NCBI RefSeq assembly: GCF_014132355.1
Contig: NZ_BLZO01000191.1
Location: 1-39,978, forward strand
Reading direction: 5' to 3'
DNA from: Okeania sp. KiyG1
Lineage (GTDB): Bacteria > Cyanobacteriota > Cyanobacteriia > Cyanobacteriales > Microcoleaceae
Length of the DNA: 39,978 nt
The notes below the pieces were generated by a model. The model was not told the origin of the DNA. It did not search any database and worked only from the letters and a program-made list of their open reading frames with translations. The stretch's first letter is position 1, and every line of letters begins with the position of its first letter. The translations under genes were made by a program, and so were the position numbers. Positions 1 through 39,978 of the stretch are shown here, one piece after another.

Positions 1-387
1 ATACTATCAAAATTAATTGAAAATTTCCCTGATTAAATTAAAAATGATTAAGAAATGGGTCTGAGAATATGAACCCATCCTACTAATAGGAGTTATACAA
101 AACATAAGTGGTAGTGGTGCATAGTAACGGTAGAGAGTGTGTGTGGGGAGTGTGGGAGTGTGGGGGCAAAAATTTTGTCTACAGTTCTCAAAAAAATGTA
201 CTTTTCAATACACTTTTCTCCTAAAAAAGTCACTCCAAGACTTCAACATAACTTATATATAATGTCTACGTTTCATGTTAAGAAAGATGTTTATAAAGCA
301 TAGGGGGATAATAAATAAAAATTTTTATGATTAGTCAATCCTATCCGCTTTCAAGGAGAGTTCAAGAATTTAGAATTTAGAATTTAG
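1..387. other. AT-rich leader without a recognisable gene
   Basis: No convincing coding frame is visible on either strand. The stretch has a G-rich patch at about 131-167 (GTGTG/GGGAGTG repeats). From about 368 an AATTTAG heptamer run begins, which is the start of the repeat block described next. Confidence 0.5.
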
Positions 388-590
388 AATTACCTCTCCT
401 TGAAAAGAAGATAATTGTGTTAAAAGGAATTTTTCTTCTCTTGGTCGATTGGATATGGTTAGGAAACTCATCCATCTCACCCTTCGGGAAACGGCGAAGA
501 TCGACCGCTGTTTTCTCCATGAATGGAGAGGCTTTATACCTTAATTTTTCGGTAATTATTAATTATTAATTATTCATTATTAATTGTTAA
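388..590 (+). repeat. Dispersed structured repeat, copy 1
   Basis: An imperfect match to the reverse complement of 7325-7533. The shared core is CTTCTCTTGG-YGATTGGATATGG (about 434-457). It holds an outer stem GGTCGAT (about 440-446) with ATCGACC (about 499-505). In the other copy the same stem reads GGTTGA/TCAACC, so a C-G pair has become T-A. A second small hairpin TCTCCATGAATGGAGA (about 514-529) is replaced in the other copy by CCCC-TTAAAA-GGGG. A TAATTAT heptamer run closes the element. It may be a structured repeat or a non-coding RNA; its function is unknown. Confidence 0.5.
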
Positions 591-600
591 ATAAACTCCT

Positions 601-2522
601 ATGAATCAAAAAAATTTTCTCTATCTCAATATCTCCAAATTGCTCAATATTATCCAGAAGCATTTGCTGCAGGAACCTGTGCTGTACTGATTTTTTGAGT
701 TGGTTTTGTTTAGAAATTAATGGGTTGGTTTAGCACTATTAATTTTAGCAACAGCTTATGTAATTGGTGGTTATGAAAGTGCTAAAGAAGGTATAACAAC
801 TCTCTGGTCAGAAAAAGAATTAGATGTTGATTTATTGATGATTGTTGCTGCTTTGGGAGCTGCTGCTTTAGGTTTATGGCAACAAGAATATCACTTAATA
901 ATTGATGGAGCAGTGCTAATTTTAATTTTTGCTATTAGTGGCGCTCTGGAAACTTTTGCTATGGAGCGAACTGAACGTAATATTCAAAAATTAATGGCTA
1001 TTACTCCTGATACTGCCAGATTAATAGTCGATAATCAAGAAACAGAAATTCCGGTTAATCAATTAAAAATGGGAGATTTTATCTTAGTTAAACCTGGAGA
1101 ACTTATCCCGACTGATAGTATTATTATTGAAGGCATTAGTACCATTAATCAAGCTCCAATTACAGGAGAATCTATACCCGTTGATAAGACTGTAGGAGAT
1201 GAAGTTTTTGCAGGTACATTAAATGGTAATGGTGTTTTAAGACTACAAGTAAATAAATCTCCAGAAAGTAGTTTAATTCAGCGTGTAATTCGTTTAGTTG
1301 AACAAGCAAAAACTGAAACTCCACCCTCTCAGAGATTTGTGGAAAAGTTTGAGAAAATTTACGCCAAAGTTATAGTTATTTCAGGTATATTACTCGCAAT
1401 TTTACCGCCATTTTTATTAAATTGGAGTTGGGAAACTACAATTTATCGAGCTTTAATCTTTTTAGTAGTTGCTTCTCCTTGTGCTTTAATGGCAGCAATT
1501 ATGCCCACTTTATTATCTGGCATTGCGAATGGAGCTAGACAGGAATTTTATTTAAAAATGGTGCTCAATTAGAAATGATGGGAGAAGTCAAAGCGATCGC
1601 CTTTGACAAAACAGGAACTCTGACTACTGGAAAACTACAAGTTGTTGATATTATCCCTAGAAAAGGTAAGTCAGAAAATGAAGTTTTACAGTTAGCTGCT
1701 GCTCTAGAATCTTGTTCTGAACATCCTATTGGAAAAGCTATTACTCAAACAGCAATTACAAAAAATATTCAGTGGCAAGTAGCAACTAATGTCATAGCAA
1801 AAACTGGGGAAGGAATTACTGGTATTGTTGATAGTCAAATTATTACAGTGGGCAAAGAAAATTTAATAAAGTCAGAAGTAAATAACTTTAATTCCGACTT
1901 TTTAGAAGAAAGTAATCGCCTCCAAAAACAGGGAAAAACAGTTATTTTTGTTGCACAATCGCAAGAAATTATTGGCTTAATATCTGTTGCTGATACTGTC
2001 CGTTTAGAAGCTAGTAAAATGATAAATCAACTCAAGCATATGAAGATAAAATCTATAGCTATGCTGACAGGAGATAATCAACAAACTGCTCATAGTGTTG
2101 CTCAAAATCTTGGTATAAATCAAGTCTATTATGAATTATTACCAGAAGATAAATTAACAGTAATTAAGCGCTTGCAACAACAAAATAGAAATGTAGCAAT
2201 GGTAGGAGATGGTATTAATGATGCTCCCGCTTTATCCCTAGCTACAGTTGGTATTGCTATGGGTAATGCAGGTAGTGATGTTGCTTTAGAATCAGCAGAT
2301 ATTGTGTTAATGACAGACCGCTTAGAAAAATTAGTAGAAGCTATAAATTTAGGTCGTCGTGCTAATCGTATTATTAAACAAAATATTACTTTTGCTATTG
2401 GGTTTATTTTCCTATTATTAGTCGCTAACTTTACTGGAAATATCAATATGCCTTTTGGAGTACTTGGTCATGAAGGGTCTACAGTTTTAGTAACATTAAG
2501 TGGTTTACGTCTACTTAAATAA
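601..2522 (+). pseudogene. P1B-4-type heavy-metal ATPase (CoaT-like), broken by frameshifts
   Basis: Family role: ATP-driven efflux of a divalent metal (Co2+, in some members Zn2+ or Cd2+) across the inner membrane. The visible parts are the membrane segment after [13 protein letters not shown], the actuator motif TGES (about 1159-1170), ASPCALMA in the metal-binding helix, DKTGT (about 1602-1616), SEHPIG, MLTGDN, VGDGINDAP and a C-terminal HEGST. SPC together with HEG(S/G)T is the P1B-4 signature, which is why cobalt is preferred over copper. The reading frame needs four one-base insertions: in the A-run after ATG 601, in the T-run near 701, near 730, and near 1541 where RQGILFKNG should be read. 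With these it is one protein of about 640 residues. No N-terminal metal-binding domain is seen. No divergent CoaR-type regulator lies upstream. Either a decayed gene or homopolymer sequencing errors. Confidence 0.8.
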
Positions 2523-2552
2523 TAATCATAATGACTATAAAACTTAACTATC

Positions 2553-2639
2553 AGGACTTATGTAAAAGGTGAAATAATACACCAATTGTAGGGGTTAACG
2601 GCCGTTAACCCTATATGTAGTAGTTATGCGTAAATCCTA
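2553..2639. mobile_element. MITE-like element with CAGGACTTA-type ends
   Basis: Terminal inverted repeats TCAGGACTTATGTAA (left) and TTATGCGTAAATCCTAA (right) bound about 86 bp. In the middle is the palindrome GGGGTTAACGGCCGTTAACCC. The same end sequence (GGACTTACGCA) bounds elements at about 9027 and at 30597-30748. It has no coding capacity, so it would move only with a transposase supplied in trans. Confidence 0.55.
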
Positions 2640-2773
2640 ATTATTAATACAGCTATATTAATAAATTTTATTCAGATATTTGCTTCAGTAAATCATAAAA
2701 TGGCTGCCAATTATCTTCTACTGTAATGGGTTCCCATACTGATTCAATAATAGGTCGAATTAAACTTTGTTGA
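2636..2773 (-). repeat. Copied 3' end of selO (without the MITE)
   Basis: It matches 5276-5290 plus 5443-5570 with only a few mismatches and so contains the last ~105 bp of selO and its downstream flank. At the position of the 150-bp MITE at 5293-5442 this copy has only AATACAG, so it is an unoccupied version of that insertion site. Its right end joins ATPase sequence at a shared TTGATG/TTGA stretch, consistent with microhomology joining. Confidence 0.8.
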
Positions 2774-3292
2774 TGTTGATTTATTGATGATTGTTGCTGC
2801 TTTGGGAGCTGCTACTTTAGGTTTATGGCAACAAGAATATCACTTAATAAGGGAATTTTATTTAAAAATGGTGCTCAATTAGAAATGATGGGAGAAATCA
2901 AAGCGATCGCCTTTGACAAAACAGGAACTCTGACTACTGGAAAACTACAAGTTGTTGATATTATCCCTAGAAAAGGTAAGTCAGAAAATGAAGTTTTACA
3001 GTTAGCTGCTGCTCTAGAATCTTGTTCTGAACATCCTATTGGAAAAGCTATTACTCAAACAGCAATTACAAAAAATATTCAGTGGCAAGTAGCAACTAAT
3101 GTCATAGCAAAAACTGGGGAAGGAATTACTGGTATTGTTGATAGTCAAATTATTACAGTGGGCAAAGAAAATTTAATTAAGTCAGAAGTAAATAATTTTA
3201 GTTCCTACTTTTTAGATGAAAGTAATCGCCTACAAAAACAGGGAAAAACAGTTATTTTTGTTGCACAATCACAAGAAATTATTGGCTTAATA
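2772..3292 (+). pseudogene. Internally deleted copy of the metal-ATPase gene
   Basis: Two collinear pieces of the ATPase at 601-2522 are fused. Positions 2772-2850 match 823-901, and 2851-3292 match 1541-1982 with nine mismatches by eye and no indels. The 639 bp between the two source pieces are missing. Similarity stops sharply at 3292 in the middle of the nucleotide-binding domain. An open frame from 2825 covers DKTGT and SEHPIG, but its first residues are read out of the original frame and its last ~25 are unrelated sequence, so it cannot make a working pump. It is a recent partial duplication. Confidence 0.85.
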
Positions 3293-3407
3293 CCCGATTT
3301 TTTTCACTCTCCAATTTGTTTGCGATCGCGCACATCTGGGTATCGTTCAAATACCCGTCGGACACAGGTTTTTTAAACCGATGTCCATAGTGAGCGATTG
3401 GGGTATC
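3293..3407. other. Spacer with two hairpins downstream of the radical SAM gene
   Basis: Contains GGGTATCGTTCAAATACCC (about 3341-3359) and an imperfect hairpin, GGACACAGG...CCGATGTCC, at about 3360-3387. The second could end the minus-strand radical SAM transcript, but no T-run follows it, so it is not called as a terminator. Confidence 0.3.
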
Positions 3408-4739
3408 TCAACAATTGCAGAAAGATCGGAAATTCAATGAGTCCGGATTGCTAACATTATGAGGTGAAATATAAGGATTGCAGTCCCGTTCGACTCCAAA
3501 TGCCAGATCCTGCCTTTGGCGTTCTGACTCTAGCGAAATTATTAATTCAAAAGGGTTAAGTTTAGAGTAGTCGATCAAAGGAAAGTCGTTTGTTTTTTCG
3601 ATGATCTTTTGCAGACCTGTATGCTCGTTTAGAGAGGTGGTATGCCGCTCCTGCTCTTTTTCTTGTACGGGAAATGCCCAGCAGTGGACCGGGGTACACT
3701 GGCCAAAAGGATCAATGAACATTTGGCGCATTGCCTGGTCGATCGGTAGGCATTTTCCCTGCAATGAGCTATTTAAGAAGCTGCTTCGCTCTTGGGACCC
3801 CGTCAGGATTACGCGCATGTCGCCGATTTTTCCGTCGCGCGTGTGCCCTGAAATTGCCGCTGTCGCCGTCTCTACTTTGTCAAACCACTCGTCGTCTTTT
3901 TGCTTGAAATAGTCGCTCTTGATAGCAATATAATCTACACCAAAATCATGTGCGTCGAGCACCACTTGTTCTAATTCGTGGAAATTAAACTCGCCCACTA
4001 CAGTATTCATTCCGATGGCTGTGGCGGCACCCGAATCATTGCGATCTTGGACGAGTTGGCGGATTGTTTTCTGTAGATCTCCCAGACTGTTCGATCTTTT
4101 GTTTCTGGGGTGTTCGCCAAAGTATTCATCAGCATAAGCTTCTTCGCTTACCGTCCCTAGACTGATACGAAGCTTATCGCTTTTCAAAGCAATCTCGCGG
4201 TTTTTTGGGTCGCGTAACAAAACGCCGTTAGTAAATATAGTCGAATCTACATTTTGGCAGCTTGCCAATTCCAGTATCCAATTTACAGTCTCTGGATCTG
4301 TATACGGCTCTAGTCCACCGGAAATTTTGACCTCAACAATAATTCCCTTTTTCTGCATTTGCTCTATATCTGCAAATATCTTTTCAAAATCCCTGTACTC
4401 TAGCTTTCGATCGCCTGGGCCTTTCCGGAACTTCGCCAGTTTGCGATAGCCGTCTTTTTCAATTGTTACCGAGGGACAAAAGGGGCAGCGATAAGGACAT
4501 CCCAGCCCAACGAAAAAGATTACCGTGTATAGCTCTTTGCCGAAGTATTCTCTTACAGTCTCGAAATAATCGCGATTTATCGATGTCAGCAACCTCTTTT
4601 GGCACTCTTCTGAAGTCTGAATTGCCTTGTATGCATGGTTTAGTTCCTCTACCGTCAGAGAGTGTCGTTCTGCAATTTCTCGCGCGCCAATATAGGGAGC
4701 ACTTGAGAGGGTGTTTAAGACCTGTTCTTTAAGATCCAT
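3408..4739 (-). CDS. Radical SAM protein of unknown substrate
   Basis: A 443-residue enzyme with the radical SAM cluster motif CxxxCxxC at C81, C85 and C88 (GCPYRCPFC), followed by KISGGLEPY (the usual GGE-like SAM-binding strand) at about 147-155. An N-terminal ~60 residues look helical (AREIAERHSLTVEEL) and could be a small winged-helix or substrate-recognition part. C-terminal cysteines at about 330-357 (GKCLPID, GQCTPVHC) could bind a second Fe-S cluster as in SPASM or twitch domains. The protein ends NFRSFCNC. The start is well set: AAGGAG lies 7 bases upstream of ATG 4739. The gene is visibly richer in GC than its neighbours and stands alone, without an obvious precursor peptide or partner, which suggests transfer. 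The radical SAM assignment is firm; the substrate is unknown. Confidence 0.85.
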   Translation of the reverse strand: MDLKEQVLNTLSSAPYIGAREIAERHSLTVEELNHAYKAIQTSEECQKRLLTSINRDYFETVREYFGKELYTVIFFVGLGCPYRCPFCPSVTIEKDGYRKLAKFRKGPGDRKLEYRDFEKIFADIEQMQKKGIIVEVKISGGLEPYTDPETVNWILELASCQNVDSTIFTNGVLLRDPKNREIALKSDKLRISLGTVSEEAYADEYFGEHPRNKRSNSLGDLQKTIRQLVQDRNDSGAATAIGMNTVVGEFNFHELEQVVLDAHDFGVDYIAIKSDYFKQKDDEWFDKVETATAAISGHTRDGKIGDMRVILTGSQERSSFLNSSLQGKCLPIDQAMRQMFIDPFGQCTPVHCWAFPVQEKEQERHTTSLNEHTGLQKIIEKTNDFPLIDYSKLNPFELIISLESERQRQDLAFGVERDCNPYISPHNVSNPDSLNFRSFCNC

Positions 4740-5006
4740 AGAATTCTCCTTGAGTTACTGCAAGATAGAAACACTGGTTGATATTAGCACTGTAACACGA
4801 TTTTTTTTTGCAGAGCTGGTAGTCGGTAGTCATTGTAAAAAAAAGAAACGTTTTTTTACCTTTTTCTGTCATTGCTGAAAGAAACAAAAATAGGACTTTA
4901 GAAAGGCTTTGTTGTATGAAAGTAGCGATATAGCTGCCGCTAGGCTCCGCCAACGCAGCCAAGGAGTGGCTGGAAGGTTAACTAGAATTCTACTTTGTAG
5001 CTTTCT
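4740..5006. other. Upstream region of the radical SAM gene
   Basis: No gene is seen. The region contains AAGGAG at 4746-4751 (minus strand) and a weak A/T hairpin, GTAAAAAAA pairing with TTTTTTTAC (about 4835-4859). The minus-strand promoter of the radical SAM gene should lie here, but no clear -35/-10 pair could be chosen. Confidence 0.35.
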
Positions 5007-5277
5007 GGGTCAGATATAGCGAAGTTGTCATAGGGGGCAATTTAGATATTATTGCAGCTTTCAGTGGTTGGGAGAGTTCCAAACACTTGACACACAAAAG
5101 CTAGTAAAACAACCACTATATATGCTTTTGAGTCATTCTCAGGAATTCACTTAAATGTCTAATATTGTACAATATTTCACTGAATGTGCTCATGAAAAGA
5201 GCAGTTGCTGAGATGCTTACATAGTAAGGCTTTCATTTCTAGATTTCCCTTCATGACAGCTTCGCTATATTTGACCC
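5007..5277. mobile_element. MITE-like element, 271 bp, with 26-bp terminal inverted repeats
   Basis: The left end GGGTCAGATATAGCGAAGTT... (5007-5032) and the right end ...AAGCTTCGCTATA-type sequence TTGACCC (5252-5277) are inverted repeats with about three mismatches over 26 bp. The interior is non-coding and holds the palindrome AATATTGTACAATATT (near 5163). No clear target-site duplication is visible. It is probably a non-autonomous derivative of an insertion sequence. Confidence 0.65.
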
Positions 5278-5292
5278 TAATTATTAATAAAG

Positions 5293-5442
5293 GGGCGTTG
5301 CTGAATTGAAGTATGAATGTGCGATTGTTTGGTTCTGGTAAAGCCCCCTAAATCCCCCAATTTTGGGGGACTTTTAGAGTTTTATTCCCCCCAATTTTGG
5401 GGGGCTAGGGGGGCTTGCATCATACCCAGAATCAGCAACGCC
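5293..5442. mobile_element. MITE-like element with GGCGTTGCTGA ends
   Basis: The ends GGCGTTGCTGAATTG and (reverse complement of the right end) GGCGTTGCTGATTCTGG bound about 150 bp. The interior is two palindromic halves rich in CCCCC/GGGGG (CCCCCAATTTTGGGGG twice). The flanks AATAAAG and AATACAG look like a 7-bp target duplication with one mismatch. The empty site preserved at 2641-2660 supports insertion into AATACAG. Confidence 0.75.
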
Positions 5443-5464
5443 AATACAGGTATATTAATAAATT

Positions 5465-6864
5465 TTATTCAGATATTTGCTTCAGTAAATCATAAAATGG
5501 CTGCCAATTATCCTCTACTGTAATGGGTTCCCATACTGATTCAATAATAGGTCGAATTAAACTTTGTTGAGGATTATATTGTTTCAACCTTTCCGCCATT
5601 TCTTTTAACTCATCATTAGAATAAGTCTGTAATAAATGATAATAATGTTGTCGCCACGACTCCATTAATTCTGATTGTTCAAAATCAGCAAAAATTTGAT
5701 TAATATCATCACGCCAATGTAGAGAAAATTCTTTTCTCAATCCTAAAAAGAAATCGTGATAGCCAACCTGAGAATATTCCAGCAGTTTAATAGTTAGCTG
5801 AAGTAACTTTTCTGCATCTGTTTCAGGCAACTCCTCAAACCCTAACCTATTAATCATTAATCGCCTATATTCAAGCAGATAAACATCATCAAATTCATCT
5901 AAACTTGCCCTCATATTTCCTCGGTCAATAACTGAAGCCAATGCATCTTGAAGTAAGTGTAAATTTGACTTACAAACTAATGGTTGATGACTGTAGCGAT
6001 AAAGACCAGAATAATCAAAATAAGCTGCTGTAAACTTAGGGTCATAAGTCGGAATAAAAGCATAAGGACCATAATCAAAACTTTCCCCAGTAATTGACAT
6101 ATTATCAGTATTTAATACAGCATGACAAAATCCCGCAGCCATCCATTGAGCTACTAATTTCGCAACTCTTTTTACTAATTCTGAGTAGAATAAAAAATAG
6201 CTATCGCTTTGTTCTTTTAATTCAGAATAATAATAATCAATTACATGATCTAACAGTTTTTAGTTAGGTCTGGACGCTTGAAATAATACAACCTTTCAAA
6301 AGTACCAAACCGGATATGAGAACTACTAAAACGCACCATCACCGACGAACGAGTAGGAGAAGGTTCATCTCCACGCCATAACCCCTCCCCAGTTTCAATC
6401 AAACTAAAACATCGAGAAGTACGAACCCCATGACGATGTAACATTTCGGCGGCTAATACCTCTCTGACCCCGCCTTTTAGAGTCAGTCTGCCATCAGCAC
6501 TGCGAGAATAAGGTGTTCTACCGGAACCCTTTGTGCCAAAATCATATAATTCACCATTTACCCCACGGACTTGACCATAAAGAAAACCTCTACCATCTCC
6601 TAAATAAGGATTATATTGACCAAATTGATAACCGTGATAACGTAGAGCTAAAAAAGGTCCGACGCAATGAAATTTACCAAAAGCTTCAATAAAATGCTCA
6701 TCCTTAACATCTTCAGGACTTAACCCTATTTTAGGCAGCAATTTATCATTACGAAACCGCAAAATATGTTGTGGAAATTCAGCAGCAAATACTTCATCAT
6801 AATAGTCACCACCTAAAGTTTGGATGGCAGGTTCATAGTTGAGCGAAAGGAGAGGATTAGACAT
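5465..6864 (-). pseudogene. selO: SelO/YdiU protein adenylyltransferase, frameshifted
   Basis: SelO proteins are kinase-fold enzymes that transfer AMP from ATP to hydroxyl side chains of target proteins. The N-terminal half (6250-6864) shows the family features YGHQFG-like [36 protein letters not shown] and the [13 protein letters not shown] stretch. The C-terminal half (up to 5465) shows AGFCHAVLNTDNMSITGE, with the catalytic-loop Asn and Asp, and FDYGPYAFIP. The halves are out of frame by one base at the T-run 6257-6261: one more T (A on the coding strand) gives [15 protein letters not shown] and a continuous protein of 466 residues, close to the usual ~480. The start ATG 6864 is the family start ([13 protein letters not shown]). 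The last ~105 bp are copied at 2654-2773. If the frameshift is a sequencing error the gene is intact. Confidence 0.85.
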
Positions 6865-6888
6865 TATTTTCTAAGTTATAAATCAAAA

Positions 6889-6963
6889 GTCGTAGGGGCG
6901 AATGGCATTCGCCCTCTTTTTTTCGAGTCGTAGGGGCGAATGGCATTCGCCCTCTTTTTTTCG
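6889..6963. repeat. Tandem 38-bp palindrome unit, two copies
   Basis: Two direct copies (6889-6926 and 6927-6963) of a unit with the stem GGGCGAATG/CATTCGCCC followed by CTTTTTTT. Each looks like a plus-strand terminator, but no plus-strand gene reads into it. It belongs to the GTAGGGG palindrome family seen elsewhere in the window. Confidence 0.7.
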
Positions 6964-7324
6964 TCCGAAGCAACCGACATGGTTTGCACAGCATTCCGGA
7001 ACGGAAAGCAATCTCAAATTCTAGTTTTTCGTACCTCATTCGTAAGTCCTGTATTTTGTTTATTGCTTTTCAATACATTAATTTATGCTCAAATTTATAA
7101 TCTACTTCTTATAGTTAAATTTTTATAAATTATGATTATATTATTATGAAAGAAATGACAAAATTGGAAGAAGGCTATCTTCTCAGGAATTTTAATCTCT
7201 ATATTGTTGAAGATACTGCAATAGTTGATAATTTGCTAGAAATTATTACCAAAATATATTTTCCGGTAGTCCTGCAACCTTAATATTATTGATTGAAACA
7301 TGGATAAATTACCTAATTATGTTA
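6964..7324. other. Intergenic, nothing recognised
   Basis: AT-rich sequence upstream of selO with no supported gene. A short plus-strand open stretch near 7146-7280 has no recognisable motif. Confidence 0.4.
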
Positions 7325-7533
7325 GCTGTTATTACCGAATAATTAATAATTAATAATTAATAATTAAATAATTATGGTTTCAAGCCGACCCTTTTAAGGG
7401 GAAAAAAGCGGTTGAGGGATGGCGTTAGCGGAGCGGCTCTGATAAGAGCGGTCCCCTCGCCATATCCAATCAACCAAGAGAAGAAATAATATTTCCTTAT
7501 TTTCAATCCTCTCGGTTTTAACCAGAGGTAATT
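7325..7533 (-). repeat. Dispersed structured repeat, copy 2
   Basis: The inverted partner of 388-590. Read on the minus strand, GGTTGA pairs with TCAACC, GGAT with ATCC and GGCG with CGCC, enclosing a GC-rich loop region (about 7417-7482). The outer stem keeps pairing although its sequence differs from copy 1. It is flanked by a TTAATAA heptamer run (7340-7372). Confidence 0.5.
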
Positions 7534-7732
7534 ATCAATTATCCATTATCAATTATCCATTATCAATTAATGAACTCAGCTCCAATTAAAAGAAAGAGGA
7601 TGTATTTCGTTTTCTTTCCTATTCACAGTTTTTTCCACTCCAGCTCTACCCATCTACCCATCTCCCCATCTCCCCATCTCCCCATCTCCCCATCTCCCCA
7701 TCTCCCCATCTCCCTTCTTCCTAATTCCCTGT
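7534..7732. repeat. Simple repeats: CAATTATCCATTAT and CCCCATCT runs
   Basis: Repeated ATTATCAATTATCC units at about 7533-7570, then about nine copies of the octamer CCCCATCT at 7650-7715, just downstream of the cupin gene. The same octamer expands at 29289-29420. Confidence 0.8.
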
Positions 7733-8344
7733 TCAGAATTTTTTAGCTGTTTGTGCAACTGGGTCAAATTCAAACCTTTCAGAAGATTTTGTTTCACCAT
7801 AAATATTAAAAGTAAATGTAGGTTCATCTCCCATTACTTCTATATTATGAATAGCATTAGAAGTGAAACTAATTAAGTCTCCTGGTTGTAATATTTTTTC
7901 TCCGACTCTTTCAATTTTATATTTATTTTCTGGGTCAGGACTACGTTTCCAAAATGTATTTTTTTCCTGGCCTTTTAATACTGCTACTATTCCCCAGGTA
8001 CCATGATTATGAATTGTTGAAATTGTGCCTGGCATGAATTTTACTGTTTGTACTGTTAAGGGAAATCCTAACTCATCGTATAATAAAATAACCGAAGTTC
8101 CTGTTTTTTCGCAAGGTTCTGGCTCCTGACTTTGCAGCCAATATGAATTAGTAATAAATTGTCGAACTAAAAGTCGAATTTTCTGTAGAGAACTCGCTTC
8201 ATCTGTGGCATCTTTTAGGGTATCTTCTAGTTCTGTTAAGAATCTATACAACCGATAATTTTCTCTTAATAATTTCCATTCATTCACCGTTTCACAAGGT
8301 TGACATTGACCGTCTTCAGTCAAAAACCAATCTCGATTTTTCAT
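7733..8344 (-). CDS. Cupin metalloenzyme, cysteine-dioxygenase type
   Basis: A 203-residue protein with a cupin barrel. The first motif is PGTISTIHNHGTWGIVAVLKG with H112 and H114; the second is LQPGDLISFTSNAIHNIE with H166. Three histidines are the usual iron ligands of cysteine dioxygenase-type thiol dioxygenases and of the related predicted double-stranded beta-helix enzymes. The N-terminal ~85 residues are helical. No signal peptide is seen, so it is cytoplasmic. Neighbours give no pathway. Start ATG 8344 has the weak upstream sequence GAGGAGAAAC. The cupin fold is firm; thiol oxygenation is likely but the substrate is inferred. Confidence 0.75.
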   Translation of the reverse strand: MKNRDWFLTEDGQCQPCETVNEWKLLRENYRLYRFLTELEDTLKDATDEASSLQKIRLLVRQFITNSYWLQSQEPEPCEKTGTSVILLYDELGFPLTVQTVKFMPGTISTIHNHGTWGIVAVLKGQEKNTFWKRSPDPENKYKIERVGEKILQPGDLISFTSNAIHNIEVMGDEPTFTFNIYGETKSSERFEFDPVAQTAKKF

Positions 8345-8718
8345 CTTGTTTCTCCTCTGGTATTGCTGATGCTTTAGTTAACTATAAGTTGCGATAATTT
8401 ACTAAAAATACTTATATATTATATAGCTACAATTACTACTATAATTATAAGAAAAACATGAAGTTTTCTCTAATGAGTTTAATTGTAGGTTTTTAGAAGA
8501 AAAATTTATATTTTACTGTGATATATTTTACAAATTTTCTGAATAAATTGTTTAAATTTCTAACTGGCGATCGCGAAGTATTATGTAGATGCACCTATAC
8601 AGCATATTTCAGATCGGTGAGGTACATCTGTTGCGGGGAAAATCCTCGCACTACAAAGACTTTATCATTAATATTTGTACCTCATATACCTGCTAGAAAC
8701 TTTTGAGTGAGGATAATT
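8345..8718. other. Intergenic with a TGAGGTACA inverted pair
   Basis: No gene is seen. TGAGGTACA (about 8619) and TGTACCTCA (about 8678) form an inverted pair about 70 bp apart, possibly the ends of a very small repeat element. The sequence between carries GCGGGG...CCTCGC. Confidence 0.35.
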
Positions 8719-8953
8719 TTAATGCAATTCTAATTTTCCTATATCTTGTACTTCTCCAGAAAGAGATTGGCGTACTGATACCATTAAATGAGCTTTACAA
8801 TTAGGACAAGTTAGTGTTTGGAGACTTTCTACCCACTCATAATCATTATCAGTGGGTGGCAGTATAAAAGAAAAAGATAGGGATGGCAGTTTAAATTTCT
8901 TCTTGCAATTTGGGCATTTTCTATTAGTAATTTTCTTTTTTTTTTGTACCCAT
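8719..8953 (-). pseudogene. Small protein with two CPNC zinc-binding knuckles, start out of frame
   Basis: The minus strand encodes KCPNCKKKFKLP, a linker with WVESLQ, then LTCPNCKAHLMVSV and a C-terminal GKLELH. The two CxxC pairs, about 35 residues apart, would bind one zinc as a ribbon. The only good start, ATG 8953 (MGTKKK), lies in another frame. Removing one base from the 10-base T-run at 8936-8945 joins it to give about 77 residues. It was found by reading this gap rather than from a long frame. Function unknown; nucleic-acid or protein binding is possible. Confidence 0.5.
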
Positions 8954-9026
8954 TTTTTTGTAGTAATTTGATTTTTTCAAGTGTTTATACCAAAAAATTA
9001 CCATACAGTTATACTATTTCTCAAAT

Positions 9027-9137
9027 ATCAGGACTTACGCAAATTCACCTTGAAAATGCCATATTTAGGGGCGCAATTCGGAGCTTTGCGTTCCGCAAAG
9101 CTCCGAATTGCGCCCTCACTGAATTTAGTGTCCGTGC
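9027..9137. repeat. Near-perfect 22-bp-arm palindrome inside CAGGACTTACGCA ends
   Basis: CAGGACTTACGCA on the left, then GGGCGCAATTCGGAGCTTTG with its full reverse complement only 3-5 bases later (about 9069-9115), and a degenerate TGCGTAAT end on the right. It is a third member of the GGACTTACGCA family. Confidence 0.6.
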
Positions 9138-9441
9138 GTAATATCAAATCCGCTTTATTGGACATAAAAAAATTCTCCTATCGTCATAACTACGCTCATC
9201 TTTGTAATTCTCTCTCCTCCTGACTCAGTCCTCCTGAGTTCCCCTCCCCTCCTGGGAGGGGTTAGGGTGGGTTGGGAGGGGAGGGGCGAGGGGTGGGTTG
9301 ACTCCTCCTGACTTAACCATTCTATAACTGTTTAACCGGATTTGATATAAGTCCTGACTAATATAAAATACGCTGTAATCAGTCAAGATAGATCGGGATT
9401 GAAAGTAGAAATCTGGTTCTTTTTCCCCGATTTTTGCACCT
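9138..9441. other. Repeat-rich spacer
   Basis: Holds CTCCTGACT repeats and a CCCTCCTGGGAGGGGTTAGG palindrome (about 9240-9262) that recurs near 29263 and 31064. No gene is supported. Confidence 0.5.
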
Positions 9442-10851
9442 CTAATTTTTCTGAATAGCATAACAAAGGCGAGCGAATTTTATTGGATTATTTTCCATCA
9501 AATCAGTTGTAATACTTTTTAAACCAAGTAAAAAGTGTTCCAAATTATGAGTTTTAGAACCATCATTTTCGCAAGCACGATCCTCACAGTTCCAGTTTTG
9601 CCACCAATCTTGTTCTCCCAAACCATTAGCTATTAGATCAACTTGGAAAAAGTAAATATTTGGTTGTGGTAATTCACTAGGTTTAATTGTAGTTTTAAAA
9701 CTTAACTCACGATTTTTTTCATCTGGTTTCCAATCACTAAATTGCATTGATTTGGATAGTTTTGTTGAAATTGTAGACTCTTTTGATGGGGAAATTAATT
9801 CTTTTGTTGACTCATCAAAAAATTTGCTCTCACTAATTTTAGCTTGTATAGAATTAGCTGATGGTGGCAATGTATACTGATTCAAAATCGGCAAACTAAC
9901 CTTGTAGTTAATTGCTATTTCTTCTTGGAAATTTCTATTTATTTCTAACAACTCAATTGGTTGACTTGTCGGGAGTTCGATCGCTACTTTTCCATTATTA
10001 AGAGAGAACGGTCGCCTCAGACCTGGTATTGCTTTGTCTGGGTTTGTCAATTCACCAATAACTGATAAATCATTTACTATATTACTGGGTGAAAATATCG
10101 TAAATTCACTGTTTTTCATCAATTCTCCTCCATCTCGCTTCAGTTTGTTAAAGTAGTAGAGAATGTGTTCGTATGGTCCTAAAAATACTACATAAAAAGG
10201 CCGAAACTCCTCTATTGCTTTCCCTTCAGTATTATAAAGAAAGTTAAAGTCTTCTCTATTGCTACCAACAACATAAACTGTTCCATTAAATTCACTTCTA
10301 ATTGCTAAAATAGCTGCTGCGTATCCTTCTTTATTAAGATAATGCTCTCTAATTTTTTGGTTCAGCGCAGTAACATCACCTTGATTTTGATATAAATCAG
10401 AGATCAGAACCAAAAGTTCTTTTCCTTCCCTTTGTGGTATAATAGTCCCTGCTAGATTACTTGTTACTCGATCTTCGCGGTAAAATATCTCTGTTTTTGC
10501 TTCTAGGAATTTTGAACGATCAATATTTTGTTTCTCAGGTCCTCCCACACGATAGTATTTAACTAAGTCAGGTGAGTTAGATATGAAAAACGTGCGCTCT
10601 AGCAATTCTATTGTTTTTACATAACGACTCCCACCGTTAGCTAAATATCCTGGCATAGATTCCGAACCATCTATATTAAGGCTAATATTAATTTGTTCTG
10701 GTGGTGTATCTAATGAGGGAGACTGACCTGCCGCCGAAGGTACATCACAAGATAGATCGTTGTAAGTTTTTGGTATACAAGCTGTTGTGACACCTATTAG
10801 CATAAATAGGAGAACGGGAATTTTCCATACTATTGTTTTTGTTGAATTCAT
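9442..10851 (-). CDS. VWA-like lipoprotein, last gene of the minus-strand cluster
   Basis: A 469-residue protein. An N-terminal hydrophobic stretch (about 8-24) ends in a lipobox, VTTAC, with C25 as the predicted lipidated residue, so the mature protein is anchored on the outer face of a membrane. From about 54 it has a von Willebrand A-like domain: NISLNIDGSESM gives the MIDAS motif DxSxS at D61, S63 and S65, and LLVLISDLYQ (about 147-156) matches the later Asp-bearing strand. The remaining ~270 residues are beta-rich and unassigned (two Cys near the C terminus in NCEDRACEND). VWA domains bind protein partners through a metal ion. It lies 308 bp downstream of the zinc-ribbon gene in the same orientation, so membership of the cluster is likely but not proven. 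Confidence 0.7.
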   Translation of the reverse strand: MNSTKTIVWKIPVLLFMLIGVTTACIPKTYNDLSCDVPSAAGQSPSLDTPPEQINISLNIDGSESMPGYLANGGSRYVKTIELLERTFFISNSPDLVKYYRVGGPEKQNIDRSKFLEAKTEIFYREDRVTSNLAGTIIPQREGKELLVLISDLYQNQGDVTALNQKIREHYLNKEGYAAAILAIRSEFNGTVYVVGSNREDFNFLYNTEGKAIEEFRPFYVVFLGPYEHILYYFNKLKRDGGELMKNSEFTIFSPSNIVNDLSVIGELTNPDKAIPGLRRPFSLNNGKVAIELPTSQPIELLEINRNFQEEIAINYKVSLPILNQYTLPPSANSIQAKISESKFFDESTKELISPSKESTISTKLSKSMQFSDWKPDEKNRELSFKTTIKPSELPQPNIYFFQVDLIANGLGEQDWWQNWNCEDRACENDGSKTHNLEHFLLGLKSITTDLMENNPIKFARLCYAIQKN

Positions 10852-11158
10852 AATAATTTGCTCTATTGATTTTATTAATTTTCAAAGAACATAATACCGT
10901 TTTATGGAAGTCAAAAGTCAAAAGTTAAAAGTTAAAAGTTAAAAGTCAAAAGTTAAAAGTTAAAAGTTAAAAGTTACAGCAGTTTCCACTGTTATGGGTA
11001 CACCGACCGCGGGCAAGATGCCCGCACTACAATATTTTCACTATTTACCTTGTACATTATTTGCCCGAAATATGTTGTAAATAATTTACCGTATCTATTA
11101 GGGTGAGCGGCCGTTCACCCCTACAGATGTTATCTGATTTAGTTTTGACTTTTGACTT
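10852..11158. repeat. AAAAGTT/AAAAGTC heptamer array and palindromes
   Basis: About nine heptamers at 10907-10975, then GCGGGCAAGATGCCCGC (about 11007-11023) and GGTGAGCGGCCGTTCACC (about 11101-11118). The block closes with TTTTGACTTTTGACTTTTAA, the reverse complement of the heptamers, so the whole 10.9-11.16 kb block is bounded by inverted repeats. Confidence 0.7.
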
Positions 11159-12484
11159 TTAACTTTCTTTTGTCTGATTTTCATTTTCAGAGTTGTTGTC
11201 ATCCTCTAACTTCCTAGATTCAAAATTCAATACGCCCAATGCTACAACCTTCCACTTACCTCCATCTCCTGTAGGTTCAACTTTCGCTGGTTTCAGCAAT
11301 TGAAACTGCTTCGACTCTCCCGACCAATCTCCATCACATTTAAACAAACCTTGCACATCTTCATTCTTATCTGGGTTAATATTAGTATTCGCTTGAGGTG
11401 CTAAATAGTCACCGCTTTCCTCAGATAAGATCCAATAACGTCCCCATCTAGCTTCTTTTTTCAAAACAACTGCATCACTGCTCTCATTGACTTTTGAAAC
11501 TGTCGTAGGTCTCTTCGATCGCCAACTACGACTGCTATTGTAAAGTTCTACCAAAATAGCTTCTTCAGGTGGTAGTGGTGGCAGAATCACTGGTGGTTCT
11601 GGTTTTGGTTCTGGCGTCAACTTCTGTTTTGGTTCTGGCGTCAACTTCTGTTTTGGTTCTGGTGTTAGGGTTGGAGTCTCTGGAGGTATCTCTTCGATCG
11701 CTGTTTCTAATAAGGAATCTGGGCTTGCATTATCAATTGCTGCTAACTCAGTTTCTTGCCAACTTAGATTGATATCTGTTAACGATGGGGGTGTTGATAT
11801 CTCATTTTGGGAGGAAGATTGTTCAATTTTCTCTAACCTTTCTATCAACGGACTAATCTGTTGAGAAATTCTCTCCAAGAGTTCGTCTTGACTACTCTGT
11901 TGAGACAATTTTTCCGAAAGCTCCTGCAATTTTGTTTCTATCGTTGATAACTGAGATTGAAGACGCGCCTGCTCTTGATTCCCCAACTCTAATTGCTCGT
12001 TCAAATTTGCCACTATTTCTGGCAACTCAAACTCTGGTTTTTCCGCAGGATCGATTTGTTGGGAGAATTTTGCCAAAACATTCTGCAAATTTGTTTCTAT
12101 CATTGATAACTGAGATTTCTGAACCACCTGTTCTTTATTTCCCGCTACCACTTGCTCGGCCAAATCATTTAACTTTTCTACTATTTCTAGCGATCGCTCT
12201 TGTTGAGATTGCTGGAATTCTGCTTGTAACTCTTCGTATTCTGCCCTCAATTGTTGTAATTGAGATTCCTGTTCCTTTGGTAACAGTGGTGTTTTCGATG
12301 ACGCTTGCCACATTCGTCTCGCCCAATTTTCTACTTGTTTAAGGGCATCCGACGAACTCAACCCTGAACCTTCAAGGACTCCATCAGCACTGCTGGAATA
12401 AAGCTTTAAATACCAGCCGCAGGTGAGACAAAAATTCACCTGTTGCTGTTGATATTCTGTATTGCAAATCGGACAATTTGGCAT
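11159..12484 (-). CDS. Zinc-ribbon, coiled-coil protein with the shared C-terminal domain
   Basis: A 441-residue cytoplasmic protein. Residues 4-23 (CPIC...CLTC) form a zinc ribbon. About 70-215 is a long coiled coil with an internal duplication (QSQLSTIETKLQ and KSQLSMIETNLQ). Next is a Pro/Glu linker with repeated TPEPKQKL, coded by repeated TTCTGTTTTGGTTCTGGCG units at about 11610-11665. The last ~115 residues are a divergent copy of the shared domain (RWGRYWILSEESGDYLAP, GLFKCDG, LLKPAKVEP, KWKVVALGVLNFES). There is no signal peptide. It starts 43 bp after the preceding gene, in an operon-like position. A scaffold or adaptor is plausible; no enzyme motif is seen. Confidence 0.75.
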   Translation of the reverse strand: MPNCPICNTEYQQQQVNFCLTCGWYLKLYSSSADGVLEGSGLSSSDALKQVENWARRMWQASSKTPLLPKEQESQLQQLRAEYEELQAEFQQSQQERSLEIVEKLNDLAEQVVAGNKEQVVQKSQLSMIETNLQNVLAKFSQQIDPAEKPEFELPEIVANLNEQLELGNQEQARLQSQLSTIETKLQELSEKLSQQSSQDELLERISQQISPLIERLEKIEQSSSQNEISTPPSLTDINLSWQETELAAIDNASPDSLLETAIEEIPPETPTLTPEPKQKLTPEPKQKLTPEPKPEPPVILPPLPPEEAILVELYNSSRSWRSKRPTTVSKVNESSDAVVLKKEARWGRYWILSEESGDYLAPQANTNINPDKNEDVQGLFKCDGDWSGESKQFQLLKPAKVEPTGDGGKWKVVALGVLNFESRKLEDDNNSENENQTKES

Positions 12485-12526
12485 TAGTTATCCTTCCATT
12501 TATAAAATTTACTTTAAGTTTACTAC

Positions 12527-14205
12527 CTATTCATAAAATTGCAGTACACCACGTTCTACAAGCTGCCAGGTTTCACCTATTGAAATAGCAGATACTCTCG
12601 CTGGTTTTATCAGTTTAAACCCAGAATATTCAGGTTGATATCCCTGACATTCAAATAAATTAGCAACTGTCTCCGACGTATATTCGTTAACCTTAAAGTA
12701 ATTTTTAGGAACCATGTAATCAATCCCACCCTCATTTAATATCCAATAGCTTCCCCTGCGATTTTTCTGAAGAATTGCTCCTTGACCGCCACCCAAACGA
12801 CGTTGGTTAATGCTTTGCTCTGTTTCAGAGACCTCTATAGCATTTCTTGATAACAAACGGGGGTTTTGCTGATACGTTGATATTAATTGAAGACCTGAAT
12901 ATTGAACAGTAAATATCAACTTTCCTGGCTCGGATAGTTGCCATTTTTCTTCTCCAACAGAAGAAACTTTGGCAGGTTTTAATAATTCAAATTTATCATT
13001 ATATTCTTCACTATTGATACCTTTACACTCAAACAATTTTTCCATCACCTCGATGCTATATTCATTAATTTTCATCGTATCACTAGGAACTAAATACTGT
13101 GAATTTCCTTGTTTTAATATCCAATAGTTACCCCTGCGCTTTGGTTTGAAAACTGGTTGACCAACACCCCAACGACTGTTATCAATACTCTCTTCTGTTG
13201 CTGAAACTGTTATCGTATTTTTTGAAAAAATAGCACGTTTTCCTGGGTCTTTATAGTCTTTCAACAACTGTTCTTCTTCACTTATAAAAATAAACTTTTT
13301 AGTATTGGCATTGTTGTCTGGAGTCTTTACTTGCTGATTTTGTTCAATTTGTTCAAATTGAGATATTTTCTTTCTCATGTTATTAATTTCACCATCTAAC
13401 TTTGTCAACCAGTTTTTGATGTTATTAATTTCACTTTTTCTAGTTTTAATAATTGAGACTCCAACTGGGCAAACTTCTGACCCAACTTGGTCTCCAAATT
13501 AGAAGATCGTCCCTCCTGGACCGCCCCTCCTTGTTCCAACCACTCCAAACGCGCCGTCAAATCACCCCGCCAGCGATCGCCCTCCTCCAACTTGGCCAAA
13601 GTTTCCTGCAAGCGTTCATAGGCCAATTCTGCCACTTGAGAAGCCAAGCGATCGCGCTCCCCCCTCGCCAACCTCAGTTCAGATTCCAGTTTCTGGCGCT
13701 CCTCCTTTACTTCTTCCAGTTCCGACTGTACCTGAGATAATCGAGAATTATCACCAAAATGCAACACCCCTCGTTCCTCCAAACGCCACTGGTCTCCCCC
13801 TGGCGTCAGAGAAACCTTTGCGAGTTTAACCAGCATAAACTCCCGTCCATCCTCTGACGGAGAACCATTAAACTCAAACAAAGATTTAACAGTATTTTTG
13901 TTAAAGGAATTAATTCGGAAATTAGCTTTAGGTAATAACCAGTAACCTCCCTTTTCCGTAACCATTACCCAATAATTACCATTTCGTTCTTCACCAAGCA
14001 AAACTCCTGAATTAGAATATCTCCCTCCCCCATCCTCAACTATTGAAACTTTAATCGCCTTTCTTGAGAGAACCTTCGGTGCATAATTGTAAGTTTCAAT
14101 CAACTCATCTTCAGACAAACTTATCCAACCCCGTTGCGGAGTTTCCAGCGCTCCTGTCATCTGCACCGAATCAGTTGATTTGAAGGAATAATTATTTGGT
14201 TCCAT
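12527..14205 (-). CDS. Three-copy shared-domain protein, probably one gene split by a one-base deletion
   Basis: Two open frames overlap by 4 bp (ATGA at 13405-13408). The upstream frame (13405-14205) has one shared domain at about 27-145 (NGNYWVMV, WLLPKANFRIN, SLFEFNG) and then a coiled coil. The downstream frame (12527-13408) has two more copies (RRGNYWILKQGNSQYLVP and RRGSYWILNEGGIDYMVP). Adding one T to the run 13435-13439 continues the coiled coil as LEKSEINNIKNWLTKLDGEI and gives a 559-residue protein. The downstream frame's own start (MTKLDG) is inside this helix. The alternative is two translationally coupled genes. There is no signal peptide. It is the only locus here with domain copies at both ends. 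Confidence 0.65.
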
Positions 14206-14287
14206 TGTTTTCTTCTGGTGATATATATTTTACTGGTAAAATCTTTTCGAGTTTCTTGAACCGATCTTCTAGAGATTCCATTATCTA

Positions 14288-15759
14288 TTAATAAAATTCC
14301 AGTACACCACGTTCCTCAAGCTGCCAAACTTCACCTCTGGATACAGAAGAAACTATCGCTGGTTTTATTAGTTTAAACCCAGAATATTCAGGTCGATATC
14401 CCTGACATTCAAATAAATTTGCAACTGTCTCCGAGTTATATTCATTAATTTTGATGTTATGTTTAGGAAGCATGTAATCAATCCCACCCTCATTTACTAT
14501 GCAATAGTTTCCCCTGCGAACTTTCTGAAGAACTACTGCTTGACCGCTACTTCCGTCTGCTGCCGAGACCTCTATAGCATTTTTTAATAAATAACTGGGG
14601 TTTTCCTCATATATTGACATCAATTTAAGAGTGGGCAAACCTGGATGTTGATTGGGAGATATTTGTTCATCCATTTCAGGTTCTGGTGTTACTTGACCAG
14701 GCGAATAATTGGTTGTTTTTGGAGCTTCTATGTAACCTTCAGTTAAATTGTCTGGAGTCTTTACTTGCTGATTTTGTTGGAGCTGGTTTATTTGATTTTG
14801 TAGCTTTTTCCATTTATTTTCCCACAAATTAGACATTTGTTCTAATTTATCATAAAAATTCTCTACTTTATCGTCTACTGCAAAAATGGGTTCTTGAATG
14901 TCGAAATTATCAGTTGAGTTAACAGTATTATTTCTTTCCTGAGTTAACTTCTTCCTCCTTCGAGATTGCGATTTATCAACCAATAACGTTATTAATATTG
15001 CTGCTAGTGCCAAGAATATTATGAAAATCAATGTCCATAATATTAGTAGTGAAATTTTAAACTGATTTAATTCATTTTGTAATACATTGTTTAAGTTCTT
15101 TATTTCTGCCTCATTCTTCTTAGCTAGAGCAACTAATTCCTTATTTGTTAGTTCCAAATCAGCTATAACTTGACCAAGAGAAATAATATTAGCTTTTAGC
15201 TGTTCGCTGTTTTTTGCTAATAAATTATTTATTTTTCTACAGTCGTTGGACCTAAAAGTCCAAAAGAACTTACTTCCCAATTGGAAAAAACTCCCAAATA
15301 TATCTGTACTTCACCAATTGCCTCTTTGCCTAATCCATCTTTTAATTTTTCAGTTATTTGTCTAATGTTTTGGATATTTTGATTTATATCATTAAAAATT
15401 TGCTCTAAATTTTCTTCATTTCTAGTTTTAAAAATTTGCTCTCTATACTCCCTAAGTTTTGTTTCTAGTTCTGTTAGTTTTTGATTAACTTCAAAACTAT
15501 TTACTAATTCCCTTTTTTTCAAACCATCTTTTGCTGCAACGACCTCCTTCATAAAACCATCTAATAATTTTTTAAATTCATCGTTTGTTTTTTGAACATC
15601 ATCAAAGCTTTCTTCTAAATTTTGACTATCTAGATTTGAAAAACTTTCTGTTGGTTCCTGGATTGCTAGAGAATTCCCTGTTTCAAGGCTACAACCAACT
15701 AGCAAACCAGGAATTAAAAGCAAAGATAGTAATAATTTTATGTCACTACTTTTCCACAT
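14288..15759 (-). pseudogene. Lipoprotein with one membrane helix and the shared domain, frameshifted
   Basis: A paralogue of the intact gene at 15939-17660. The N-terminal part (15229-15759) has a lipobox LLVGC and a helical periplasmic region (VAAKDGLKKRELVNSFEV). The second part (14288 to about 15240) has a membrane helix (about LLILWTLIFIIFLALAAILI) followed by QSRRRKK, then a coiled coil and one shared domain (RRGNYCIVNEGGIDYMLP). One more T in the run 15232-15236 reads VEKINNLLAKNSEQL and joins the frames into 490 residues, matching the paralogue. The last ~190 bp are nearly identical at DNA level to the end of the paralogue, which points to recent duplication or gene conversion. Confidence 0.75.
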
Positions 15760-15938
15760 AAAAACTCACTTTTTCATTCAATAGACATCCCCAAAACAAG
15801 TTATGATACCCTGATTGCACTGTTCCAAAAATACTAATTTTGGAAAGGTATAATAAATGAACTGATAAACTTTCATATCCTTTTCACTGCACAATTATCT
15901 AACTTAGAATTGACTTACCTAAGAAATTCAATTGCCCA

Positions 15939-17660
15939 TTAATAAAATTCCAGTACACCACGTTCCTCAAGCTGCCAAACTTCACCTCTGGATACAGAAG
16001 AAACTATCGCTGGTTTTATTAGTTTAAACCCAGAATATTCAGGTCGATATCCCTGACATTCAAATAAATTAGCAACTGTCTCCGAGCTATATTCATTAAT
16101 TTTGATGTTATTTTTAGGAACCATGTAATCAATCCCACCCTCATTTAATATCCAATAGTTTCCCTTACGATTTTTCTGAAGAATTACTCCTTGACCGCCA
16201 CCCAAACGACGTTGGTCAATGCTTTGGTCTGTTTCCGAGACCTCTATAGCATTTCTTGATAACAAACGGGGGTTTTGCTGATACGTTGATATTAATTGAA
16301 GACCTGAAGAACCAGAATGTGGATTTATTTGAGGTTCTTGTGTTACTGGACTAGGCGAATAATTGGTTGTTCTTGGAGTTTCAATGTAACTTCCAGCTAC
16401 ATTGTCTGGAGTCCTTAGTTGCTGATTTTGTTGTCTCTGATTTATTTGACTTTGTAGCTTTCTCAGTTCACTCTCCCACCATCTAGAAATTTCTTGTAAT
16501 TGCCTAGAAATTTCCTTTACTTTATCTTCTAATTCAAAAATAAACTTTCTATTATCGGCATTATTACCTGGAATCTTTACTTGCTGATTTTGTTGGAGAT
16601 CGATTATTTGATTTTGTAATTTTTTCCTTTCAGCGTCCCAGCTTTTAGACATTTTTTCTAATTTCTCATAAACGTCCTCTACTTTATCGTCTACTTCAAA
16701 AATAAGTTCTTGAGTGTCAGAACTACCAGTGGAGCTACCAGCATTATTTCCTTCCTGAGTTAACTTTTTCCTCCTTCGAGGTTGTGATTCCCCAAACAAT
16801 GGCTTTAATATTATTCCTGCTAGTACCAGAACTATTATGACAACTAATATCGTTAATATTAGTAGTGAAGTTTTCAACTGATTGAATTCAGTAGGAATAT
16901 ATTGTAATTTACTGTTTAAGTTCTTTAAGTTGTTGATTTCTGCCTGATGATTTTTAACTATAGCTAACAATTCTTCGTTTTTTCTTTCCAAATTAACTAT
17001 TCTTCTAGTCAATTCATTATCATTTTCATCAGGAATGACAGATGGAGGTGAGACAATTTGACCAAGAGAGATAATTTTATCTTTTAGCTGTTCGCTGTTT
17101 TGTGTCAGTAACCCATTTATTGCCTTTTGAGTATCTGGGCCTAAGTTTCCAATATAACTCACTTCCCGATTTGAAACAATTTTCAAATCTATCTGTAAGT
17201 CACTAATTGGCTCTTGTCCTAATCCATCTTTTAATTTTTCAGTTATTGGTTTAATGTTTTCGATATTTTGATTTATATCATTAAAAATTTGCTCTAAATT
17301 TCCTTCATTTCCAGTTTGAAAAATTTGCTCTCTATACTCCCTAACTTTTGTTTCTAGTTCTGTTAGTTTTTGATTAACTTCAAAACTATTTACGAATTCC
17401 CTTTCTTTCAAACCATCTTTTGCTGCAACGACATCGTTCATAAAATTATCTAATGACGTTTGAAATTCATTGTGAATTGTTTCAACATCGTAAAAGCTTT
17501 TCTCTAAATCTGCTTTTCCATTGGAAGGAGCTGGTATTTCCGAGGGAATAGGTTCTGGTTCTGATTCTGTTGGAGCACAAGCAACTAAAGAACCAGACAT
17601 TAACAACAAAGCCAGTAATAAACTGTAAATACTTTTCCAATTGTGTATCTTTTTCCACAT
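15939..17660 (-). CDS. Lipoprotein / single-pass membrane protein with cytoplasmic shared domain
   Basis: 573 residues. A signal sequence ends in LVACAP (lipobox Cys about 28). About 45-265 is a helix-rich region predicted to lie outside the cytoplasm. A strong membrane helix follows at about 268-290 (SLLILTILVVIIVLVLAGII), then QPRRRKKL, whose positive charge puts the remainder in the cytoplasm. That part has two similar coiled-coil blocks (KKLQNQIIDLQQNQQVK and RKLQSQINQRQQNQQLR) and one shared domain at about 450-573 (RKGNYWILNEGGIDYMVP, NLFECQGY, WQLEERGVLEFY). The protein would thus link a lipid-anchored outer part to a cytoplasmic module. It starts 27 bp after the upstream gene. It carries no known enzymatic motif. 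Confidence 0.75.
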   Translation of the reverse strand: MWKKIHNWKSIYSLLLALLLMSGSLVACAPTESEPEPIPSEIPAPSNGKADLEKSFYDVETIHNEFQTSLDNFMNDVVAAKDGLKEREFVNSFEVNQKLTELETKVREYREQIFQTGNEGNLEQIFNDINQNIENIKPITEKLKDGLGQEPISDLQIDLKIVSNREVSYIGNLGPDTQKAINGLLTQNSEQLKDKIISLGQIVSPPSVIPDENDNELTRRIVNLERKNEELLAIVKNHQAEINNLKNLNSKLQYIPTEFNQLKTSLLILTILVVIIVLVLAGIILKPLFGESQPRRRKKLTQEGNNAGSSTGSSDTQELIFEVDDKVEDVYEKLEKMSKSWDAERKKLQNQIIDLQQNQQVKIPGNNADNRKFIFELEDKVKEISRQLQEISRWWESELRKLQSQINQRQQNQQLRTPDNVAGSYIETPRTTNYSPSPVTQEPQINPHSGSSGLQLISTYQQNPRLLSRNAIEVSETDQSIDQRRLGGGQGVILQKNRKGNYWILNEGGIDYMVPKNNIKINEYSSETVANLFECQGYRPEYSGFKLIKPAIVSSVSRGEVWQLEERGVLEFY

Positions 17661-17686
17661 AATAACTAACCTCTTAATTCAATAGA

Positions 17687-18760
17687 TTAATCAATAAATT
17701 CCAATTTTCCTCGCTCAGACAATTGCCACTTTTCTTCTCCAATAGAAGAAACTTTAGCAGGTTTTAATAGTTCAAAGTTATCCTTATATCCTTCACTATT
17801 TGCACTTTGACACTCAAACAATTTTTCCAGAGTCTCGTTACTATATTCATTAAATTTTATCGTATCACTAGGAACTAAATACTGTGAAGTACCTTGTTTT
17901 AATATCCAATAGTTACCCCTGCGCTTTGGTTTGAGAACTGGTTGACCAACACCCAAACGACTGTTATCAATACTCTCTTCTGTTGCTGAAACTGTTATTG
18001 CATTTTTTGATAAAATATCACGTTTTTCTGGGTCTTTATAGTCTTTCAACAACTGTTCTTCTTCACTCAGAGGTAATTTACCTTCCTCCTCTGTTTCTAC
18101 GATAGTAGCTAGTTTTGTAGGTGTTTGCTGCTTTCCTGGCGGGATTACTGTTGTTGTCGATGGCAGATATTCTGGATAATTTTGTATCCATCCTCCCAAC
18201 AGACTAAACAACTCTTTGATTGGCTTCAACTCCTTTTCTAACTGTCGTTGCAACTCCTCTTTTAGTTCTAATATCTGGTTATTAATTTGGTTAATTTCTT
18301 CTCTTTCTGCTTCTAAAGAAACAGTATTGTCTTTCTGCTTCTGAGCTAGTGCTTGTAACTCATACTGGAGCGATGCTATCGTTTGGTTCTGTTGTTGCTG
18401 CGCCTGCTCTAATTGCTCCACTCGCACAACAATATCTTCTTGATATTGCAATTTAGTCAATTGTTGATTGGGTAAAGCATCCTGCACCAAATTCTCTCTA
18501 TCTACTTCTGCTGCTTGAGTTTGTTCCTCTGAGTTTTTTCCCGCTTGCTCGAAATCATAATTACTTGACGATTCGACATCAGTCACCGATAGTTCTTCTG
18601 ATTCTTGCTTCTCCTCATCTGTCTTATTTGCAGGAGCTTTATACCCCCCAAACTCTGATAACTTCTCCCCAAGCGAAGTATCTCGCAGCTTAAAACCACA
18701 ACTTGAACAAAAATTATCCTGCTCCTCTACTTTAGCACCGCACTTTGGACAGTCACTCAT
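17687..18760 (-). CDS. Zinc-ribbon, coiled-coil protein with shared domain
   Basis: 357 residues. Residues 4-21 (CPKCGAK...CSSCG) are a double CxxC zinc ribbon like that of the gene at 11159-12484. An acidic linker follows, then a coiled coil at about 100-185, and one shared domain at about 235-357 (RRGNYWILKQGTSQYLVP, KLFECQS, LLKPAKVSS, WQLSERGKLEF). Its domain is nearest at DNA level to the middle copy of the 12527-14205 locus. It is soluble and predicted cytoplasmic. Only 27 bp separate it from the lipoprotein gene downstream, so the two are very probably co-transcribed. Confidence 0.75.
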   Translation of the reverse strand: MSDCPKCGAKVEEQDNFCSSCGFKLRDTSLGEKLSEFGGYKAPANKTDEEKQESEELSVTDVESSSNYDFEQAGKNSEEQTQAAEVDRENLVQDALPNQQLTKLQYQEDIVVRVEQLEQAQQQQNQTIASLQYELQALAQKQKDNTVSLEAEREEINQINNQILELKEELQRQLEKELKPIKELFSLLGGWIQNYPEYLPSTTTVIPPGKQQTPTKLATIVETEEEGKLPLSEEEQLLKDYKDPEKRDILSKNAITVSATEESIDNSRLGVGQPVLKPKRRGNYWILKQGTSQYLVPSDTIKFNEYSNETLEKLFECQSANSEGYKDNFELLKPAKVSSIGEEKWQLSERGKLEFID

Positions 18761-18959
18761 ATTTCCTACTAAGCTCCTTAAAAAATGGTATGTTGCGACG
18801 AATTGTTAAATCACTTTTACACCCAGTGATTAAAGCTGTCTAAGGCATCCTACAACAACGCAAATTATACGATCACACATTCAAACATCATCTAGTAGTA
18901 TCCCTAGCAGCCGAATTTCTAGCTGTAAGTCTAGAGACTTGCAGCCAGAATTAGACCAC

Positions 18960-21900
18960 CTACTTACCTGCCCACTCCTTAGCTAAAACCTTCAACAGAG
19001 CTTTCAACCCCATAATAAACGGCGGTTCCACACGAATGTCATCACTTTCCCCTTTCATATTCAACAAAACGTTCGTCAACTCCCTCTCCGTATTCCGCCA
19101 GAGACCCTGGTTATAACCTGATTCTGGTTCTGCTCCTGGTTCATCTCCCAGCTCGTAATCCTGTAGAGGGAGAATTTCCTCAATCTTCAACTCCTTCAAA
19201 GATAAATGGAAATCATCTAGAAACGTTCTTAACTGTATTAAATTGGGAATTTTTAGCTGCTGAATATTCCCCTTAAACTCCAAGCGGTCTCTCCATTCGA
19301 TTAACTCTCCATTAATTTCACAATCTTCTCCTGCAATCAACGGATCTTCAGTTTTCGTATCCAATCCTGTCAACCTAGTACGACCCAAGACTAAACCGCA
19401 AGCTACCTCATCTTTTGGTCTCTGACTCAATCGCGTTTTTTCCAACATCCGATCGTCAAATCCAGAGCCTTTAGTCAACATCTGACTCAGCAGATCGTTA
19501 ACTTCCGAAGAGGGAATAAATTTACCCCTTTCAGCCAACCAATTTAACAGTCGAGAACCATTTCCACCAATATAAACAGGAGTAATTTCGCGACTCTGGT
19601 ATCTTCCTTCTTGTTCTAGAACTCCCAAGATTGTCCCCACATAGTAGTACAATCCCCCCATGCCAATTGCCATCAGTTGGAGCAAACCTTGGAACTTCGG
19701 ATCGTCTTCTGCGAAATCTCTTTTATTTTTCAGCCAATTTTCGCTTTCCAGACGCAGAAATACATCCAATTTGGCACTGAACTTATCTTCAGTTAATCGG
19801 TCCCACTCTTTCATATTCTGCTCGAATAGCTGGGCGAAAAAATTTGGATTTAATTCCAAGAAATCCGATAACAAATGACGACCAGCTAATAAAACCGAAC
19901 ATTGATGAATGAGCTTGTTTTCGTACCAGACCGAAATATCTGAAGTACCACCTCCCATATCAATACAGGTAGTTCGGATTAAATCATGTTTTTCCTGGTC
20001 TGCAAAATATTGAGCGATCGCCAAACTCTCACTTTTGAATAACCCTACACCATTTGGATCAGGGCAAATATGTCTAATTCCAGTTTGAGCTTGAAGTTCC
20101 TCACTCAAATCTTGCCAGGTCTTAGCATACCGATTTTTGTCGCGACGAGAAAAAGCAGTAGGATAGGAAATACACCACTGAATCTGTTGGACTCCTTGTT
20201 TAGCTGCGATCGCGCTAATATGCAAAGCTAAGTGTTTCAAAAACAACTTGTTGGGAATGTAATTTTTCCACTTTAGGTCTGTTTCTATCCATCCCCGGAG
20301 CGGTTCAAACCTGTTGCGATCAGGAACATAAATCCTGCCATCAATAATTGGAAAATCTGGGTTTTGCGTCTTGTCTGGTTTCCCCCTAGTTGTCAGCACA
20401 CTAGACAAGGGTAAAGGTTTATCAGCAGGGATAAAGCTCTCCGGAACAAAGTATTCAAACAACACAGGTCTGCGCGTTTCTGTCAAAACCTCTGTCACCT
20501 TCAAATGCAAATCCTCCAACTTCAATTGCTCCGATAAATCGTTGCTATTGACATAGATATTAGTGAAAGAAGTCCCGAAATCTACCCCCACTTTCCATCG
20601 ATCTCCCAACCTAACTGTCTCTGGACTTTTCAGCAGGATCAAACCGATGGAGCTTCTCGAACCATCCTGGCACTCAATAAAACTGGGAAATTCTTCTAGG
20701 TAAGTTATTTGATAAGCACCCCTGCCATCTACAAAAGGATGATGTTCTTTCGCTTCCGGTAGATAAACCTGGAAAGTATCCTCTCCATGTTCAGCATCAT
20801 AATAAAAAGCATAATAAGAGCGCCATCCCTCCGCCCGGAAATTAGGCCACACTTCCAATACCGGCACTTCAGGCAAAGCGTTTTCCTCTTTGATCGGATA
20901 ATCTTGAGAAACCTGATAGTTCTTAGGTCGCCGAGGGTCATCTGTCATCCCCGACAGAGGCAAATCTAGGGTTACTCGCACTTGAGGTCCATCGTTGCTA
21001 TTTATTTGAGCAAGCTTAACCTTGGCGATTAAATCTTCCGGGGTAAAATAGTCTAGGAGTATGGGATCGAGTGGTATCAGGGGCGTAATGGTTTGACCCT
21101 GAAAAGTTAACTTCGTCCCTGACGGTAGGAAAGCTCCTGGTAAAGCCTCATCTTGGTCTACAAACCGAAATTCTTTCAGAAATAAGTCTTTGGATTCTCT
21201 CCACTCAACATCTGGCCAGGTAATTCTGCCGTTACGCAAATCTTGTACTTGTAGCGAAGCCAGAGTTTGCTCTTGGTGTATCCAAATATCTTGGGGTGGC
21301 TTTCCCCAAGCTTGAGAAATGTCTTGGTCAATTATCAGCAGAGGTTTTACCTGTCCCTTACTTTGACTGGGAACTAAGCGAACCCAAGAAGACTGAGCCT
21401 CAGCTTTCACCGGACGATTAATACCTTCCAACACCCCTCGGTTAATGGCAACACCAAAAAACTGAGGATTGTTGCTCAAGCTCAGGCGCTGATCCGGGCG
21501 AGACCCCAAACTATTTCGGAACTCTTCTAGCAATCCGCTAATAGAATCAATTGCTTCTGTTTCACCCCTGTAGTTGTGTAAAATTCCCTGCAGATTTTCT
21601 AGCCAGCGCCACAAGAGTGCCTTCTCGCTAACATTGAGGTGTCGCTGAGGAGACTCCAACTGACCAGTTTGTCTGTTCCACCAAGGCAGGCCATCCCATT
21701 TTCCTTCTTCAGAGGGGGCGACAATGGTACTCGGAGTACTAAGACCCACAGGTTTTTCGTTCCACAAAAATATATAAACGTCTTGCCAGGGGTTTTTGCC
21801 ATCTAGGGTATACAGGGCATTAACTGGATCGGGTGCCAGTTCGTATAGAGAACGGGCGAAAGAGTTTTGGTCTTTCTCTAGCTCCAAGTCCAAAAATTGA

Positions 21901-22226
21901 GCAGTTATTGGAAACCGCCGTACTTCGGCCAGAGCAACCGCTGCCAACATCCCTTGCCACTGTTGGACCATTTCTACCCGGATGGGATAATAGGGATTAT
22001 GTAAAGCCATCTCCATAGATAGGGGACGAGCCCACATGGTCGGTACGGAACTAACACTTTTCACCCCTCCTGGAGCTTTATAATCCAAACTAGAAGCCAC
22101 ATCTTGAAAGGCTTTTTTTGGTTGAGCATCCCATTTACCAGGAGTATCGCTAGCTCTAACATCGCTATCCCGCTTTAACTTGGGCAGGACTAAAACATAA
22201 CTCTTGTTGACTTGTGTTCCTGTCAT
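18960..22226 (-). CDS. Large protein with actin/Hsp70-type ATPase domain
   Basis: 1088 residues, soluble. The C-terminal half has the three hallmarks of the actin/Hsp70 ATPase fold: phosphate-1 VGVDFGTSFTN (D549), phosphate-2 CIDMGGGTSD (D756) and the adenosine loop YIGGNGSR (about G887). The N-terminal ~540 residues are not recognised; they look beta-rich and include conserved-looking Trp and Pro motifs (PTMWARPLSMEMALHNP). The family would bind and hydrolyse ATP and might polymerise or act as a chaperone-like switch; SrfB-like virulence-associated proteins have a comparable plan, but I cannot assign it to them. The heptamer TCAGTTA repeats run right up to the start codon, leaving no Shine-Dalgarno. 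The gene is more GC-rich than the flanking repeat proteins. It is followed 200 bp later by the zinc-ribbon gene. Confidence 0.75.
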   Translation of the reverse strand: MTGTQVNKSYVLVLPKLKRDSDVRASDTPGKWDAQPKKAFQDVASSLDYKAPGGVKSVSSVPTMWARPLSMEMALHNPYYPIRVEMVQQWQGMLAAVALAEVRRFPITAQFLDLELEKDQNSFARSLYELAPDPVNALYTLDGKNPWQDVYIFLWNEKPVGLSTPSTIVAPSEEGKWDGLPWWNRQTGQLESPQRHLNVSEKALLWRWLENLQGILHNYRGETEAIDSISGLLEEFRNSLGSRPDQRLSLSNNPQFFGVAINRGVLEGINRPVKAEAQSSWVRLVPSQSKGQVKPLLIIDQDISQAWGKPPQDIWIHQEQTLASLQVQDLRNGRITWPDVEWRESKDLFLKEFRFVDQDEALPGAFLPSGTKLTFQGQTITPLIPLDPILLDYFTPEDLIAKVKLAQINSNDGPQVRVTLDLPLSGMTDDPRRPKNYQVSQDYPIKEENALPEVPVLEVWPNFRAEGWRSYYAFYYDAEHGEDTFQVYLPEAKEHHPFVDGRGAYQITYLEEFPSFIECQDGSRSSIGLILLKSPETVRLGDRWKVGVDFGTSFTNIYVNSNDLSEQLKLEDLHLKVTEVLTETRRPVLFEYFVPESFIPADKPLPLSSVLTTRGKPDKTQNPDFPIIDGRIYVPDRNRFEPLRGWIETDLKWKNYIPNKLFLKHLALHISAIAAKQGVQQIQWCISYPTAFSRRDKNRYAKTWQDLSEELQAQTGIRHICPDPNGVGLFKSESLAIAQYFADQEKHDLIRTTCIDMGGGTSDISVWYENKLIHQCSVLLAGRHLLSDFLELNPNFFAQLFEQNMKEWDRLTEDKFSAKLDVFLRLESENWLKNKRDFAEDDPKFQGLLQLMAIGMGGLYYYVGTILGVLEQEGRYQSREITPVYIGGNGSRLLNWLAERGKFIPSSEVNDLLSQMLTKGSGFDDRMLEKTRLSQRPKDEVACGLVLGRTRLTGLDTKTEDPLIAGEDCEINGELIEWRDRLEFKGNIQQLKIPNLIQLRTFLDDFHLSLKELKIEEILPLQDYELGDEPGAEPESGYNQGLWRNTERELTNVLLNMKGESDDIRVEPPFIMGLKALLKVLAKEWAGK

Positions 22227-22345
22227 TTCAGTTATCAGTTATCAGTTATCAGTTATCACTACCTCTGGTTTCAGCCAGAAGCTTTTCAGTTATCAGTTAT
22301 CAGTTATCAGTACCTCTGGTTTCAGCCAGAAGCTTTTCAGTTATC
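22227..22345. repeat. TCAGTTA heptamers with a duplicated hairpin
   Basis: TCAGTTA runs alternate with CTCTGGTTTCAGCCAGAAGC, giving a ~60-bp unit repeated about two and a half times immediately upstream of the ATPase gene. It would occupy its 5' untranslated region. Confidence 0.85.
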
Positions 22346-22465
22346 AGTTATTACTACCTCTAGATAAAAGTTTTAGCCTTTTTAGGTTGAAAAAAGTGCG
22401 CCTGTTTCAGCTCTTATATCTGCAAAAAGTTACAGCATATTTCAGGCCAATAATGTAGTGCGGGC

Positions 22466-22566
22466 ATCTTGCCCGCGATGGGTTACCTGGATCTTGCCCG
22501 CGATGGGTTTACCTGAATCTTGCCCGCGATGGGTTTACCTGGATCTTGCCCGCGATGGGTTTACCT
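22466..22566. repeat. Four tandem 26-bp units (ATCTTGCCCGCGATGGGTTT...)
   Basis: Four direct copies of a 25-26-bp unit starting ATCTTGCCCGCGATGGG and ending ACCTGG/ACCTGA. The array grows out of a GTAGTGCGGGCATCTTGCCC palindrome that also occurs, inverted, near 11005-11027. The remaining sequence 22567-22687 has no gene. Confidence 0.85.
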
Positions 22567-22687
22567 CATAACAACGGGAAGCGCTGTAGCATAAAAGACA
22601 GACAAGGGGAAAAAATTACTCCCCCATTCCCCTACTCCCCAAAAAGACTTTTTCAACCAACCCTAATTATCAATTATCAATTATCCA

Positions 22688-24158
22688 TTAAATCCTAGAG
22701 GCCATATATACCGACTTAGCCAGTCCTACGGTCCCACCGGGTGAAGTTGCCTTAAGTGTATTCTTGAGTTTTTGCACCGTATCTCGGGATTTTTTGCCTC
22801 GATCGCGACTATCCCCAATTATCAAATCTGGCAGTTCATCTCCTAGAAGTTTTTTGTTGGGAGGAAAAGCATCGGCTTTAAACAAAGCAATATTATCGCC
22901 TTCGCACTGGTGCAGAGAATACAGCCAACGCAAATAATCTTGACACCAATTATTGATTATTCCAATAGCTTCTTGTTGGTCAGCATCGGAAAAGTCCGGC
23001 TTAGTCCCCCCAGATCTGCTGCCAGTTTGGTAGAATTCCATCAGCCAAGGGGCCAACCTTTGAAAACGGGTATTTTTCATTTTTTTCGCTTCCTCTAGTT
23101 CGGGAGCAATTTCGGCCAGCCATGTAAAAGCAAATCTGGTAGCATTCATTAGCTCTGGTTGGACTTCTGCCTTATCTGGGATATCTTCCCAGGAAACAGT
23201 CCCGTTCTTCTGACGAGTCATCAATACTACAGACCCTTTAGCTGTGGATGAATCTCGCCAAAAGTTACGAGCTGCCAGAGCGGCGTATAGTTCTAGGAAG
23301 TGGGGGTTGTTGCGCTGGCTATCTTTGCCTATACTAAAGTTGACTTTGGAGAAGTTCTGATTGCCCAGAAGATAAACTCTGTCAAAGATTTCTTGACCTT
23401 GAGTAACGTAATAACGGAGAGCTGCTTCTGTGTTTAGCAAAAACTGTTCGGAGCGAGCATAAACTCCATCGGGGTCTTCTCCCGGCGGTGTGGAGAAGCC
23501 AAAATAGGGTAGTACAAACAGGCAACCTGTTTGAACGCTCTCACGGACCTTAATTTTCTTCAACTTATTATCAATCAGGCGGGCAATAGTTGGTAACCCT
23601 GAAGCCCCAGTCCCTCCAAAAATAGACCCACACAGAAAAATTTTTGGTTTTTCACCGCTACCTGTTTCTCCCTGAATTTGCTTGATTAGGCTTCCCCAGG
23701 GGTCTTGATCCAATTTGTCTAAATCTACCTGACTCATCACCGCTGAACCGATGGCTGGTCGTCCCCGAAATCCTACATCTAAGTTGGCTTCCCGTTCTTC
23801 CTTAGTGTAAAGGACATCGAACAAATTGGCCAAAATTGGTTTATTTTGCTTGATGGTGTTATAGTTAAAAAATGCTTTCAGTTCTTTCTCTCTAGCTAAA
23901 GGCGACCATAGATTGAAGGATTCGATATTGCTTTTCATCCACCCACACTCTGTTTTGTCCCCAGTAGCCATTACATTATAAGTTTTTATAGATACTGATG
24001 CTAGTCCTAGCACGAGCCAGATTTCCATTAGTTTCATCTGCATCTACAAATAAGACCTTAATCGGTTCTTCATTAAATAAGCCTACCGCTGCTATTTTGG
24101 ATACTGCTTCAACACATTTAGCCCCGGTTCCACCAATTCCAATGAGATAAAGTCCCAT
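22688..24158 (-). CDS. Tubulin/FtsZ-like GTPase (Tubulin_2 type), one-base frameshift
   Basis: The N terminus MGLYLIGIGGTGAKCVEAV matches the first glycine loop of tubulin-like proteins, VLFVDADETNG follows as the next strand, and FLCGSIFGGTGASGLPTI is the tubulin signature (GGTGxG) that contacts GTP phosphates. The rest is helical and ends SVYMASRI. Two frames (23976-24158 and 22688-24043) overlap. Removing one T from the run 23983-23987 reads ISIYKTYNVMATGDKTE and gives 489 residues. The start ATG 24158 is two bases after the stop of the upstream membrane-protein gene, so the two are translationally coupled. FtsZ-like families of this sort, proposed to act in membrane remodelling, are known; the specific role here is not. 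It could polymerise, or act as a GTP-controlled scaffold. Confidence 0.75.
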
Positions 24159-24160
24159 AA

Positions 24161-24628
24161 TTATTCGCCAAAAAAACTACGCAATTTAATTGAACCTGGG
24201 GGAACAAACTTTAAACCCCAGGGTACTGGTTGCAGTTGGCAACCAAAATAGTAATAATATGTCAAACATAAAAAGATAGTCAAAGGCCCAAGTGCATCAT
24301 CACTACCTTTAAAAAAGCCTATGGCCAAAAAAAGACTCAATAGGGGAAATAGCAAAAATAGCCACCAAACTAGCTCCCACTTGGCCACTTCTTCAGCTTT
24401 ATGAGCTTTTGCGTTAGCGGTTATTAAGTACCAAATTACAGTTGACAGTACGGATACTGCAAAAACTACAGTTCCCCCAAGGATGTAATGATTGTTTATC
24501 CAAGCCTCCACATCCATATTTAATATTCTTAGGATTTTCAGTCTATATAGTAAAGGTTGTCCTAGGAACATTATAATGGCTCCTATCAGGCTAAAAATAA
24601 TTATCCTAATAATCTCATTTGTTTTCAT
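24161..24628 (-). CDS. Four-helix membrane protein, first gene of the cluster
   Basis: 155 residues with about four hydrophobic segments (about 8-26, 48-70, 84-104, 112-132). There is no family motif that I recognise. The stop overlaps the tubulin-like gene's leader, with only TT between TAA and ATG, which ties the two functionally. It is a plausible membrane anchor for the tubulin-like protein (inference). Upstream (24629-24760) no strong promoter was identified. Confidence 0.6.
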   Translation of the reverse strand: MKTNEIIRIIIFSLIGAIIMFLGQPLLYRLKILRILNMDVEAWINNHYILGGTVVFAVSVLSTVIWYLITANAKAHKAEEVAKWELVWWLFLLFPLLSLFLAIGFFKGSDDALGPLTIFLCLTYYYYFGCQLQPVPWGLKFVPPGSIKLRSFFGE

Positions 24629-24769
24629 TGGTTCTCATATCAGTTTCAACTTTTTCTGTATGTATTACAGATACATCAAGCCCGGCAATTCCCTGCAAAA
24701 GTTGGGAAAACCGTTCATAGCAACGTGACGGTAGAAGCATCCACGCAGGCGGTATCGCGCTAACGCGCC

Positions 24770-25105
24770 GCAACGCTTACGCAATGCTTTGAGAAATATC
24801 CCCAAAGGGCCATTCCAATCTCTCGGCATTGAGTGGGCGCAATTTTGTTTGAAACGTGATTTGTGCCCAATTTAGCATTTGGCGAACTGACCCACGAGTT
24901 AAGTTTGCGTTTTTTCTTTCCTGACTTGGCAACCATTTGGGATGACTCAAAAGCAGGGAGAAAAATGACGCGATACTCGGTGGTTAACCATTTTGCTACT
25001 TTTTTATGGACTTCGTCTATGAGGTTTCTTATCCTCATATTTTTGCAGGTCGCGATTCCCCTCCCATTAAATAGGAGACCCCTCGCGACATTTAGTTGGG
25101 ACAAT
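24770..25105 (-). pseudogene. tnpB (IS200/IS605 family) fragment, degenerate
   Basis: The minus strand reads RNLIDEVHKKVAKWLTTEYRVIFLP, the central region typical of TnpB/OrfB, then AFESSQMV. After KKRKLN the frame shifts and the expected RQMLNWAQITFQTKL continues in another frame to a stop at 24777. N-terminal and zinc-finger parts are missing. TnpB is the RNA-guided nuclease partner of these transposons; this copy cannot be functional. Confidence 0.75.
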
Positions 25106-25144
25106 GTTCATTTTACTACTTTAGCATTTCTAATACTTTCTTGA

Positions 25145-25475
25145 CCAGTGACATACTCCCACACGCTCGCTGGCGCTATAGTGTGGGCTTCTCGTTTCGT
25201 AGCCCTACTACTGCATCGGGCAAGGGCGTGTTTTAAGGACGTCTGGGCCCTACCGCCCTATTTGTTATATTTATCGCTGGATTTCCGTTTGTCATGCTTC
25301 CCTACGGGATGCTGCGCAAACGCAAACAAGTCGCGGTCTATTACTATGCCACAATGCGGACAAGAATGGGTTCGTATGTTTAATTCTTTCTTGATTTTTT
25401 CCCCACAATTTGAGCAGTCTTGGCTAGTATTTTTGGGGTTCACTCCTATGGTTTTCACCTCCAGCATTTCCGGCT
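25145..25475 (-). pseudogene. tnpB C-terminal zinc finger and element end
   Basis: 25258-25467 encodes VNPKNTSQDCSNCGEKIKK and HSCPHCGIVIDRD, the four-Cys zinc finger plus the last catalytic Asp region of TnpB. After a frame loss, the downstream 25150-25200 carries the hairpin-rich sequence CCCACACGCTCGCTGGCGCTATAGTGTGGG-like (stem CCCACAC/GTGTGGG) that forms the right end of IS200/IS605 elements. It is therefore a separate remnant from the fragment at 24770-25105, in the same orientation. Confidence 0.75.
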
Positions 25476-25967
25476 TTGACAGTTAAAATAGTTAGAAATT
25501 GGCCCCCAAATCGCATCGTTAATTGATTTACTCAAATGGCCGCCGATTCATCTCACACCAAATTTAAAATTATGGTGTGAGGTTTCTCGACGGTTTAGCT
25601 AATTAAACGATTCTCGGCATTAAGCCAAGATATTTTATACCAATTTCATAAAACATTGCTACAGTCACAACATAGGGAACAGGGAACAGGGAACGGGAAC
25701 AGGGAAAGAAAAATATGATAAAAAAGAGGAAAAATGTTTAATTTTTATAAATTATGGGATTAATTGTTTTTATTGTAGGAATAAATTACTAATTAAGATG
25801 TAACTACCTTTTTTGAATTTGGTATTATCTCTTTCAACCCTAGTCCCTATTTCCTACTTCCTACTTCCTACTCCCTACTCTCAAGAAGATTTAGCAAGAC
25901 TTTTGAGATTTGGTATAACATGGAGAAATGTTTTTCCCACTGTAGTCGTATTGCAGAAAATTTTGAC
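25476..25967. other. Intergenic with a CTCACACCA hairpin and simple repeats
   Basis: A 9-bp-stem hairpin CTCACACCA/TGGTGTGAG at about 25551-25580 and AGGGAAC heptamers near 25675-25700. TTCCTACTCC-type repeats occur near 25850-25880. No gene is seen. Confidence 0.5.
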
Positions 25968-26005
25968 AAAAAAATAGTAGGGATATTGTATGCAACATCC
26001 CTACT
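25968..26005 (-). terminator. Rho-independent terminator of ndhD1
   Basis: On the minus strand the stem AGTAGGGATGTTG/CAATATCCCTACT (one mismatch) is followed by ATTTTTTTG. It lies 60 bp after the ndhD1 stop and in the right orientation. Confidence 0.8.
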
Positions 26006-26065
26006 GTAAACCAATTAAAAGTAATAGTTTGAAGCCAAGCTAAAAGCTAATTGCTAAAAGCTATA

Positions 26066-27748
26066 TTATTTGAAGACACCGGAAACTGATAACACTTCAG
26101 ATTCAGGCATCTTGGGGAATAATGGTCCTTTTGCAAAGAGTTGAGGATTAGCTTTAGCAAAAGTGTATGATTGACGAACCTGACTATTTACTGCCACTGT
26201 CTTCGCATCATACATCCGAGTTGCCATTTTAGGATATAGACCAATACCAATAATCAAAACCAAGAAACAAGCAGCGATCGCAACTTCTCGTGGTCTGGCA
26301 TCAGTATAGACAGCATTCGCAGGTAACACACAGTTAGTACCGTAGCAAACTGCTTCATCTAAAATTTCATTTTCATAAGGAGTATCTTTGAGGATACAAG
26401 TAGGTGCTTTACCAGTGCTGTAGAACATTTGACGCAACATGGAAAGCAGATAAATAGGTGTCAAAATCAAACCAACTGCTGCGAGGAAAACTGTTACAGT
26501 CCGGAAAGTCGAACTATAAACATCGCTGCTAGTCACTCCGACGAATACCATAAGTTCGCTAGCAAACCCACTCATTCCAGGAAGTGCTAAAGATGCCATA
26601 GCACTAATAGTAAATAGAGCAAATACTTTTGGCATTACTTGACCTAGACCACCCATTTCTTCCAACTTCAGAGTGTGGAGGCGATCGTAAGTTATACCCG
26701 CGAGGAAGAATAATACCGCAGCAATTAAACCGTGGGAAATCATCTGTAGTAAAGCACCACTTACACCTAAGTCAGTGAAGGAAGCAATACCTAACAAAAC
26801 AAAGCCCATGTGAGCTACAGATGAATAAGCCAAACGGCGCTTCATATTAGACTGTCCGAAAGAATTCAACCCGCCGTAAACAATATTCACGACACCCAGA
26901 ATTGCCAGAATAGGAGCAAAGTAAACATGAGCGTCAGAGAGCATTTCTAAGTTGAGGCGAATTAATCCATATCCACCCATTTTGAGCAATACACCTGCCA
27001 GAACCATTGATACAGGTGAAGAAGCTTCGCCGTGAGCATCAGGTAGCCATGTATGTAGAGGGAAAATGGCCAATTTTACTCCAAAAGCGATTAATAATCC
27101 TGCGTAAAGTAGAAGCTCTAAGGTCAGTGGATAATCTTTCAGACCTAGTTCCACCATATCGAAGGTAATATTGCCGCCACCGTATAAAGCCATTCCCAAG
27201 GCTGCCACTAGAATAAATATGGAAGCTGCTGCTGTGTAGAGCAAGAATTTTGTTGCAGCGTAGCGACGCTTTTGGCCACCCCAGATGGAAATGAGCAGGT
27301 AGACAGGAACTAGCTCTAGTTCCCACATAATAAACAGTAGCATCATGTCTTGGGCTACGAATACTCCTATCTGGGCGGAGTATAGCACCAGCATTAGAAA
27401 GTAAAAAAGACGTGGTTTGTAGTCTACTTGCCACGCCGAGAATATTGAGAGTGTTGTTACCAGGCCAGCTAAAAGTACCAGTGGCATAGATAAACCGTCT
27501 ACTGATACTGCCCAACTTAGACCTATCTGAGGGAGCCAGGCATATTTTTCTACGAGTTGAAAAGTTGAGTCGCTGGCATTGTAGTTATTCCAGAAGGCGT
27601 AGCACATTAGTGCAAAATCAGTAATTCCTACACCAAGGGCGTACCATCTCATGGTCTTTCCGTTTTTATCGGGGATGACGGGGATGAGTAGGGCAGCCAG
27701 AAGTGGCAGTAGGACTATGGTGGTCAGCCAGGGAAATTGAGTTGCCAT
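26066..27748 (-). CDS. ndhD1: NAD(P)H-quinone oxidoreductase subunit 4 (NdhD1)
   Basis: A 560-residue antiporter-like, proton-pumping subunit of cyanobacterial NDH-1 in the thylakoid membrane, used in respiration and cyclic electron flow. It has about 14 hydrophobic helices. Family landmarks include [20 protein letters not shown] (key Glu), [29 protein letters not shown] (Lys and His of the proton path), [11 protein letters not shown] and [11 protein letters not shown]. The length and the C-terminal extension after the last helix fit the NdhD1 type, which pairs with NdhF1, rather than the CO2-uptake NdhD3/D4. No ndhF is next to it here. The gene is intact and ends at a clear terminator. No strong Shine-Dalgarno precedes ATG 27748. 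Confidence 0.9.
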
Positions 27749-28224
<476 letters not shown>

Positions 28225-28926
28225 ATGTCAGGATTTTCTACTAAAAAAATATTATCGATCGCATTATTTGTGAATTTTGTGGCGATCGCTGCTGTTATCT
28301 TCCGAGCAATACTACTGGATAAAGGACCATATCGATATTTTGATGAGGGGTCTTTGATTAATTGGTTATCGGGTATTCAGTTATTAATTATTGCTGGAAT
28401 TAACTGGAAAATTTATCGTTTAAGAATTGGCAGAAAAGAGGTATCTCAGCCGGGAAAGAATTATCAAAGACTTTGGCAGTTTTTGACTTTTGGTTTTGTG
28501 TTCTGCGCTGTGGATGAACTAATTCAAATCCATGAAAGGTTAGATAAATTTATTCATTGGATATTTCAAATTCAGGAAACTGCTTTGACTGATAGTATTG
28601 ACGATTTAATTATTGTGATTTACGGGATTATTGGTTTGTTGGTAATTTATTATTTTCGTCAGGAGTTTTATCAGTATCGAGAGGCTTTTAGTTATTTTAA
28701 AATTGCTTTGATTTTAGCTTGTTTTTCCATTGCACTTGATTTTTTCACCCAAGGTCAAGAAACATCAAACTTGTTAACTGAAACTCAAGAAATGCAAAGG
28801 GAATGGCTCAGGAGTATTGAGGAAATATTTAAAGTTTTTGCTGAAGTATTTTTGATTGCTACTTTTTATAAATGTTTGAGAATTGCTCAAAGAATAAAAT
28901 TTATAGCGCTACGCGCTAGGGAATAG
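28225..28926 (+). CDS. Six-helix membrane protein of unknown function
   Basis: A 233-residue protein from ATG 28225 (the TTG just before is less likely). About six membrane helices (9-29, 44-62, 85-101, 128-150, 162-178, 205-225). Acidic and His residues sit in or next to helices (FCAVDELIQIHERLDK, SIDDLIIVIYG, SIALDFFTQ, EEIFKVFAEVF). This pattern resembles metal-dependent membrane hydrolases, but I cannot place it in a family. The last codons run into a repeat (GCGCTACGCGC) and AATAGGG heptamers, so the C terminus may have been altered by repeat insertion. No clear ribosome binding site. Confidence 0.6.
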   Translation: MSGFSTKKILSIALFVNFVAIAAVIFRAILLDKGPYRYFDEGSLINWLSGIQLLIIAGINWKIYRLRIGRKEVSQPGKNYQRLWQFLTFGFVFCAVDELIQIHERLDKFIHWIFQIQETALTDSIDDLIIVIYGIIGLLVIYYFRQEFYQYREAFSYFKIALILACFSIALDFFTQGQETSNLLTETQEMQREWLRSIEEIFKVFAEVFLIATFYKCLRIAQRIKFIALRARE

Positions 28927-29019
28927 GGAATAGGGAATAGCAAACTGTAAAAGGGTTTTAGCATTGAAAAATGTCCGCGCCCAATTCTTGTAGTGCTATA
29001 AAACTTAATAGTAGATAAA

Positions 29020-29160
29020 GCATTTTTCATAAAGAACTACATTTACGATCCCCCTAAATCCCCCTTAAAAAGGGCGACTTTGAAAGCTCCCCCCTTTTCA
29101 AGCGGTTCCCCCCTTATTAAGGGGGTAAGGGGGGATCTAAAACTGTACCTCATAAATTAG
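29020..29160. mobile_element. MITE-like palindromic element
   Basis: GATCCCCCTAAATCCCCC at 29047 and GGGGGTAAGGGGGGATC ending at 29137 form long inverted repeats. Weaker similarity continues outward (AACTACATTTAC and AAAACTGTACC). The flanks share GTGCTATAAA (about 28995 and 29166), a possible relic of a duplicated target. No coding. Confidence 0.55.
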
Positions 29161-29288
29161 AGAAGTGCTATAAAGTAGTGTGTGCGATCTCAAATTCGCT
29201 GAAATTGGTATAAAAAAATGTTCCAACCGATGCGCCATTGCCAAATCTTTCTCAATATTCCCTCCTGGGAGGGTTAGGGGTGGGTTTC

Positions 29289-29420
29289 CATCTCCCCATC
29301 TCCCCATCTCCCCATCTCCCCATCCCCCCATCTCCCCATCTCCCCATCTCCCCATCTCCCCATCTCCCCATCCCCCATCTCCCCATCCCCCCATCTCCCC
29401 ATCCCCCCATCTCCCCATCC
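29289..29420. repeat. CCCCATCT octamer array
   Basis: About sixteen units of CCCCATCT, with some units shortened to CCCCCCATCT or CCCCCATCT. It is preceded by CTCCTGGGAGGGTTAGGGG. Long open frames on both strands here (Pro-Ser-rich or Gly-Asp-rich) are artefacts of the array. Confidence 0.9.
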
Positions 29421-29476
29421 CCTAAATTTTATCAGACATGATATTATGCCTAAGTGGCTAAATAATAGAAAAATAG

Positions 29477-30492
29477 ATGACAGCAGAAAACACCCAAAAA
29501 TTAGATGTATTTGGCGTTGGTAACGCCTTAGTAGATATCCTCGCATTTGTAGAAGAAGACACGATCGCTAAACATTCCCTGCAAAAAGGCGGAATGACTC
29601 TGATGGAGGCTCCAGAACAAGGAGAATATTGCAGGACCTGGAAAACATATCTTTAAAAAAGCGTTCTGGAGGGTCAGCAGCAAATACCATGATAGCGATC
29701 GCTCAGAGTGGAGGAACAGGTATTTTTGTGGCAAAGGTCGCTGAAGATCCTGATGGTGAGTTGTACCGCAAAGATATGCTCGAGTCCAAAATTGAATTTA
29801 ATGTAGTTCCTACATCTACAGCAAATGGACCTACTGGTACTTCTGTGATACTGACAACCCCTGATGCTGAACGTACTATGTGTACTAATCTTGGAGTATC
29901 TGTGAATCTCAGTGCTAGTGATATTGATCCAGAACAAATTAAGCGTTGTAAATACAGTTATATAGAAGGTTATTTGTGGAGTGGACCGGATACAAAGCAA
30001 GCTTGTATTCAAGCAATGGAAGATTCTAAACGCCAAGGGGTTAAAGTGTGTTTTACCTTCTCTGACCAGTTTTTAGTAGATATGTTTGCTGATGACTTCC
30101 GCCAGGTAGCGTCAAATTATTGTGATGTGTTATTTTGCAATGCTGATGAAGCTCGTAGTTTCTGTGGAATAGAGTCTTTAGAAGAATGTGCTATCAAAAT
30201 TGGGGAGTTGGTAGAAACAGCTTTTATTACTAATGGTAAGGAAGGTTGTTTAGTTGTACAAGATAAAAAAATTACTCCTGTACCAGGGTTTGCTGCGAAA
30301 GCGATCGATACTGTTGGTGCAGGAGACGCTTTTGCTGGAGGTGTGTTATTTGGTCTTACTCATGATTACACACCCACTCAAGCTGCACGTTGGGGAAATT
30401 ATCTAGCTTCTGCTGTTGTAGAAATTCAAGGTCCGCGTTTAGAAGGTTCTTGGGCAGATAAATTTCAGGAAGTAGTATCATCTTCTAATTAA
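29477..30492 (+). pseudogene. PfkB-family (adenosine kinase-like) sugar kinase, frameshifted
   Basis: Family role: ATP-dependent phosphorylation of a sugar or nucleoside. The first 48 codons from ATG 29477 (TQKLDVFGVGNALVDI) are one base out of frame with the rest, which opens at 29629. Adding one A near 29622-29625 reads EQGRILQDLENISLKKRSGG and restores 338 residues. Motifs are GGSAANTMIAIAQSGG (substrate side) and DTVGAGDAFAGG, with the catalytic Asp of GAGD near the C terminus. These are typical of PfkB kinases; the substrate could be adenosine or a sugar. The frameshift near the N terminus would remove function if real. Confidence 0.8.
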
Positions 30493-30514
30493 AGAATGTT
30501 ATAGGTTTTAGGTT

Positions 30515-30860
30515 ATATCATGTCCGGTTGAAGACTTATAAATAAACGACGGGGGAGTCAGGAGTCAGGAGTCAGGAAACGAATTTAATATGATCGGGAC
30601 TTACGCAGAACCAGCATATCTAGTAGGGGCGCTTTCCTAAGGTCATGCTCCGCAAACGCGTTTACGTTTGCGTAGCATCCCGTAGGGAAGTATTCCGTAG
30701 GAAAGCGCCCCTACAGGTGGCGTATAAATTGATATTTTGCGTAAGTCCTGATGATATAATGTCCGGTAGCATCGGAGCGTGTATAAAATTAAGTCACAAT
30801 TGCAAGAAACCCTTCTGCCTTTGTTCCACCAAAGTATAAGTATTCAGGCGGACATGATAT
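30515..30860. mobile_element. MITE with ATATCATGTCCGG ends, carrying a second element
   Basis: Left end ATATCATGTCCGGTTGAAG, right end (reverse complement) ATATCATGTCCGCCTGAATA, followed on both sides by ACTTATA. Inside lies the GGACTTACGCA element at 30597-30748, and outside that a GGAGTCA heptamer run. Confidence 0.7.
30597..30748. mobile_element. GGACTTACGCA element nested inside the previous one
   Basis: GGACTTACGCA at 30597 and TGCGTAAGTCC at 30738-30748 are perfect 11-bp inverted ends. The interior has GTAGGGGCGCTTTCCTA and TAGGAAAGCGCCCCTAC, plus a GCAAACGCGTTTACGTTTGC hairpin. Confidence 0.75.
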
Positions 30861-30890
30861 GACTCCTCGCTAAGTTATTTATTAGGACTT

Positions 30891-31223
30891 ATATCATGTT
30901 CGGACGGGTCAGTTATAAATAAAATTTCAGAACTGACAGTACCGAATAAATACTGAAATTATCTTGATTTTTCTCCTTTCTTCCCTCCTGATATCATGTC
31001 CGGATAATTAGTGATGAAAAAACTTACCCTCTTGCTTAAACAGTAAATCTTTCTATTTTCCCCTCCTGGGAGGGTTAGGGGTGGGTTCCCTCTCCCTACT
31101 CCCCTACTCCCCACTCCCCACTCCCCTACTATCTTAATAATAAGTATTCAAACGGACATGATATGACTCCTGACTCCTGACTCCTCGCTAAGTTATTTAT
31201 AAGTATTCAACCGAACATGATAT
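30891..31223. mobile_element. MITE with ATATCATGTTCGG ends enclosing another of the same family
   Basis: Left end ATATCATGTTCGG, right end CCGAACATGATAT, a perfect 13-bp inverted pair that differs from the neighbours at one base in both arms. It contains the complete element 30991-31164. Confidence 0.75.
30991..31164. mobile_element. Inner MITE with ATATCATGTCCG ends
   Basis: Left end ATATCATGTCCG, right end CGGACATGATAT. It holds the CCCTCCTGGGAGGGTTAGGG palindrome and CCCTACTC repeats. It is nested within 30891-31223. Confidence 0.75.
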
Positions 31224-31936
31224 TACGCACCTCAAGGTATTTCTGTCATTGCGACCCATAGGGAAGCAATTTCAAGTCCTAGTTTTTCATACTTCATGTG
31301 TAATACCAAGCGTGATAAATGTTTGTTACAAATGGTAGGGACGTTGCATAAGGGCGTCCGTATGAAAGAAGAAATAAGGAAGAAGGAAGAGGGGAAAAAT
31401 ATTGAAAAAAAGGTAAAAACGATAGATATAAATATCTAAAATAAACTGGAACGGCTATTTTTAAGCATACCCGATCAAACTCTACCCTTTTGTAGTATTC
31501 TTTTTTCAAAGTGGTATAATACCATTTCTCCATGAAGTTGCACTTACTTAATATAAAGATGAGAATAGTCAGTGTAATAAGGTCTGAACAACAATTATTA
31601 AGCGCATTGTTACAGAGAAATGGTTTAAGTCCTGTTGATAAGTATTCAACTAACAGGAGATTATCAGTTAAAATTTTAGTTTATTTTAGGACTTTTGTTG
31701 AATAATTATTAAAGATTTAAGCTCGGTCTTAAAGTCAGATTAAACAACAAAGAAGTTGTTTATTAAACCAGATCAAAAAAATGTAATAAAATGTAAACTA
31801 AGTGATTCAAAAAAATAGCAATATGTCACAATATAAATAAATTAAAACTTTAATAAGCAGGCAGTAAATATTAAGTAAATATAGGCTACTATCAAAAGCA
31901 AATACCAATAGAAGTAAGTTGAGGAGCATTATAGAA
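31224..31936. other. Long leader upstream of hoxE
   Basis: About 710 bp with no supported gene. The hox promoter is expected here. GAGGAG at 31921-31926 is the hoxE ribosome binding site. No LexA or AbrB operator could be named with confidence. Confidence 0.4.
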
Positions 31937-32464
31937 ATGGAAACTGCTACAAAAGAGACTAAAAGCAAAAATTCTCAACAAGATAAAAAGGGTCATCCTA
32001 GTGGCGATAAACGCTTTAAACAGTTAGATATTACAATGAAGCGGAATCAATATCGTCAAGATTCTTTAATTGAAGTATTGCATAAAGCTCAATCAGTATT
32101 TGGCTATTTAGAACCTGATGTTTTGACGTATATAGCACGAGGTTTAAAGTTACCATTGAGTAGAGTATATGGAGTAGCAACTTTTTATCATATTTTTTCA
32201 CTTAAGCCTAATGGCGCTCATACTTGTGTAGTATGTATGGGTACTGCTTGTTATGTAAAAGGTGGTGGAGAAGTGATTAAAGAACTAGAAAAAGAACTAG
32301 AAATAAAAGTAGGAGAAACAACAGCAGATAATCAAATTTCTCTGATGGCTGCCCGTTGTTTAGGAGCTTGTGGGATTGCACCAGCAGTAGTATTTGATGG
32401 TAGTGTTGCAGGTAAACAAACTCCAGAATTAGTTATAGAAAAAATTAAAGATTGGCAGGAGTAA
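31937..32464 (+). CDS. hoxE: Bidirectional hydrogenase subunit HoxE
   Basis: A 175-residue subunit of the HoxEFU diaphorase arm, related to complex I NuoE, that carries a [2Fe-2S] cluster and may link the enzyme to other electron carriers. Cluster residues are C100 and C105 (CMGTAC) and C141 and C145 (CLGAC). The core starts at about residue 36 (KRNQYRQDSLIEVLHKAQ). ATG 31937 is preferred over the upstream TTG 31919 because GAGGAG lies 10 bases before it. A polar N-terminal tail is usual. It is the first gene of the hox set, with hoxF 280 bp downstream. Confidence 0.93.
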   Translation: METATKETKSKNSQQDKKGHPSGDKRFKQLDITMKRNQYRQDSLIEVLHKAQSVFGYLEPDVLTYIARGLKLPLSRVYGVATFYHIFSLKPNGAHTCVVCMGTACYVKGGGEVIKELEKELEIKVGETTADNQISLMAARCLGACGIAPAVVFDGSVAGKQTPELVIEKIKDWQE

Positions 32465-32744
32465 ATCAGTTATCAGTTATCAGTTATCAGTTATCAGTTA
32501 TCAGTTATCAGCTATCAAAAATAAATAGATAAATTTAGAAAATTAGGGAAAGTTATACCCGATTAAAAGTTAATGTTTTTGATTGTTGAAATATTTAAAA
32601 CTAGAAAAAGAATCCAGTTGTGAAGTTAAAATATTTAGGCTCCGATACTACAGCACATGATGTCACTTAATTACTTATAACTTTTGACTTTTGACTTCTA
32701 ACTTTAGTGAAACGGTATAGTGGCTATAAAAAGGAGAAAAAGAG
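32465..32744. repeat. TCAGTTA heptamers and CTTTTGACTT...GAAACGGTAT segment
   Basis: About six TCAGTTA heptamers at 32467-32512 directly after hoxE. At 32685-32718 is CTTTTGACTTTTGACTTC...GTGAAACGGTAT, also present before hoxY (about 35822-35868) and, inverted, at about 10890. AAGGAG at 32731-32736 serves hoxF. Confidence 0.75.
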
Positions 32745-34370
32745 ATGGACTATCAAGATTTGCTCGATATTGCCGAAGCAGAAAAAACCAGACAAAAAAG
32801 CATTCGCGTTCACTGCTGCACATCTACAGGTTGTCAAGCTGCTAATTCTGTAGATGTAATGAAAAATATGAAAAATGCAGTTAAAACAGCAGGGTTAGAA
32901 GAGCGTGTCGAAGTGGTAGGAGTAGGTTGTATGGGATTTTGCGGGCGCGGTCCCCTGGTACAAATAGACCCCGAAGACACCCTCTACGAAGAAGTGGAAC
33001 CCGAAAACGCTGCCAGCATCATCGACGCACTCAACGGCGGTACAACCCAAGTCACAAAAGGAGACTCCCAACATCCATTCTTTTCTCGGCAACTCCGCAT
33101 CGTTAGGGAAAATACAGGAAAAATTAACCCCGAACGCATAGAAGAATACATCGCCGTTGGTGGATATGAATCTCTTTACCACGCCCTACATGAAATGAGT
33201 CCTGGTGAAGTCGTGGAGGAAATTACTCGCAGTGGTTTGCGGGGTAGGGGTGGAGGCGGTTATCCCACTGGTTTAAAATGGGCAACCGTTGCCAAAATGC
33301 CAGAAGGTCAGAAATATATTATCTGCAACGGTGACGAAGGCGACCCAGGGGCATTTATGGACCGGAGCGTATTAGAAAGCGACCCCCATTTAGTATTAGA
33401 AGGAATGGCGATCGCTGGTTATGCTGTGGGAGCAAATCACGGTTTCATTTACGTTCGTGCTGAATATCCCCTCGCCATCCAACGGTTACAAAAAGCTATT
33501 CAACAAGCAAAAAAATACGGACTCTTGGGTAGTCAAATATTTGACTGTCCTTTTGACTTCAAAGTTGACATCCGTATCGGTGCTGGTGCATTTGTTTGTG
33601 GGGAAGAAACCGCCCTAATTAAATCAGTAGAAGGTAAACGTGGCAACCCTGTACCCCGTCCGCCATATCCAGCTCAGTCTGGACTTTGGGGATGTCCGAC
33701 CCTAATTAATAACGTGGAAACCTTTGCCAATATTGCCCCTATTCTGAAAAAAGGTGCAGAGTGGTACGCTAGTATTGGCACTGAAAACAGCAAAGGCACA
33801 AAAATATTCGCTCTCACAGGTAAAGTGCGTAATAACGGTTTAATTGAAGTACCGATGGGAATAACTCTGCGGGAAATTGTTGAAGAAATGGGAGGTGGCG
33901 TTCCTGGTGGGGAAGTGAAAGCGGTACAAACAGGGGGTCCTTCCGGTGGTTGTATTCCTGTTTCAATGCTCGACACTCCTGTAGACTATGACTCTCTCAG
34001 CAAAGTTGGTTCCATGATGGGTTCCGGTGGCATGGTAATTATGGATAAGGAAACTAGCATGGTTGAGGTGGCGCAGTTTTACATGGAATTTTGTCGTGGT
34101 GAAACTTGTGGAAAATGTGTTCCCTGTCGCACTGGTACGGTGCAGTTATATGCTCTGCTGACTAAGATTTTGAATAAGCAGGCGACTGCTATGGATCTAG
34201 AAAGGTTGGAGGAGTTGTCTTATGTGGTGAAGGATACTAGCTTATGTGGTTTGGGAATGACTGCACCTAATCCTGTTTTGAGTACGTTGCGCTATTTTAA
34301 GCAAGAGTATCTAGATTTATTGCAGGAGTCGGAGTTTAGTAATGGTCATTTTGTAACTGCTGCTAATTGA
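32745..34370 (+). CDS. hoxF: Bidirectional hydrogenase diaphorase subunit HoxF
   Basis: 541 residues, the NAD(P)H- and FMN-binding subunit, homologous to NuoF. An N-terminal thioredoxin-like [2Fe-2S] site has C25, C30 (CTSTGC), C62 and C66 (CMGFC). The FMN/NADH domain contains GRGGGGYPTGLKW (about 165-177), NGDEGDPGAFMDR and GAGAFVCGEETALI. The C-terminal [4Fe-4S] site is CGKCVPCRTG with C455, C458 and C461, and a fourth Cys in TSLCGLG. It couples NAD(P)+/NAD(P)H to electron transfer towards HoxU and HoxY. The length is normal and the frame intact. AAGGAG lies 8 bases before ATG. Confidence 0.95.
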   Translation: MDYQDLLDIAEAEKTRQKSIRVHCCTSTGCQAANSVDVMKNMKNAVKTAGLEERVEVVGVGCMGFCGRGPLVQIDPEDTLYEEVEPENAASIIDALNGGTTQVTKGDSQHPFFSRQLRIVRENTGKINPERIEEYIAVGGYESLYHALHEMSPGEVVEEITRSGLRGRGGGGYPTGLKWATVAKMPEGQKYIICNGDEGDPGAFMDRSVLESDPHLVLEGMAIAGYAVGANHGFIYVRAEYPLAIQRLQKAIQQAKKYGLLGSQIFDCPFDFKVDIRIGAGAFVCGEETALIKSVEGKRGNPVPRPPYPAQSGLWGCPTLINNVETFANIAPILKKGAEWYASIGTENSKGTKIFALTGKVRNNGLIEVPMGITLREIVEEMGGGVPGGEVKAVQTGGPSGGCIPVSMLDTPVDYDSLSKVGSMMGSGGMVIMDKETSMVEVAQFYMEFCRGETCGKCVPCRTGTVQLYALLTKILNKQATAMDLERLEELSYVVKDTSLCGLGMTAPNPVLSTLRYFKQEYLDLLQESEFSNGHFVTAAN

Positions 34371-34922
34371 AGAAGGAGTCAGGAGTCAGGAGTCAGGAGA
34401 GAAGAAGGAGTAAGCAAAATACTAACTCCCTAAATATTTAAGTGGTTTATAAGAGTTGAAAAGCTCTGTAATTTTACTTTTAATATCAAGTTGCACTGAT
34501 TAACCACAATATAAAAAGATGAACAAAGATGGCATACTTCTTAAGATGACTCTTAAGATGACTTAAATTATTAGCCAAGGATTGAAATCCTTGGCGAGTC
34601 ATGTCATCCGCCAAGAAATAAATTTCTTGGCTCACAGTAGAAGTCATCTAAAGATGACTAAAGATAGTTAACTTAATCATGGCTAATTAATGAGACTTGA
34701 TATAACAAGAGGTGCAATACCAAGCGTGAAAAAATAATGCTTAACTTAGGTGAAACTTCAATTATTAAGTAATTAACACAAGCGGAATAACTTTTTTGGT
34801 AATTAGCACGCCAGTTATTGTTAATTATTCTTATGTTTACTACTCCCCTACTCCCCTACTCCCCTACTCAAGAAATTGTAGCAAACACTTATCAAATTGG
34901 TATAATATTAGGAGGGAAAAAG
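34371..34922. repeat. hoxF-hoxU spacer with nested hairpins
   Basis: GCCAAGGAT/ATCCTTGGC (34574-34595) and GCCAAGAAAT/ATTTCTTGGC (34610-34631) are two hairpins with different but pairing arms. They are enclosed by AGATGACTT (34556-34564) pairing with AAGTCATCT (34641-34649). GGAGTCA heptamers (34374-34398) and CCCTACTC units (34845-34868) flank them. AGGAGG at about 34911 serves hoxU. Confidence 0.7.
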
Positions 34923-35639
34923 ATGTCAGTAAAAACGTTAACTATAGATGGCAATCAAATTGCAGTGGAGGAGGGAACTACTATTCTTGAAGCAGCTAAG
35001 GAAGCAGGAGTTCGTATTCCTACTCTCTGTCATTTGGAGGGAGTTACGGATATTGGTGCTTGTCGGTTGTGTCTGGTAGAAGTTTCTGGGGCGAGAAAAT
35101 TATTGCCTGCTTGCGTGACTCAGGTTGCGGAGGGAATGGAAATTCAGACTCAAACTCAGAAGTTGCAAGAATATCGACGGATGTTGGTGGAGTTATTATT
35201 TTCTGAGGGCAATCATGTTTGTGCGGTTTGTGTTGCGAATGGGAATTGCGAATTGCAAAATATGGCAGTAGAGGTGGGGATGGATCATACTCGGTTTCCC
35301 TATCGTTTCCCAGACCGGGGAATGGATCTATCTCACAAGCAGTTTGGTCTAGACCATAACCGTTGTATTTTGTGTACTCGTTGCGTGCGGGTTTGTGAGG
35401 AAATAGAGGGAGCGCACGTTTGGGATGTGGGAAGTCGTGGTGCTGCTTGTTACATTATTTCTGGTTTGAATCAACCTTGGGGAGAGGTTGATGCTTGTAC
35501 TGCTTGTGGTAAGTGTGTGGATGCTTGTCCTACTGGTGCAATTTTCCGTAAGGGGGCAACGGTAGCTGAAATGGAGCGCGATCGCTCTAAGTTGGAATTT
35601 TTGGTTAATGCTAGGGAGAATAAACAATGGACAAGGTGA
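34923..35639 (+). CDS. hoxU: Bidirectional hydrogenase diaphorase subunit HoxU
   Basis: 238 residues, matching the N-terminal Fe-S part of complex I NuoG, and the electron wire between HoxF and HoxY. The [2Fe-2S] ligands are C36, C47, C50 and C64. The His-Cys [4Fe-4S] ligands are H98, C100, C103 and C109. Two ferredoxin-type [4Fe-4S] sites are C148/C151/C154/C158 and C192/C195/C198/C202 (CTACGKCVDACPTGA). A longer open frame begins at 34818, but MSVKTLTIDG at 34923 has AGGAGG upstream and matches the family start. hoxY follows after 250 bp of repeats. Confidence 0.95.
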   Translation: MSVKTLTIDGNQIAVEEGTTILEAAKEAGVRIPTLCHLEGVTDIGACRLCLVEVSGARKLLPACVTQVAEGMEIQTQTQKLQEYRRMLVELLFSEGNHVCAVCVANGNCELQNMAVEVGMDHTRFPYRFPDRGMDLSHKQFGLDHNRCILCTRCVRVCEEIEGAHVWDVGSRGAACYIISGLNQPWGEVDACTACGKCVDACPTGAIFRKGATVAEMERDRSKLEFLVNARENKQWTR

Positions 35640-35890
35640 ATGAAGTCAGAATTTAGAATTTAGAATTTAGAATTTAGAATTTAGAATTTAGAAGTCAAAT
35701 AAAAGGTGTTTTAGAGCAACTCTTGAAATACAGTTAGAGATAAAACTACTTATTCCCTATTCTACCAATTTGAAACATCCTGAAATTACTGTAGCGTTAA
35801 AGTTTTTAAGCTATAAAATCTTACTTTTGACTTTTGACTTTTGACTTTTGAATTCCGTGAAACGGTACTCCCTAATTAAAGGTATTAATT
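35640..35890. repeat. AATTTAG and CTTTTGA heptamer runs
   Basis: About six AATTTAG units at 35645-35690 and four CTTTTGA units at 35823-35852, the latter followed by CCGTGAAACGGTACTCC, the same tail as before hoxF. Confidence 0.8.
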
Positions 35891-36442
35891 ATGTCAAATA
35901 AAATAAAATTTGCCACAGTTTGGTTGGCTGGATGTTCTGGCTGTCATATGTCGTTTCTTGACTTAGATGAATGGTTGTTTGAACTGGCAAATCATGTCGA
36001 GGTTGTTTATAGTCCGGTGGGCAGCGATATTAAAGAATATCCAGAAAATGTAGATGTTTGTTTAGTGGAAGGAGGTATTGCTAATCAGGATAATTTAGAA
36101 ATAATTTTTGAGGTGAGAAAAAAGACTAAGACGTTAATTTCTTTTGGAGATTGTGCTGTTACTGCTAATGTGCCAGCTATGCGAAATATGTTGGGTGGTA
36201 CGAAAACTGTTTTAGAAAGAAGTTATTTAGAGTTGGCAGATGAAAATAAGCAGTTACCAAATGCGCCGGGAATTGTACCAGAATTACTTGATAAAGTTCG
36301 ACCAGTACATGAAGTTGTTCCAGTGGATATTTTTATGCCTGGATGTCCGCCTTCTGCCGATAGAATTAAGGCGACTTTAGAACCTTTATTGAAGGGTGAA
36401 ATGCCAAAAATGGCAGGCAGAGAAATGATTAAGTTTGGGTAA
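35891..36442 (+). CDS. hoxY: NiFe hydrogenase small subunit HoxY
   Basis: 183 residues; it carries the proximal [4Fe-4S] cluster that passes electrons to and from the NiFe centre in HoxH. Ligands are C15 and C18 (AGCSGCHMSF), C88 (FGDCAV) and C152 (PGCPPSADRI), all present. It is a short, cytoplasmic type without a Tat signal or extra clusters, as expected for group 3d enzymes. The start ATG has only a weak upstream GG-rich sequence. It is followed by a 74-bp repeat array and a nuclease gene before hoxH. Confidence 0.95.
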   Translation: MSNKIKFATVWLAGCSGCHMSFLDLDEWLFELANHVEVVYSPVGSDIKEYPENVDVCLVEGGIANQDNLEIIFEVRKKTKTLISFGDCAVTANVPAMRNMLGGTKTVLERSYLELADENKQLPNAPGIVPELLDKVRPVHEVVPVDIFMPGCPPSADRIKATLEPLLKGEMPKMAGREMIKFG

Positions 36443-36660
36443 AAGAAGGAAGAAGGAAGAAGGAAGAAGGAAGAAGGAAGAAGGAAGAAGGAAGAAGGAA
36501 GAAAGAAAATTATTTTTCCCCGGTGCGAAGGTCTCGCTCGCCTCCTGTTTATCAGATAATTAACATCTTAGAAAAATCAAATATCAACAGATGTTAATTT
36601 CGTTATTGCGTTAACTCAGTTTTGCTATAGCAAGGTGGTAATAAAATCAATTAACCTTTT
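36443..36660. repeat. GGAAGAA heptamer run after hoxY
   Basis: About eight GGAAGAA heptamers at 36447-36504. The same heptamer follows hoxH (39693-39738). The rest has no gene. Confidence 0.85.
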
Positions 36661-37110
36661 AGCATTTGGATAAATGTTAGTAGGTTGGGTTGAGGAACAC
36701 AAAACCTAACATCAAGGAAAAATTACTTTCCTTTTAGCATTTGGATAAATGTTAGTAGGTTGGGTTGAGGGAACAAAACCTAACATCAACAAACAATTAC
36801 TTTCCTTTTAGCATTTGGATAAATGTTAGTAGGTTGGGTTGAGGAAACAAAACCTAACATCAACAAACAATTACTTTCCTTTTAGCATTTGGATAAATGT
36901 TAGTAGGTTGGGTTGAGGAAACAAAACCTAACATCAACAAACAATTACTTTCCTTTTAGCATTTGGATAAATGTTAGTAGGTTGGGTTGAGGAAACAAAA
37001 CCTAACATCAAGGAAAAATTACTTTCCTTTTAGCATTTGGATAAATATTAGTAGGTTGGGTTGAGGAAACAAAACCTAACATCAAGGAAAAATTACTTTC
37101 CTTTTAGCAT
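36655..37110. repeat. Six tandem 74-bp units, each a hairpin
   Basis: Units begin near AGCATTTGGATAAATGTTAG at 36661, 36736, 36810, 36884, 36958 and 37032, with a partial seventh at 37106; the spacing is 74 bp (75 for the first). Each contains TGTTAGTAGGTTGGGTTGAG and AACCTAACA, which can pair, and GATAAATGTTAG. Units differ at only a few positions (ATCAAGGAAAAA versus ATCAACAAACAA), so the array expanded recently. There are no spacers of CRISPR type. Confidence 0.95.
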
Positions 37111-37124
37111 CTAAGAATAACAAT

Positions 37125-37190
37125 GTTTAACGCCAACCTAGATATATTTTTGTTGGGTTGCGCTCTCCCTTAACCCAACCTACTCAAAAA
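37125..37190. repeat. Direct repeat flanking the nuclease gene, left copy
   Basis: GTTTAACGCCAACCTAGATA followed by the hairpin TTGGGTTGCGCT...TTAACCCAA. It matches 38134-38200 over about 65 bp with few differences. Confidence 0.85.
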
Positions 37191-37195
37191 AACTG

Positions 37196-37735
37196 ATGAA
37201 AAAACACAAAATCAGTCTAATTTTAGCTGTTGTATCCTGTGGAATTTTAATACTTTTATCTATATTAAATACCCCCCAGTCTTTAGCTATTCAACAGGCA
37301 AGAATTTCTCAGATTATTGATGGAGATACTTTAGAAGTTACCATGTCACAATGTCGCATTCCTTGGGAAGGAAATTCACAATTATGCCGTCTACAACTTG
37401 CCTGTATTGATGGACCAGATTATGGGGATAGTCCCTTTTTTGAGGCTGCCAAAAGTAGACTGGAAACACTGATTCCTAGAGGTACAATAGTATTAATAAG
37501 TGATACAGGAAAAAGTAGTCGTCAACGGATAGTTTCAGAAGTATTTAAAGATAATACTTCCATTAATTTACAACTGGTTAATGAAGGAAAAGCTTCCCTT
37601 TTCTGTAAACATCTAAATGATACTTGCCCAAGTTCAAAAACTGCTTACTTGAACGCTCAAAATTCTGCAAAACAAGCAGGTTTAGGTATCTGGAATTCTC
37701 GACAACCTTGGCAAAAAGCCCGCGTTTGTAATTAG
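37196..37735 (+). CDS. Secreted thermonuclease-like protein (SNase fold)
   Basis: 179 residues. An N-terminal hydrophobic signal (about 5-30, ISLILAVVSCGILILLSIL) suggests export. The SNase core has IDGDTLEV (first metal-binding Asp), CRLQLACIDGPDYG (the Arg and Asp of the active site), FEAAKSRLETLI and LVNEGKAS. Some family members have the usual Arg/Glu pair in this order, but the Glu position is not certain here. Its function is cleavage of extracellular or periplasmic nucleic acid, unrelated to hydrogenase. It sits between hoxY and hoxH, flanked by 65-bp direct repeats, so it was probably brought in or moved by recombination between repeats. Confidence 0.8.
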   Translation: MKKHKISLILAVVSCGILILLSILNTPQSLAIQQARISQIIDGDTLEVTMSQCRIPWEGNSQLCRLQLACIDGPDYGDSPFFEAAKSRLETLIPRGTIVLISDTGKSSRQRIVSEVFKDNTSINLQLVNEGKASLFCKHLNDTCPSSKTAYLNAQNSAKQAGLGIWNSRQPWQKARVCN

Positions 37736-38133
37736 AATAAAACTGATAAACAAAGTAGAGGTAGGTTTGACAAATAAATTTTATAATATTCTCAAAACCT
37801 AGTGCCGCTACGCGGAAGTTAAAAGTCGTAGGGGCGTTAACGATAGTTATGCGAAGCAAATGGTATTCGCCCTCAAAAGTATTGATTGGTAAGGCTTTTA
37901 GGATTTTGTAACTGGTTAGTTATTTCTGCCATCCTGCACTAGAGTTTAATTTAAGTAAGTTAGGTTTTGTTTCCTCAAGCAAAACTACTAAAATTACTTT
38001 CCTGTTTCCTTTTAATTAAGGAAAAATTTTAACTCTAACCTACACATCTTTTTTGTTGGGTTGCGCTCTTGATTAACCCAACCTACTAAAATTACTTTTC
38101 TGTTTCCTTTTAATCAAGTTAATCAAGGACAAA
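37736..38133. repeat. Hairpin repeats downstream of the nuclease gene
   Basis: A GTAGGGGCGTTAACG...ATTCGCCCT palindrome remnant at about 37828-37873 and a TTGGGTTGCGCTCTTGATTAACCCAA hairpin near 38057-38083, forming the first of two ~100-bp units with CTGTTTCCTTTTAAT. Confidence 0.7.
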
Positions 38134-38200
38134 GTTTAACGCCAACCTAGATATCTTTTTGTTGGGTTGCGCTGCCGCTTAACCCAACCTACTCACAAAA
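38134..38200. repeat. Direct repeat flanking the nuclease gene, right copy
   Basis: GTTTAACGCCAACCTAGATA then TTGGGTTGCGCTGCCGCTTA, near-identical to 37125-37190 and in the same orientation. Confidence 0.85.
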
Positions 38201-38262
38201 ATTGCTTTGACAAATTTATCAAAATCTAGAGATTATTTATTTACTAAAGGAGAAAATAAACT

Positions 38263-39690
38263 ATGTCTAAAACAGTAGTTATAGACCCAGTAACTAGAAT
38301 CGAAGGTCATGCCAAAATATCAGTAATATTAGATGATGCGGGAGAAGTATCCGACTGTAGATTTCATGTCGTAGAATATCGAGGCTTTGAAAAATTTTGT
38401 GAAGGGCGACCTTTTACAGAAATGGCAGGAATAACAGCTAGAATTTGTGGAATTTGCCCAGTAAGTCATTTATTAGCTTCTGCCAAAACAGGGGATAAAA
38501 TTCTTGCAGTGCAAGTTCCTCCCGCAGGAGAAAAGTTGCGCCGAATGATGAATTTAGGACAGTTAACTCAATCCCATGCTTTAAGTTTTTTCCATCTTAG
38601 TAGTCCTGATTTTCTATTAGGTTGGGATAGCGACCCAGCTAAACGAAATGTCTTTGGTTTAATGGAGGAAAATCCAGATTTAGCTAGAGCAGGTATTCGA
38701 CTTAGGCAGTTCGGTCAAACAGTTATAGAATTGTTAGGAGCAAAAAAAATTCATGCTGCTTGGGCAGTACCTGGTGGTGTACGTTCTCCCTTATCTGAAG
38801 AGGGGCGAGAATGGATAAAAAATCGTCTGCCAGAATCTTTTGAAACTACTAATACTGCTATTAGTTTGTTTAAGGGTTTGTTGGATAACGAATTAAAAAC
38901 TGAAGCCGAAGTTTTTGGTAAGTTTCCATCATTATTTATGGGATTAGTTGGGGCAAATGGTGACTGGGAACATTACGGTGGAAAGCTCAGGTTTACTGAT
39001 AGTGAAGGTAATATTGTTGCTGATAATTTAAGCGAAGATAATTATCAAGAATTTTTAGGGGAAGCGGTGGAAAGTTGGTCTTATTTGAAGTTCCCTTATT
39101 ACAAACCAATGGGTTATCCTGATGGAATTTATCGTGTCGGACCTCTTGCTCGTTTAAATGTTTGTTCTCAGATAGGTACAGAAAAAGCAGACCGAGAATT
39201 AAAAGAAATGCAAGAGCGAGTAGGTGGTGTTCCTACTTCTTCTTTCTTCTATCATTATGCTCGTTTGATAGAAATTATTGCTTGTTTAGAAAGAATTGAA
39301 CAATTGATAGATGACCCGGATATTGTTTCTCCTCGCACTCGTGCTACTGCTGGTATTAACTGTTTGGAAGGAGTGGGAGTTAGTGAAGCGCCAAGAGGTA
39401 CTTTATTCCATCATTACAAAGTAGATGAAAATGGGATTATTCAGAAGGTAAATATGATTATTGCCACTGGTCAGAATAATTTGGCAATGAATCAAACTGT
39501 TACTCAAATTGCCAAACATTATATTCACAATAATCAAATTCCAGAAGGAATGTTAAACAGGGTTGAAGCAGGTATTCGAGCTTACGATCCTTGTCTCAGT
39601 TGTTCGACTCATGCAGCAGGTCAAATGCCATTACATATTCAATTAATTGCTGCGAATGGCAATATTTTAGATGAGGTTTATCGGAATTAA
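38263..39690 (+). CDS. hoxH: NiFe hydrogenase large subunit HoxH
   Basis: 475 residues, bearing the NiFe active site that splits or makes H2. Nickel ligands are C62 and C65 ([10 protein letters not shown]) and C444 and C447 (DPCLSCSTH). The N-terminal TRIEGHAKI motif is present. The ~25 residues after H450 ([10 protein letters not shown]...) are the extension normally cut off by the HoxW endopeptidase after nickel insertion, so the gene encodes an unprocessed precursor. AAAGGAG lies 8-12 bases before ATG 38263. The frame is intact. No hoxW or hyp gene follows in the window. Confidence 0.96.
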
Positions 39691-39978
39691 CAGAAGGAAG
39701 AAGGAAGAAGGAAGAGGGAAGAAGGAAGAAGGAAGAAGTCAGAAAATTATCGATATCAAATTAACTTCCTAGAAGTATCAATAGAGGTAACAATTTCCAA
39801 CTCCCCATCGCCAAAAATATCTTTCTGTAAAACAAGGAAGAAATAAGAAGGAAGAAGGAAGAAGTCAGAAAATTATTAATATCAAATTAACTTCCTAGAA
39901 GTATTATTAGGGGTGAAAATTTCCTACTCCCTATGGCCAAAAATATCTTCCTTTTTGTTTTTTCTTGATGGCAAATAT
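39691..39978. repeat. Direct repeat of about 120 bp after hoxH
   Basis: GGAAGAAGTCAGAAAATTAT...AACTTCCTAGAAGTAT occurs at about 39731-39831 and again at about 39855-39950, separated by a GGAAGAA heptamer run. No terminator with a T-run was found for hoxH in this stretch. Confidence 0.8.

Follow-up and report, generated by a model that had tools for sequence, protein, structure and literature searches.

The window, meaning the whole stretch of 39,978 nucleotides analysed from Okeania sp. KiyG1 (contig NZ_BLZO01000191.1), holds a gene cluster that reads from 24628 down to 9442 as a single minus-strand run. The one-direction layout claimed in an earlier note is thus borne out, bar one small overlapping plus-strand ORF. 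The cluster comprises the following features:

24161..24628, minus strand: MP, a small membrane protein with several TM segments (three called here by hydropathy), encoded immediately upstream of TUB
23985..24158, minus strand: 5′ piece of the tubulin-like gene TUB (MGLYLIGIGGTGAK...), with a T1-like loop; tblastn with the L004, L005 and L006 proteins, residues 1-58, and DNA comparison
22688..24043, minus strand: TUB main piece, covering the C-terminal half of the protein and carrying the T4 loop GSIFGGTGASG; Tubulin_2 profile, tblastn
18960..22226, minus strand: HSP, actin/Hsp70-type ATPase of 1088 aa, as read from motifs and profiles
17687..18760, minus strand: D protein of type A, with zinc ribbon, coiled-coil-like region and C-terminal domain D (17693-18061); Zn_ribbon_3 (30.0 bits, Pfam cut-off 27), D profile
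15939..17660, minus strand: D protein of type B, with lipobox, TM segment (267-285) followed by RRRKK, and C-terminal D (15942-16304)
15229..15759, minus strand: 5′ (lipoprotein) part of a second, frameshifted type-B gene; tblastn with relatives
14288..15280, minus strand: 3′ part of the second type-B gene, with TM segment (79-97) and D (14291-14632); tblastn, D match
13405..14205, minus strand: D protein with N-terminal D (13753-14112) and coiled-coil-like tail
12527..13408, minus strand: D protein carrying D twice (12908-13276 and 12533-12895)
11159..12484, minus strand: D protein of type A, with CxxC..CxxC N-terminus, coiled-coil-like region and C-terminal D (11219-11563)
9442..10851, minus strand: VWA-like lipoprotein with lipobox TTAC and MIDAS-type DGSESM; ISDL stands at the place of the TDG of VWA domains

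The motifs picked out in the earlier note (GGTGASG, DFGTSFTN, DMGGGTSD, the CxxC..CxxC pairs of two proteins and the lipoboxes) are all present, and the tubulin-like gene does contain both a GIGGTGAK and a GGTGASG loop, but these lie in two different frames (24158-23985 versus the ORF at 22688-24043). The 5′ piece terminates at a frameshift within an A-rich run, homology of the main ORF to relatives begins near 23998, and the relatives L004, L005 and L006, unlike the window copy, carry both loops in a single frame. The lipoprotein ORF at 15229-15759 and the TM-D ORF at 14288-15280 match, in different frames, the two parts of what is one protein in relatives, and a stretch near the C-terminus of MP is off-frame in alignments with its relatives, which usually have three to four TM segments. 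With frameshifts in TUB and in one D-lipoprotein gene, the window copy of the module is probably decaying. Decay is a likelier cause than sequence error, though not proven, since three DnaK frames and one MreB frame are unbroken in the same genome and the SelO gene of the window is likewise split. The locus is damaged in several genomes. Neither Rfam models nor a tRNA scan gave a match in the window.

Among 386 cyanobacterial genomes, HSP is present in 28, TUB in 25, VWA in 25 and D in 32. All 25 TUB-positive genomes encode HSP, 24 the VWA-like protein and 23 D (hypergeometric P of 2e-36, 7e-36 and 1e-27, respectively, counting the 386 genomes as independent). The NTPases are thus not regularly found without the VWA and shared-domain genes, the pattern that the earlier note had named as speaking against a common machine. 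In 32 TUB loci, not thinned and with near-duplicates counted, MP lies directly upstream on the same strand in 31 (in L005, the exception, a contig start cuts it off), the VWA-like gene is found within the locus in 28 and HSP lies downstream in 31, an adjacency that is partly by choice because the loci were fetched via HSP or TUB matches. TUB, HSP and VWA also diverge in parallel (Mantel test on 18 of the 32 loci, leaving out the near-duplicates L108, L111, L117 and L120 as well as any locus lacking TUB, HSP or VWA in full length). That these are unrelated same-strand neighbours with no common function, as the wide spacers and broken genes of the window copy could suggest, is contradicted by the near-complete co-occurrence, the fixed order and the same order in L163 and L164 (see below), leaving this explanation with next to no credibility. 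By these comparative signatures, the cluster is a real module rather than genes brought together by chance. The VWA-like lipoprotein, MP, a short Tubulin_2-type TUB (~490-510 aa) and the large HSP (~1,090 aa) form its core, followed by the D proteins.

The module is patchily distributed, with the locus in none of five other genomes of the same genus; a scan of genome contigs with exact peptides of the window HSP, which reaches close relatives only, returned four Trichodesmium loci. Solitary HSP copies without other module genes occur in C87 of the window's own genome and in L007, L031 and G016. Five cyanobacterial plasmid records, including Picosynechococcus and Gloeothece, carry HSP, TUB and VWA, one of them with a MOBP relaxase. 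TubZ (tubulin fold) and ParM (actin fold) serve plasmid segregation, and such a role would suit both folds and the plasmid records; yet it is very improbable here, as the ten cluster ORFs of the window gave no Pfam match to a DNA-binding family, the partners are lipoproteins and membrane proteins, the Gloeothece plasmid already encodes its own ParA and ParB, and several copies sit on contigs of 3.7-6.4 Mb.

In unbroken loci, the open frame of TUB spans 484-534 aa. The window main piece alone scores 25.3 bits against Tubulin_2 (PF13809), below the cut-off of 27, and its intact homologue from L004 scores 34.7 bits, above it; nine of nine TUB alignment members match the model at E≤0.1, and at E 0.001 it misses several short TUBs (G030, G077, G108, G112, G125, G162). 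Canonical cyanobacterial Tubulin_2 matches above 200 bits are mostly open frames of 1,048-1,170 aa (exceptions, 230-917 aa) and mostly score 200-380 bits, compared with about 19-35 bits for TUB. Profile-profile comparison with canonical FtsZl1 members gave E 5.7e-6, with significant alignment only around the T4 region. Owing to its shorter frame and lower score, TUB was rejected as a canonical FtsZl1; at least four cyanobacterial genomes have both types. A profile search of PDB sequences with TUB gave no match.

HSP consists of a swappable N-terminal part (~1-272) and a core (273-1088) in which phosphate-1 (DFGTSFTN, 549), connect-1-like (SYPTAFS, 687) and phosphate-2 (DMGGGTSD, 756) motifs follow in order. 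A GGNG at residue 887, which we take to be the adenosine motif, did not align with its MreB counterpart. Against DnaK and MreB profiles, HSP reached E 4e-5 (shuffled DnaK control, 0.22), the significant part being phosphate-2 and the remainder coming from forced alignment; a search of PDB sequences with its profile gave matches at E 0.0095-0.24 to FtsA, MreB, a single actin-family chain and a single biotin ligase. In Pfam scans, FtsA fell below the curated cut-off and the HSP70 family gave no match. Taken from motifs and profiles together, the fold is of actin/Hsp70 type. SrfB, which is Hsp70-like and has a long N-terminal part, was rejected as the identity of HSP, whose Pfam scans gave no such match. 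The actin-type motifs are retained in the two caspase fusions and in those operonic HSP copies that cover this region, and damaged in all six of the other second or solitary copies examined.

The MIDAS-type D-x-S/T-x-S is kept in 26/26 cyanobacterial VWA homologues of at least 400 aa. The VWA lipoprotein of the earlier note comes without any Pfam VWA match, and six members of the family tested gave none. Alignment by hhalign with own-genome VWA_2 proteins gave E 8e-4 versus 0.37 for shuffled sequences, mostly over the MIDAS stretch, and a profile search of PDB sequences gave no match. The label draws on the conserved motif and weak profile similarity.

Domain D (~120 residues) had been counted in five proteins; it actually occurs seven times in six window ORFs. 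It is carried on zinc-ribbon, lipoprotein-TM and WD40 scaffolds, and a profile search of PDB sequences returned one chain at E 1. Among D proteins with an internal TM segment, 21 of 28 are richer in K/R on the D side, and the type-B protein (15939..17660) is a candidate envelope-spanning connector. The N-terminus of HSP is swapped for D in two cases (L023, L112) and for a caspase in another two (L024, L168), and D is fused to WD40 propellers in three proteins (L023, L105, L173). In G007, a TIR-AAA gene lies near a D-WD40 gene.

The neighbourhoods were surveyed through 72 neighbours from 21 loci (L108, L111, L117, L119 and L120 left out). Among the 25 of 101 Pfam families listed, none of secretion, pilus or adhesin type is recurrent and no GTPase, Ser/Thr kinase or OmpA family appears; Uma2 was matched in nine proteins, a count with no baseline. 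Motif scans found no kinase-like motif among the 72 neighbours or 203 core/D ORFs, and a Walker A with [NT]KxD in one neighbour and none of the 203. Window ORFs of at least 80 aa contain no Walker A, and Pfam scans of 20 window proteins matched no GTPase family. PADLOC matches were scattered and, lacking a baseline, were not counted as support for a defence-island reading; among the 25 of 87 models listed were PDC-S03 (four proteins), mad3 and mad8 (three each), PDC-S17 and AriA (two each) and PbeC and DndD (one each). The pVip models matched a radical-SAM protein.

The VWA-MP-TUB-HSP order recurs in the Prevotella record L163 and the IMG/VR contig L164, neither of which matches D. The Prevotella VWA and MP gave no HMMER match, the former being recognised by hhalign only; PF13809 scored 22.4 bits on the Prevotella TUB and gave no match in L164 at E 0.01, and Glu replaces Asp in the VWA MIDAS of both. 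As far as gene order and homology can tell, the module is inherited in a subset of cyanobacteria and, outside them, in one or more Bacteroidota strains. A phage origin was rejected, as TUB had no match in 50,697 phage records (one query) or in viral contigs; HSP matched one viral contig.

What might such a module do? That it is one unit, as the earlier note proposed, is upheld by co-occurrence, order, D-HSP fusions, parallel divergence and the lipobox/signal-TM-D proteins, which could bridge the envelope. As to the suggested functions (remodelling, sensing, defence or cell-cell interaction), the caspase, WD40 and TIR links lean towards regulated signalling or conflict. The favoured reading, with a probability of roughly 0.45, is a nucleotide-gated, envelope-anchored assembly switch running from envelope to cytoplasm, probably for stress or conflict. 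In the periplasm, the VWA lipoprotein would bind a ligand, either a peptide or a protein. MP and the type-B D protein, with its lipobox outside and its D inside of the TM segment, would relay the ligand state across the inner membrane. In the cytoplasm, tubulin-like and actin/Hsp70-like subunits would assemble or remodel NTP-dependently, with D as docking module, and then recruit or release an output. The caspase-HSP fusions, the D-WD40 fusions and the D gene near TIR-AAA suggest regulated signalling in stress, death or defence against invaders as this output.

The main rival is a membrane-remodelling or vesicle machine of the kind proposed for FtsZl1, whose polymers, formed by the tubulin-like and actin-like proteins and tethered through MP and the lipoproteins, would deform the inner membrane. 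It is unlikely but draws on the Tubulin_2 membership of the relatives, the VWA-like partner and the membrane proteins, all of which fit the FtsZl1 context (PMC2875224). However, the parts required for FtsZ-type polymers are not recognisable, links to caspase, WD40 and TIR would be unexpected, and the locus is patchy (28/386 genomes; 0/5 in the genus) and damaged in several genomes. Less probable again is a surface machine that spans the envelope and serves adhesion, motility or contact between cells, in which the VWA protein would bind ligands like an adhesin and the two NTPases would give polarity: the lipoprotein and the connectors would suit it, but the Pfam families listed in the neighbour survey include no recurrent one for secretion, pili or adhesins, and plasmids of Picosynechococcus and Gloeothece, both unicellular, carry the module, which counts against it.

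Bacterial tubulin and actin homologues have mostly been studied singly. Here, a divergent tubulin family comes with a dedicated actin/Hsp70-type partner in every positive cyanobacterial genome and with a VWA-like lipoprotein in all but one, and cultured strains of Picosynechococcus and Gloeothece have plasmid-borne copies. Going beyond the assembly switch, one may tentatively picture a trans-envelope machine that is new to the literature and occurs in more than one phylum, with tubulin- and actin-fold NTPases as obligate partners, a lipoprotein-TM-D connector and a periplasmic VWA receptor; its output modules would be the caspase/WD40 offshoots and actin-like paralogues that are inactive. One reviewer of the 2010 FtsZl1 paper (PMC2875224) raised the question of how an FtsZ-like protein in the cytoplasm might cooperate with vWA proteins in the periplasm; such a machine, if true, would explain this connection, the lipobox-TM-D proteins being a concrete candidate link.

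Among known systems, TubZ and ParM share with the module the tubulin and actin folds and an occasional plasmid location, whereas the module has envelope partners, no DNA-binding family seen and, in several genomes, a place on multi-megabase contigs. HSP resembles FtsA, MreB and DnaK in its ordered motifs and weak FtsA and MreB matches; it differs in the ~540 residues ahead of the ATPase part, ~270 of them swappable. The FtsZl1 family, whose majority is long with an extended coiled coil and a helical C-terminal domain, has vWA/GTPase/PK/OmpA neighbourhoods and was proposed to act in membrane remodelling or vesicles (Makarova and Koonin 2010, PMC2875224). The module likewise has Tubulin_2-type GTP-binding loops, a vWA partner (28/32 loci) and membrane-associated partners, but TUB is short, low-scoring and significantly alignable only around T4, no kinase-like motif stands among the neighbours and core/D ORFs scanned, and a dedicated actin/Hsp70-type partner and D proteins are added. 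Finally, the DO-GTPase/GAP1-N2 conflict systems combine tubulin, vWA and HSP70 themes, and GTPase-centric conflict systems are almost missing from cyanobacteria (Kaur et al. 2020, PMC7159879). Membership was rejected, as the core (203 core/D ORFs) lacks the GTPase signature of Walker A with [NT]KxD; the ten window cluster ORFs also gave no FNIII match in Pfam, and GAP1 had no Pfam match in module scans, the presence of its model in the library being unconfirmed. The module shares with these systems the combination of tubulin, vWA and HSP70-type proteins, zinc ribbons, TM proteins and variable attached domains; on the favoured reading, it would be a counterpart of tubulin-HSP70-vWA conflict systems.

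The window corresponds to contig C191 from a genome of 11 Mb. All its ORFs of at least 100 amino acids between 9442 and 24628 lie on the minus strand, bar one overlapping ORF of 136 amino acids. Read from upstream to downstream, the cluster comprises:

9442-24628, minus strand: MP (small multi-TM protein), TUB (short Tubulin_2-type protein), HSP (large actin/Hsp70-type ATPase), six ORFs with D (a shared ~120-residue domain) and VWA (VWA-like lipoprotein with a MIDAS-type motif)

D is present in seven copies across these six ORFs, and an extra lipoprotein ORF corresponds to the 5' portion of one such gene. Scanning the ten cluster ORFs from TUB to VWA against Pfam and NCBIfam returned few matches: a zinc ribbon above cut-off (17687-18760), and weak hits of coiled-coil type. 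The main piece of TUB matched Tubulin_2 at 25.3 bits (27 being the cut-off), and HSP matched FtsA at E 0.0017. The TUB-HSP spacer (22227-22687) spans 462 bases here and <70 bases in many relatives; its translations contain short QLSVISYQ-like and ARDGFT-like repeats. Elsewhere in the window, 26066-39690 carries a proton antiporter-like gene together with NADH dehydrogenase 51K-type, 2Fe-2S/4Fe-4S and NiFe hydrogenase genes, and resembles a Hox hydrogenase region.

That VWA, MP, TUB, HSP and the D proteins form a real unit, as an earlier note had proposed, is near certain. Among 386 cyanobacterial genomes, HSP was detected in 28, TUB and VWA in 25 each and D in 32. All 25 TUB genomes encode HSP, 24 encode VWA (the sole miss, G071, is 87% complete) and 23 encode D somewhere in the genome (misses: G077 and G071). 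TUB shares a contig with HSP in 24/25 genomes and with VWA in 21/24, as read from the tables. HSP without TUB is confined to a caspase fusion (G016), a 73% complete genome (G074) and a match at E 9e-4 (G399), and VWA without TUB to G119, where a 26-bit match with eight internal stops adjoins a D remnant. D occurs without TUB in nine genomes, strongly in G091 (E 1e-18) and G237 (E 9e-25) and at E 6e-5 to 8e-4 in the other seven. Closer to home, HSP is found in 9/40 relatives (own genome counted) and in none of five other same-genus genomes; contigs with an HSP match include one of the same-family relative G011 and one of a Trichodesmium erythraeum MAG.

Gene order is similarly constant across 32 TUB loci, among them four pairs judged near-duplicates and, in addition to the window copy, three from Trichodesmium. 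MP lies directly upstream of TUB on the same strand in 31/32 (the contig of L005 begins within MP), and HSP follows downstream on the same strand in 31/32, with 31 gaps of -19 to 4,170 bases. As the loci were fetched via HSP or TUB matches, finding these two genes side by side is in part a result of selection; fetching made no use of MP or VWA. A D gene comes after HSP in 24/31 loci. VWA is present in 28/32, being divergent in 18 and on the same strand in 10, and two of the four VWA-less loci are contig ends. Pairwise divergences over 18 loci are correlated (TUB-HSP r 0.96, TUB-VWA 0.86, HSP-VWA 0.83), with 0/5000 permutations as high; shared species history may account for part of this.

Because the window copy is damaged and damage also occurs in other genomes, the locus looks dispensable. 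TUB falls out of one frame, the GIGGTGAK loop being encoded at 24158-23985 and the remainder at ~23998 to 22688; in L004, L005 and L006 the same parts form a single protein of 490-491 amino acids. The lipoprotein ORF at 15229-15759 and the TM-D ORF at 14288-15280 are parts of one gene, and a stretch near the C-terminus of MP is off-frame compared with relatives. Outside the cluster, the SelO protein adenylyltransferase (5465-6864, minus strand) is also broken into two ORFs (profile positions 239-465 and 1-199). In other genomes, HSP is interrupted by TAG (G011) or broken beside a short MP (G077), and TUB is split (L029). The window's genome also holds a solitary second HSP (L008:14802-17228, contig C87) in which ~272 residues are missing from the N-terminus and the phosphate-2 motif is degenerate. 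In this copy and solitary ones of Trichodesmium MAGs (L031, L007), IYMGRETSD, IYMRRETSD or LYMRRETSD replaces IDMGGGTSD, suggesting perhaps one old inactive paralogue.

For the module, the data establish composition, order, co-inheritance, motifs and topology signals. VWA would bind a periplasmic ligand, and type-B D proteins (lipobox, TM and C-terminal D) and MP would relay its state across the inner membrane. An NTP-dependent assembly of TUB and HSP would use D as docking module, and outputs would be attached as separate or fused modules. Regulated stress or conflict signalling is our first choice of function because of links to caspase, WD40 and TIR proteins; membrane remodelling, also raised in the earlier note, ranks second. 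The HSP core is fused to a caspase (Peptidase_C14) at L024:9378-12677 and L168:5784-9647, the latter adjoining VWA and a D lipoprotein without TUB. In G007, a D-WD40 and a TIR-AAA_35 protein are encoded a few genes apart (L173:327-2303 and 4759-6432). Solo proteins of 528-542 amino acids with C-terminal D (L165-L167) are flanked by ORFs of like sizes in three genomes, and core genes were not matched within the 8 kb fetched around them. A Uma2-type nuclease accounts for 9/72 neighbouring proteins of 21 loci, a count without a baseline for comparison.

The module also extends beyond cyanobacteria and, within them, to plasmids. HSP, TUB and VWA occur together on five cyanobacterial plasmid records, and the Gloeothece PCC 7822 module plasmid also encodes ParA/ParB. 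On a Picosynechococcus plasmid (L100, NZ_CP016489.1), genes for an F0F1 ATP synthase and a phosphonate transporter lie close to the module. A Prevotella record with a distant TUB match (24.8% identity, E 2e-15) encodes, in order, a VWA-like lipoprotein, a small membrane protein, TUB and HSP, followed by one coiled-coil-like and one CxxC-TM protein. Profile-profile comparison matched its TUB (E 7e-27), HSP (E 1.5e-20 over 726 columns) and VWA (E 3.6e-6 over 181), and gave no significant match to module proteins for MP and D. The IMG/VR contig L164 has the same order followed by a signal/TM protein (TUB 1e-42, HSP 8e-33, VWA 3e-13, with profiles including the Prevotella proteins); ORFs past its module lie mostly on the opposite strand and, by eye, may be phage genes. 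In both VWA proteins, the MIDAS-type motif begins with Glu.

Among published systems, FtsZl1, the Tubulin_2 family of Makarova and Koonin (2010, PMC2875224), has members including cyanobacteria and Bacteroides and, in the sections covered here, vWA, kinase, GTPase and OmpA neighbours. These sections do not mention Hsp70, FtsA, srfB or lipoproteins; they refer to supplements listing further associated families, among which HSP or MP may already figure. They also carry a reviewer's problem, namely a cytoplasmic FtsZl1 versus periplasmic vWA partners. Tubulin, vWA and HSP70 are themes of GTPase-centric systems, described as nearly absent from cyanobacteria in the portion consulted of Kaur et al. 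(2020, PMC7159879). Our literature search, covering open-licence papers, found no paper on a VWA-MP-TUB-HSP module. The module, whose function is proposed, is real and new as a variant.
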